From NCBI RefSeq assembly GCF_050947875.1, contig NC_134576.1:54998255-55062254 (forward strand): 64,000 bases of DNA, in the 5' to 3' direction. Source of the DNA: Dermacentor variabilis (taxonomy: Eukaryota; Arthropoda; Arachnida; Ixodida; Ixodidae). The translations under genes and the position numbers were made by a program. How positions within the stretch are numbered: position 1 is the first letter of the stretch; every line of letters begins with the position of its first letter. The notes below the pieces were generated by a model. That model was not told the DNA's origin. It saw nothing but the letters and a program-made list of their open reading frames with translations, and ran no database searches. Below are positions 1 to 64,000 of this stretch, one piece after another.

Positions 1-2
1 GT

Positions 3-908
3 CTCTACCATTTCATCTACATGCCGTTTGGTATTAAAACGGCCCCTGCAGTATTTGCGCGCCTCATGAGATCCGTACTGGGAGACTTGGCGAACGTCCA
101 TCATTATTTCGATGACGTTGTCGTTGCCACCGATACATGGCAAGAACACATAGATACCCTCAGACAAGTCTTTGAGAAAATCAAACAAGCCAACCTCACA
201 ATCATGCCAAGTAAATGCGAAATAGGAGAGAGCAGCATAGCATTCCTGGGTCATCGGATTGGGAAGTCTAAAGTTGAACCACTTCTCAAAACACTAGACA
301 AGATTCTTGCCACTAAGCGTCCTACCAACAAGAAAGCAGTGCAGTCATTTCTTGGCCTGACCGGCTACTACAGGAAGTTTATCCCGAACTACGCCGAACT
401 GACCAAGCCGTTGACGGACCTTACAAAGAAAGGACAAAGCAGTACTGTTGTTTGGGGCCCAACTCAAGAAGAAGCGTTCACGACACTAAAGAGCAAGCTC
501 AGTGAGGCTCCCATCCTCCTTGCTCCCAACCTTTCGAAAGAGTTCGTACTGCGCACGGACGCCTCCAACACAAGCCTGGGCGCAGTCTTGCTCCAAATAG
601 GAGACGACCAGGTGCTGCACCCTGTTGCTTACGCTAGTCGTAACTTATTACCCCGAGAAACCCGGTATTCGACAATTGAACGGGAATGTTTAGCACTCGT
701 TTGGGCTGTACAAAAATTTCACATTTACCTATATGGCAAGCCTTTTGTTGTTCAGTCAGATCACCAACCCTTACAGTACTTAAATTCCGCCAAGCACGTC
801 AACAACAGAGTGTTGCGTTGGAGTCTCATTTTACAGGAGTATTCCTTCACTGTTCACTACATAAAAGGTTGTGACAATGTCGGAGCTGACTACTTGAGTC
901 GCGCATAA
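3..908 (+). CDS. Ty3/gypsy pol fragment: reverse transcriptase + RNase H (5' part outside window)
   Basis: Retrotransposon polymerase that copies element RNA into DNA. The frame is already open at the left edge (LYHFIYMPFGIKTAPAVF), so the start lies outside the window. The RT active site is YFDD (YFDDVVVATDT). It is followed by the thumb motif FLGHRIG, the connection motif FLGLTGYYRKFIPNY, and RNase H with its acidic residues (RTDASNTSLGAVL, ERECLALVW, SDHQPLQYL). The frame ends with GADYLSRA and a stop. In most Ty3/gypsy elements this position is followed by the HHCC/integrase region in the same ORF; none is seen in any frame here. A polypurine tract and LTR start only 230 bp downstream, so integrase is deleted or was never there. 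The 1-908 segment itself has no internal stop. Confidence 0.93.
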   Translation, partial: LYHFIYMPFGIKTAPAVFARLMRSVLGDLANVHHYFDDVVVATDTWQEHIDTLRQVFEKIKQANLTIMPSKCEIGESSIAFLGHRIGKSKVEPLLKTLDKILATKRPTNKKAVQSFLGLTGYYRKFIPNYAELTKPLTDLTKKGQSSTVVWGPTQEEAFTTLKSKLSEAPILLAPNLSKEFVLRTDASNTSLGAVLLQIGDDQVLHPVAYASRNLLPRETRYSTIERECLALVWAVQKFHIYLYGKPFVVQSDHQPLQYLNSAKHVNNRVLRWSLILQEYSFTVHYIKGCDNVGADYLSRA

Positions 909-1127
909 TCACATGTTCTATAACAAAACGCGATTGGACAATGCAACCACTCAAGTGCTCAGTCGTATTTGAAAGCGAACAGACCTGTGCTTTTTAACTG
1001 AGCGCAATGCCCTGTGAACAATGTGTCATGTGCCCATATGAACAATTTGCCAAACGTGCGTGACAATTTTCCTTTTCTGTTTTTCATCCCGCGTCCTTGT
1101 GTAGAATAGTTGCAATCAACTTTCTCG

Positions 1128-1140
1128 AAATGGGGGGTAT
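1128..1140 (+). other. Polypurine tract of the Ty3/gypsy element
   Basis: The purine-rich AAATGGGGGGTAT lies immediately before a TG-starting sequence. This is the usual primer site for plus-strand synthesis at the internal/LTR border. It is inferred from position and composition. Confidence 0.55.
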
Positions 1141-1966
1141 TGTTATAATATGTGCTATGCGGGAGTGCGAAGCAAACATACGGTGTGCCGTGCGGGGGCG
1201 AAGAGGACGAATCTGGGCAAATACCCGCAAGAGAGTCATCATCATCATCGACGCCGACTCGGGAGCGTCGACAGTGGCGCCTCAAAAAAGCGTGGCGCGA
1301 GAGTGTGGCCCGTGGCCCGTGGCGTGAGCAGTGCGCGAGGTTCGGCGGTCGACGGAAAACAGCTTCCTCGCTGGGCGTCTGGCCCAGAGGAGCTATCGCC
1401 GCCCGCGCCAATACGCCACACCCGAAGCAACACGGTGACTGCTGGGAGGTTACCTCGCCCCGCTCTTCCGCTGGGCACTGGTCCAGGAGGCTGGCGGTCC
1501 TGAACCGGGGCGGTCGAGCGTTCGGGTGAGCGGCCACAGGGCTACCCCGCCAGCTGTGGACGCGACCCGGTGACTGCGGCCGGCTACCTGAGCCCCGCGA
1601 CGCGGTCCGACCCGGCTGTCCGACCCAGCCGTCCGTCCCGGCCGTCCGACCCGGCTGTCCGACCCAGATGTCCGACCCGGACGTCCTACACGGCTGTCCG
1701 ACCCGCCGGCCGACACTGCTGTCCGACCCCGCTGGCCAGCATCAGTTCCGCGAGGTCTCAGACAAGGCGCCACACGCTTCCGCCGGAACTGTAGGCCAAT
1801 CATAATCCACCCATCCATAGAGATAGTGCATGTCGCCTATGAGGCATTGTCAAGTGTGTGTGCCGTTATCTGTGTCGTGTACGTCAATACAAGTCCGATG
1901 TGTGTTCGTGCTTTCGCGTGCTGCTTCTCCCTTTTCTGGAGTGATCCGGCCCCAATAACATCACAC
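1141..1966 (+). mobile_element. 3' LTR (5' portion) of the Ty3/gypsy element; right end not determined
   Basis: Begins TGTTATAATATGTGC directly after the polypurine tract. GC-rich, with no coding potential; reading frames here are chance open frames in GC-rich DNA. It contains a 13 bp minisatellite (1607-1735). The right end of the LTR could not be fixed because the 5' LTR is outside the window. The following segment (from about 1967) is shared with another locus at 55.2 kb and carries a TATAAA-like motif near 1998, so the LTR may extend into it. Confidence 0.5.
1607..1735 (+). repeat. 13 bp minisatellite (about 10 degenerate units)
   Basis: Units of the form CCGACCCGGCTGT recur roughly every 13 bases, with substitutions at the 3' half of the unit (CAGCCGT, CAGATGT, CGGACGT, CGCTGG). 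Confidence 0.8.
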
Positions 1967-3436
1967 TGTGTACGTCTGTATCTTTTGTTGATATTTGACT
2001 ATAAATCTTGTCACTGTTCTTGTGTGGATAGACATGCGTGGCGGAGATTTGTGGAATGTATTCTCACTAAACTTCATTTGTAAGGCAGCGTTGTCCTGTC
2101 CGTTTCGTCTTGCTTGTGCTAGCGTCCATGCTTGCTGGAACCCCTTATGCGTCCACCATGCACAAACTGGCCCACCAAACTACACTACCAAGAGATACAC
2201 AGGAAATGGAGGCTTGAAGTGATCAACAATGGCCAAACAACGGATCGCTTTGTAACCTACATTTTGAAACAGGGACACGCTAAGGGGTCTAAACCCTTGG
2301 CCAAATCTTGGCTCCGCAGACAACCCTTGTTTAAGCGTTGCAGATCAATTCATTGTCTTGACCACGGGCGAGATCACGCAAGCATCTCGCTTTCCAAGCG
2401 TTCTCCTGCGGCTTCGTGATTCGCCGGAACCGCGCATTCGTCAGCGGTCGTCTGCTCGGTCAGGCGGGAGCCCCAATTGAACACCGCCTACTCGTTGACG
2501 CAGGAGGCAAAGCGAACGTTCGCAAAGCGAGATTCTTGAGCATCTTGCCCCAATTCCTCATTGTGAACAAATGATGCGGTTGTATCGCACCACGTCAAAG
2601 TATTATAAGAGAATATATTGCGAAATCATGCCCGGTGACTGTGCAAAACAGCGTTAGGTCAATTCGATTCAGCCAAGTTTCTTTGCGCTTTCTTTACCTA
2701 TTTGTGGTGCGCTGCACCTTGGCCCTCAATTGTCTGAGGTAGAGTGGCGCACCGTGCAGCCCTGTCCTCCATTGCACGGGGCGCAAGGCAAGGTGCCGGC
2801 ACAATGCATTGTGCCCTTGCACCTTGCAGCAAGTGGGTGCAGCCTGGCACACCACAAACGGCTCTGCTTGCAGCTTTTTTTGTGTGTGTGGTGCCGTGCA
2901 CGTTTTCTGATTTGAACAAACTTATTTTATGTTTAATACTGGTTCAAGGTGATGTGCACTTAGTTTTGAAAAAAACTAAATTCTATTGTTTTAAGTGCAA
3001 ACGATGATTTGATTCTGAGGCACACCGTAGTGAGGAATTCCGCATTATTTTTTACCACCCGGGGTTCTTTAATGTGCACCCAAAGCTTGGTACACGAGCA
3101 CCCTTGCATTTCACCCACCACAGAAATGCGGGGCTGCAGCGGCTGTATGCACTGAGCTTTAATTGGCTAGGTGCCCTTTTTTGTCCTGCTACATCGGTTT
3201 TATGTGGCACTAGGTTAGGAAAATTTTCACTTGCAGGAGGACATATTTTGGGGATAGTTGGTTCTTGTTTACTGACATAATGCAACACCAAGGGGACAAC
3301 CACAAAGAACGATATGCAAAGGTCACAAGCACCTGTGATGTATGTCAATGTGTCTGTGTTCGTGGTTATGTCCTTGCGCTACATTATACCGTTAAACTTT
3401 CACTTGATGCTACGTAGTTAAGCAGAAGTTGCACCT

Positions 3437-3487
<51 letters not shown>

Positions 3488-3632
3488 AACAATTTGTTCC
3501 AAGTCTGCCTATTTTTTTACATAATGCGTAGTACAAATAGAGACGACGAAAGAGAACAAGCACACTTTGTAAAAACGCACCCTGTTGCATATTTAAGCAG
3601 CGTTTCTTCGTTATATTGGGGGCGAGGACTCC
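1967..3632 (+). repeat. Dispersed ~1.65 kb repeat, copy A (copy B at 55225-56874)
   Basis: Collinear with 55225-56874 over its whole length, from TGTGTACGTCTGTATC to TTGGGGGCGAGGACT. It includes a conserved (AT)n tract near the 3' side and an embedded degenerate SINE-like segment at about 2960-3160 (TTCTTTAATGTGCACCCA, minus orientation). No coding capacity is apparent. The family is not recognised. It may be the terminal part of an LTR element, because copy A follows directly on the gypsy LTR. Confidence 0.8.
3441..3484 (+). repeat. (AT)22 microsatellite inside repeat copy A
   Basis: Uninterrupted AT dinucleotides. The same position in copy B (56699-56732) also carries an AT tract, so the tract belongs to the repeat. 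Confidence 0.95.
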
Positions 3633-3810
3633 TTTCCATTTAAATTCTTGTACATATGCAACGGCCAGTGAAAAATCTCAATGACGCTGTCATTTGTTCT
3701 AATGTATGACGCAGCAGCAGCTGTCACTGGTCATGTATCGTGAGTAAATGTCCCGAAATTATAGTGGCAACAGAGAGCACGTATGTAAAGCAGGAGTTCT
3801 GCAGCATATA

Positions 3811-5098
3811 CGAGGGCGAGTGAAATGAAAGTGAGCCAATGCGAATATATGACAAACGGGGTACTTTAATTAAAAGTAGCCCCCATGAGCATTTAGACAT
3901 TTGTCCTACTGACTAACGAGTCGCGCAATTCCCGTCTCATAAAGCTCCTTTTGTTGCTGCTTCAAAACGCCTGCAATTGACTTTCACGTCATCGTCCGAG
4001 ACGAATCTGGTTCCCTTGAGCTGTCTTTTTTTTGGTTGCCCCAACATATGGAAGTCGCAGAGCGACATGTCTGAGCTGTATGGCGGATGTTGCAGCGTTT
4101 CCCGCTTGAACTTCGCCAGTTTTGTATTAATGACATCAGCAACGTGGGGATGGGCATTGTCGTGGAACAAGATGACCCCATTCGTCAATTTTCCACGTAG
4201 TTTGCTCTTGATGGCGAAACGCAGCCGATCCGGCGTTTCACAATATCGGAAACAATCGATAATCTCTCAAGATTTAGCAAATTCTATCAGTAATGCCCCC
4301 TGACGATCGAAAAATAAAAGTCAACACATTTCCGGTGGAAATGACAGCCTTTGCTTGCTTGGGAGATGGTGAACTCGAATGTTGCCATCGTAAGCTTTGC
4401 CGTCGTGTTTCAGGCTCGTAGTAGTGGTGTGATGGTTCGTCTCCGATCACAATAGCAGACAAGAAATCATCACCATTATTGTGATGCCAGATCAGATGAG
4501 TAAAGGCAGCGCCGATCTTCTCCGTATTCTGGCCGTGGTTCAAAATCTTGCGCATCCATTGCGCACACTAGATCCGATAACCGAGATGTTTATGAATTAT
4601 GGTGTGAACGAAACCGTGACTGATGTTCACCCGCTCTGCCAGTTCATCGATGCTTATCCTCCGTTCTTGTCTCATCAGCTCATCAACCTTTGCAATATTG
4701 TTAGGGGTGATTGCACGATCGCTTTGGCCCGGTCTGGGATCGTCTTTGCAACTTTCACATCCTTCTTTGAACTGTTTGTTCCAACGCTTCACAGTGGCCA
4801 ATGAAATGCATTGTTCAATGTACACGGCAGCCATTCGGCGACTAATTTCTTTTTGAGAAACACCTTCAGCTGTCAAACACCTCACGGCACCACGCTGCTC
4901 AACTTCTGGAGCGTCCACTACGGCACGCAACCATGTTCAACCCAGTGTATGAGAGCATCAAAGAACATTTATCCTCACACCTGCGTGTCACTTTTGTAAA
5001 TTAGAGATGCCTGTGTGCTACGAGCAGGCCTTCTAGATAATGAACAGAACCATAATTGCGCGGTGTGGGTAGTCTGACTTTCATTTGACTCACCCTCG
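3811..5098 (-). mobile_element. Complete but inactivated mariner (DD34D) transposon
   Basis: A 1288 bp element bounded by TA target dinucleotides (3809-3810 and 5099-5100). The terminal inverted repeats match at 22 of 25 positions (CGAGGGcGAGTgAAATGAAA on the left against CGAGGGtGAGTcAAATGAAA on the right, reverse-complemented). Size, TA target and TIR organisation are standard for mariner. The coding strand is minus and the transposase ORF is interrupted. Confidence 0.93.
3937..4930 (-). pseudogene. mariner transposase pseudogene
   Basis: Cut-and-paste transposase broken into three readable pieces. 4930-4568 is the N-terminal helix-turn-helix region (EISRRMAAVYIEQCISLATV, then the HLGYRI end). 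4555-4274 continues in the same frame after an in-frame TAG at 4570-4568 and holds the first catalytic Asp (IGDEPSHHYYEPETRRQS). 4188-3937 is in another frame and holds the second and third Asp (HDNAHPHVAD and SLCDFH) with exactly 34 residues between them, giving DD34D. All three acidic residues survive, but at least one nonsense change and one frameshift make it non-functional. No ATG start was identified for the first piece. Confidence 0.92.
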
Positions 5099-7033
5099 TA
5101 CATTAAATATGCGAACATACAACGGAATAAAAAAAATGCGAAGATACAGCTTGATAAAGGGCAAAAAGTGCCACTGGAAACAAAGTTCACTGCACGTATA
5201 CACAAAACCTCGCAACAAGATATTTAAACATACCCATAAGTAAGTCTCCTATAAAGCTACGTATCTAAGAAAAGATAACTGTATATAATGCGTAAAATAG
5301 GGCAAATAAACACGTTGCGCAATTAGATTCAAAGAATCCTAGACCCTGCCCCCATTCCATGGCCTCCCCCCGATGCATCGCGCGCGACAGAAGGCGGCGC
5401 GCTGGCTCCTCACTTATCTCCCTTGCGCACACAAGACTGAGCCACCATCGTCGGCTCACTCATTCCCTCCCCCCACCCCCCACACGCTTTCGCTCGTACA
5501 ATCAGCATGCGGCGCGGATGAAATTACCCTTGGACTTTATGCGGAACATGAGGGCGACGACGACGGCAGGAATGCGCCTAGAGTGCCCATATAATTGCCA
5601 TCGCAATAATATAGGAGTATCCGGCAACTGAAGCGTCCCATGCCCCATTACTTTCCGCAAAAGAAGTAACAAAATAGAACTTTCACCATGCGACAATTCG
5701 CTGCATGCACCGCAACAACGCTTTTTTTTTTCTTTTGTGGGGCGGGGGCACCGTAATGAAAAAAAAACGCACATTATGTTTGTCACAATCGAATGCCTAC
5801 TCTGGGCAACTAATGTGGCTATTCGAGTAATATCGAAGAAAACACGAGACGCTTGGTCCACCAAGAACCATGCGCATACTGCTCGGTATCCTACACCGGC
5901 GAGAGAAGTCTTTCTGGAGAGGTTGCGTTCAAGCGAACGCGGTGCAATCAAGTCGAGTCCCCACAATGATGGCGGTTAGTGACCATTGTTTCTTTTCTCG
6001 TCTGCTAGCTAGAAAGCGTCTAAAGCTCTGCCAGGCGAAAATGCACTCGGCCAGAGAAAACCGAACACGCACCGAAGTGCGCCGCGCGGTGGTCGGGGCA
6101 ACACGAGAAAAACGCATGCGCTCTGGCTGGCTCTGGCAGCGCGTGGGTAGGGGAGGGAGAACAAAAAAATTTAAGAGGCTCAATGTGTCCTCGCTATTAA
6201 AAGTCAAAGTAGAAAAATAAATAAGAAAGTAGTTAACTTGGCTGGCTTAGTGTCTTCACTGGATGCGTTTGCGCATGTGAGAAAAAATGTTGATATTTTT
6301 TAACGTGATATGACGGCACGAATGAACCACCCTAACGCTTCCTCTCATCAGGCCTCGCTACGGGCTTTGTCAACTTGTCTGATAGTATGTTGATTTACCT
6401 TGTCGTGTTGTATGGCCCGATGTACGACTTTGGAAAAGTCAATGCACCTTTGGCGTCAAATATTTATGGCAGCATTAAACTTACAAAATTCCTCAAGTGA
6501 AAATCTAAAGCGCACGTTTGGAAATGTCAATGCACTTTTCACATCAAAAGTTTATGAGAACTTCATACCCATAATGTTTCGGAATGGACATGCACGCGCT
6601 CCGTAAATTCCATGATAGAGTGTAGATTCCACGGCCTCCGCGAGATGCCGCGGCGAGCCCTTTCGCCATCAAAATATCCTTGAAACTTTGTGCTCGGATG
6701 GGGCTGCTTGCGTTGTGTGAATCCCGATGCATGGACGTTGCCGCGAAATCCAGTCCGAGTTCCCAATTTTCGCGGTGAAATGGCTTTTCGAGCGTGAAAC
6801 AGACGCTCTAGACAAAATCCAGAATGATTTCCGGCGCCGGGGGTTGCTTTGGTCGGCGCTGCATGGACAGCACGAAAAAATTTCGGGGGGGGGGGGCTGA
6901 AACCCCATAAGTCTCCCCCCCCCCCTGGCTACACCTCTGCCGCTCACCTATACTGAATGACTTCGTTTGGTTAGAAAATTAGCTATCCCAAATATAATCC
7001 TACAGTTTATGTTAGGATTCGTTGGCTTCATTA
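5099..7033. other. Intergenic repeat debris, no gene seen
   Basis: Contains a GC-rich block (about 5330-5640), A/T homopolymers near 5722 and 5759, two diverged neighbouring units of a ~85 bp satellite-like repeat (about 6427-6600; both contain GTCAATGCAC followed by a TTTATG motif), and paired long G and C runs near 6883-6926. Open frames here have no recognisable protein similarity. Confidence 0.6.
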
Positions 7034-7640
7034 TTAAGCGGTATGCGGAACTTTGTCAAATGCTTTCGCAAAATCAATAAATATAGCATCTATTTTTGGT
7101 CCACCATGAACGGTTTCGTGGAGGTCAATTACCAACTCGAATAGTTGAGTGTCACAGGAACGACCATGAAGGAAACCATGCTGATTGCTAGAGAAGAAAG
7201 TGTGATCTCTTAGAAATTTCATGACGGTGGCTGATATAATGGGCTCTAGTAATTTACAACATATGCTTGTTAGTGAAATGGGCCTGTAGTTTGAGACTAA
7301 GGAGGGATCACCAGATTTAAAAATGGTAATCTCAAATGCACACCTCCAGGCGTCAGGCACGCATTCTGTATCAACAGGCTGTTGAAAAATAGCAACCAAG
7401 ATACGTGATACAGCTCGTTTTGTAAGCTTTAGCAATATTGCGCAGATGTCATCTGGTCCCGGTGCCGAATTAACTGGTAGACGATCTATAGCGGCTTCTA
7501 CACCTTCGCGAGTTACTATGAGGTCATTCATTGAAGTATTTAAGCTGAAACAGTTCAGATCTGGTGGCACTGGTTCTTCTGATGTGAAAACCGAACAGAA
7601 AAAAAGCGTTTAATTCTTCCGCAACATCGGACTGCAGAAG
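7034..7640 (-). pseudogene. Non-LTR retrotransposon RT fragment (CR1/L2/Jockey-like)
   Basis: The 5' part of a reverse transcriptase domain. Motifs in order are SAPGPDDICAILLK, NYRPISLTSICCKLLEPII, QHGFLHGRSCDTQL and FIDFAKAFDKVPH, after which the similarity stops at TGA, before the YADD box. Upstream the same protein continues in another frame (DVAEELNAFF joined to CSVFTSEEPVPPDLN), separated by a single-base change in a T run near 7600. The fragment is truncated at both ends, so it is a dead copy. The clade is inferred from motif style only. Confidence 0.85.
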
Positions 7641-7686
7641 AGTCTTTCGTTATCGACATAAGGGATGATGACGATGACGAAGCACA

Positions 7687-7962
7687 GACAGGAATTCCAC
7701 AATATTTAGAACTTCACTGTGAACTACGTGATTATGAAAAGTCGATGAAACTCAGCTTAATGTTAGAGTCGTCTTAGCGGTTAATTGTCACATAATTTCT
7801 TTCGGGACAGTTTCGATAAAACAAGTTAGAGCTGTTTTCTGTGACCATACTCCGTCCGTAAACGGCCATCTATTCACATCAGACGGGAATTATGTAACCT
7901 TTACAACCTCACTGTGAACTACCCAATTACGATAAGTAAATAAGACAAGACTCAGCGTAATG
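7687..7962. repeat. Two diverged direct repeat units about 195 bp apart
   Basis: 7687-7762 and 7881-7962 share GGAATT, CACTGTGAACTA and ACTCAGC(T/G)TAATG in the same order and similar spacing. Probably two decayed monomers of a satellite or tandem repeat. Confidence 0.5.
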
Positions 7963-8308
7963 ATATCGTTATTTCATCGGCCAACTTCAGTATGATTTTG
8001 TGCCAAGATACCTACATTATATTGAGAGCCACAGAGCATTCGCGAGAAACTGGAGCCGGAATTATTTTTCGTGTCGACGCGAGGCGTAGACGGACGCACA
8101 TCGACCACCGCCGGAGGGTAGCTACACACAGCTTCGCCTTAAATGCCACACGAGAGCAAAGGACGGTACGTCCGCTTCAACACAATGTGACACACACACA
8201 AAACACGCGAACGCTCAAAGTAGCGGCCGGCAATATGGTGGAAACCGTGGATGATTCCAGCGCTCTTCGCGGATGATGACGTGAAGTGCTTACCCCCTAT
8301 ATACCAGA

Positions 8309-8948
8309 CATGGAGGAAGGAAACTGAGGAGAGGCCCTACCCCCTCCGCGCGCTAGGAGAAAAGTGTGGAGGAAATGACGTAGTAGGTTCTCCTCTTTCT
8401 TGCTGATTTTTTATTTCTTTGCCGTAGCGGCCACGCCTTTCGGGCCACAATGGCGGCTTTGTTTTGGTTCTGTGCGCTCACACATGTTGCTCCGTAGGTT
8501 TCGTACCGTGGCAAAGGCGCCGTGCGTGCAGGTTTGCGTTGGTCTTCGTGTTTTGCTGCGCTGCGTTATCTGGACCGAGCTCTCCCGGATGTTGCTGTGG
8601 CCAGGTGGACAGGAGGAACTAAAATTCGTGAAGTGAACACGCATGCAACGCTGTGCGCAATGTACCGCGCCACGGCAATGGCTACGGACGAAGAAATATC
8701 CGGGAGAAATTTTGCCCTTTTTCGCGGAATCATGCTAACGTGCTAACGATTGCTCAGTGTTGCTGCGGAGCGCGCGAATCCGAGCAGCACGATTTCGCGC
8801 AGCGCGGTGTGGTTCCGCGGAAATGTAAACAAGAGAGGAGAGCTGGCCAGATAGGCGGAGCAACGCCATGAGCAACGCCAACTTCCGGCTTCACTTTAGC
8901 TTCACGAAGATTGACGTCAGGGCCTCTCCTTAGTTTCCTTCCTCCGTG
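8309..8948. mobile_element. 640 bp MITE with 30 bp TIRs and 8 bp target-site duplication
   Basis: The left TIR (8309-8338, begins CATGGAGGAAGGAAACTGAG) and right TIR (8919-8948; reverse complement begins CACGGAGGAAGGAAACTAAG) match at 28 of 30 bases. The element is flanked by the direct repeat ATACCAGA (8301-8308 and 8949-8956). It has no transposase. An 8 bp duplication fits the hAT, P or Merlin superfamilies; CA...TG termini fit P elements best, but this is inference. Confidence 0.9.
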
Positions 8949-9095
8949 ATACCAGAACACGATAGTCTCGAACCGGGAGGGCATAGCGCATACCCCGGAA
9001 CCCGGCGGACAGCTGCCGTCTTCCCTGAGCTGCCTAGACGCGTTCGCGTGCATGTAGCGTGCGTGTGTGTGTTACGGGGTGTTCAATGTGTAAAT

Positions 9096-9540
9096 ATGTC
9101 TGTGCCCGCAGCATCCAAGTACAGAACATCATCGGGGCGTCACTGCGTCATATATGGATGTGCAAATAACCAGCGAAAACGCAGCAGGTTGCAGAGCACC
9201 GTTTGCGACGAACACGATGTACGTCGAGAGCTGTGCCGATGTGGCGTATTCAACCTGCACCGCTTTCTGTCAGCCACAAAAAATCGCCGAGGTTCGTCAC
9301 AGATGGAATAGTGTGGTGCACAGGAAAAATTACGGGCCAAGGGCGAAGGTTAGAGTAGACCTTTTTTTTTTTTTTGATCGGCTCGGTGCGACAGGCTTAA
9401 TGCCGCGCTTCATTTCCGAATACATTGGCACCCGGTAACTGCAGTATGAGATTATGCAGGTGTGCTCGGACCATTTCATCGACAAGCGGCCAACTGAGCG
9501 GAATCCCTTGTCAATGCTTCGTCTTGGGTACGCTAAGAAG
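9096..9540 (+). pseudogene. THAP zinc-finger domain, two exons (gene or pseudogene)
   Basis: THAP domains are C2CH zinc-dependent DNA-binding modules found in P-element transposases and many host regulators. ATG at 9096 opens MSVPAASKYRTSSGRHCVIY with the Cys pair in CVIYGC, then FNLHRFLSATKNRR. In the next frame the domain continues as RHRWNSVVHRKNYGPRAK to 9348. A GT donor at 9349 and an AG acceptor at 9459 remove a 111 bp intron and join it in frame to VCSDHFIDKRPTERNP (9460-9540), supplying the second Cys and the His of the signature; another donor (GTAAAC) follows at 9541. The one-base frame change inside exon 1 (about 9285-9310) breaks the ORF unless it is a sequence error. The region between the Cys pairs is longer than in a typical THAP domain. 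Confidence 0.75.
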
Positions 9541-9760
9541 GTAAACGCAACTTGCTGTTCGCACGAGTTTGCCGCGTGCATATGTTAGCGGCGCCGGCCT
9601 ACGCTGTATCGTTGAAATCGCGTCACGGCGATACTCGCTTGACAGAAATGACATTTTTTTGCGTCAGGGATGATACAACGGCAGCATGTTTTTGAAACGG
9701 AAATAGAGCCCACGCTGGTATTTTTTACTGGAAATATTGTCTCTTCGCTCTTTGCTACAG

Positions 9761-9931
9761 AACGCAGTTAGCCTACAAACGTGTGACGTTGCCTGGGCTA
9801 CGTTTGCTTTCCATACTTTGCGAAGTATGCCGCACACACATGTTGTTTCTGCATTGCTTAAAGGCTGCAGCCAACTTTTGCTGTGTACTGGAAGTTTGTG
9901 TGTTCCATTAGCGAGATATCTTTATTTTTAA
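9761..9931 (+). other. Candidate third exon of the THAP gene
   Basis: A strong pyrimidine tract and acceptor (CTCTTCGCTCTTTGCTACAG, ends 9760) precede a frame in the phase required by the donor at 9540. It reads NAVSLQTCDVAW and ends at a stop at 9931. There is no protein similarity to support it; it rests on splice sites and phase only. Confidence 0.25.
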
Positions 9932-12900
9932 TTCTGCTTTTGTCAACTTTCGTCAAGGGAACATTACATTTCTTTATGTAAAGTGAGATCAAGTGTGTGT
10001 GCGTGCGTGCGTGCTTCGGTATCTGTCTGTTTCCATGTGCGTGTATGTCTGTGTGGGTCTGTCCGTGCATGTCTTTTTGTCTCTGTATGTGTGTATCTGT
10101 GCGTGTCTCTCTATGTGTATGTGTCTGTCTACGGGCCTCGATTACACAAAGGCCTGAGGTGGGCTTCGTACAGCTCCTCTCGCCATAGAACTCCGCACCT
10201 GATTCATAAGTAAATGACGCGAAATTGTTCACACCGCTAAAAATGTTTGACGCTCATAACAATCGAACTCATGGGCGTAACAGATTGAATTCCGTGCACT
10301 GGCGTTAGTGGCCACGAAATTTCGCAATACCTTTCAGCAACTATTCGAAACCTTTGCGTGTGAAAGCTGGTTTGTGTTGCTTACCTCAACTACTGGCTAG
10401 AGAGCAAGGGCGGCGTTGTTTCTTAAAAAAGTATGTATGCACTGCACAGTAGATCCGACACGGCTGAACTAACGTTTATTCATTCTTCCGCCCTCCCGAG
10501 ACAAAAAACGGACACATCTAGTCATCCAAGCACGTGCGCTATACGCTTACTCGAACTTGCGACATGCCGCCTGCTTTCAAGGTGCGATCCGCGAGATTTT
10601 TACAGGCACTACAACGCGGAGATAAAGTATATCGCGTACTGCGAGGCTTTTACTAGTGCATGACGTATTGTCAGGCGTACAAGTCAAATTGGAATAGCCG
10701 CAGAACCAATGTCTCTGCACGCAAAGGTACCACGGACCACCCGGACGATCCGCTCCAGCTGCGGACGTTGCGCTTGCCACAGCCATTCCGATTTGCAGCA
10801 CAACCTTTCCGAGAAGCTGAAGTTGACTAACTAAATTCGCCGGCTAAAATTCACCATCCCGTCCGTCGTGAGAACATCAAAGATATGTGAAAGTGCAGGC
10901 AGCGCAAGCACTGCGTTTACCTGCGGTCGCCTCGCTTGGGAGCTCGGAGTCGTTGGAGCAGCAGGTGGCGCCACCGTGCTTTGAAAATGGCGCCACTCAA
11001 TTTCTGTGTCCATTGCGCTGTGCACTAAAGCTGCTGCGGCTGGCAAGCACTGACTGTTGGCTTTATGCGTCCCGTTTGGTTGCCGCGCCGGCTTTCACGC
11101 AATTCACGTCTCTAAGTCTATTTTGTGTGTAAATTCGCGAATATTGAACTGTTTCTATTCGATTTACGAACAACTGCTGTTCATTATTTTAGCTACAGGT
11201 TTTTCACGTCACCTGGTTTATACCGAGTTAAATCGCGGTTTTATCAGAATGAGAAGAGGCAAGTTTATTTTCAACAGCTTGGATCTTTTCGCACGAGGAC
11301 ACCTTCGAAAGAGGAAGCTCAGGGCGAGAACTGCTGTAAATTGCTGCTGTAAGTGTACCGGCATCCTGACGTGCGGAATCATTTCAGATATGTCTGCCCC
11401 AACGACGTATGCTTCTTATTGAGGTACAGAAACAGTAATGCGGCAAGGGTAGAATTGCTAAATAAAAGAATACTATGGAGACATCGCATTAGTCAACACA
11501 ACGAAACGGCTACTTAACCCGAGCTCATCTCGGTAACAGGCCTTTGTTACGTTCGTCTGCTAGACGCGCCTGACACGTGTGGAGACTGGGTTGTCCTAAA
11601 CTCCGTTGACGTCGTGTATATGTCAGTTTTCAGAGATGCCCGCGCCTTTCCTGCAACGGTCACCGGAGAGGAGAAATCTTAGCCGCGAGCTTCAGCCATC
11701 CTTGTGGCAAAGGGTTGTCGTCTGCTACTGCTCTCTAGCCTGGTTTCGAAAGTGTCCGCTAGGTGGCCAACGGCCAAAGTTACTGAGGCTCTGTTCCTGA
11801 ATGAATTATTTCTCATAAATTTATAACTTGCAGGCTGCAAGCAAAAGTCAGTCACAAAATATTTCACAACGCATGTACTTTATTATAAATATATTCAAAA
11901 GCGCAAAAACCATTAATGCTCATCAATTTAAAACGATGGGATTTTACTGGCGTCGTTTTTACAGACAGCCCAGTGGCGCCTGTGCGATGGCATTACAGGC
12001 CCTACACTCGAAGCTTTTAAAGGAGGTACTGGCATCTTTTTTCGTTCATTCATTTTTTGGGGTAAATGAACGTCCTAGACATCCAAACCTTAGAAAATGT
12101 AGTGAGATACATCAGAGCGCCTTCAATAACTTAATATAACGGCGTCGCTACAAAGGGTCTCAGTTTCGCTTCCAGGAGGATGCTGTACCGGGATGTCACG
12201 ACACAGTATGTCAGAGCAGGTCATTCCGACACTCACTTCTCACTTGGTTGCCTCCTGTACTGCTACTCATTGTTTTGAGGGCCCATGTAATAGTGTAGTG
12301 ACACAGTATCCTCATGGGAAACGAAGCCGAAAATGGCTGTTGAGAAAGTGTTATGTTAAATTATTCATGGTAGCCTTGTTACAATTTTTTCTAGGGGATT
12401 AGGTATAGTATCGTCATTTAGAAAAAAATGAATAGTCATAAATACCATGTCAGTACCGATTTGAGGGCCACAGAAATATTGGCGCACCCGCGCATTGTTA
12501 GGAGAGAATCCTGAAAGCTCAAGCACAGCGTTAACCATGCTGTGACCAGGGTAAAGTATGAAGGACCCTGCCATCACTGCAAGCGCTTCGGCCTTCAGGC
12601 GAAAATTGATTTTTTTTTTATTTTCTCAGTAGGCTCTACAACTTCTCAATGAACATTTTAACCCGAACAGGATTCTTCAGCTACTTCGCTCACTTCTTGG
12701 TCTCTAGCTAGGGTCTCTAATCAATTTACCGCCGACTTGGTTCACTGGGTAGTGCATGGTTTATTGAGCAGAGCATTTGGAGCAATAGGAAAATGACATC
12801 TTCCTGTTTCGCGATATATGATTCGAACGGCAGTTTTAACTTGTCCAAATGTAACCTACATGGCAAAATATTCATAGGCCGATGATGCGGTTTTATAAAT

Positions 12901-13075
12901 ACCTAGGATATTGCACGAGTCACATTACCCCGCTACTGGCCATTGTTCGATTTCAGTACAATATATATGCTGGTGGAGTACACATATGACTGTGTGCGCT
13001 TCTATGGCTGATCAGCTGAGATTCCTACACAGCTCAAGCCATTTGCAATGCTATTCTCTTTGTCTTTTGCTGTAG
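9932..13075. other. Intergenic or intronic stretch, no gene seen
   Basis: Holds a TG-rich low-complexity stretch (about 9992-10140) whose cysteine/valine-rich open frames are artefacts. The rest is mixed-composition DNA without recognisable domains. Confidence 0.5.
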
Positions 13076-13108
13076 ACCTGAGGAGTTGATGCTGCAATGG
13101 GATGCGAA
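13076..13108 (+). other. Candidate 33 nt microexon
   Basis: A long pyrimidine tract ending TCTTTTGCTGTAG at 13075 and a consensus donor GTAAGT at 13109 bracket 33 nt that are open in one frame (PEELMLQWDA). It is not in the phase left by the THAP exon donor, so it would belong elsewhere. Only splice-site quality supports it. Confidence 0.22.
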
Positions 13109-15650
13109 GTAAGTCTTGCAAGGCCTAAAATTACTTAGAATGGTGCTTTTTGGGGCATGTTGCTGTAGTATATAGTTCATACACATCACAATATAAATGG
13201 ACAGGCACTACTGTCAACTGTATGTTTCAGAACGACCTCGTAGATACATATCACTGGTTGCAAAAGATGGAATAAAGTTGACTATGTGCTGGTTCTGATT
13301 GCTTTAAAAAGTCACATCTATTTCGCATTCAATAGAAACAAAATGGTGACTCAGGCCCCCCTGTAATGAAGAGGCATGCTCACTCCACCTTTCGCCAAGT
13401 ATCTCCGCCTGAAAACAATGCCCTTATAACCACAAGAGCCCACGTACACAACCAAATGTATGAGTAATTTATTTATTTATTTATTTATTTATTTAGTCAC
13501 TTGCAATATGATGAGACAGCCGTTATACCAACCTTTCTAGAACCCAATCAAGTGACTCGAAAAAGACCCAGGCGCAACCCACGATGATGACTACGCACAT
13601 GCATTGAAGACATGACACGATAATGATATACAGACAAGAAAAAAGTGGAGGCACAATAATGGCGTAAATGTATTCAAATGGTGTGTCTGAAATGGTCATT
13701 TACGCACCATTCTGTTTAGTGATGTGTGCTTTCCAGAGGATAGTGACATGTCCTTTATTTCGCTTTCCCTTTCCTGTTAATTGTATATATGTGTTCAAAA
13801 CAAATAATAATGTGCTATATACTACAACCGTGCAAGTTGCCGTCACGAATGGGTGAGTGTGGTTCTTTTGAAATGTGTATTACATATCAGCTGCTATGGC
13901 TCATAAAGGGCAAAGATGGGCCGGCTAGTTTCGGGCACGAAGTACCACGTGAATTCTGTGCTGCTCGCGAGATGATTAAAGTGCAAAATTTTATGTATGT
14001 AAGGCACGACCTGTGTGGCTTTGTCAAGTTTCTTGTTTTGCCATTCAGACTCTTAATAAAGATTTCAGCAACGCCAAATGTCCCTATGGTCATAGCGAAA
14101 ATAATGAAAAAAAAATGAAATACAATGTTAACACAATGCGGCTTCAGTAAATAAAAGCTCTTGGCGCCTTAGTTTTGACCCAACGCGATCATGCATCTTA
14201 AACCCAGATATAATTTACTCCAATATAACGAAACTCTCGATATAAATAAGTACAACTTGATGTAACTTCTTGTCCACAGATCAGCACGTAAGCTAAACCT
14301 CAACATGACGGTGTGCGTTTAATTTACAAGCGCGATTTCAATATACCCTAACTTTGCTTTCAACGCGCGATGGAATACCGAGCCCATAAATGGAGTCTGC
14401 CATGGGCGCAGAAGGTTAAATTATATGCGGTTGTTAGCGAAGAAGGTTGCACCTCCTCACATTTCGTGCCCGCGCTAATGAGAATGGCCTCCGAAGCGGA
14501 GCAGGGTCGTCTCAGCTAGCAGCAAATTCAGCGGCGATTTCACCTGACTTGTGCGGTGTCGGCGCAGCATATCGCGCATTCGTATCGACATATTATGCAC
14601 CGCGTAGTTTTCTATTCGGAGCCTGCCTTGCTGGAGCGTGCTATGCAGTGTTTCGTTGGTATGACAATAATATGGACAGTGAGGCTAAATAATTTCCGCC
14701 GTCGGCGACGTCGCCGTGACGTCCCTTATCGAGTCGAAGTGCGATAAGATCGCGGCCGCCCGCCGTATGCTTGCGATAGACGCACGGGAAAGTGTGCGAG
14801 GGTGAGGGGAAGGTGGTGCCTTGATGCGAGGCGTCTTCATGAGTGCGCGAGGGGAGGGGGAAGAGGTTGCACGCCGTGTTCTTGCGAGCGCTAAGTAGCA
14901 GAGCGGAGAGATGAGCGCACAAGGGGGCTGATTAATTCGCGTCTCCTACTCCGGACGCGTTTGCACATGGCAAGGCTGAAAGCGGCCGCACGCGCCCTAT
15001 GTGGAAATTAATCTGCGGTGGAAGCAAAAGGCTAGCCGACACGAAATCGCTGATGGCTTCGGCTGTGCTGTGTTCTCGAGTGCCGTGTTTGCGCTGAAGT
15101 GACACGCAGCACGAAGGTGAATTCACTCGCCGCTGCTGCTGGCGTCCTTCACCACACCGCAGTTGTGACAGTGAGTGCCCGCGGTCACCTACGGGGATGT
15201 GTTCGTGTTTCACCGTACGCTCTCGACAGCATGCTTGTAAACTTAATTCTAACGGTAGTGAGCGAATGTTCACTGCAATTTATACGGCGGATAAAACTAC
15301 GAAACTTGCTTCACCTAGGTGAATCATACTTTGCTATCACAATGTTTCGCCTTTCAGGCGAAGCTGCGACTTTTTGTTGTGACATAGTCGTCCCTCGTTA
15401 GTGTGGGCACACAAGTGAGAAACACGAGAAGCTGTACTAGGACTAAATGCACGAACCTCCCGCCGGTATGCACCGAATGCGAGGTAACATACGGGCGGGT
15501 TACCAAGAAGCACAGTGGCTCGATGTGCGCCGTCTTTCCTCTAACTCAACGGGGGAGGGGGCGGCAGCTACACGAGAGCATATCTTGGTCGCACAGCCAA
15601 GCCCTAGACGGGGTGTGAATCATGCACTCTAAAAGTGCACAGCAACATTG
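13109..15650. other. Intergenic stretch, no gene seen
   Basis: Contains an (ATTT)n tract at about 13467-13497 and a GC-rich block (about 14440-15640) with short open frames lacking similarity. A short palindrome (CGCCTTTCAGGCG, 15349-15361) lies within it. Confidence 0.5.
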
Positions 15651-15652
15651 GT

Positions 15653-15661
15653 TCTGATTTT
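15653..15661 (-). promoter_or_regulatory. snRNA 3' box of the U2 gene
   Basis: On the minus strand AAAATCAGA lies about 10-20 nt beyond the U2 3' end and fits the metazoan snRNA 3'-end-formation box core (AAARNNAGA). Its presence argues that the U2 sequence is a real gene locus and not a processed copy. Confidence 0.6.
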
Positions 15662-15670
15662 AGATTCTTC

Positions 15671-15825
15671 GGTGTGGGCTGTACCTGGCAGCAGTGCAAT
15701 ACCAGGACAACCCGTGGCGCTGGAGGGGCAAGCCCCGTCCTAGCGCCGCCTTACAAAAATAGGATTAATATCGTTAGACCCATAATAGGGCCGTATCAGA
15801 TATTAAGCTGATAAGAACAGATACT
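15671..15825 (-). ncRNA. U2: U2 snRNA gene, 3' part (nt ~35 to end)
   Basis: U2 pairs with the intron branch site in the spliceosome. From 15825 the minus strand reads AGTATCTGTTCTTATCAGCT and continues AATATCTGATAC, matching conserved U2. It then shows stem IIa (GGCCC...GGGTC), the Sm site ATTTTTG (15760-15754), stem-loop III (GGCGCT...AGCGCC enclosing GGGGCTTGCCCC) and stem-loop IV (GGGTTGTCCTGG...CCAGGTACAGCCC) with a U2B''-type loop (TATTGCAC). All stems pair well, so the gene was probably functional before disruption. Nucleotides 1-26 lie 11.3 kb away at 27093-27118. The branch-point recognition region (GTAGTA) is interrupted at this end. Confidence 0.93.
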
Positions 15826-16022
15826 GTTTAGAAAAAGTTTATTTACACTATTTACAAGAGAGCATAAAAGCAATCATACAATCAACACGATGTAAAATGA
15901 CAATACAGAACTATACAGCGTGAAACACATACTTTACATGTATGATGATAGGGAACATTGTATATAGTACAAGGAAATGAAATTGAAAATAGTAACATGA
16001 AGTTGAAATTAAAGTGGCATAT

Positions 16023-18380
16023 TTATCGCCACTCCGGACGGAAGACTAGCTGCACTCGGCCGTTTCGAACATAAACAAACGGGCACGACCAGTGGCGGAG
16101 GAACTCCTGTTCCCCGAGGAAGAACAGTTCGTCCGAGAGGAAAGCGAGCACCTCTCGCCTCAAGCGGCCCATTATAGGCCACAGTGCTCTTCGGCGACAG
16201 TTTCCTGCCACAGCTTCACAGCGGTTTCGCCAAAGACTGAACAGGGCTGCCACGAGAAGAAGGTCGGCGAAACGCCCGCGCGGAAACCTTCCGCTCGATA
16301 CAAAATCCCGGACGCCCTGGCCTCGAAACCCCGCATGGACGGCGCGCCAAAATACACGTGCGACAACGCACTCGATTGTTGCGTGTCTGTTTGTCTCCAC
16401 CGACGTGCAGTTTGGACATGTGGAGACACGCACCACGCCCCAGCGCTCTAACCTATCCCGGGTTGGGAGCAGTCCCCAGCCGAGTTTCCAAACAAAATCG
16501 CGAAGGTGGCCAGGCAGCGTAGCCGTGGCAATGCGCTTCCACTGAGGACGATGCGCTATGGGACGTCGGTCAGGGGGCACCAAGGGAAGTAGCACAGCGC
16601 CCATTATTTCAACAACCCTGTCGGAGCAGGGGTCGACGTCCGGACACGTGGCTGACAGATGCCTGCGGAAGGCTACGCTTGTCCTGTACACTGCAGGAGC
16701 TTCCGCCGACTGCGGTCCACGATTCACGGGGCTCGTAGGAAGTAAGACCCGCAGTGAGGTGCCGAGGAAGTACCCTGCAAGGGTCTGCGCGGGGGAGCCA
16801 TCATTGGCCAGGGTCCGCATTAAAGTCCGCAGTAATAGTACGGAGGCTGTCACTGAAACATTCGGGAAAGATAAGCCGCCGCGATCGCGGGGCTGGGCTA
16901 ACGCCGGCCGTGCCAAAAGCTCAGTGCCACCCGCCCAAAAAAACGAGTGGGCACTGCTTTGCACACTCCTCAAGACACGAAGGGGGGGCTTAGCAACGTG
17001 GCACAAGTACCAAAAATTCCCTAAGAAGATCGACTGTACGAGGTAACGCCGTTCGAGAAGAGGCAAGTCGAAATCACGGGCTGCCTGAACGTTGTGCTTT
17101 AGTGTATTTATGACAGGCATCCACATGCCATCCCAAATGCCTGATGGATCGAAAGACAAACCCAAAATCTTTAGTTTAGGATGCCACTGTAATGGCGAGG
17201 CAATATGGAGACGTGAGTTTGGGGAACCAATGAAAAAATATTTACTTTTGGAATAATTTAGCCTTGCACCAGATATTGAACTGTAGTCTTGAAATGTGTT
17301 CAGGGCATAAAGAAGCGACTGTTCATTGTGGACATACAGTGTAATGTCATCCGCATATGCCGTTACTTTTACAGATGAGCTACCGGGTAGCGGAAGGCCT
17401 CTAATGTGCGGATGACGTTCTAAGGCTATTAGGTATGGTTCTAAGGATAAAATAAACAAAACTGGAGAAAGAGGGCAACTCTGACGGACCCCTCTCGTAA
17501 CGGGAAAGGGCCTACTTTCGCGTGAGTCTAAGGACAATGTGCTTTCTATGTTGCTGTACATTGCTCGGATCAGGTGAATAAAACTTGGGGGGAAACCGAA
17601 AGCGTCTAATGTTCCAAATATGTATTCGTGTTCTAAGTAATCGAATGCTTTTTCCTGATCCAGAGAGACTAACAAGCCTTGACTATGGCGACCAATCGTG
17701 TACTGAATTATGTCGCGTGTAACACACGAGTGAGTATGTATTTCACGGCCCGGTATTGAGCACGCCTGGTGCCACGCGATAAGCGACGGGAGGAGATTTC
17801 TAAGTCGGCGAACAATTACACAGGCTAAAATTTTGTAATCAACGTTTAGCAGAGTGATGGGACGCCAATCGTCGGGGTGCGTTGATGTGGGTTCTTTCTT
17901 GGGGATTAGTGAAATGCGACCTTTACCAAAGGAAAGCGGCAAGGTGCGATCTTCAAAGCACCGTCCTAACACTCGCGTCAGCAATGGTCCAATAGCGTCC
18001 CAGAACTCCGAATAAAACTCCACAGGGAGACCGTCTGGGCCTGGAGACGACCCACGCTTCATTGTATCCAGCGTCTCCTTGATCTCGTCACTGGATGGCG
18101 GAGCAAGGAGCGCTTCGCACGATTGGCTGTCAACGCGTGGCAGTGCGCTCAGCAGGGGATGAGCGGACGCTCGGGCAGCGTCGATGGAGAGAGTCTTTTG
18201 TGCCACGTTTCTGAAGTGCGCGACGAAGTCGTAAAAGTCGCGGGAACCGGCATCAGGCGGGGGGGCGTACGTCCGAATCCAAAGAATGGGCCGGTAATCC
18301 CGCCGGACGAATCTCGCCGCGGCGGGTAATCCCGCCGCGGCGAGCGTACCTGAGGACTTCGGGGTGCGCACACGGCGCAC
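16023..18380 (-). pseudogene. Element 1 ORF2, reverse transcriptase + C-terminal part (frame-shifted from endonuclease part)
   Basis: RT half of ORF2. In order: GSSPGPDGLPVEFYSEFW, DDWRPITLLNVDYKILACVI, VSLDQEKAFDYLEHEYIFG, GVRQSCPLSPVLFILSLEP, the catalytic YADD box (VTAYADDITLYV), a C-terminal zinc knuckle CPNCTSVETNRHATIEC, and a basic C-terminus ending FRPEWR. The usually invariant Gly of VRQGCPLSP is Ser here. No ATG opens this frame; the leading codon is GTG. It overlaps the endonuclease frame by about 130 nt, at a GC-rich palindrome. In element 2 the two halves are one continuous protein, so this copy is most likely inactive. Confidence 0.92.
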
Positions 18381-19461
18381 GCCTACAGCGCCAAGCGGCA
18401 GCCGACAGCGAGGAAGCGCGCACTAGCCGCTGGTAGCGCTCGACAAGCTCATTTTTCCACGCGCACATAACCGCCGTCGGAAGCGGGCTGCGCTGTGCGA
18501 TGCGCAACTTCGTCACCAACGCCGTCATTTCCCCGGAGACGCGAGCCCGGAGGGCTCGGCCCGACGCACTGCAGTGGTGACGCCACTGCTCCTTTAACAA
18601 ATCCCAGTCATCTGGGTCGGCTCCGATAAGGGACGCCCTAACGGCTCGCACTAGTCCAGCTTTGGACTCAAGGTCGTGCAGGACGCGGCAGTCGAGACGC
18701 CATGGGCCTCGAGCTGACGGAGACCCTGAGGGCAGCTCTAATACTAGCTCAAAGGGGCGGTGGTCGCTTAAATATACTGGCGACGTAGGGAGTGGGCGCA
18801 CCTTGGCGACATGGACGTAGCTGGTAAGACGCCGCGGTACATAGGCTCTGTCTAGTCTACTCGACGATGCCCCGCGGCGCCACGTCCAAACGTACGTACT
18901 CCCGTGAAGCAATTCATACGCGTCGAGGAGCGCAAACTGCTGCACCAGCCGACCTAGCTCCCTGGCGTTGCCGTTAGGCCTGCCCCTGCCAGGGCCTTGG
19001 ACATCTGCGTCCGAATCCAGCACACAATTGAAATCTCCCAAAAGAATAACCGGACGCGAATCTAGGAAATATACATCTAATGAATTGAAAAACGTGTTAG
19101 AATTCGCAGATTGCGCCGGACCATGGATACATAGAAATCGAATACGTGCAGAGTGGAATGTGCAGTCGAACGCCAGCACGCGTCCGAGCGCGTCGAAGGT
19201 TACGTGATGGTCGCGCAACAGATTACGGTTAAGAACAAGCACTCCAACGCCGCTCGAACGCGTGGTGGCGTACGAGAAGAAGCAGTCAATATTGTAAGCG
19301 CGCTTGAACATCAAGACATCGCTTAATTTAAAGAAATTTGTTTCTTGCAGGAAGAGGAGGTCGCAAGCCGACGAACGGGCAAAAGCGATCACCTCTGCCT
19401 GCTTTTGAACGTTGCGGAACCCATGCACATTAAAAGTCATCACTCTGAGTAAAAGATCCAT
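18253..19461 (-). pseudogene. Element 1 ORF2, APE-type endonuclease part
   Basis: Apurinic-like endonuclease that would nick the target DNA to prime reverse transcription. ATG at 19461 (MDLLLRVMTFNVHGF). The catalytic signature is present: N in FNVHGF, E in FLQETNFF, D/N in LLGDFNCVLDSD, RLDRAYV, and D/H in YLSDHRPFEL. The frame runs past the domain and ends at 18253 after a shift near the palindrome at 18313-18344, so endonuclease and RT are separated. It starts 76 bp after the ORF1 stop. Confidence 0.92.
18313..18344. repeat. 32 bp perfect palindrome (14 bp arms, TAAT loop) inside ORF2 of element 1
   Basis: CTCGCCGCGGCGGG, then TAAT, then CCCGCCGCGGCGAG. The 13 bp GGTAATCCCGCCG also occurs as a direct repeat at 18293-18305 and 18325-18337. 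It coincides with the frame break between endonuclease and RT. Confidence 0.95.
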
Positions 19462-19536
19462 ATTGGTAGATAAAGGGTGGGGTACCTTCAACTGTCGGGG
19501 GCGAGTTCAATTGCGCCGAAATCGGCGCAGAGAGTC

Positions 19537-20808
19537 TCATTTCTTCCGCGCTGGCGACCCGGCAGAAGCGCGAGGCTTCCGGGGTCGAGAGGAAGCCCTC
19601 AATGGGCTCCTGTCACGCAACGGAATGTCCGAGTCGGTGGTTGATCCGCGGTGTCTTTTCGTGCCAGTGGTGGGGAGGGAGGGTGGCACGAAAATGTCCG
19701 GGCTGCTGCCGCTCACGTCACTAGCAGTACAGTCGTCTTCAATTCTTGTAGACGACGACGCACTCGAGGAACTGGTAGATGCGTCGCCCAGGGACGCCGC
19801 GTCGTCATCCTCGCCAGGCGTCTCATCGATCACAAGGCTGCACGCCGCCGAGTCTACAGACAGACAAGGCGACAAAACAGCCTCTGGAGCGTTATCCTCT
19901 GTGAGCGCTCGCGATGTTAGGGGTTCGACGCGGCGTTCTCCGGCTATCTCCTGGGTGCACAGAGGTATGACCGGTTCCGGAACGCTCTCGCAGTTCTCCG
20001 GTTCGGGGCTCGCGGGGGACGTTGTCGGCGTTTCAGCTGGTGCCGCTTGTAGCGCATCTTCCGGGGCGGGAGTCAACGCGGCTGGCGAATCGGTCGGTGG
20101 ATCAGGTGCGTGAGTACTCGACTGGAGCGGCGGGAAGTTCTTCGACGCCGCCTCCGAGTAGGTTCGCCGCAGGGAGCAGGCGACTGTTGCATGTGGATCC
20201 CCGCAGCGGCGACACGGTAAAATGCAGCCCTTACCGATGTGGCCATAGATGCCGCACCTTGCGCAGAAGGGCGCCGTGCACTGCACACGGAAATGGCCCG
20301 AAGACCCACAACGCCGACAGACGCGCTGCATACCTTTGTAGTCGCAGGTCACGCGGTGGCCTGCCACTTTCAGGTAGTTGGGGACTGGTGAGCCGGGCTT
20401 CATCTCGATACGAACGTAGCGCGTTCCAGTGGTGACAGTGGGACGCGAGCCCATCACACCTCGGTTGATGTGCAGTACTTTGCCGAACGGCGACAGCGCT
20501 TGAGCCAGCGTTTCGCTGGAAACGCGGCACGGTAGAAACATGACGGTCACTTGCGTGACTTGCGGGCTCAGGGGAACGATGGAGACGCGTTCATCCCCGA
20601 TGACGAGGCTGGCGGCGTCGACGATTTTAGCCATGGCGGCTTCGCTCTTCAGGGTGACTTGATAATTGCGTCCGCCGAAGTGTTGCACGCAATACACTTC
20701 CTCCAAGGATACTATCGAAACCGTCGCGTCGACGACGTCTTCGGGACTTGACCCCTCAGGGACCACAACATCGAAGGCATAAGCCTTCGGGGGCGGTTGG
20801 CTTGCCAT
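19537..20808 (-). CDS. Element 1 ORF1: CCHC zinc-knuckle nucleic-acid-binding protein
   Basis: Gag-like ORF1 protein expected to bind element RNA in the ribonucleoprotein. ATG at 20808 in a good context (GCGACCATGG); the frame is open 13 codons further upstream but only from GTG. The 423 aa protein has an N-terminal RRM-like or fold-only region (about 1-150) and three consecutive zinc knuckles at about residues 170-220: CRRCGSSGHFRVQC, CARCGIYGHIGKGC and CRRCGDPHATVAC (the last with one residue fewer before His). The C-terminal half is Pro/Ser/Glu-rich low-complexity, ending in a basic tail (RKPRASAGSPARKK). Intact. Knuckle spacing and flanking sequence match ORF1 of element 2. Confidence 0.9.
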   Translation of the reverse strand: MASQPPPKAYAFDVVVPEGSSPEDVVDATVSIVSLEEVYCVQHFGGRNYQVTLKSEAAMAKIVDAASLVIGDERVSIVPLSPQVTQVTVMFLPCRVSSETLAQALSPFGKVLHINRGVMGSRPTVTTGTRYVRIEMKPGSPVPNYLKVAGHRVTCDYKGMQRVCRRCGSSGHFRVQCTAPFCARCGIYGHIGKGCILPCRRCGDPHATVACSLRRTYSEAASKNFPPLQSSTHAPDPPTDSPAALTPAPEDALQAAPAETPTTSPASPEPENCESVPEPVIPLCTQEIAGERRVEPLTSRALTEDNAPEAVLSPCLSVDSAACSLVIDETPGEDDDAASLGDASTSSSSASSSTRIEDDCTASDVSGSSPDIFVPPSLPTTGTKRHRGSTTDSDIPLRDRSPLRASSRPRKPRASAGSPARKK

Positions 20809-20902
20809 GGTCGCGACGACGTTCGGCAAACCAAAGAACGCCTGCACTGGAGATGAACCCGGCCACCAAGTACTGGTGGCCGAGATAGTCTACCGCCGCT
20901 CG

Positions 20903-20909
20903 ACTACAC
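20903..20909 (-). other. U2-like heptamer GTGTAGT between the two retrotransposons
   Basis: GTGTAGT equals U2 nt 31-37, which are missing at both outer junctions. It sits between the 3' end of element 2 (AATAAAAATTCTC...) and the 5' end of element 1, where a leftover target segment would be expected. Seven bases alone could be chance; the position makes it credible. Confidence 0.6.
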
Positions 20910-21408
20910 ACAGAGAATTTTTATTAACATGTTACTCTCATGTCAAAAAACTATGTACATCAGTCTAATGCACAGTGTACAGAATCACATGGCATACAGC
21001 AAAATGGACAATCCATGCGTATGATGATATATACAATGCATATGATCGTGGTATATACAAGAGTAAATGTTTTCGTGAAAGATTTGTTAACATAGTTCTT
21101 TGCTAATAAATGCAATTTACACATTGTATAAACAGAGGATCACCGACAATACACTGTGTGGTTTGTACACTTGACAGCATGCACGTAGGCGAATAACAAT
21201 ACCAGACTTCTTGGGGTTGGTTGTCTATAAACCAGGAATTCACGTCGTTTAACTACATTTTCTCACCAAGACTGGCTTCTTTCCCTGTGGAGTTCGTAGA
21301 TTACTCCCTTCTTGTATAATTGTTATCTACATTATGTTTGTTTGCTTGAAGCGTATCTCCTAGCTGCGAGTGCATTGTATCGCTAGGAGGGGGCATGCAT
21401 GCATGGTA

Positions 21409-24400
21409 TTAGACGTGGCTCATGGGCGCTATGATTTTGTCGTTTTTGATCCTCCAGAACCGTGTGTGCCACCTTCGAAGAAACTGGTCTACTCCATTTC
21501 TAGCAAGCTCTTTGGATAGAATCCTTTTCATCCATATCCGCGTATATTTTAGAACGGGGTAAACGGCTCTTTGCGGGCGCCTCTTCAACTCAGCCAGTCC
21601 TCTTCTTTTCCAGATACAAAACATGATTACAAGTGTCAAAAGCTTCTCAAAGCGGGATTTCTTGGTCACCTGATGGAGTAATTTACATTTGAATGTGTTG
21701 CTTGCTACCCTCCAGACCGCTTTGGCCGGTCCGCACTCCGTGAGGGCATGTTTTTGGGTTTCTGGTTGATCGCAGTTGGGGCATCGGTCTGTTTCAGTTA
21801 TTCCCAGGTGTTCTAGTCGTGTTTTCGTGGGTAGTACGCCCCATCTTCTTTGCCATTCGAAGTCTCGTATTGGTCCCGGTAAGTCCGTTTGCGCCCACCA
21901 TTTCCATTTTGCCGGGGTGCTTTTCGTTGCTTCTTCTAGTTCCAGTTCTGTTATTGCTATAGCGGCATTGACTTCAGCTGGCTTGACAGTTGCTATAGGG
22001 GTGTCCGGGCACAATTCTTCAATAGCTTTACAGGTGTGAACTGCGTCTTTATAAAACTCTAGTGGCCGCTCGGCGCGTGGGCCATGCCATTTGACTGGTG
22101 TTACAAAGCGATCCAGTGTGCTGAGCCAATAGCGTAGCACCGTGCTGCCCACATACTGGTCGCTGTTTAGCAGTGTTGCGAGTGTTTTAGCCGCTAGGAT
22201 CCTTGCTGTCTGGGCAATATTGGGAATTGTGAGTCCCCCCCTCTGTTTCGGTAGCCGTAGAATCCGTCGGGGTAGGGGTGCGGTTTTCTTTTGCCACAAG
22301 TATGTACTGATAATAGATTCCAGTTTTTTGGCCACTAACCTGGGCATTCGTGTGATCCTCGCCACATAAAAGGCGGGTGCGCACATCTTGGCTTTGATGA
22401 TTTCTGCTTTTTCTATAAGACTAAGTTCCGGGGTTGTTATTTCCTCTGCTGCTTTTCGTGCTTTATTGAGGGGATCTATCCAACTTTTCTCCGAGACGTT
22501 GCCCGCTTCGAACCAGAGGCCAAGTACTTTAACCGCTTCCAAGAACTGTATGTCAGGTAGGTCGCGTTCGGAAAAGGAGCCAAAACGGAGTGCTTTGCTT
22601 TTGTTTTCGTTTATTTTGGCGCCGGAGAGGGTGGCGTATTCCTTAAAAATGTGTATTGCTGTTCTATAGCTGCTTTCATCTCTAATAAAAAGGGATATAT
22701 CGTCCGCAAATGCCGAGATTTTCACTTCGTGGGATCCCGGTAATGGGAAGCCCCGGATCCTTGAGTCTTCGTTGATTTTTCGCAACAAGGGATCTAATGC
22801 CAATACGAACAAGCTGGGTGATAAGGCGCAGCCTTGGCGTACACCCTTGTTTATGGTAAAACGTCTGGATACTTTGTTGTTGATTAGTATCTCGCTTTGG
22901 GCGTCGCGATAAAGTGTTCGGATGGTGTTAATGAACTCTTGTGGAAAGCCAAAAGCCTGCATAACTTGAAACACATATGCCCGACGCACGTTATCGAAGG
23001 CTTTTTCTTGGTCGAGGGTTACAAAGGCACCTTTATACTGTTTTGTTTTGGCATACGCGATAACATCACGGGTGAGGGTCAAGGCCGCAAAAATGGACCT
23101 GCCCGGGATTGCAGCTGCCTGGAAATCGGATATGATGGTTGGTGTGATATCGCTTAATCTGTTTGCTAGTATGGACGTAGCAATCTTATAATCTGCATTG
23201 AGTAACGTCACTGGGCGCCAGGCATTGACGTCCAGTGGGTCAGCATTATCTTTGAGAAGAAGAACAATTCTCCCCTGCGTAAAAGATGCAGGTTTTCTGT
23301 GGTTCGTAATGACGTCATTCAGTGTTTTAACTAAGCGTTCGCCTATCTCGGGAAAGAACTCATGGTAAAAGCCAATACGGATTCCGTCCGGTCCGGGGGC
23401 CGATTCTTTGTTCATGCTGCGGATTACCCGCAAGGCCTCTTCTTTTGTAATGGGTGCATACAATAGGCTTGCGTCTTCGTCTTTGAGTTGTGGGAGTCGG
23501 GGTAACCACGAGTACGTGGTGGGTTCGGGCTGGTCGTCATTCTCTTGCAGGATTGCTTGGAAGTGGTCTACGAAGATCTTTTCTATGGCTGTCTGGTCTG
23601 TTATGTTTCCCTCGTGAGAGCGTATTTGCCTAATGTTGATCTTGGCTCTCGTTTGATTGTCTTCGTGCTGAATGCTTCCAGCAATTATGGACTGCTGTCC
23701 TTGTAGTCCCATTGGTTGGTTCAATCCCTGTTTTAGTTCTTTCATGATCTCTCGGTATCTGTCGCGCATGTCGCTAAGATATTCTTGTGTACAAAAGGTT
23801 AGGTCGCCCCCTCTTTCTATTATAAGGATCCGTCTGGAGATTTCGTTCAGTTTGGCCGTGAGATTCGCTTTTCTGTTTCTTCCTGCGTCTATTAGAATGT
23901 CTTTCCATTGATTTTTCAGATCATCCCAGTCTGTGTCGTCTGGAGAAGATGCCATGTATTTTGCGAGGTTCTGTCTAATGATCTGGCATGTTTCAGGGTC
24001 CCGTGTGAGGTTGGCGTCCATTCTCCACCTGTTTGGTAGCGGCGCTGGCCCACACTGTCCTTTGATCTTTAGACTTAGGGGTCTGTGGTCGCTGAAAGGT
24101 TTGGAACCTTCCGGGCCATTACTGATATGGATGTCCAAAACCTCGGAGAGTAGTTCTGCAGAGACATAGGCTCGGTCGAGGCGGGAATGTGTCGACCCAC
24201 AGGAACGGGTACTCTCAAAAAAGTTGCCGTGTGCTACTACCCAAGCGTCTGATAAATTGTAGTATACTAGTAATTTGCGTAATTCCCTTGCGTGGTGGTG
24301 GGGTTTCCCCTGCCCCGGTCCTCTGATATCGCGAAAGGCGTCCAGGACGCAGTTGAAGTCACCCATCAACACACACGGTAGCTTGGTGGGTATGTATTCC

Positions 24401-24783
24401 CAGAGATCCTTAAAAAACTCATTGGTTAGGTTGCGAGAGACCGGGGCGTAAACGTTGATTATTCGAATTTTTTGGTTGCCCACGTACATATCTAGGCATA
24501 TGATGCGGCCCTTCGTGTCGTAGGTACAAAAGGACTTGTTGCGGTAACGCCCAGACACAAAAACCACACCTGTGCCACACGATTTGGAGCACGTGAGAGA
24601 AAAAAAAGCGTCTACTCCGTTTTGTTGTCGAAAAGATACCACTTCTTGTGGAGTGCGTATGTTCGTCTCTTGCAGAAAAAGAATGTCAATGCCCTTTTCT
24701 CGGGCGAAGGAAAGAAGCTGTCTTTGCTTATCGGGTTTGCGCAATCCTCTAACGTTAAACGAGGCGCAATGAAGGCATTCCAT
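21409..24783 (-). CDS. Element 2 ORF2: APE endonuclease-reverse transcriptase, intact
   Basis: 1124 aa from ATG at 24783 (MECLHCASFNVRGL); the frame is open further upstream, with an ATG at 24912, but homology starts here. Endonuclease (about 1-240): FNVRGL, FLQETNIR, NVYAPVS, LMGDFNCVLDAF, SRLDRAYVSAE and FSDHRPLSL. RT (about 440-760): SAPGPDGIRIGFYHEF, AWRPVTLLNADYKIATSI, VTLDQEKAFDNVRRAYVF, GVRQGCALSPSLFVLALDP and the catalytic FADD in ISAFADDISLF. The C-terminal region has RRWGVLPTKTRLEHLG and the zinc knuckle CPNCDQPETQKHALTEC. No stops or frameshifts. Motif wording is that of the Tx1/L1 group. Likely competent for target-primed reverse transcription. Confidence 0.94.
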   Translation of the reverse strand: MECLHCASFNVRGLRKPDKQRQLLSFAREKGIDILFLQETNIRTPQEVVSFRQQNGVDAFFSLTCSKSCGTGVVFVSGRYRNKSFCTYDTKGRIICLDMYVGNQKIRIINVYAPVSRNLTNEFFKDLWEYIPTKLPCVLMGDFNCVLDAFRDIRGPGQGKPHHHARELRKLLVYYNLSDAWVVAHGNFFESTRSCGSTHSRLDRAYVSAELLSEVLDIHISNGPEGSKPFSDHRPLSLKIKGQCGPAPLPNRWRMDANLTRDPETCQIIRQNLAKYMASSPDDTDWDDLKNQWKDILIDAGRNRKANLTAKLNEISRRILIIERGGDLTFCTQEYLSDMRDRYREIMKELKQGLNQPMGLQGQQSIIAGSIQHEDNQTRAKINIRQIRSHEGNITDQTAIEKIFVDHFQAILQENDDQPEPTTYSWLPRLPQLKDEDASLLYAPITKEEALRVIRSMNKESAPGPDGIRIGFYHEFFPEIGERLVKTLNDVITNHRKPASFTQGRIVLLLKDNADPLDVNAWRPVTLLNADYKIATSILANRLSDITPTIISDFQAAAIPGRSIFAALTLTRDVIAYAKTKQYKGAFVTLDQEKAFDNVRRAYVFQVMQAFGFPQEFINTIRTLYRDAQSEILINNKVSRRFTINKGVRQGCALSPSLFVLALDPLLRKINEDSRIRGFPLPGSHEVKISAFADDISLFIRDESSYRTAIHIFKEYATLSGAKINENKSKALRFGSFSERDLPDIQFLEAVKVLGLWFEAGNVSEKSWIDPLNKARKAAEEITTPELSLIEKAEIIKAKMCAPAFYVARITRMPRLVAKKLESIISTYLWQKKTAPLPRRILRLPKQRGGLTIPNIAQTARILAAKTLATLLNSDQYVGSTVLRYWLSTLDRFVTPVKWHGPRAERPLEFYKDAVHTCKAIEELCPDTPIATVKPAEVNAAIAITELELEEATKSTPAKWKWWAQTDLPGPIRDFEWQRRWGVLPTKTRLEHLGITETDRCPNCDQPETQKHALTECGPAKAVWRVASNTFKCKLLHQVTKKSRFEKLLTLVIMFCIWKRRGLAELKRRPQRAVYPVLKYTRIWMKRILSKELARNGVDQFLRRWHTRFWRIKNDKIIAPMSHV

Positions 24784-25088
24784 TGCGAGAAACAAAAGAA
24801 AAGGAAAATAAAGAGGGGAAAGAAAAGCAGTCTTACAAGGGGTGGAGGGTACCGACGAGCGGTTGAATGTTGTGTCGGTTTTCGTGGTATACTGTTGGTT
24901 CGTATTGTTCATTACCACGTCCGTATTTCTCTTCCCTTTCGTTTACTCCTCCTCACCTGGCAGTTTCGATTGTGGTAAATAGCGTCAATCTTATCTGCCG
25001 CTAGTGGTGGTTTGAGCGGCTTCGTCCCATTCACGTCGTAGCGGGGTGCCTTACGTGATAACTCTGTTTTGATTGTGTGAGGAGCGAC

Positions 25089-26696
25089 TTACAGGACCGC
25101 GCCCTCTCCCCCTTTCCCACTCTGCGCCAATACTTCCATGTCGCTATCTGATGAATCAAATTTCTCGATTGCCGGTGATGTTTTCCTCGGTTTTTTGTGT
25201 GTTGCCGTTTTAGCATCGCCTTCGCTACTGGATAGCTCCCCTTTCTTTCGCCGTTGTGTGTTTGGGCTTTCGCTTTGCTTGCCGCGACCTTGTTCTTGGT
25301 TCCTGTTTTTCCGTGACGATCTAGATCGTTGTCTTGGTTCGTTCTTTAAGGGATTATTGGTTGGCGTCGTTTTTGCTTCTTGCCTACTCTGGTGGGTCAT
25401 AGGACCTTTGTTTGCCGTCGTTTGCATGCCTGCCGTCAACGTATCTTGTGGGGAAGGGGGCGGAGGCATGCCGCGATGATCTTCTGTCTCTGGCACGCGG
25501 TAGCGTCCGCTGCTTACGATCGGTTGTTCTTCTAAGTTTGTTTTCTTTGTCGTATGTGGTCCCGAAGGCTGTTTATCGTTCACTAGTTTTGAGGCCTGTG
25601 TGGTGGGGTTAGGTTCAGGCGCTTGGGGGCTCGGTCCTGACGCGCAGCATTCAGTTGTTTTGTTCTTTTCTTGACCAGCATTCGTTTCACTATCAGTGAC
25701 AGTCGTCGTGTCGCTCATGTCTCCTGAGGAGCTAGATGGCGAGGGTTCCTCGGTTGTTTTCCCCTCTGTCAAATCAACAGGGCTGGTTGATTTGTTTGTT
25801 TCTGTGCTTGCATTGCCCGATGATTCCTGGCTGCTGGTGTTGCTTGGCGTTTCGCCATTCCAAAAGTCCCGTCGGGGGGTTGGAGGCTTCATCACGCGGG
25901 GTTGAAGCACTTGTAGCCCGGAAGGTTTCGGTAAAGCTGGGAATTCTTTTTCCGATGGTGTGCCGCGCGCTGCCGCTACGTCTGCCTGTGGGAGTGCCGA
26001 CACCGCCCCCGCGTACGATTTCGTATACGTGCGGCTGCGAAAGCACGCGCGCGTGCTATGATGTCCTCCGCATTTTCGGCATTGTTCATCACATTCTGCG
26101 TCGCTGTGCCCGAAAGTGCCACAACGCTTACAAAACGCGGCCGTGCATGTATTGGCCATGTGGGACCCGTCCCCACAGCGTGCACAAACACGGCGCATGC
26201 CCCGATACTCGCACATAATGCGGAATCCCTGAACTGTTAAAAAGTTTGGTATGGGTCTGGTCATCTCAATCCTTACCACACGTACTCCGTTTAATTTGTT
26301 GGACCGGTTGTTGGCCTTCGCAAATGATACACTTTTGATTTTGCCATATTGTTGTAAGGCAAATGACAAAGCTTCCGCGGACAAGTACACGGGATAGCGA
26401 TAGACGTTAACAAAAGTCACTGGTGGCCCGACCGCGTCGACTGGCACTTTAACATCATTGACTAAGAATCCTTCTGCAACCATTAACGCAGTCGCCTGTG
26501 TGGCATTGCGAGTACACACAAGAAATTTAGCCCCGCCCATATGCTGTAGGGCCAAGACGCTATCCTCCCCAGCTGTTCGCTCTACCGCGTCGATAAGATC
26601 ATCGATAGAGATGTCTCCGTCAGGAGCGTCGAACAAAAAACAATTTTCCCTCAAAGGGGTCTCACTGCTATGCTCAGTGCTGGGGGGCGTTGCCAT
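25089..26696 (-). CDS. Element 2 ORF1: CCHC zinc-knuckle protein, intact
   Basis: 535 aa from ATG at 26696 in good context (GGCAGCATGG). The frame also stays open upstream through the 5' UTR and the U2 5' piece, but without an ATG. The N-terminal globular region (about 1-190) holds the segment VVRIEMTRPIPNFLTVQGFR, closely paralleled in element 1. Three knuckles follow: CARCGDGSHMANTC, CKRCGTFGHSDAEC and CRKCGGHHSTRAC. The C-terminal half is Ser/Thr/Pro-rich and basic (KNRNQEQGRGKQSESPN). Role inferred: RNA binding in the retrotransposition complex. Confidence 0.9.
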   Translation of the reverse strand: MATPPSTEHSSETPLRENCFLFDAPDGDISIDDLIDAVERTAGEDSVLALQHMGGAKFLVCTRNATQATALMVAEGFLVNDVKVPVDAVGPPVTFVNVYRYPVYLSAEALSFALQQYGKIKSVSFAKANNRSNKLNGVRVVRIEMTRPIPNFLTVQGFRIMCEYRGMRRVCARCGDGSHMANTCTAAFCKRCGTFGHSDAECDEQCRKCGGHHSTRACFRSRTYTKSYAGAVSALPQADVAAARGTPSEKEFPALPKPSGLQVLQPRVMKPPTPRRDFWNGETPSNTSSQESSGNASTETNKSTSPVDLTEGKTTEEPSPSSSSGDMSDTTTVTDSETNAGQEKNKTTECCASGPSPQAPEPNPTTQASKLVNDKQPSGPHTTKKTNLEEQPIVSSGRYRVPETEDHRGMPPPPSPQDTLTAGMQTTANKGPMTHQSRQEAKTTPTNNPLKNEPRQRSRSSRKNRNQEQGRGKQSESPNTQRRKKGELSSSEGDAKTATHKKPRKTSPAIEKFDSSDSDMEVLAQSGKGGEGAVL

Positions 26697-27092
26697 GCTG
26701 CTGCCGGCGTAGCTCCTCCGAGACTCGTGTCGGAAACTGGTTTCCACTTGTGCCGTACAGCTGGCGCTGAGCGCTGCTGTACACTGGTAGTCGGCGGGCT
26801 CAGCAGGTGGTGCTGGATCCGCTCCGAGTTGATGGTTGGCCGGCGGTACGGCAGGGGGCGCTCGCAGCAGGGCTGGCTCCCGGGAACATCGGCCGCACGG
26901 CAGGCGCTCGGGGGCCCACCGGGTTCCTCCGCTGCACAGCAGATGGCACTCGGATGAGCAGGTGGGCAGGATGGTGGTCCGTGCCTTGACGATGGGTTCT
27001 CGTAGACTCCTGGAGGTCCGCCGTGGTCCCGACGCGACCTCCGGGGCAGCAGTGGTGACTCGTCGAAAGTTCTTCCCGGCCTGGGGCAGAGT

Positions 27093-27118
27093 TCTTAGCC
27101 AAAAGGCCGAGAAGCGAT
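27093..27118 (-). ncRNA. U2: U2 snRNA gene, 5' part (nt 1-26)
   Basis: The minus strand from 27118 reads ATCGCTTCTCGGCCTTTTGG then CTAAGA, identical to the near-invariant first 26 nt of metazoan U2, including the U6-pairing region. It then breaks into element 2. Upstream (27119-27200) should be the U2 promoter; I could not confidently place a PSE. Together with 15671-15825 this is one U2 gene with about 11.27 kb inserted. Confidence 0.93.
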
Positions 27119-27431
27119 GCCGTAGATCACGTCTCGATGTAACCCGCTTCAAACAAACCTAGAACAAGGAGCCAGCGAAGTGCGAGAGAGAACTGCATTT
27201 CTCAAATAACTGGCCAAATTTGAACATAAAAAAATACGCTTCCCTATATGAATAATCGGCACACAATATAACTTTTATTTTAAATCGCAATAGATTTTAC
27301 TTATAACGTTTCCAATTTGAAACAACAATCTACGTACCATGCCTGACTGCCCGTTAGGTTTGTGGCGCCATCCTGTGGCTAAAATGATAACTTAGGTGTC
27401 TCGCTATGGTCACGTGGCTTTGTTTCTACAG
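27119..27431. other. Upstream flank of the U2 gene
   Basis: Should contain the distal and proximal sequence elements of an snRNA promoter. No motif was recognised with confidence. Confidence 0.4.
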
Positions 27432-27498
27432 CGGGAATCCCGGAATCCCGTGGGCCAGCGGCAACTACGGCGCCATGGGTCCACGGCCTGTAGTGCAG
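27432..27498 (+). other. Candidate 67 nt exon
   Basis: Acceptor GCTTTGTTTCTACAG and donor CAG|GTATGG bracket a Gly/Pro-rich frame (SGNYGAMGPRPVVQ). The composition resembles low-complexity segments of RNA-binding proteins, but this is not evidence of identity. Unsupported by homology. Confidence 0.25.
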
Positions 27499-30400
27499 GT
27501 ATGGTGTATTGGAATAGGCCAGTGTATCGTGCGTGCAACAGAACAATGGGAGAACCGAAGACGCTTATGCGATGACGCCATCAGTACGGCGCTGCGATCG
27601 ACCGGCGTGCCTAGAGCGGGAAATTATACATGCTGTGCGAAACCCCGCATTTATAAATTGAAACGGTCTGAAATCAATTGAACTTAATATAACTCACAAA
27701 AAATAAATACTACAAACTGTTGGGATACTTCAATAACGCCGACTAAGCTTGCACGTTTCCAAGCACAGATCTTGTAGTGTTCCTGATCGTATGCTCAGCG
27801 TTTCAGTTGCAGAAGACAAATACTTCTCTACTCGTTCCGTTCGGTAAGCACGCATATGCTTTTAGTATTTCGAAACACACGGCGATAAGAAGCCCGGAAG
27901 GATACCTGCACTGTGCCTGGTGGGTTGCACGGGATTCCTTTCAAGTTGCATCAACCATAAAGGCGATCGCCAGGTTTCACTGAAGAAAAGAAACACACAC
28001 GCACGCACACTCACACGCACACATACACGGACGCACGCATGACCTCAACGACAACCATAACTGCTGATCCCAGGGACCTTGTGTTGCACCTTTATTTTTC
28101 CTTTTGCCAGCAATGACTCGAGGCTGCAGTGACAGATGGCGCTGCAGTAGACCGGCGTGCTCAAGCAATCTCGGCGGCGCATTTACACCCGCACAATTCA
28201 CACGCGTAATCCATTTTTCCAGGGCAGCAGGGCCATCGACTATGGTGCCGCCGCTCGGGGGAACGCGAACCACGGCGGCGCCGCGCCTCTGGGCGCTTTT
28301 GCTCCCTAAGAATGTCATTTGCCTTGGTACGAACGCAGGAAACGCCCCTAGATCCATTCGTCCCTAGACAACGCTGTCTGCACAACTTGAAACGTGCGCT
28401 GCACTGAAGTTGCGACCTGCTGCATTCGCTGCTCTGCCGTGCTCTGCGGTAATAAATCATGTTTTCTCTGTCACAGTGAGTGCATATCAAAATGGTACAA
28501 TCGCATGGTGGTGAGTGAAACGTTTCAAATAACGACGGGCTACCAGTATTTATGGATGACTTTAGGGCCGAAGCATCGCTTGTGATTCTCAGCCGGAAAT
28601 CTGCACCATGTGAATGTATCGTAAAACTAGCTCAGGTCATTTCGCATACCGCAAAGCAACATCATGCTCGCAATTGAAACGCGTAAGTGGGTGTTACGTG
28701 CCCTCGCCTCAACTATGCCCGGGTGCTGCGCGCTTCCCTCGGATGCCACATGTACGGATCCCTTTGTCAATGCCCTCGCCGTGCATGAACTGTCGTGAAA
28801 GCTTGCACCGTATGGGGTTTTATCTTGTCCCATAACAATAATCGTCATCTTGCGCGCCTTTACTTTCTTCTACGCTGCTTGCCTGGCACGGATATATGCG
28901 CACGTCTTCAACATGACTTCTTGATAGGAAAGTAGCGAATTTACAGTTCTTAAGGAAAGAAACGCACGAAACTCTGATGATGATTATCGTTGTGTGACCA
29001 GGTAAGCCTCAGTGCAAACGTTTTTAAGAGTGTGTAGTGCACATCGTTAACTTGTGAACAAATGTCCATATTTCCAGCCCCCTTAAGCTATCATTTCCTT
29101 CTACATTGTTCCATATCTTCAGTGCAGATCGTTTTATCGGTGGGCACATTCTCGTTTGCTTGTCCTTGCCCTTTCGCAGGAGCTGTACCTTAACGTTCAA
29201 TTGCAAATAAAGTATGAAGTGTTGAAAACTGTGCCAATTTTCGTATAATTTGGTGGCTCCAGAATGCTGTAAAAAGGTCCGCAGGAACATTCGGGCTAGT
29301 TGTGCCAATTCATGTTGATTCATAATAATTTGACCTCGGCTATTGTCAAACACATTGCAAAAGAATGAATAACGGTGTAACTCAGTTTCAATCAGCAACG
29401 TATGTGGCATAGGAGAAAAAAAGGAGAGAAAAGAATGTTTGCAGTTGAGGTTGCATTGCTGATCATGATTCTAGTGGAATCGTGTTGTTTTTGCATGAGT
29501 TTACTGCCCTTGCTCTTATGATTCGCTGAAACTTTGTCAACATTCTTACTGCTGCTTCTGGTCGATGTAGGTGCTATATTTGAAGCAAACTTTCATCAAG
29601 TAATCTTGCCGTTTTGCATTTGAACACCTTTTCATCTGCCATTTATTCGTTCCTGAACCTGGAAGAGATGACTAAATGCTAAAGGTGTTAAGGCCAACCT
29701 CCAAAATATTTAATGGTACAAGTAATCTTCTAATAGCTGGCATGTCCGGCTGTACAAATTGCCGCTTGCAATTCTGTGCCCAGCTGGGTGCTGCTAATCT
29801 TGCCATTTTGTAGACACTTTCCTCAGCTGCTCAATCTTGCCACAACAGCTACTGCACTTGTTTCTTCCATCTACTATCCAGAGCAACAAGGCAGAAGCAC
29901 GGAATCAGTAATGTTTTTAGCACAAAATGCTTGGTGTAATGCGATTGCCATTCGTCTATATTAGTAAAGCAAGCACATTAAAATCATCTGCAAAGGCCAA
30001 GTATTCATTGTTAATCTTGGACACCGCAGACAAATATCCTTCTGTAGAACGTGAAAAGCATTCTCTGAGCTAGGAACACAGCTCTAGCCAAGAGGAAAGG
30101 TAACATAAAGCTGGGACACTCGTGTTGTCACACGGCTCGCTTGAATGGCTCTTTGCTCCTGCACATAATGGCCTCTCTCTGAAGCCAACTTCTGCAGAGT
30201 TATACGACTTGCAATGCCGAGGTTTGTTGGGGGACCCTGACCCTCTGCAACACATACTGAAAGGACACTTGAAACAACTTTGCCTGCTACAAGTACTCAG
30301 CAGACACTCTCCCAGCAGTCAGGTTTTTGAAGGGCTTGCTGGACCATATATCAGCCCTCATCTTGCATGTTTTGTCCTACAGTGTTGACAACTTGTTGGA

Positions 30401-31574
30401 ACAGCTTGTAAATTGTAACATACATCTGCGATCAAAATTAGGAAGTCAAAGTGTTCTGTAGATAAAGGTGTTCCTTGACAACTCCGACTTGTAACATTAA
30501 ATTTATGAATGCACTGCAACGGTTCCAGTGCCAACTTTCAACTGCAGTTTTAGGTTCGATGTCAAAGATCAAGAAAGCTTTAGTTTTTTTACTAATTCCC
30601 TTGTGTCCACAATTTTTTGTCAGTAGTTTACTTCAATGACATTATGGCGCAGCTATTAAAACACTATGTGCTGTGGGAGATGCTGCCAGCAAACATTTGC
30701 ATCGCCTCTGTGCTGCTTTCACATTGGCCTTTAGACACCCTGCGGGCAACCATCCTGCAAGTTTGATGCATTTAACCTGCTGCTGCTGCTATACAACACT
30801 CCAGTGGCCTTGCTGAATATCATGTTCACTTTATTGGGATTTTGTGCTGGCTAACAGTGTGCCCTTCGGAACTAAAAGGCTCTATCTATTTAACCACTTT
30901 CTGAACGTTTCTGCTGTTCTCTCAAACACAAGGTGCCAGCCGTACAGTATACTCCCTATAGTGGCCAATGCCACAGCCCTTGATACTGGTGGCACTGTGC
31001 CGACTGCTTTGCCTTGAGTGCTTGACACCTCAAGCACTCTCCTCAAGGCTGCACCTCCTCTCCATGGGTCAGTCAACACGACCGATCACTCTACATCCAC
31101 CCTTAGTTTTCATGCCATGCCATTCAATAAATGCTACCGAGTACGAGTACTCCAGCACTTCACATCAAGCCCTGCAGTGCCCCGCTCCTTCATCTCACAC
31201 CAATGCCAAATAGTGCCTTGCAAGTTCACAACTTCACCCTTCTGCTGCTGCAAACATGACAGAACATGGGATTTGCCAATAATAGATGCAACCATGCCTT
31301 CCATGTGCATTATTTTCCGCTGTAGCATTGGCAGAGCAGCTGAGATCTACTTTCGCGTCATCTGATCTGCCACATATTTTTTACCGTAATGAAACTAAAG
31401 ACTTCAAAAGAATTTTAATTTTCAATTAACTTCCCAGTTTTTAATAAATGCTGTCTTTATCTCGGTTGCAATAATATCTGAATATTTTTTGAGCATTCAC
31501 CAAAGTGCGTTCTGTACACTGGCAAATATCATAAAACTGAGGATGCATCTTCTTTTTAAGTCAACATACTTGTG
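27499..31574. other. Gene-poor stretch, no gene seen
   Basis: CA-rich low complexity at about 27991-28040, a GC-rich patch at about 28110-28380, then AT-rich DNA. Open frames at 29024-29410 (minus) and 30122-30388 (plus) lack recognisable domains. Confidence 0.5.
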
Positions 31575-31794
31575 ACTCGCTATGGTGGCATAGTCGCTAT
31601 GGTGTTGCGCTGCTAAGCCTGAGGGCGCGGGGTCGAATCCTGGCTGCGGGCGCCCGCTTTCCGTCTATGCGCCGTGCTATGGGTGCATGTTAAAATTTCA
31701 GGTGGTCAGGCATAATCAGGATCCCCCCCCCATTATGACAGGCCTCATAATCAGATTGTGGTTTTGGCACCTAAAACCTCAGAATTTAAACTTT
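31575..31794 (+). mobile_element. tRNA-derived SINE (Ruka-like), with target-site duplication
   Basis: The head CTATGGTGTTGCGCTGCTAAG resembles the box A region, and GGTCGAATCC (31631-31640) is a pol III box B. The tail TCATAATCAGATTGTGGTTT is shared with the other SINEs here. The flanks AACATACTTGTG (31563-31574) and AACATATTTGTG (31795-31806) match at 11 of 12 positions. Confidence 0.85.
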
Positions 31795-31806
31795 AACATA
31801 TTTGTG

Positions 31807-34800
31807 GCAACCAAGTCAATATGTACATGGTATTCTATCATTGGGCAACTGATAAAAATTGTCTCCAAGTCCAGGGTGAATGCAGCACTAAGTTTCTAAG
31901 CAGCTTTAACAAGACTTTCCTTCTGTTGCACTTCATGCAGTCTTTAATATCTTTTTAATAAAAACTAAGCTATCTTTAAGAATAAAGCCTACCTTTCAAA
32001 AATAGGCATGTGCAGACAGCATTCCGAGTAGTATTCATCACAACAGGCACAGCTCTCATGCAACGTTGCTGCCACATGGCAGACACAAGGGGGGGGGGGC
32101 AATCCTTCTGAGCTGTTAAGAATTCACCCCACCTAGAATGCACAATCACTTATAACAGTGCTACAATAAACTTCTCAATGTGTGGGCTAACAAGCGGTTG
32201 AAGCCAAAGTGCTTCATGCAGTCTTGCTTGTCACACGAGGTATTGGAAGCACGTGGAATAATATCCACAACGCAAGTGAAAATTTGCCGGATAGCTTCGA
32301 AAAGAGTTCCCATTCATACAACCAAAACTTGGAATAAATGCAGAATCTTGTTTTTATCTCCGACGTACCCTCCCCTCCTCTTCCTCTGTCCCGCTTTGGC
32401 GCTCGAGGAATCTGGTCACATCATGCATAGATGCACTGGTTGACACAGCTCCTGTAATTGCAAAATGGCTAAATAGTCCCACATACTTGGAAGTTTCAGA
32501 ACAACTGGTGATATAATTTGACACAGACACTGAGCATGTCACAGCCTAGTGCTTGCGAAAAGAATGGAATTGCAGTTGCTTGCTCATGCATTATGGCACT
32601 ATGCATTACATGGGAAATTTTCATTAGATGAAGGCTAAAACAGTGAAGTTGGCATGTGCGTGCAGCATTGCAGTCCCTCCCGATTACACAATCAGGCCAC
32701 TCTTTGTGCACCAACAAATGTGCATTCAGTGCGAGTAAACATGACTCCATTCTACCGAATGCAACTTCGTGTGTGGCATAATACTGTATTTCTTTTACAT
32801 TCTGGATTACTGTGGAAGTGTGAAGAGAAAACAGCCACTCTTAAGCAAAAACTTTAGATCTTTCTTTTTGCCGCTGCCAGTTATTATAGAAAGAAGAGGT
32901 GCTTGGGGTAAAAATTTATTGCACTAATATTTTTTGTCGAGGAAAGTCTTCGACTGTGCTTGCATAGCTTGTACTTCTCAGCACGCTCAACACTGTTCAT
33001 GATGTCCCTGGAGTATAACACACGTCAAGCGTATGGCACATCCATAACGCAAAATGACTATCATGTCACAGTAATGTGCAATCTTGAATATTTGTATAAT
33101 AATTGTGATGGTTTCTCAATCGGATTACTGATGGCAGCACTGCTCATATGGCTCTCAGATAACTATGTTAAGACACCCAATAACAAACAGCACAGACGAG
33201 GAGACAACGGGACAGAGCACCTCCTCGTTGTCTTCTCTTGTGTGCTGCATGTTATGTGGCGCTTTAAAATAGTGATAGCGAATAGATATCAACTTGCCCA
33301 ACAAGAAGTTCTCTTGTGGCTCTCGGAGTAACGGCACAATCTGAGTATACAGGACAAGCAGTTTTATTCAATGTTTCTTTTTTTATTGGAACATTCCGCA
33401 GGCCCATCACGGCCCAAGCAGGAGGGAGAACATAAAAAGGTGTTGTCTTGGTGTAGTGCTCCATATGGCCTAAGCACATCTTCAGGCACAAGTGTTTTTT
33501 CCACGTCGTTTCTAAATTTGGAGCCACTGCAGCGTTCATGCACGTGGCAGCACTTTCATCTCTTTGGAAAACCATACTAATTTTGTAAAATGTAGTGAAC
33601 AAGACGAAAGCTTTAAATGAGTATGTATACTTAGATCATTTCCCTTTCTCATGCTGTTGAAAGCAGAAGTGGCCTATTTTTCTAAGCCAAATGACCATAA
33701 ACATCAGATCAGTTTCCGGGAACCTTCCACATTCTGCAGAATAAGACTTGAAAGGCACCTGAAAAGATTCGGAAATGACCAACAGAGCTGATCTCAGGCT
33801 TATAGATGAAATCAACACTAATAAAGCTGGATAAACCAAAGGCTGGCTAACTTGACAGCTGCACATAGCCTGCCTGTTGCCAGTATGTCACAGTGGTTTG
33901 AGGACCTGCAAAAGTGACGTACAGGTTGCCATAGTATAGCCAGTAATGTATACCGCAGATGCGAGGTATTGGAGAATTCAGCTTCAAATCTTCATAGACA
34001 TTAACGACCTCATTCTATCTGTCTAGGCAGATAAATTCATCATCACGAACCGCCCTGTCAACTATCTAGCCTACTTCAAAACATCAGCTTCCTGTTTCGA
34101 CACTGGAGATGCAGCCATACGCTGTCCTAATTGCCTTTACAATCAGGCCACAGCGACTTGGAGATTGCCACTTTCTTTAATATGTCCAAAGCTTTTCTTT
34201 TTTGTCATGAGACCGAAGCTCCTGACCAATTATCAATATAGTCACAGAAAAGAGCACTGATAGATGTCAAGGCACCATTCAGTCAGTTGAGTTTCTTTGG
34301 CAGCTGTATGAGCAGCTTCAAGTACCAGAATCAACAGCCAAGTTTTCATGCACAACGCCTAGCTAGCTCCAGCAGGGCCAACACAATCCAAGAGTGGCTG
34401 GCTCGGAACATCAGTGGCTGTTAACCTCAATGTAGCCACACCCAATTCCTAAGAAAAACCTGCTACGCTGATATATACGGGCATTGCGATTAAAAGGTAG
34501 ACTAACTACAGCCACAAATAGTTAAAAACTTGCTAGAAGCTGTTATTGTGAAGGCCATGCCTAACATCGACATGCACTATGTAATACGAGGATTCTGCGG
34601 TTGTCAAACTTAAAACCAGTCAATAATTGATGCAGGATATTACCTTATTGAACTAACTTGAAAGCAGTGTTAAAATAATATAAAACACTTGGAATTATTA
34701 TTTTTATTCTCGACTGAAATATTCCTGCTATCTCCTGGTACATAGCTTTTATTCCTTTCAAAAGATGTGCTGCGCCAGTAACTATATTAGCCTTTCTGGA

Positions 34801-37530
34801 CGTGTGCTTAGAATTACGTGGTGTTCAAATGAAGCAACAAATTTTCTGCATGGCACTTTCTAATTGACATTTTGGAAGCAGTGAACAAGCAAGCAGTGTA
34901 GGAGAGTGAAACGAGGAGCATGTCTAAAGAACTTCTTGAGGTGTACAACTGAAGCAACATGTTAGGATTCTTACTGCACCATCAGCTATTAAATATCCGT
35001 GCACTACATCCACAAGCTACAAAAGCAATGTGTCAAAGGAAACATGCTTTCGTGTAAAGACAGTCGCATGTATAAACTGGTACAACCTTGTTCAGATAGG
35101 AGTGGCCTCAAGACATTTGCAGAATTCAGCCAATGTGCAGATATAGGCGTAAACAAAAATGTACACCTACATCACAAAAAGTCGCATCAACTTGATACCA
35201 AAATGTGCAAACAAGTTTGTCAAGCAAATGTGGTGCTGTAGAGGTCAAAGCAAGATCGTGCAATGTCACGGGCATGCACCAAATGCACAACTATCAAGTG
35301 AAGAAAACGCGAATAAATAGGGAATTCGGAAGAAAAGAATGATGCATGGGAAGTTGGAACACAGCGCTTGCTTCATTATTATACAATCGCAGAAACAAGG
35401 ACCACTGATAACCTGTACAAGTAAAGGCAGTTTTCTGGCAGACGCACATCAACGGACCCCACATGTAAAAGTGCCATATTATAGTAATGATGTATCTAGT
35501 GATTTCTCAGCTTTCTGAGAAAAGCACTACCCCTCAACAAAACAGTGACCGGATTGCTGTTACATGTTTGGCGTACCAAGCATATCCAAGCCTTCAATTA
35601 TGCCCAAGAAATTAATCATTTGGGCTCAATAAATATAAAGCAGATAACAATCCTCTCAACTGTAATGTGTATAAGGATTTAGTAGATGCGAAAACAAAAG
35701 ACCCAGAATTTTCACAAGTGGTGATATATCCTCGTGTCTGCAGTGCTTACACACCAATATGAAAGATTACCAGTGAGTCCTATGAAACTACTAGGTCTGC
35801 TGTTTTCGCACAAAATACAAATATGGCATACTGCGTTCCCACAGTATGCCATCACTATCTTGAAATGCCCGTTACAGTATGGGCCTCTCATATCCCAACC
35901 TTATGAACGAATGCTTCAAAATCACTAGGTGACATTCATCGTAACTTACTTAACTCCACAAATTAGTATTTCTAACATTTGTCCGTCCACACGTTGAGTT
36001 TGCACCTTCAATGTGGTCGTGTCATCATGAGTACTTAATCTGTATGCTGGAAGCCATACAAAATGAAGCTAGTGATTCAATTTCCTGCAACTTCAGTCCT
36101 TATTGCGGCGTAAGTAAAACTTGACCTTGCGCTTCGTACACTTAACAGTCATTGTGACAGGGCACTTTTGTCAGTGCTCCATAATTATGTTCATAAAATT
36201 TAGTCGCAACCGTGCTGCCGCAACAAGCATGTTGCATATTAAGACTCAATAATTAAGGTTTACTCACATGTTTGGAAACCCAGATGCGTCTAATTTCTCG
36301 ATGTTACCATAAGTCATTCGATTGCTCAATTCACTTTTGACTGCACGGTCATGCAAGCAAAGATGAATTTAAAGAACTCCTGATCCTGCATTCTTGGTCT
36401 TAAAATTGTGCTATTCTGCTGGTGTTTATTTTTCATGCTTTTAAGCTGCACTTTCTCTACGATGTTTAATTAGGTGTGCGAGTGATACGTGTGTGCTAAA
36501 ATTATCTGTTTTATATGTTACACTGACCTGTTGTTTTTTATTCAGCATTCTAGGACAAACTCAACCATTAGGGAATTTTTATCAAATAGATGTAGCAGCC
36601 TGGCTTTCTCTTTAATGCACACGTAAACTGCTTCACAATCAAACAGGAGTACCACCCATAAGCTAAAGAGAGAGCCTATACAGTTTCATAAATTCACAAT
36701 ATTGGCTATTTATAGCTTAGAACAGCAAAACAAAGTCAAGTTTTCTATCTGACTGACTTTATTTGTCGCCACAGTTTGCGCTTGCCATGGAGAATTTACA
36801 TGAAGTCACAATTGCTCTGAAACGCCAGCAGTCAGTGATGCTACTGTGCTTAGTACACATGTATCAGACAGCCAAAATAATCTGGTACTGTGCCTGAACG
36901 CAGCTGATGCCTGGAGCACAGGTACCTTCCTCCACAACGATACAGTGACAGCCAAGCGATCCAGACATGCACCCACCGCGCACACAGACATGCAAATGAC
37001 ATGCCTGCTGTGATGCCCTAAGAAGTCACTGGAAACGAACAACTTTCACCTGCGCAGCAAACATGCAATAATGTCAAAACCAAAATCATTGACGAGACCT
37101 GCCAAATAACAGATGAGATGTCCTGACATTTCTGTTGATTCTGCTATGCCATTTTAATTACTTTTGGTAGCTATAGTGCAGTTACGGCTGACAATTCAAA
37201 AGAAAACCGGGCAAAATGCAGTCTGGAGCATTCAATTTGTTATTGCGTAGAAAGAAGTGCCCGAAAATGCAGGTTAAATGGATTACGATCAAAAATCAAT
37301 GCGAAACCGCAGGACAAAGAGAAGGACACAGACCACAGCGCTGACTAACAACCAAGTGTCTTTTTTCCAGTCAGCACACATGTACTTACCACTATCGCGA
37401 AGAAAAAACAAAAATACACTAAAGAGACAGAAATTCAGCATGCGCAGGTGCAATAATTTGTAATCAATGAGATAGGAAAGTCATCTCCTTCGGAAGGAGT
37501 GAAATGGAGGCGAGGCTTACATATAGGTTG
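31807..37530. other. AT-rich gene-poor stretch, no gene seen
   Basis: Mostly AT-rich sequence. It has a G11 run (32090-32100) and an imperfect inverted repeat at about 33186-33250 (CAGCACAGACGAGGAGACAA against a diverged reverse complement). Open frames are short and without similarity. Confidence 0.5.
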
Positions 37531-38290
37531 CCGTATCATGAATTGTGCTGAGCTGTACATATTTCTGTGTTTATCTGGTCGATATCACTCCTGAGTTTTC
37601 TGCTGTTTATCTTAAGGTGTTTCAATCTTTTGAGAAGGCCATGCCTAGCATTCCAGAGATGTAGCAGGTGCTTATCCATGTGTGGTTGCTTGGCGTCTTC
37701 TTGTTTGAGTCAAATGTGTTTCTGCGTTTTTTGGTGTAACATATATCGATCCACTCCTGTTGGGAGCCGTGCTCCCTGACCGCCGACCTCTCGTGCCTCA
37801 CCTTGTCCCATTCCGCGACCCACTGCTTTCTAACCCTCTCGGCAAACCATATCGTGTCGACCATGATGCAGAATAGAGTATGGTCGCTCGTGAGCGTGCC
37901 ATACGTATTGTGCCACGAATCTGGCAATGACCCTTTGCTGTGTGTGAGGTCGAGTGTGGTGTCCTTCTCAACCATGTTGCTATGTACGGTCGACGAGTTG
38001 GTTGCTTAGTACATAATGGGAGTTTTGTGTCTTGTATGTGTTCTTGGAGGCGGTTTGCCGAGGTGTGTTTTTTTGTGTACCCCCAAGCAGTATGTGCGGT
38101 GTTGAAGTCTCTCCCTACTAGGCGCCAAAAGTAGGTACATGGGCACATTTCAATGGCTCCCTTATGTAGCCGATTTCTTCTCGAGGATGGTTGTAGCTGC
38201 TCGCGATGTAAATTTCAGGAGAATTTTCTTATTTTTGATGTTTCCGACAAGGTGTATGATGGTTGTGGACTGATATCCTGTGCGTGATTT
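37530..38290 (-). pseudogene. I-like non-LTR retrotransposon endonuclease fragment (decayed)
   Basis: Pieces of an APE endonuclease in several frames: VGRDFNTAHTAWGYTKKHTS (the GDFN catalytic motif with G changed to R), a TLDLTHSKGSL segment, SDHTLFCI (the catalytic SDH), then the linker to RT, DKHLLHLWNARHGLLKRLK. Multiple frameshifts. It ends before any RT motif. I-like placement comes from the wording of these motifs. Confidence 0.8.
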
Positions 38291-38366
38291 CTACGGCCGT
38301 CGTTTGACGCGAGCTTACGGCATTGTGCTCATTGACTTCTACATACGTAGCGAACCAGCGTAAGCG

Positions 38367-38459
38367 AGAGTGAGTGAGTGAGTGAGTGAGTGAGTGAGTG
38401 AGTGAGTGAGTGAGTGAGTGAGTGAGTGAGTGAGTGAGTGAGTGAGTGAGTGAGTGAGT
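38367..38459 (+). repeat. (GAGT)n microsatellite, about 23 units, next to a retroelement 3' end
   Basis: A continuous GTGA/GAGT repeat. On the minus strand it follows TTTTAATAAAGTCTTT (a poly(A)-signal-like motif), so it may be the (ACTC)n tail of a minus-strand retroelement whose body (about 38460-38560) is too short to classify. Confidence 0.8.
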
Positions 38460-38559
38460 AAAGACTTTATTAAAACAAATTGGGATGTGAACACCTTATA
38501 CGGGTTATACAATTGAACGTCCCTATAGCCATGTCATGTGGTCATGTCATGTTAAAACG

Positions 38560-39780
38560 ACGACGGCATTTGTACTCCACCGGAGAAACGTTAAGGCCTT
38601 GGGCGGTCATGAAGTCGGTCCAATGTGACGCAGTTTCTAGATAGCGTAAGCTGCTACGAGGACAGCACGCCTGTCCCGAAGATAGTGCAAATCTAACGCG
38701 GCACCTCAAAATGCAAGCTCTCACGCACACAAAAAAGGAAGACAAGTGGCACAGGGCACACGCGCCAAATGTTTCAAAGAGCTGGCTGGCTTTGGAACGT
38801 GAGAAGCAAGGTAGTCATCGTGGGCTAACGGCTTCAGCATCAGGTAGCTCCGCTGTGAGGCCGAGGTTCTAATCGCGCCGACGAAGGCGTTTACTTTTTT
38901 AAAGTGAATGCGAATATATGCAGCAAGAGCCCGAGCAGCGGCTGACCGACCCAGGCGGAACCAGAAAATGGCTGGCAAAGAAAAGCTATCAAGGAAAAAT
39001 GTAACTACCGAAAGCTGTCGTTACGAAAGACCTGCCCAGACAAAAAGTTAAAATTGCAATATGTATCTCGACGCTTCGCCACAGAGCACGCGTCAGTGCG
39101 CACGAAAGTCGTAACAGGAAGTGAATAAGGATGCCGCCCACCACGTCTTTCGTGAGTGTCACATCACGACTACTGCGCATGGGCACACCATTTCCCACCG
39201 AAGCACCAGTGGCCAGAAGAGCGCTCGCAGTGCCGTTCCGCGTCCCCTATATTGGTCTATGATATTGTACATTGTTCTGCTAAGCCTTCAGCATTCTTCC
39301 CTTTACCTTTGAACAAACCAGAGGGACAGCAGATCCCACATCTTAGCGTTTTGCAGCCTCCTCCTTCATCCTGTGTGGATGACAGCTTTCCCTTTCATCA
39401 CACTCCCTCCACCATACGGGTTTCCACGGAAGCGTCTTGTATTAAGAGTTCTTGTGGCGCTGAGTTATCGGCTATTAATGCCTGGTTGTGGGATGATCTA
39501 GGCCGCTGGTTAGCTCACACACTAGGGCGATCTCCAACTACAGCCACACTTCCACGCACTTACAACACATTCTCGACTAAGACAAAGTCCACTTTATTTC
39601 AACACACAGCACTAAAAAATTATAACGACGCTGAGCGCCGTATAGGCGAAGGGCCAAAGAAGGATCGACAGAGGCCAAGACGCCATTTAAAGGACACCGG
39701 CAGCAGGATGCTGCAAGTGATATTGTCCGGTTACAATCTACTCACAAATTAAGTTCCTGTAGAGTATATCTTATGTACAT
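38560..39780. other. Stretch with one unclassified open frame
   Basis: A plus-strand frame at 39156-39752 (198 codons, from ATG) has no recognisable domain; a frame of this length can arise by chance in a window this size. Otherwise nothing identified. Confidence 0.35.
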
Positions 39781-39849
39781 TTAGCATATACAGTACAAAA
39801 ATTAAGGAAAAACGTCCACTCAACAAGACGAAAATTGGCACACATTAAT

Positions 39850-40120
39850 AAACAAACTAGACGAATACGTGATCAATTTTCTTTATGTGAATTACAAATT
39901 GTTTAGTTTAGTTGGTAACATGCACTTTATCGTTTGCTTACTATAGGTGGTCCTTGAGAAGGATATGCTCTCCAGTTCCCAAGGGTGCTTGAATTATGTA
40001 TACTTGTTCGTTTAGTTAAATTTGCAAGTTCTAGGATAAATGGGAGATTGTGTTCAACGCCTACATTGTAGCATTTCATAAGAATGAATTTATATAAATC
40101 AAATGCAGGAAGCAATCTCA
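39850..40120 (-). pseudogene. CR1/L2-like non-LTR retrotransposon C-terminal fragment
   Basis: The minus strand encodes MLPAFDLYKFILMKCYNVGV...ELANLTKRTSIHN, then GNWRAYPS and, in a shifted frame, RTTYSKQTIKCMLPTKLN. This is the pattern of the conserved C-terminal tail after the RT in CR1/L2-type ORF2 proteins. A frame break near 39960 and truncation make it dead. Confidence 0.6.
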
Positions 40121-40220
40121 GGTAATCAAAAATAGGCTTAGTGTGGGAGTGATAGGAACATTTACGGTTATTCGCACTGCTTTCTCCTGCAATCTGTGGA
40201 AGTTTGCGATGGTAGTCATA

Positions 40221-40330
40221 GGATAGGATAGGGATAACTTTAACGAACTGCCGGCAAACGACGGTTTAAAGCGTCGTGACGCTGGCCAAGCGTCGACCCG
40301 GGGTTATACCCTACTCTGCACTAGCCCAGT
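40221..40330 (-). mobile_element. 110 bp 5'-truncated retroelement insertion with 11 bp target duplication
   Basis: Flanked by TGGTAGTCATA at 40210-40220 and 40331-40341. On the minus strand the insert ends in short CCTAT repeats (AGTTATCCCTATCCTATCC), as expected for a non-LTR tail. The source family is unknown. A caution is that the core GGTAGTCA recurs nearby (40416-40431 inverted, 40502-40517). Confidence 0.55.
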
Positions 40331-40415
40331 TGGTAGTCATAGCAACCTTGTTATTGCACGCCGCTCACGTTTACAGACTATTCTCTTACACGGATAGGCG
40401 AAGTTATACAAACCA

Positions 40416-40517
40416 TGTGCTGACTACCAACGGAATATATCTAGTTTTGCATTTAACACAATTTTATCTTTAAAAATTTCATATTCACCGTAATAACTTT
40501 AGTTGGTAGTCAGCACA
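40416..40517. repeat. Inverted repeat, 16 bp perfect arms, 70 bp spacer
   Basis: TGTGCTGACTACCAAC (40416-40431) is the exact reverse complement of GTTGGTAGTCAGCACA (40502-40517). Confidence 0.9.
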
Positions 40518-41165
40518 CGCCCCGTGTTACTTCACCTGTCCATGTAAAAAAGTGGGTCTGTAAAAGAGATGAATGCTTCCAACTTGCCCAATTAGGCAAT
40601 CCTAATAAGTTTTGATTTTGAACTTCTTTATATTGAAGTTGTAAGACGCGCATTCTTCACGGCCTGTGCGACTGCGTTACGGATAAACGCAAAATTACTA
40701 GCGAGTTCAGTTTTGTCCTCCGCCTTTGTATGCTTTCTAATTGTTTATCGACTTACAATGCATTTTTAGTTGTTGCGTGGCGTATCAGATGCGTACAGTC
40801 TTCAATCCTGTTACGTAGACAACACCAGTAAGCCAACTTTCAAAAGGCCCGAATTAGCGTTACGACGTTATTACTGCGAAATGTCGCGCCTTGGTCACCA
40901 ACATCACACTTGAGTACGTCGTCAGTGGGGGCAGGAAACAGTCGACAAAAATGCGTTAGCACACTTGGAACATTCCTCTATAGTACCTGTGTGCTACTTC
41001 TACGAGAAAGTAAACTTTTAAGTTTCAAAAACTGTGCCTTAGGAATCTTTTAGTCATTTTACGAATTTTACTCGTACATATATTACGCGTTCATTTTTCG
41101 TTTTAAGAAACGGAAGCGTGACGCTAGCGATATAAACATAAGGACAGCAGCACGCGGTGAGGTGT

Positions 41166-43034
41166 CTAGCGACCGAAGTCGATAAACATTTTATGCGCAG
41201 TCCGCGATTTTCTCCCTCGCGGAGGGCTACACCCGAAAGCTGTGCGGTACGCCCGCAGTTTCATGACGGGAGCGTCGCACATGCGACGTGCCGTTCCCGC
41301 TGCATCCTCTGCATCGCAGACGGCATAGCACGAAGCCATGAAAAACAGTTGTTCTACTGCGGCGCTGTTGGTGAATGTGTCCACGTGACCACCCAGAGCA
41401 CCGCGAAGGGCGCGCAGAGCCATTGACACGGCCAGCGCTTCGGTCGCTTTCGCCGAGGCGTTAGGCGAAACGACGCCGAGGAGAGCCCGCGCTATTAGCC
41501 TTCCAGCTCCGCCGTAGTTCAGCACGGGATGCAGCTGGGAGTGGAAGAACGGGTAAGAGAATACGAGTGGCTCCACCGTCAGGTTCCGCTCCCCATGCCA
41601 CAAGTCACCTTGCACGCCGTCTATTCTGAGGATGTCGTAGAGTCCCGAAGCTGTCAGCTGGCGCCTCGCCTCTTTGAACGCCACCCATTCGGCGAAGAAC
41701 GAGTGCTGAGGGGCTGGAAGGTCACCCAGCTCCACGGACGCGTCCGCAGGGCTGCCGATGCTGGTTGGCGAAGCCCTGCCTGGGAGAATCAAGGCCAGTG
41801 GTTCGCGAGTGAAGTGTCCTTCCACGTGCGGGGCCGTAAGCAGGCTGAACCAAGCGAGTCCCGTCATCCGCTCCACCTCGCGCAGACACCGGTTCGTCAT
41901 CCTGGCCGGCATGAAACGAAGCGGGCGGTCACGGACGGTGGAGTTGCTGCCATCGACCATCCAGCCAATCTTCGTGAATGTCCGATAGACGATGTGTTGT
42001 GCCACATCATTTGGCTTCCGACCCCCAAATTCGAGCAGGCTGTTCAAAGTGCGGAGGACCCTCGTGCTCTCAACGCGGACAACTGTTTTTTCCGAGATGT
42101 TCACTGCTGGAGGCACCGCCGCACGGAGCGCATCGACCCACGCCTTAGCAGAAACTGCTGGCGTCAACGTTTCTGCCATCGTCTCAAGGTGCAAGTCTAG
42201 CGGCCCTCTTTCGGGGATCATCTCGGCGTTCTTGAGAAGAGTGCTCACCAGCGCGTCGATAGACCCCTTCTGCGCCATGTCCGCGGCTACTTCTTTGTCC
42301 AGCAGACCTAGCACTCTGAAGGCCCCCTCGACGCCAGCTCTGTATTTCTTGTTTTTTCCGGTCCTTCTGAAAACATCTGCCCATTTTCGCAGGCTCTTGC
42401 TCCGGCCAATGAAAACTGTGGCCGACTCACTTTCGTACGAATCAATGCGCAATTGGAACCACACGTGAATGTCCCAGTTTGCAGACAGGTCTACCAGTGA
42501 GCGGAGCACCGCGTGAGGGCTGCTACGCCACTGATGAGTCAGAACGCCGCGCTTCGTCAGGAACGTTCGCAGTTCGCTCGGATCCCGTTCGGCCCGCAAG
42601 CAGGAACTGACGAGGCCAGCCACCCTGTCGGAGACGGTGTCCGGTCTGACCGAAGGCGTGACCGAGTTCGTGGAGAGGACGGTGTTCAGTGCCTCCTTGA
42701 GCAGTCTTGCTTCGACCATCTCGCGCACGGACGGGACGGCGGCTCCTCGTCGCCAGCGGCCGCACACGAAGTCGTACAAGCTGCGGCAAGGATCGCGGGA
42801 CGCGTCCAGCGACGCCTGCACCTCCCAGCCGTACTTCTGACAGGCGTGGCTGTCGCACACTGCGCGCAACGTCGACAGCAGGTCGTAATTGCCGCGCACC
42901 AGGCTGCGTCGTGCAGCGACCGTCTCATCGGCCAGAGTCATCAACTTGATCAACATGGCGGCGCCCAAGAGGATGGCCAGAAATGTGGCCGCCTTGCGAG
43001 CACCCCGCAACAGCGTGATGCTCTGGTTCACCAT
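41166..43034 (-). CDS. M13 (neprilysin-like) peptidase homolog lacking the zinc site, intronless
   Basis: 622 aa from the first in-frame ATG at 43034; the frame is open 10 codons further, but only from GTG. Residue numbers below count from that GTG. Type II membrane layout: short cytoplasmic part, then a hydrophobic segment (about 25-44, AATFLAILLGAAMLIKLMTL). The ectodomain opens with the M13 cysteine pattern CDSHACQKYGW...DASRDPCRSLYDFVCGRW. Downstream, SYPFFHSQLHPVLNYGGAG matches the family block before the active site. At the place of HExxH the residues are ARALLG, so His, Glu and His are R526, A527 and G530. The downstream zinc-ligand Glu motif is not recognisable. LFFMASCYAVCD and AYRTAFGC near the end fit the C-terminal block, but the final CxVW-type motif is missing. 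Family members usually have 700-780 aa. Likely a catalytically dead paralog, expressed or pseudogenised; a 5' exon cannot be excluded. Confidence 0.85.
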   Translation of the reverse strand: MVNQSITLLRGARKAATFLAILLGAAMLIKLMTLADETVAARRSLVRGNYDLLSTLRAVCDSHACQKYGWEVQASLDASRDPCRSLYDFVCGRWRRGAAVPSVREMVEARLLKEALNTVLSTNSVTPSVRPDTVSDRVAGLVSSCLRAERDPSELRTFLTKRGVLTHQWRSSPHAVLRSLVDLSANWDIHVWFQLRIDSYESESATVFIGRSKSLRKWADVFRRTGKNKKYRAGVEGAFRVLGLLDKEVAADMAQKGSIDALVSTLLKNAEMIPERGPLDLHLETMAETLTPAVSAKAWVDALRAAVPPAVNISEKTVVRVESTRVLRTLNSLLEFGGRKPNDVAQHIVYRTFTKIGWMVDGSNSTVRDRPLRFMPARMTNRCLREVERMTGLAWFSLLTAPHVEGHFTREPLALILPGRASPTSIGSPADASVELGDLPAPQHSFFAEWVAFKEARRQLTASGLYDILRIDGVQGDLWHGERNLTVEPLVFSYPFFHSQLHPVLNYGGAGRLIARALLGVVSPNASAKATEALAVSMALRALRGALGGHVDTFTNSAAVEQLFFMASCYAVCDAEDAAGTARRMCDAPVMKLRAYRTAFGCSPPRGRKSRTAHKMFIDFGR

Positions 43035-43212
43035 CCTGTCCAGCAGCCTTTCACCGGCCTGCACATAATGAGTTTCCTGCGGTTACGGGCGGGCGAAACT
43101 TACGAAGATACGAACTAGGAACGCGAGCCAACTTGCAACTAAGTTTTGTAAATAATCGGTTGCATTTCTCCATTGGAACTAAATTGGCTAGGAGATGGAA
43201 TTCGCAGCGTGT

Positions 43213-44177
<965 letters not shown>

Positions 44178-44381
44178 GAAGCAGAGGCTAAGCGCCGCCG
44201 CCGAGAAGACCCTGCCGTTCGCGCCGCCGAAGCGGAGGCTCATCGCCGCCGTCGAGAGCAACCAGCAGTAAGCGAGGCTGAAGCAGAAGCTCATCGCCGC
44301 CGCCGAGAAGACCCTGCAGTTCGCGCCGCCGAAGCGGAGGCTCATCGCCGCCGTCGAGAGCAACCATGCAGCAGTAAGCGG
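44178..44381 (+). repeat. Minisatellite of four 51 bp units encoding Arg-rich 17-mers
   Basis: Units start at 44178, 44229, 44280 and 44331. In the open frame they read EAEAKRRRREDPAVRAA, EAEAHRRRREQPAVSEA, EAEAHRRRREDPAVRAA and EAEAHRRRREQP..., so units 1/3 and 2/4 pair as a 102 bp higher-order repeat. The frame (44148-44480) has no ATG; it may be an exon remnant or a coding-like repeat without function. Confidence 0.85.
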
Positions 44382-44539
44382 AAGCGGAGGGGGGCGGCCT
44401 GTACACCCAGCGGCAAACGATGGGGGCAGAAGCGCGCGCAGCAAGCGGACAACACGATAAAGGGAGGAGGGAAGAGATAGCAGCGACTGACTGATGCCGC
44501 TGACGGCGATAGTGAGTCAACCCCAGCTATCCGCCACAC

Positions 44540-45130
44540 AAGAACAGGGGGGGGGGGGGGACCCTTTCCTCCTCTTTCTGCATGGCGGCGACGGTGTTCT
44601 ATGCAGTCACGTTATCTTGACTCTCTAGCGGCGTCAGCGGCATCCAGCGGTATCAGTCGGTCGCTGCTAGCGCTGGGGGGATGAAAGGGGGGCGGGGCTG
44701 GTTACGAGGCCGACGACGACGCCGACGACGACGCGAAACCCAGGAACGGACGCCAAAGAGCTGCGCTCTAAAACACAGTAGCAAGAAACTGTGAATCACG
44801 ACACGAACTCTTTGTTGGGGGAATCTGTGCCCATAAAACAGGTTACACTAAAACCACAACGATAAAGGCGAGCCCAGTCGGCGATCGTCGAACATCTGAC
44901 CTGCCGGTCTAGCGCGTCGGTTTTTACACACGACGCGTCAAAGGTTCTAAGGCATTCACTGGTGTCCGCGTGCCTCCCAGAGAGTACAACACAATTCGTG
45001 TCTCGCGTACAATCGGATTATACAAGGTGCGGCGAGAACATACGCAACTGATAGACTCAACGATAACGTTCGAGTAGGTTCCAAATCATGCAGGCGCTTC
45101 TTGCGCCAAGCGATAACTTCAATTTGCTAG
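44540..45130 (-). repeat. Putative LTR-retroelement end fragment (unclassified)
   Basis: Contains a G14 run (44548-44561), a GACGACGCC-rich patch, and CCCAGGAACGGACGCCAAAG...GCTCTAAAA (44740-44774), which recurs at 54604-54637. On the minus strand a poly(A)-like CAACAAAGAGTT and a TATA-poor GC-rich stretch suggest an LTR/leader segment. Assignment is inference. Confidence 0.35.
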
Positions 45131-45940
45131 TGGGCGAAGTGAAGTCCTCGAGAATAGGATAAATAAGTGCACGTTACAATACATGGCAATGTTGCCTCTT
45201 CTTAGAAAACTCGCTACATTTTGCTGTTTAACTGCGAACGCTTGCGAAGAATGTCCGCACTAGCCCACTGGAAAAAAAATCGATTCCTTGCCTTGCCGAA
45301 TTACCGGCGCAGTTGAGCTTCAGCTCTCCGTTGCTTTTACTCTTGCGGGTTTTCACGTTAGCTCATATTTTAAGTTGCCATATGTAGAATGGAACAGTGA
45401 CATTTTTATTCAAAAGCAAGTGCTATGCGTTGAAACCTGTTCTGAAGATTTTACTCAGCCTTATGTTTCTTACTCCACCATCCTGGAGTCTTAGGAGGCA
45501 CATTGAACGGCTTCAACATTCTCAGTATGTTGAGGTACCAATAACGCTTGTGATTTTATTCTGCCTGAACTTTTGCACCAGGGTGAACGACCTTTTACAG
45601 ATTCATTCAGCAACCCTTCGCCCTCTATCTCTGAAGTTCGAATTGCAAGCTGAATCGCCTCGCCTTCATCTTCGACGCGTCAGCCCTCACTTCAGTGATC
45701 GCCATGTTTGTTGGAAAAAATTGACACGCACACATTCTTAATCCTTTTTCAGGTGACCGCTCTTCAACCTGCTAACAACTGCTAAGGTCCAAATCCGCGT
45801 ACACTGGCCAGCGCGCAAACGTTCGAATTCGGCGCGCGCGAATTCACCCGCCTCGCGAGCAATGACGTTTTGAACTTACAAGCGCGCGCCCGCTTGCTTC
45901 AGTTGTTTCACTGTATTCATCATGGCAGACAACGTTTCGT
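45131..45940. other. Intergenic stretch, no gene seen
   Basis: Open frames at 45288-45494 and 45397-45741 have no similarity. A GCGCGC-rich patch lies at 45810-45890. Confidence 0.45.
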
Positions 45941-45941
45941 A

Positions 45942-46500
45942 TTTTAACGCAATAGCGTGAAGGGCTGCGTGTCGCAGAAAATCTCGTGTCGGCGCCGGCG
46001 GAGTGGTCCGTGAACGACAAATCTTCGTGTATATTTATGTATATGTTATGACACGCCTTGTTATATCACATGGGGTATATGCGGTATATATTCCTACGCC
46101 ATTCTGTCACTAAAGTTGCTGATACCTTGTCTTACATTCTTGACTAAGTTATTCCTCGGAAGTTTCAGAATGACAACCCACAAAATAAACCTCGTGGAAC
46201 AGAACACCGACAGCTCACGCCTTTTCTGTTAAATCCTCTCAGACTTAAATACTAAATGTGCGAAACACTAACAGAAAGGTGAAAATGACGTAATTTTTTA
46301 TGCAGCTGTGCACAGCCTCCCGGATCAGCCCATACACGAGGCCGCGTTTCTACCGGAAAGCTCGCCTTCCTGCATAGCGTTCACCGCCAGCGTTTCCCGG
46401 TAAACATTCCGGTTACATAAGCTGCAAGTGCATGGAAGCGTGAGAAGCAGTCAGGGAGCTCTCAATACTATCGCGTTCCACTCTTAAAGGCGAAGCTTAA
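45942..46500. repeat. Possible interspersed repeat with degenerate inverted ends
   Basis: Begins TTTTAACGCAATAGCGTGAAG and ends near ACTATCGCGTTCCACTC (AACGCAATAGCG against AACGCGATAGTA after reverse complement, 9 of 12), followed by TTAAAGGCGAAGCTTAA. Non-coding. Called a repeat from its ends only. Confidence 0.35.
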
Positions 46501-47579
46501 TCGTCCAACAAAGCTTTTTTGTTTCGTTTTGATTTTGAGAAGGTATCTGTGCTCGCGCCGCACTTTGACGCGTGTTATCTGCCCCGCACTGTCTGCGCAC
46601 CCGTATAGGCCTGTGGACGCGAGCTTTCGCGCGCCGGCATATATATCAGAACATGCTCAACTGCTGCCGCCGCGATTAGTGTGATCATATTGCATGCGCG
46701 ACGCGACAGTGCTGTGCGTTCTGAGAGGCACGTCAGCACCAGCCATTTGTACGTTGTAATCTCTGACTAGTCGCGTATAAAATAGCTGACGTGCTTGAGC
46801 CGCCTAACGAATCTTAAGATCCATCGCCGACTGTGTACTCATCGTTATCTTTGTGCTTTGAGTGTCCCTCGTTTTTCGGGGCACGAGTGCGCTCACTGAG
46901 GAGTTAGTATCGTAAATCACAGTTCTCGCTGCTGTCTGCATTCTCGCCGTCGCTACAACGCGACCATATCCTCGTAGAGTCCATAAACCCGAGTTACCAC
47001 AGAGCTGCGATTGCAAACCGTACTCAAAGAGAAGTTGCTAACTCGTTTCTGAGCAATGTCCAACATTCGTACCGGAATAAAACGCACAGAAGCCTAACGT
47101 AGTAGTAAGAACGGTTGCCTGGAGCTCGGTATCCGGAAGCCTTGCAAGCTTTGGCTGCAGAAGCCTTCTTGAAAAAGCTTCAGACGGGATGACTTGAACT
47201 AGTGAATAGCGCGAAAGACGAGGGCGAAGAAGAGGCACTCGGTCAAATGTAGCCCTGTTACCCAGTTCAAGATCTTCAACCGACTAGCCGACACGTTCGC
47301 TTTATTTACTCGTGCAGAAATTAACACTAGCGATAGTGAGAATATGGGCCTGATAAGAGATATATATCGATCGTATTTACATTGAACGACACATTGTCTC
47401 AATATTTCTAGCTCAGTGGGCGCAAAAGCTTTTTCTGTAACAGACTAAGTAAGGGGTGTCATTTGACGGACCCATACCGCAAGATTGTGCTTACCTGGTC
47501 GTACAAGCATCGCAATCACTTTCTTGAATGTGAGCAATCGGCTGTGTAATATCTCCCATTACCTTATATGAAAGCAAAG
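46501..47579. other. Intergenic stretch, no gene seen
   Basis: Short open frames at 46804-47402 (minus) lack recognisable domains. Confidence 0.45.
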
Positions 47580-47591
47580 GTATGAGACAAA

Positions 47592-47812
47592 TTAAATTAA
47601 ATTATGCGGTTTTACGTGCCAAAACCACTTTCTGATTATGAGGCACACCGTAGTGGAGGACCACCTGAGGTTCTTTAACGTGCACCTAAATCTAAGTGCA
47701 CGGGTGTTTTCGCATTTCGCCCCCATCGAAATGCGGCCGCCGTGGCCGGGATTCGACCTCGCGACCTCGTGCTCAGCAGCCTAACACCATAGCCACTGAG
47801 CAACCACGGCGG
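47592..47812 (-). mobile_element. tRNA-derived SINE (Ruka-like), near full length, with target-site duplication
   Basis: The minus-strand head CCGCCGTGGTTGCTCAGTGG holds a pol III box A; box B GGTCGAATCCC lies at 47758-47748. The body reads CATTTCGATGGGGGCGAAAT then GTGCACGTTAAAGAACC, and the 3' end is an AATTTAATTT tail. The flanks GTATGAGACAAA (47580-47591) and GTACGAGACAAA (47813-47824) match at 11 of 12 positions. Confidence 0.92.
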
Positions 47813-47824
47813 GTACGAGACAAA

Positions 47825-48434
47825 GCGATGACTGTTGTATTAAAAACTGGGGTAGCCTATTCTGAATGTAAAGAAATACCACGACGATCAAACCTGTGTA
47901 AAATATCACTAGTACTTTGTTTAAGTGATGCGTAATTCTAGCTAGACAAAAACCTAAACTAGTAATTATGTGAAATAATAAGAACCGAAGCTTTTACAAG
48001 TAAAAAATGCATGAGAGTGCAACGTCTGTCAATTTATCTGATAAAGACATGAGGAACAGCCTGATGCTTTGCGCAGGAGGGGTGCGAATGCACATAAGAT
48101 ATGCATATCGTGTCCACATTTACAGTGAAATGACTGTTGAAATTATAATTATAAGCACACCGTATTGGCACCAGCTCCCTCTTTGTCTTCTTGACAGCTC
48201 ACGTTAATATGTTCTCTAGGTACACTCAACACATGTATGCGACCGCTTTTATCCGGAGACCACCTAGCCGCTTGACATCGAGGCGTTCTTGAAAGCCCAC
48301 AATTGTCAACCCCGGATCGACCAACATTGTAATACCATTTTTCTATATATAGGTCTTTAAGTGTTTAGGTGTTTATGATAGATGTTTAGAAAAGCACCCA
48401 TCAGGCCTTGTAGTGCAGCGATTACTACAGGCGA
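47825..48434. other. Intergenic stretch, no gene seen
   Basis: AT-rich sequence without recognisable coding content. Confidence 0.45.
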
Positions 48435-48518
48435 ATTAATATCTACCCTGTAATATTAAAGCAAGACCGTATATTAATTAATATCTACCCTGTAATATTA
48501 AAGCAAGACCGTATATTA
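48435..48518 (+). repeat. Perfect 42 bp tandem duplication
   Basis: 48435-48476 and 48477-48518 are identical (unit begins ATTAATATCTACCCTGTAAT). The lack of any difference implies a recent duplication. Confidence 0.97.
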
Positions 48519-49679
48519 ACGCGTACGGCTGCATCGTATACGAGATAATTTCTTCTCGCCACGATCGCATCTTAATTCTGGAGTTCTTTATCCGTTTCGC
48601 TATTTGGCAGAGATGCACCTTAGGTTTTGAATAACGGTACTAATATTATTTAATAACAGCCATTTTATTTCACATCAGGAGTACAGCTTCGATAGTGTAG
48701 CAGTTTAAAAAGCAGTGTGACTACCTGGCGGTTGTTTTCACGCACAACATTTATAGCGCTACAACCAGCTGGTTAGGGAAATGCACGTTAATGACAGCAC
48801 AACATTGTTTCACAATTGTCGTGTATATCTCTTCAAGACTGACTTCAATATTTAGTAAATAAAGAGCGATTTTTTTTTAGTAGAGAAAATAAGGCCATAG
48901 TTTTTCCTTTTGAATGTCGCACGCATAATACAGCACCCGTATTTCAGTGTCATAGACTTAAAAGTATTGTCTCATGTTTGTCCGGTTCTTGTGTAGAGAA
49001 TATTAATGAAACTCGCTAAGTTCACTCTTTAGCTTATTTCTTATGCAGTGCAATTCTTCATTGACAGAATCTTAATTATTTGTGAGTAGGCGCTGTCTAA
49101 ATCCGTTTCGTCACAGGTAGTTAATGCGGGAAAGTCAATGTGGAGCCGTCACTCGTCTTTTGTTCTTCCCCGTTTCCTGGCTCAGCAACTGTTCTCATGC
49201 GGTAAGAGGGACATTTTCGGGTGCTCATTTAGACAAGATGAAGCTCGAGAAGCACAACGTCAGCGCAAGTTAGGCACTAATGATCTGCATTACATATACA
49301 GTATTTCTGTCACACAAAAGTTAGTTTCACACAAAAGTTAGTGAAAGTCTCTCTTTGGACATTTCGTGAACAGCTGCAGCGCTATTGCGGAACTGGGTCG
49401 TTGCGCACAACTGGTCGACTCGGTTGTGAACCTCTTCTGCCGACCAACTAACAAATAGTCCCGGTAATAAGGAGCGTGGCTAGGAACACCGGCGAAATGC
49501 GATTATGGCACAATAATCTCAATAGAATCGCTGTATTTTCCCTGCCCAGTTAGCTTTCTTCAATCGTAAACACATTGGGGTCAAGGCATCCGATAAGCTT
49601 TTCACATTGCATCTTCAAACTCGCACAAGAGGAATGTGCGCGAATATTCAGACCCTATTGAAATGGTGGGCATTACAGG
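48519..49679. other. Intergenic stretch, no gene seen
   Basis: AT-rich. A 16 bp direct duplication (TCACACAAAAGTTAGT) lies near 49311-49342. Confidence 0.45.
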
Positions 49680-49706
49680 GCTCGCACAAGAACGGTAAGT
49701 GCCGCA

Positions 49707-49930
49707 GCTGACCTGCTCGTTACTCGCAGCGTCATCGTGCTCTTGATTGAGGCGGACCAGGTTGCGCCTGGAGGCGACGACGGCCACCTGCGGTGCTTCC
49801 GGCTGGCGGTCGCCGTCACCCCGGCCTCGGTCGGAGCCCGGCCGAACAGGAACCTCAACCGTCGACATCACGCGGCGCTGCACGAGTCCCACCTTCGACT
49901 TCTTCGTCTTCGCGCAGCGGCAAGCACTCA
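49707..49930 (-). other. Candidate GC-rich exon
   Basis: Minus-strand open frame (KSKVGLVQRRVMSTVEVPVR onward to HDDAASNEQ) in a GC-rich island within AT-rich DNA, followed by a GTCAGC donor-like site. No homology recognised and the acceptor is unclear. Confidence 0.22.
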
Positions 49931-49934
49931 CCAA

Positions 49935-50337
49935 TTTTCCTTACACTTCTAAATGGCAGTTCTGTAGTCCCACGCTCCACTATTCAAATCTAGTTTCGCT
50001 GTACTTCTAAGCATTCGGAAAACCGCCTCCTTCTTGGCCAATCCTCCCATAGTGGGTATGCGCCACTGTTTAGGATACAAGACAAGACAAGCTCCCCGAT
50101 TTATTCTGTCGCCGCAAGCTGAAGGGGCGAAGGCTGCTGATCTGTTGTTCTTCTGCACAGATGACACATACTCGTCGTGTGGCTTCAGCCAAGAATTGGG
50201 CGGTTGTAGATTTACTTTGACAAACCGGTAACACACCTTGCGCTTAATGCTAGTTCCCGGCCCACGACACCGGGCAGCGGGGATCACTTAAAAGTGATAA
50301 GTGAAAGTGTTCATGATGCTCTCAGCAATTTATATTC
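49935..50337. other. Intergenic stretch, no gene seen
   Basis: No recognisable coding content on either strand. Confidence 0.4.
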
Positions 50338-50580
50338 TTCAAATCAGCCGTGTTGGCATGGCGCTCACATCGTTGCGCTGTTAAGCTCGAGGGTGCGGGA
50401 TCAGATCCCGGCCGCGGCAGCCTCATTTCGATGGAGTCGAAATGCTAAAAAACACCCGTGTAGTCTGCATTGGGCTCACGTTAAACATTCCCAGGTGGTC
50501 AAAATACTCCCGACTCCACCACTACGGCGTGTCTCATAATCATATCGTTGTGTTGGCACGTGGCACCCAATAATTTATTT
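50338..50580 (+). mobile_element. tRNA-derived SINE (Ruka-like), diverged
   Basis: Head CCGTGTTGGCATGGCGCTCA, box B-like GGATCAGATCCC (50398-50409), body with CATTTCGATGGAGTCGAAAT and CACGTTAAACATTCCCAGG, tail GTGTTGGCACGTGGCACCC. A possible 8 bp flank duplication TTATATTC occurs at 50330-50337 and 50581-50588. Confidence 0.82.
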
Positions 50581-50689
50581 TTATATTCCGCGAGTCTCCA
50601 GCGCGCATCGTCACAAGTAACAGACTTTGTGAAGAGTATTACAAGCCAATGGAACAGGCACAAGCAGTAATACACGCTAAGGACAATCT

Positions 50690-51890
50690 AAGCTCTTCTA
50701 ATTGACCGTATTACCTATGAAACAGACTGCCTGACACTCAAGCCGGCAGAAATCGAGAAACTAAATATCGTCATTCGAAAGGCAATCAAAGTGGCCTTCA
50801 CCCTCGCATCCATGGCATCAACGAAGAAGCTCCCCAAGCTCGACGTGCACAACACGTGGGAAGACCTCGCGAAGGCTCATAAAATCAACGTACCAGAGCG
50901 GCTCAGACTCATACCCACCGGCCTTGCAGTTCTGCGCGTCCTACAGTAAAAGCAACATTACCGAAAAAGACAAGAAAGCAAGAATTACACCGGCACTGCG
51001 TTGCACGTACCCCGCGTAGTATACATCCGACTTGCCACAAGGAGCGCTGGAAAAGGACCAGCCGCGTGCTCAGTAAGAAATGCGTGAAACACCCGGATAA
51101 GAGGTGCACCGATGGGGGGCCGCCCGGTATACTAAATGAAATGCCTTCGCCATATATGTGTCACCGATCGCCAAGACAAAGAGCTCGCAGTTAAATCGAC
51201 GAGACGGATGAGAAAACGGAAATCGCTCTGGCGATAACAACTTGCCCCGAAGTAGTAGCAGTAGTCCGCACACACTCCCAAGCAGCAGCTCGCAACTATC
51301 AAAGAAGACGCGTATCAGAAAAGCCACTCAAAATACTTCAGAATCTCATCGCAAGCGCCCCGCTCCCCGACCCTCGCATCAACTGGGTTCCAGGACACCA
51401 GGACGTGGCAGGAAATGAGGCTGAACACGCCGCTACCCCCAAGTATACCAGCCGGGATTTCCTGCCATCCAAGACCAGGCCGGCCACAAACGTTGATGAC
51501 ATCGCCCTAAGCTATTCTAACCTTGTGTAACGCCACCGACTAAGCAAAAGAACACACACTTCATCCCACAGGAACCTGAGCAAAGCGGGAGGAGTCGTCC
51601 TCCGCCGCGTATACGGAAAAATACCCATACGCACCTATTTGCACAGTTTCCTGCCCATAGAAGAGCAAGAGCACCTCAACCCAACGCACTTCTATACCAC
51701 CGCTCAAGCGTGGGAGGCCAAGCTTTGCTCTGACTACCTGGACGACCAGCGCTTTCTCGTCGCCCAAGCCAAGGAGGCAGCCCAAGCCAGATGGTTCATG
51801 GAATCCTCTGGCCTAGGGTGAACTTGGTCCTGACTCAAATTACCGCTTCAGAAAGTAAAAGTTTATCTCTATCTCCCTCAAATGCTATCG
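50690..51890 (+). pseudogene. I-like non-LTR retrotransposon 3' part (RT C-terminus, RNase H, tail), decayed
   Basis: Pieces in several frames. EIEKLNIVIRKAIK and KLDVHNTWEDLAKAHKINVP are post-RT. The next piece, INWVPGHQDVAGNEAEHAAT, is the C-terminal RNase H motif. FHSFLPIEEQEHLNPTHFY and QARWFMESSGLG with a stop at 51820 form the end of ORF2. The 3' UTR ends in a TTATCTCTATCTCCCTC simple-repeat-like tail. Several stops and frameshifts make it a dead copy. Confidence 0.78.
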
Positions 51891-53498
51891 AATCAATATT
51901 TATTCAAAATCTGTGACATGGACAGAGCAGAAAATGTGAATTTCCTACTTTTATTTCTTTTTGCATCTTACGCTAAACTTGTTTGGAGGTTTCATCTTCT
52001 GCTGTTTCCTTATGCCAACATATCGGTTACTTCTGATGCAGGAAATGACCTTTTCTTTCAATTAAATTCAGCACCTGCTAAAACATTTGTTCTTCTTATT
52101 ATTGTCACCTCCGTTCCAATTACCACAGTACGGTGGCATGGACATGAACATAAATAAACATGAACCCACATTCACCAGGACATTCCTAAAACTGACTTAC
52201 TATGCGGTTTTTTGGGATTGCTCTAAGGGTTGAAGCAAAGCTGTCGACATGCCGTGGACACTGCCATGGGAACCCTTGTACCTCGTGTAAATGAACTTCC
52301 AGGAATAGTTCGAGCTCATAGGAGACGACTACGGAAGGGCTCCGGGGCCCGAACCCCCTCCCAAATTTTTCATGGGGGGGGGGGGAGGCGCAAGCCCCCC
52401 TCTCCTGGTGCTTCCGTAGCCTTCCCACTAAAGTGTCATTACCGGAGTTTTGTCACCCACATAATTTGAGGTTTCTTTTGAGTTGCCTCTGCCTTTTCAC
52501 TTAATATTCCATTGCGGCTAAAAAATTACTGCGTCATTGTTGGCGAGGATGTGCACGGTTTTTATATCATACTAACGCTTAATTTCCGCAAATCCTGACA
52601 ATAGGAGGGAAAGCGAATTAAAATCACCAGCGGCCGCTACCTCATTCCTATTTGCGCACTTCAGTTTTTTTTTTTTATTTCCTCCGTAAGCACCGTGCAG
52701 AGACAGAACATATTTAAATAGTGCTACGATGCGCTGCTGTAGCGAACGATGATGAGAAGACTGACAAAGGCTACGATGACCGATAATTGCGCGCTCTATA
52801 CCTCCGTCTTATATTTCTGCCTTCTGCCCGTTGTATATGTCTCCTAAATATGTGGTCAAGCGTCTTTTCTCCCCGTAACATTTTGGTGAAGGTGCGGGTT
52901 TTTCAAGTTTCAAGACGTATTTACGCAACGAGTGCTCCTTGGCAGCATCTACAATGCCGGCGCAAGCTGGGGACGAGTATGCTTCGGGCCGGTCAGCAAC
53001 CGTGCTCAACCATCTGCCGCCAACCGCAACGTCGTCTTCACACAACCGCGTGACCCAGGTCTTTTTCCGGCTCTGACAACACCGACGTCGAAGATTGGCT
53101 TCAACTGCACGAACGGGTGAGCACTAGCAATAACTGGGACTCGACCATGATGCTATAGCGATCATAATATTTTACCTGGCGGGCACAGCATAAGTGCGGT
53201 TTCTCAACCACGAACAGGAACTTACGAGCTGGTAGGTACGTAAGCAGAAGTTCATCGATCCGTTCGACAAGCCCATCAGACGCTGTCGCCCTTACAAAAA
53301 TGCCTGTTCTGTATCAAATTATTGGTCTTAATATATTGCGAAATGAAAAGACGTATCAAGCTGTGCTCAAAGTTCGCATCAGGGAGTATCGTAATCGTCG
53401 GGCGCTTTTTTAAGTGTGCAAGCATTTCTATGGTTACCCAACGACAAAACTGCCCTCCCGTCCCTCCTTCGCGTAAGACGATCACTTTCAAGATAGAG
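51891..53498. other. Intergenic stretch with a G-rich hairpin
   Basis: At about 52328-52423 CTACGGAAG and CTTCCGTAG enclose GGCCCGAACCCCC, AAATTTTT and a G13 run. The rest has no recognisable coding content. Confidence 0.5.
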
Positions 53499-53510
53499 TC
53501 ATGACAAGGA

Positions 53511-54321
53511 GAGAGAGAGAGAGAGAGAGGGGGCAAATGATAAGGAAAGGTAGGGAGGTTAACTAGGACTGAGCCCGGTTGGCTACCCTACACTGGGGAA
53601 AGGGAAAAGGGGACGGAAAGATTAAAAGAAGAAGAGAAAGTCCACCGGGGATATCGTTCAGTCACTCAGTCCGGATCATAGTCGCTGACTCAATCCAGTA
53701 GCCTTCAAATATCGCAGCAGAGCTTTCGTGGCCTTTTGTAGCTGCGATATGCGAGGCCATGGTCCCAAGATCTTCTTCAAGGTGAACGGTGTTCTATCGA
53801 GCTGATTGAGAGCTGTGCAGAGGTCATGTCTTTCGTTTTGAAAAGATGGGCAATAGCACAGTAGATGTTCTATAGTTTCCTCGGCACCGCAGGCATTGCA
53901 GTCGGCGCTAGCAGTCATTCCAATCAAAAACGTATATGCATTGGTGAATGCAACGCCCAAGCGTAAGCGGCACAGCATTGTTTCTTCATTTCGCAGAAGT
54001 CCTGGTAACAGCCGCAGTTGCATAGAGGGGTCGAGGGAATGCAATCGTTCTTGGGTGAATTCAGGTGTGTGCCACTTCTGTAATGTCATACGGTGCGCTA
54101 CCTTGCTTAGGTGTTGGGCTGCGTCGGTCCGCGATAAAGGTACAGAAACAAGGGTTGCTCCTTCGTGCGCTTTCCTGGCAGCTTCGTCAGCGAGGTCGTT
54201 GCCGGAGATACCGCAATGGCTAGGCAGCCACTGAAACACGACGTCGTGTCCTTTCGCTATCATATGATGGTGCACTTCTCGTATCTCCGACACTAGTTGT
54301 TCACACGACCCGCGACGAAGA
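53511..54321 (-). mobile_element. 5'-truncated non-LTR element with RNase H, perfect 12 bp target duplication
   Basis: Flanked by TCATGACAAGGA at 53499-53510 and 54322-54333 (identical). The minus-strand 3' end is a CT-rich tail (GAGAGA on plus, 53511-53530). The body holds an RNase H C-terminus, FQWLPSHCGISGNDLADEAA, and a C-terminal zinc knuckle CNACGAEETIEHLLCYC. The coding frame 54321-53676 has no stop, so the insertion is probably young; only the last ~215 residues of ORF2 remain. Inferred I/R1-like group. Confidence 0.9.
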
Positions 54322-54333
54322 TCATGACAAGGA

Positions 54334-55224
54334 AATTTATTCACCCGTAGGCATGCTTACAATTGTAGTATGAGCCAGCTGTGGTAGAAGACGACAACGA
54401 ATGCGCGAGCAGTGGTACCAACGCGTGTGTGCGATTACGCTGAGGGTGACCGCTGAATGGTCCCGGACCAGGACGAATGTTTCTTCAACTGCGATGCTTT
54501 TTTTTTTCGAGGAACTCGTGTGAGTTTCCTCTGAAGCATAGCTACGCTTGGGTGGATGTCTCATTTTCCCTTCATTAATTAAACTGAGGGATGCCGATTC
54601 TCAGCCCAGGAACGGGCGCCTAAGAGGGCGCTCTAAAATAACTATTCGTTAATATTGCTGGGTGATCTTAAGGAACCACACAAATCTGGATCAACACAGA
54701 AGTTGCCTATATGACAATCTTCGGTAATGGTACTTAATCCTGTCGAGTCAGTAGTTTTATTGAAAACATCCTCAGTGTAATTTAATTGGCACTTGTGCCC
54801 TTCCACATGACATTTCATAAATACCAGCAGAGCCTCACACTAACATGAATTATAGCCATTATGCTGAAGTCACGATGTTGCCGATATTTATGTAACCTGC
54901 AAAAAGCAAATAAAGCCGTTGGGAAAAGCGATGTGATGCTCCGTTGAAATTCTAGCTAAATCCAAAACCAATCGCGGAGTAAAAGAGAGCGTACCGCCAT
55001 GGAGTGAGCCATTGCAAGATGGCCAGTAGTACACGGAAACCTTCTCTATGTTAATGAGTCAACTTCATATTTTGCAACAGAACCGGAACACATCCTGCTT
55101 CAGAACGATCAGTGGAGCATACCATGAGACAACTTTACAACTTTACCCAAGTCCTTCAATTTTTTAATTAATCATGTTAATCCAATGTTGTTGCCCTTGT
55201 CAGGAAGGGATGTGACTTGGCTTT
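54334..55224. other. Intergenic stretch with a short motif shared with 44.74 kb
   Basis: 54604-54637 (CCCAGGAACGGGCGCC, then GCGCTCTAAAA) matches 44740-44774 closely. Otherwise nothing recognised. Confidence 0.45.
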
Positions 55225-56695
55225 TGTGTACGTCTGTATCTTTTGTTGATATTTGACTATAAATCTTGTTACTGTTCTTGTGTGTATAGACATGCTTGGC
55301 GGATATTTGTGGAATGTATTCCCACTAAGCTTCAGTTGTAGGTCCAGCGTCGTCCTGTTCGTTTCTTCTTACTTGTGCTAGCGTCCGTACTTGCTGGAAC
55401 CCCTTATACGTTCGCCATGCACCAACTGGCCCAGCAAACCACAGTACCAAGAGATACACAGGAAATGGAGGCTTGAAGTGATCAACAATGACCAAACAAG
55501 GGATAGCTTTGTAACCTACGTATTGAAACAGGGACTGGCTAAGGGGACTGAACTCTTGGCCAAATGTTAGTTGCACAGACAACCCTTGTTTAAGCGTTGC
55601 AGATCGTTCCATTGTCTTGACCAGGGGCAAGATCACGCAAGCATCTCGCTTTCCAAGCGTTCTCCTGCGGCTTCGTGATTCGCCGGAGCCGCGCTTTCGT
55701 ACGCGGTCGTCTGCTCTGTCAGGCGAGAGCCCCAATTGAACACCGCCTACTCGTTGACGCAGGAGGCAAAGCGAACGTTCGCAAAGCGAGATTCTTGAGC
55801 ATCTTGCCCCAGTTCCTCATTGTGAACAAAGAATGCTGTTGTATCGCACCATGTCAAGGAATATAAGCGAATAGATTGGGAAATCATGCCAGGTGACTGT
55901 GCAAATTAGCGTTAGGTCAGTTCGATTCAGCCAAGTTTCTTTTCGCTTTCTGTACCTATTTGTGGTGGGCTGCACCTTGGCCCTCATTGTCTGAGGTAGA
56001 GTGGCGCACCCTGCAGCCCTGAACTCCATTGCACGGGGCGCAAGGCAAGGTGCCGGCACAATGCTTTGTGCCCTTGCACCCTGCAGAAAGTGGGTGCAGC
56101 CTGGCACACCACAAACGGCTCTGCTTGCACCTTTTTTTGTGTGTGGTGCCGTGCACGTTTTCTGATTTGAACAAACTTATTTTATGTTTAATACTGGTTC
56201 AAGGTGATATGCACTTAGTTTTAAAAAAACTAAATTCTGTGGTTTTAAGTGCCAAACGATGATTTGATTCTAAAGCACACCGTAGTGAGGGATTCCGCAT
56301 TATTTTTTGCCACCCAGGGTTCTTTAATGTGCACCCACAGCTTGGTACACGAGCACCCTTGCATTTCACCCACCACAGAAATGCGGCGCTGCAGCGGCTG
56401 TATGCATGCAGTGAGCTTTAATTGGCTAGGTGCCATTTTTTTGTTCTGCTACATCGGTTTTATGTGGCACTAGGTGAGGGAAATTTTCACTTGCAGGAGG
56501 ACATATTTTGGGGATAGTTGGTTCTTGTTTGCTGACATAATGCAACGCCAAGGGGACAACCACAAAGAACGATATGCAAAGGTCACAAGCACCTGTGATG
56601 TATGTCAATGTGTCTGTGTTCGTGGTTATGTCCTTGCGCTACATTATACTGTTAAACTTTCACTTGATGCTACGTAGGTAAGCAGAAGTTGCGCT

Positions 56696-56735
<40 letters not shown>

Positions 56736-56874
56736 AACGATTTGTCACAAGTCTGCCTATTTTCCATAAAGCGTAGTACGAATAGAGGCGACGAAAGAGA
56801 ACAAACACACGTCGTATAAACGCACCTTGTTACATATTTAAACAGCGTTACTTCGTTATATTGGGGGCGAGGAC
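55225..56874 (+). repeat. Dispersed ~1.65 kb repeat, copy B (copy A at 1967-3632)
   Basis: Same order and ends as copy A, with scattered substitutions and small indels, and its own AT tract (56699-56732). It lacks a flanking gypsy ORF, so the repeat also exists outside the context seen for copy A. Confidence 0.8.
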
Positions 56875-57239
56875 TTACGGAGTCGCCATCTGTCGGAAGC
56901 GCCACGCTTGCGTAGTATGAGGAATCATGCGGCGCGCTCCTCATAGGTTTCGCTTACGGCGCTCAATAAAAAAAACACGCGGCAGCCCTCCTGGCCATTT
57001 ATGTAGGTACTCTCAAAACTAGGGAAGTTTTTGACTGTCGATGTAATAATCTTTGGCAAACTGAAAGCACGGAATCGTTTGCCGAATACGTACAGTGAAC
57101 GCCACTGCGCGCAGTCGCCTCGACGGAGTCACCCAAACCGGCTTGTTGCGTGAAAGGTAGGCAAATGCTGAGAGTAAACTATGTGAAATATGTTCTTATA
57201 GTGGGCTGTCTGTATAGCCAAATGGGGCATAACAGAATG
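56875..57239. other. Intergenic stretch, no gene seen
   Basis: Starts with a GC-rich repeat-like block (to about 57000). Confidence 0.4.
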
Positions 57240-57982
57240 GAGCCTCAATGGTACATTCGCGTTTCCACCATTGTCTTCTTGTCTGGGGCACAGCACCTAA
57301 AACAAGCATAGAAAACATATATCTATTACAGAAGAAATTTTTGCGCCTAATAGATAATGCACCATACCTTAGCCACACTTCCCCATTGCTTAGAGAACAT
57401 CAACTGCTTACACTGTGGAATGTTATAAACAAGAATATAGCGTTAGCTAGTTACCTACCAATGCATTACGATCTACGGCTTTTTTTCATCAGTATCTAGC
57501 GAAAACACACACCTACAACACCCGGCACATTTGTTACAATAAGGAAAAAATACGTAGGAACTACGGCACCCAGAAACATAGCTACAGAATTTCAAAGTTT
57601 TTTAAACAATCACCATCCGGCAGTAAACATTATCTAGGAAAGTAAATCATTCAAAGCTTTCAAAAATAACATCACTATGTATCTATTGTCACTGCAGGCA
57701 TCACCACTCCTTTTTTTTTCTGTGGTTTCGTACAGCATTTTCCCAATTGTACATAAATGTTCAATATGAAATAACTCCCGTTTCAAAGTTAACTAACCAC
57801 TATGTATTTCCATCTCGTTTAGTGTTTATTTTTATGCGCTGAATGTCTTGTGCTCTCGAATGGGAGCAAGAAGGGCGCAGACTCCTTGTCAGGCATCCAC
57901 TTGCCTTTTGGTCTGCGCCCTAGGCAACTGTACCATACGTTGTCTGAATAAACTCTTTGACTCTTTCGCTCTTTGACTCTCA
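57240..57982 (+). pseudogene. CR1/L2-like non-LTR retrotransposon 3' end
   Basis: Post-RT region VHSRFHHCLLVWGT, then YLLQKKFLRLIDNAPYLSHT, then after a T-run frameshift near 57485 THTYNTRHICYNKEKIRRNY. The 3' UTR contains an 11 bp-arm hairpin (AGGGCGCAGAC 57872-57882 and GTCTGCGCCCT 57911-57921) and the poly(A)-signal-like GAATAAA. It ends in octamer repeats (CTCTTTGA, CTCTTTCG, CTCTTTGA), a tail style known for CR1/L2 elements. 5'-truncated. Confidence 0.82.
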
Positions 57983-59294
57983 ACGCAGCGATCGCACGGG
58001 TTTGCAGCGACCGACTGCGCGTCTGCACGCATGTCCGCGCACACTGTTTTCCCTTCGCTGTGAGCGCGTTTTCGCACCGTGCCGTGAGCTTCAGGCCGCA
58101 GCATATGAGCATTTGACAGTACACTGCAACCATTGTTGGGTGGACGCTATCAGAACGTTTCAAAAATAATTTCGTTATAGAGACTCCGACGCCTACGGCG
58201 ACTGTGATGTGCCGTCGCGACGATTCAATCTTTTTTTGTCTTCTAAAGTCTTGGACATTTAATATTAGCTCTCAAGTTGCGTCGCACTGTATGCTTATCG
58301 GTCTGCTCAGCATGCGATTTCCCTCTGCTTCTTTTTCGTAATCCAGTGCATTAATTCATGACACAAGCACGACCATAAGTCATGCATTCTTTTAATGTGC
58401 GTCTTACCGCTCCCTTTCCATTCCGATGAACTTGCCAGTATCTAACATCAACAAGTTCATAGACCAAACCGTCGTGACATTAGGCGGGCAGCGGGCGCGT
58501 GCGAGCGTCTCAGTGCGCATTTTCTGCTACTCACAAAACATCGCAGCCCCGGCGCCGTAGAAGAAGTCTTCCTCAAGTCTGTGCTTGCTGCATACCCGAG
58601 TTGTAGCCGATGGCTGTCTGCCGGTTCTGTTTCGCCAGCCAAGCTTCACGCAGCTCCTTGTCCTGCGGCTACGTGTGAATAAGGCTGACACCGGGCTCCG
58701 TTGCGTACGTCCGGCACTGCGGCACCGAGCAGTAGCCTACCATGCTCCACGCCTCAAAGGCGGCCACTACCTATTATAGTACTTTCAAATGTCGACCGTC
58801 AAGCAGACACCCAAGGCGGTAAAGCCTCACCACTTAATCAGAACCGCAGCGCAGGTGGGACTTTAAACTATGGTTTTCAGCTCGCTTCGCCGCTTGCGAA
58901 GCAGCCGATGCGGCCGCTGTGTCCATGTGATCCCTCATGCCACGTCACGCCGACGGTGGCGCCGGCTTTTCCAGTGGTGGAGCTCGTCCCCAATATGGCA
59001 CGAACATAAAACTGCGTATACACACGAATTTGGCTTGCCGTTGGGATGTTTTAATTCTAGCGAATAACGGAAACGTATGTATATATCACAACGACAGTGC
59101 TCAGAAAACCCAAATTGTTGATATGTCAACGTAGTCCTCCCCTCTTGTTCATGAGAACGAAATTATTACAGTGGTCAGTTTGGTCGGCAAGAAGATCCCT
59201 CAAATGCCGAAGAAGAGGAGTCCATGGTTTGCCAAGCAGCCAGGCACGTGCCAGAAAACGCGTAGGACATCCCTTTATCACTGTAGTATACCTA
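57983..59294. other. Intergenic stretch, no gene seen
   Basis: Mixed composition, GC-richer at 58480-59000; no recognisable domains. Confidence 0.45.
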
Positions 59295-60782
59295 TGCAAA
59301 GGAGCTATGCAAAGGAGCTATGCAAAGGGGGAAGGCAGCTGGGGAGGATCAGGTAACAGCAGATTTGTTGAAGGATGGTGGTCAGATTGTTCTAGAGAAA
59401 CTGGCCACCCTGTATACGCAATGCCTCATAACCTCGAGCGTACCGGAATCTTGGAAGAACGCTAACATAATCCTAATCCATAAGAAAGGGGACGCCAAAG
59501 ACTTGAAAAATTATAGACCGATCAGCTTACTGTCCGTTGCCTACAAAGTATTTACTAAGGTAATCGCAAATAGAATCAGGAACACCTTAGACTTCTGTCA
59601 ACCAAAGGACCAGGCAGGATTCCGTAAAGGCTACTCAACAATAGACCATATTCACACTATCAATCAAGTGATAGAGAAATGTGCAGAATATAACCAACCG
59701 TTATATATAGCTTTCATTGATTACGAGAAAGCGTTTGATTCAGTCGAAACCTCAGCAGTCATGGAGGCATTACGGAATCAGGGTGTAGATGAGCCATATG
59801 TAAAGATACTGGAAGATATCTATAGCGGCTCCACAGCCACCGTAGTCCTCCACAAAGAAAGCAACAAAATCCCTATAAAGAAAGGCGTCAGACAGGGAGA
59901 TACGATATCTCCAATGCTATTCACAGCATGTTTACAGGAGGTATTCAGAGGCCTGGAGTGGGAAGAATTGGGGATAAAAGTTGATGGAGAATACCTTAGC
60001 AACTTGCGATTCGCTGATGATATTGCCTTGCTTAGTAACTCAGGAGACCAATTGCAATGCATGCTCACTGACCTGGAGAGGCAAAGCAGTAGGGTGGGTC
60101 TGAAAATTAATCTGCAGAAAACTAAAGTAATGTTTAACAGGCTCGGAAGAGAACAGCAGTTTACGATAGGTAGCGAAGCACTGGAAGGGGTAAGGGACTA
60201 CATCTACTTAGGGCAGGTAGTGACCACGGATCCGGATCATGAGACTGAAATAACCAGAAGAATAAGAATGGGCTGGGGTGCGTTTGGCAGGCATTCTCAA
60301 ATCATGAACAGCAGGATGCCACTATCCCTCAAAAGGAAAGTGTATAACAGCTGTGTGTTACCAGTACTCACATATGGGGCAGAAACCTGGAGACTTACGA
60401 AAAGGGTTCTGCTGAAATTGAGGACGACGCAACGAGCTATGGAAAGAAGAATGATGGGTGTGACATTAAGGGATAAGAAAAGAGCAGATTGGGTGAGGCA
60501 ACGAACGCGGGTAAACGACATCTTAGTTGAAATCAAGAAAAAGAAATGGGCATGGGCCGGACATGTAATGAGGAGGGAAGATAACCGATGGTCACTAAGG
60601 GTTACGGACTGGATTCCAAGGGAAGGGATGCGTAGCAGGGGGCGGCAGAAAGTTAGGTGGGCGGATGACATTAAGACGTTTGCAGGGACAACATGGCCAC
60701 AATTAGTACATGACCGGGGTAGTTGGAGAAGTATGGGAGAGGCCTTTGCCCTGCAGTGGGCGTAACTAGGCTGATGATGATG
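59295..60782 (+). mobile_element. 5'-truncated RTE-clade retrotransposon
   Basis: Encodes the RT ORF below and ends with TGATGATGATGA repeats, as RTE elements commonly do. The flanks share ATACCTA (59288-59294 and 60783-60789), a possible 7 bp target duplication. A 13 bp unit (GCTATGCAAAGGA) is repeated three times at the 5' border (59292-59330). Confidence 0.85.
59320..60765 (+). CDS. RTE-clade reverse transcriptase (481 codons, lacks endonuclease)
   Basis: ATG at 59320; the frame is uninterrupted to TAA. RT motifs in order: GKAAGEDQVTADLLKDGG, WKNANIILIHKKGD, NYRPISLLSVAYKVFTKVI, IAFIDYEKAFDSVETSAV, GVRQGDTISPMLFTACL and catalytic FADD (NLRFADDIALLSN). These are followed by LTYGAETWRLT and the RTE-type C-terminus WAWAGHVMRREDNRWSLRV...GRQKVRWADDI...MGEAFALQWA. 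The N-terminal APE endonuclease of full elements is missing because the copy is truncated just before the RT, so it cannot move on its own. The intact frame suggests recent insertion. Confidence 0.94.
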   Translation: MQRGKAAGEDQVTADLLKDGGQIVLEKLATLYTQCLITSSVPESWKNANIILIHKKGDAKDLKNYRPISLLSVAYKVFTKVIANRIRNTLDFCQPKDQAGFRKGYSTIDHIHTINQVIEKCAEYNQPLYIAFIDYEKAFDSVETSAVMEALRNQGVDEPYVKILEDIYSGSTATVVLHKESNKIPIKKGVRQGDTISPMLFTACLQEVFRGLEWEELGIKVDGEYLSNLRFADDIALLSNSGDQLQCMLTDLERQSSRVGLKINLQKTKVMFNRLGREQQFTIGSEALEGVRDYIYLGQVVTTDPDHETEITRRIRMGWGAFGRHSQIMNSRMPLSLKRKVYNSCVLPVLTYGAETWRLTKRVLLKLRTTQRAMERRMMGVTLRDKKRADWVRQRTRVNDILVEIKKKKWAWAGHVMRREDNRWSLRVTDWIPREGMRSRGRQKVRWADDIKTFAGTTWPQLVHDRGSWRSMGEAFALQWA

Positions 60783-60951
60783 ATACCTAAGAAGATACGG
60801 CAAAAGCCAACATACGCCATATATCCAAGAGCACATTGCTGCAAAAATTTCTGTGAATAATTAACTTTTCGGTTTGTCGGTTGAAAAGTATTTCTTTGCT
60901 ATTTCTAAGTTGTCATTTCTGGTTTTCTTGCATACATGTATGCGTATATGC

Positions 60952-60954
<3 letters not shown>

Positions 60955-60998
<44 letters not shown>
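60955..60998 (+). repeat. (AT)22 microsatellite abutting the gypsy pol
   Basis: Pure AT repeat that runs directly into the protease-coding sequence of the element at 61000. Confidence 0.95.
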
Positions 60999-60999
<1 letters not shown>

Positions 61000-61003
<4 letters not shown>

Positions 61004-64000
61004 GCGCAACAATTTCGGTCATGAGTGTCTCGTTTAAACACGTGTTAGGGCGAAAGGTTTTGTTTAAATGGGACGAAGATTCAAAGTTCTGTGGAGTGAG
61101 TGGTGAGCCGTTGCGACCTATTGGTGTGTGTAGTGCTGACGTATTTTTGGGAGGCCATGTTATTACGACAGAGTTTGTAATTATTCCTCGGTCGACCCAT
61201 GATGTTATTCTCGGCATGGACTTCTTGCGGGAGTGTGGTGCTACTGTCGACTGCCGCACCGGAAAAGTATTCTTAAGTGGTAGGATTCCATCAGGACTCC
61301 TGGAGAACCCTGTAGATCGCGAAACTACACTGTGTGTTTGTGGTGATACGGTCATACCTGCATCATCTACCGTTTGCGTTCCCGTTGTCTGTTGCGGCGC
61401 CGATTCCGACTGCTTCGAAGCTACCGTAGAACCGATGCACTTTAACTGTATGAAGAAAAATGTTTTGGTTCCACATTGTGTGGTGTCGATCAAAGGCGGA
61501 CGCACTGGCTTATGGACTGTAAACTGTTCTAAGGAGCCCGTTATACTACCTGACGGCATGAAATTAGCCTTCGCCAGGGAACACGCGTCCTTATCAGTGG
61601 CTCAACTTACAGATGTGCCGGAAGAACCTGACGGCCACAGTTCGGAAACGGCCCTTTTGTCGATGGTCAATAAATCGCTCAGCACGAGTGAACGCCGAAC
61701 GTTAGTGGGTGTGCTTTCGAAGCACGTTTCGGTATTCGACTTTGCGCAGAAGGACAATATACCTGCAATCCCTGCGTCTCGAACGCGCCATACCATCAAC
61801 ACGGGTTCGGCAAATCCGATTAGACAAAAGCCATATCGTGTTTCACCATCAGAGCGCCAGATTATCAACGAACAAGTGCACGAAATGATGAAAAAGGGAG
61901 TCGTACAAGAGTCAGCTAGTCCGTGGGCAGCTCCAGTGATTCTTGTTAAAAAAAAAGATGGATCTTGGAGATTTTGCGTCGACTATCGCCGTTTGAATGC
62001 TGTAACAAAAAAGGACGTGTACCCACTCCCACGTATTGATGACGCAATAGACTGCCTTCATTCCGCCTCTTACTTTTCCTCAGTAGATTTACGATCCGGC
62101 TATTGGCAAATTCCGATGCATCCTGACGACAAGGAGAAGACTGCCTTTGTAACCCCTGACGGGCTCTTCGAATTTAATGTGATGCCATTTGGATTGTGCA
62201 ACGCTCCGGCAACTTTCGAGAGATTTATGGACACTGTTTTGCGTGGCTTGAAGTGGAACATCTGCATGTGCTATCTCGACGACGTCGTCATCTTTGGCCG
62301 CACCTTCAGCGAACACAACTCGCGTCTGGATATTGTCCTGAACTGCATCAGAAACGCTGGTCTAGTTTTAAACTCTAAGAAATGCCACTTCGGAGACCGC
62401 CAAACCCTTGTGCTTGGGCACCTCGTCGACAAGGATGGCATCCGCCCTGATCCCCAGAAAACAGCAGCCGTTGAAGCGTTCAGTGCACCGCGCTGTGTCA
62501 AGGAGCTCCGTAGTTTTCTGGGGCTTTGTTCCTATTTCCGCCGATTTATTCCTAAATTCGCCGACGTTACGTATCCGCTGACATGCCTGCTACGAAAGGA
62601 CACCCCCTTTGAGTGGACTCCGGAGTGCGACTCTTCTTTTCGTCAGTTGAAGTTCCTGCTGACGTCACGACCGGTTCTTCAACACTTCAGTCCTTCAGCT
62701 CCGACAGAACTCCATACGGATGCCAGTGGCATAGGTATTGGTGCCGTCCTAGTTCAACGCTGCGGTGACCGCGAACACGTGATCGCATATGCAAGCCGCT
62801 CATTAAGTAGGCCCGAGCAGAATTACACTGTGACGGAACAAGAATGCCTCGCGGTAATATTTGCGGTTCAGCGGTTTCGTTCTTACCTGTATGGACGCCC
62901 CTTTACAGTGGTCACCGACCACCACTCGTTGTGTTGGCTTGTGAATCTTCGTGACCCTTGTGGCCGCCTTGCGCGCTGGGCGCTCCGACTGCAAGAGTAC
63001 AGCTTCACCGTCTCTTATAAGAGTGGTCGACGACACGCTGATGCGGACTGTCTCTCGCGTATGCCACTTAGTACTACGGACTGTGACGCCGATGACTTCG
63101 ATCACCTCGTGGCTTCTGTGTCGCCGCGTTTTCCAGACTTCGACTGTTTCAAAACCGAACAGCGAAAAGACGATAAATTAACACCGCTCTTCACCGCTAC
63201 GACCGCCTCGACGACAGCAAACCATTTCTGTGTACGTGATGGACTCCTCTATAAGAAGAACTTTTCCAGCACTGGCGCACGTTTTCTCCTAGTGGTGCCG
63301 GAGAGCCTTCGCACAGCGATTCTGCGTGCTATGCACGACGACCCTACGTCTGGCCATCTGGGTTCGGCGAGGACGCTTTACCGGATTCAGGAACGCTTTT
63401 ATTGGCCTGGAATGCGACAATCTGTTGAGACGTATGTGGCCAGCTGCATGCAGTGTCAGCGCCACAAACGGCCATCTACTGCTCCGGCAGGTCTTCTGCA
63501 GCCGATCCCGCCTCCAAGCACGCCTTTCCAACAAGTGGGCATTGACTTCGTAGGCCCATTTCCCAAATCAGCCAAGGGAAACCGCTGGATAGTTGTTTGC
63601 GTCGACTACCTCACACGCTACTGCGAGACGGCGGCCGTGCCCTCCGCAACTGCCACTGACGTTTCAACATTCCTGCTGCAATATGTGATCCTGCGACATG
63701 GTCCGCCCCGCGTGATCATCAGCGACCGTGGACGACAATTCACAGCGGACGTCGTAGAGGAGCTGCTTCGTTTGTGTGATTCCCACTTGCGTCACTCGAC
63801 ACCATACCATCCACAGACGAATGGGCTTACGGAGCGTACCAACCGAACAATTGTAAACTTGCTATCTATGTACGTTTCATCCGACCACAAGAACTGGGAT
63901 GACGTACTGCCTTTTATCACGTACGCATTCAACACCGCCAAGCACGAGACCACCGGCTATAGCCCTTTCTTCCTGCTGTACGCTCGGCCACCCCGGTACA
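61000..64000 (+). CDS. Ty3/gypsy pol: protease (truncated), RT, RNase H, integrase; runs off window
   Basis: A single open frame of about 1000 codons without a stop, continuing past the edge; first ATG at 61021. It begins with TGATISVMSVSF, the aspartic-protease active site minus its Asp codon, and continues to the protease C-terminus VILGMDFLRECGATV. RT (about residues 270-470) has the YLDD box (CYLDDVVIFGR). The connection motif is FLGLCSYFRRFIPKF. RNase H has HTDASGIGIGAVLVQ and VTEQECLAVIF. Integrase has the HHCC finger (about 770-825) and the DD35E triad: IDFVGPF, ISDRGRQF and TNGLTERTN, with exactly 35 residues between the last two. It differs clearly in sequence from the pol at 3-908, so it is another family. 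Gag and the protease N-terminus are absent upstream. Confidence 0.95.

Follow-up and report, generated by a model that had tools for sequence, protein, structure and literature searches.

Two APE-type LINEs in tandem within a U2 snRNA gene of a hard tick probably share one target site

Structure of the split U2 gene

The window, i.e., the whole stretch of 64,000 nt that was analysed, contains a U2 snRNA gene in two pieces. The 5′ piece (27093..27118, −) matches U2 nt 1–26 exactly, and the 3′ piece (15669..15825, −) starts exactly at nt 35 and extends to the 3′ end of U2. When 12-nt exact matches to U2 nt 1–68 were searched for on both strands of the 64,000-nt window, only these two pieces were recovered. 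A single U2 (RF00004) was found by Rfam in the window at 15874–15669 (−), scoring 113 bits (cut-off, 46); the first ~35 model positions of this match were forced onto the tail of the adjoining element B. The 3′ piece carries an Sm site motif, ATTTTTG (15754..15760, −), and AAAATCAGA lies directly past the U2 3′ end (15653..15661, −). AAAATCAGA resembles the 3′-box consensus. The presence of both the Sm site and the 3′-box-like sequence suggests that the split locus is a U2 gene rather than a reverse-transcribed pseudogene. Interrupted in this way, the copy presumably no longer works as U2, and other U2 genes presumably sustain the tick.

Between the U2 pieces lie two LINE-type elements on the same strand, arranged head to tail, with element A followed by element B. 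An earlier sequence-only reading of this DNA had described a U2 gene split by two tandem retrotransposons, with nt 1–26 on one side and nt ~35 onward, including the Sm site and the 3′ box, on the other, and both parts of this description were confirmed. It had also held that the elements fill the U2 gap exactly. The outer borders are indeed exact; as a refinement, the trinucleotide AGT between A and B looks like a remnant of U2.

An assembly artefact, or a chimera in which U2 nt 1–26 is the element's own head acquired via template switch, was weighed against an insertion into U2. SINEs with snRNA-derived heads reportedly exist, according to Kojima in 2015, and the locus is known from assembly sequence. 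However, the U2 pieces flank the elements in the expected order and orientation, and the 3′-box-like sequence follows the 3′ piece; with the junctions in other genomes described below, we consider an artefact or chimera very unlikely.

Coding capacity of elements A and B

Element A (20906..27092, −) is a LINE-type retrotransposon of 6187 bp with both ORFs open. ORF2 (21409..24783, −; 1124 aa) encodes an APE endonuclease, a reverse transcriptase (RT) with the motif FADD, and a zf-RVT domain (Pfam PF03372, PF00078, and PF13966, respectively), and endonuclease and RT motifs were both present in the motif check. Its best PDB match was human LINE-1 ORF2p (3.2e-63). ORF1 (25089..26696, −; 535 aa) comprises two RRM-like folds followed by CCHC-like knuckles, as assessed by alignment, an AlphaFold model, and PDB matches. 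The model was poor overall (mean pLDDT 57.6, pTM 0.33), whereas residues 11–160 were better modelled (10-residue blocks from 69 to 97) and formed two RRM-like units. The best PDB match of ORF1 was a two-RRM fragment of hnRNP A1 (E 6.3e-07), with a TM-score of 0.42 by target length and an rmsd of 7.3, indicating that the RRM units match better than their arrangement. The knuckle-like C-rich motifs after the RRM units were recognized by eye in the alignment, and Pfam zf-CCHC_4 matched them below threshold only. The ORF1 protein most likely acts as a partner of the element RNA by binding it.

A long open frame runs from U2 into ORF1 of element A. We regard it as meaningless, since long open stretches also occur in the two remaining frames at this place, and the frame in question has no ATG ahead of the ORF1 start. 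In addition, the 5′ ends of the elements matched no known RNA, HDV-like ribozymes included, in an Rfam search of 20600–27700 with E up to 5.

Element B (15826..20902, −) is a LINE-type retrotransposon of 5077 bp whose ORF2 is frameshifted. ORF1 (19537..20808, −) contains a zf-CCHC domain (PF00098, 0.00013; also in the alignment). The ORF2 endonuclease piece (18253..19491, −; PF03372, 4.2e-13) and the RT piece with the motif YADD and zf-RVT (16023..18380, −; PF00078, 1.7e-32; PF13966, 5.8e-9) lie in different frames. The YAP endonuclease motif is present in A and absent from B. Near the 5′ end of element B, at 20881–20861 (−), a perfect 8-bp inverted repeat was noted by eye, in which GGCCACCA and TGGTGGCC are separated by a 5-nt loop.

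The A–B border reads TGTGTGT-AGT-CGAGC. The AGT (20903..20905, −) is a probable remnant of U2 nt 35–37 by sequence match, and GTGTAGT at 20909–20903 equals U2 nt 31–37. A match as good as this seven-base one is reached by about 1.2% of random 20-mers from the window; taken alone, GTGTAGT is only suggestive of a U2 remnant. AGT is possibly a 3-bp target duplication of element B. Three short tandem repeat arrays were detected in 15400–27800, and none of them lies at a junction.

Junctions with U2 in a Dermacentor silvarum gene model

We found further U2 junctions in a predicted protein of 993 aa from Dermacentor silvarum (P0121). Its order is an A-like ORF1, a U2 5′ end, a second ORF1, and another U2 5′ end that is read in a different frame. 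The first U2 peptide corresponds to U2 nt 3–35 codon by codon (11/11) and then departs from it. The second corresponds to U2 nt 2–28 (9/9 codons), which places this junction at nt 28 or 29. U2-derived 7-mer peptides gave eight matches among the 285 proteins, all of them in P0121, whereas the average over 500 shuffles of U2 was 0.034. P0121 was thus the sole protein showing U2 peptides, i.e., 1 of 285 overall and 1 of 46 ORF1 relatives.

The sequences that follow the two junctions were compared with the 5′ UTRs of the window elements. The 16 residues past the second junction match the A 5′ UTR at an equal distance from U2 with a score of 32, which was reached by none of 2414 window slices (maximum 26.4). 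When the same segment was taken at 45 residues, the match was less clear; none of 200 shuffles equalled it, whereas one of the 100 other slices of the window did. The stretch past the first junction showed no match to the A or B 5′ UTR (45 and 62 of 100 shuffles were as good), and the second ORF1 of P0121 is ~38% identical to both A and B. Because the stretch is unlike both 5′ UTRs and the ORF1 is equally far from both elements, we took this second Dermacentor element as a third family.

The ORF1 start could be marked in 20 of the 46 ORF1 relatives, four of which (P0133, P0135, P0140, and P0143) have >25 residues ahead of it. None of these four contained a U2 7-mer; therefore, U2 specificity may not extend to the whole clade.

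Mollusc-associated loci

One scan of genome contigs yielded two loci, L001 and L002. L001 (JAHXIV010000038.1, 2–3678) belongs to a symbiont bin from the bivalve Taylorina and is evidently animal DNA; its element is probably a clam LINE sitting in a bacterial symbiont bin. The locus contains an ORF2 28% identical to that of A, followed by AATAAA, poly(A), and U2 from nt 35 to the end (129.9 bits). Its poly(A) tail joins U2 at nt 35, the same base as in element B. Three proteins of 'Sedimenticola sp.' MAGs (P0191, P0196, and P0205) are 46–58% identical to the L001 element, suggesting that symbiont bins carry host retrotransposons. L002, from a Bathymodiolus symbiont record, encodes an ORF1 and an ORF2 related to those of the window elements, and no U2 match was found in it. 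The L002 ORF1 (22–1365) combines zinc knuckles with a GDSL-lipase/esterase-like domain (Pfam, 2.7e-12), and the A ORF1 has no such match. No tRNA genes were found in the window, L001, or L002. Viral contigs gave no match to the U2 patterns or the ORF2 profile (0 of 124 pattern stretches confirmed).

The recurrence of U2 junctions in P0121 and L001 makes site-specific insertion a better account than chance or misassembly, and it is these junctions in other genomes that support site specificity. They also bear on the chimera considered above: the Dermacentor 5′ junctions fall at different U2 bases (nt 28 or 29, and nt 35), as target junctions do, and L001 displays the 3′ side alone. Alternatively, a LINE without target preference may have hit U2 by chance and a second one may have landed beside it. 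The window genome is known from one locus, which would suit such an accident. However, two distinct lineages lie within the same few U2 bases, and two P0121 junctions and one L001 junction have to be added; an accident of this kind is extremely improbable. We therefore regard A and B, very probably, as two site-specific APE-type (Keno-like) LINEs that home to one spot of U2 in a hard tick.

Relatives of the elements and RT tree

Among the best 120 of 122 ORF2 matches, the best-scoring named relatives were from Haemaphysalis, Rhipicephalus, Ixodes, and Hyalomma, with a fish and plants lower, and the nearest relatives were 65% and 57% identical. The 38 named proteins among the 46 ORF1 relatives were all from Dermacentor, Rhipicephalus, or Hyalomma. 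A hard tick is the most likely host. No protein named Keno or Tx1 was present among the relatives (best 120 of 122; 46 of 46; best 120 of 2888), where many rows are nameless.

An RT tree was built from 68 rows, i.e., 65 chosen from the 285 proteins plus four window and locus sequences, minus P0030, whose RT stretch was too short. The tree holds no labelled Keno or Tx1 sequences. A and B fell into one 20-row clade (100/99) of two window, five named, and 13 nameless rows, and the named rows (5/20) were all from ticks, namely Haemaphysalis, Rhipicephalus, and three from Ixodes scapularis. Element A grouped with P0001 and P0002 (100/100) and, more widely, with the Rhipicephalus protein (98/95). 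Element B grouped on a separate branch with P0022 and an Ixodes protein (100/99). As the ORF1 relatives from Dermacentor, Rhipicephalus, and Hyalomma suggest a host other than Ixodes, the split of A and B would predate the parting of Ixodes from the other hard ticks. L001 belonged to a different RT clade (11 rows, 100/99). The only fish protein in the tree, P0053 from Oryzias latipes, was placed outside the A/B clade; it has no element label and thus tells nothing about Keno.

Comparison with known U2-specific elements

Keno is described as an APE-type, U2-specific element of frogs, fish, lancelet, and hydra (PMC4640811), and a U2 sequence from manatee has a Keno-like match (PMC9323068). Keno was named in the sequence-only reading as a fish element; its U2 specificity stands, and its hosts are broader than fish. 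U2-specific Utopia elements are described from many arthropods, including Ixodes scapularis, and from oomycetes and others (PMC4640811). The same reading had proposed an arthropod/chelicerate U2-targeting system not known to be described. What stands is that APE-type elements lie exactly in U2, with ticks as their best-scoring named relatives and with junctions in P0121 and L001; among the titles and abstract openings of open-licence papers, we found none on APE-type U2 elements in ticks or molluscs. Targeting of U2 in arthropods as such is not new, as Utopia, with its restriction-like endonuclease, shows (PMC4640811).

Utopia and the window elements share a U2 target at nearly the same place as well as tandem or multi-family occupancy; Utopia shows occasional tandem insertions in Nasonia and different families in one Phytophthora U2 array (PMC4640811). 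Utopia generally encodes one protein, with the restriction-like endonuclease after the RT (PMC4640811), whereas the window elements have two ORFs and an APE endonuclease before the RT. With Pfam at 0.001, no restriction-like endonuclease was detected after the RT in A or B, where only zf-RVT was found. The Dada transposons resemble the tick elements in using fixed sites in small-RNA genes, here U1, U6, and tRNA genes, but they are DNA transposons with a DDE transposase and 6–7 bp target duplications (PMC3706591).

The order of APE endonuclease followed by RT in ORF2 is that of LINE-1; however, LINE-1 is not known to be U2-specific. In the Tx1 clade the layout is L1-like, with zinc knuckles in ORF1 and with APE, RT, and a zinc-binding C-terminus in ORF2, and this layout was found in the window elements, with the A knuckles lying below the Pfam cut-offs.

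The likeness to Keno is close. Both A and B have an APE endonuclease and an RT (PF03372 and PF00078; in B on two pieces), and they interrupt a U2 snRNA gene in the region around nt 35–39; P0121 also shows insertion in U2. The tick elements may belong to a true Keno lineage that ticks received by descent or by transfer, with the 4-nt difference at the 3′ side being a matter of where the element end is drawn. The endonuclease type and the target gene are the same, the junction lies within 4 nt, and the 5′ flank of B probably ends at U2 nt 37, the insertion point given for Keno (PMC6136364); moreover, Keno is spread across frogs, fish, lancelet, and hydra (PMC4640811). However, in Keno the 3′ flank begins at nt 39 of U2 with TCTGTTCTTATCAG (PMC6136364, PMC4640811), and Utopia copies also resume at nt 39 (PMC4640811, PMC6136364), whereas B and L001 resume at nt 35 with AGTATCTG and thus keep AGTA before the Keno flank, and A keeps AGT. 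The host also differs, being a tick and, for L001, probably a clam. The element boundary relative to Keno is arguable, as the A at nt 35 may be part of the tail. We hold a true Keno lineage to be a serious possibility, although somewhat on the doubtful side.

Alternatively, U2 targeting may have arisen or shifted independently of Keno at the same conserved core, with the nick 4 nt away. The 3′ junction at nt 35 in B, the AGT at the end of A, and the well-supported RT clade in which all named members are ticks favour an independent origin, and Utopia and Keno provide a precedent for parallel evolution at the U2 site (PMC4640811). Against it, L001 lies outside the tick clade and shares the nt-35 junction, so that this joint is not tick-only, and the 3′ junctions number two clean and one partial. 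We regard an independent origin or shift as almost an even matter. As judged from sequence, the tick elements resemble Keno in how they work and may be its close kin. They were not filed as Keno because the published 3′ joint differs from theirs and the RT tree lacks a labelled Keno.

Proposed insertion mechanism

Three 3′ junctions were observed, of which two are clean (B and L001) and one is partial (A). Element A ends in AATAAAAATTCTCTGTGTGT followed by AGT, element B in AATAAACTTTTTCTAAAC followed by AGTATCTG, and the L001 element in AATAAATTTATGAAAAACAAAAAAA followed by AGTATCTG. AATAAA occurs in the 3′ ends of both A and B, and U2 resumes at nt 35 after B; the AGT after A equals U2 nt 35–37. 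In A, B, and L001, these alignments are consistent with a 3′ joint at U2 nt 34/35, although the A at nt 35 could instead belong to the tail in L001. In contrast, the 5′ side is not fixed. U2 is retained up to nt 26 ahead of A and up to nt 28 or 29 ahead of the Dermacentor counterpart of A, whereas it reaches nt 35 ahead of the second Dermacentor element and probably nt 37 ahead of B.

Target-primed reverse transcription gives an exact 3′ joint and imprecise 5′ joints, and the joints of the tick elements fit this process. Precise 3′ and loose 5′ joints are also described for Utopia and R2 (PMC4640811). We propose that the endonuclease would nick U2 on its bottom strand, between nt 34 and nt 35. 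The RT would then prime cDNA at the nicked end from the polyadenylated RNA of the element, as in target-primed reverse transcription. A variable cut of the second strand would leave a 5′ joint that loses a few bases (A and its Dermacentor counterpart), loses none (the second Dermacentor element), or duplicates three (B). The nick would fall within GUAGUA (nt 33–38), the branch-site-recognition sequence, through which U2 pairs with the branch site of the intron.

Two rounds of insertion at one U2 gene would produce the A–B tandem. If A came first, insertion of B at nt 34/35 with the 3-base duplication would yield A-AGT-B-AGTATC directly. If B came first, A would need a 37-nt U2 remnant upstream of B. 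The broken ORF2 of B is a weak hint that B is older.

Beyond this locus, a wider scenario may be considered tentatively, with more doubt than confidence. A tick-wide lineage of APE-type LINEs would have specialised on the U2 core GU/AGUA (nt 33–38) before Ixodes and the other hard ticks split. At least three families would share, and stack in, the same U2 genes, nicking 4 nt from Keno and Utopia, and with the clam lineage alike this would represent a third, partly independent capture of the spliceosome's least mutable stretch as a landing site.

The branch-site-pairing part of U2 can hardly mutate, which may be why Keno, Utopia, and the tick elements settle there. The U2 genes are described as a low-copy-number repeat and hence a poor niche for a parasite restricted to U2 (PMC4640811). 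With two distinct lineages stacked in a single tick U2 gene, this niche puzzle becomes testable in another animal group. Ticks, and probably the clam, would widen the hosts of APE-type U2 elements beyond frogs, fish, lancelet, and hydra. If it is specific, the endonuclease would be a compact fixed-site insertion enzyme to study.

Other features of the window

A 632-aa open frame at 41166–43064 (−) matches Peptidase_M13_N (neprilysin-like, 1.3e-9) and is probably a tick gene or an intronless copy. Other mobile-element remains lie at 21–908 (+), 59320–60765 (+), 7034–7570 (−), 53676–54344 (−), and 4568–4930 (−). One is a frame for RT and RNase H, two more are RT frames, another is an RNase H-like piece that scores below its cut-off, and one is an HTH piece whose match to the Mos1 transposase is sub-threshold.
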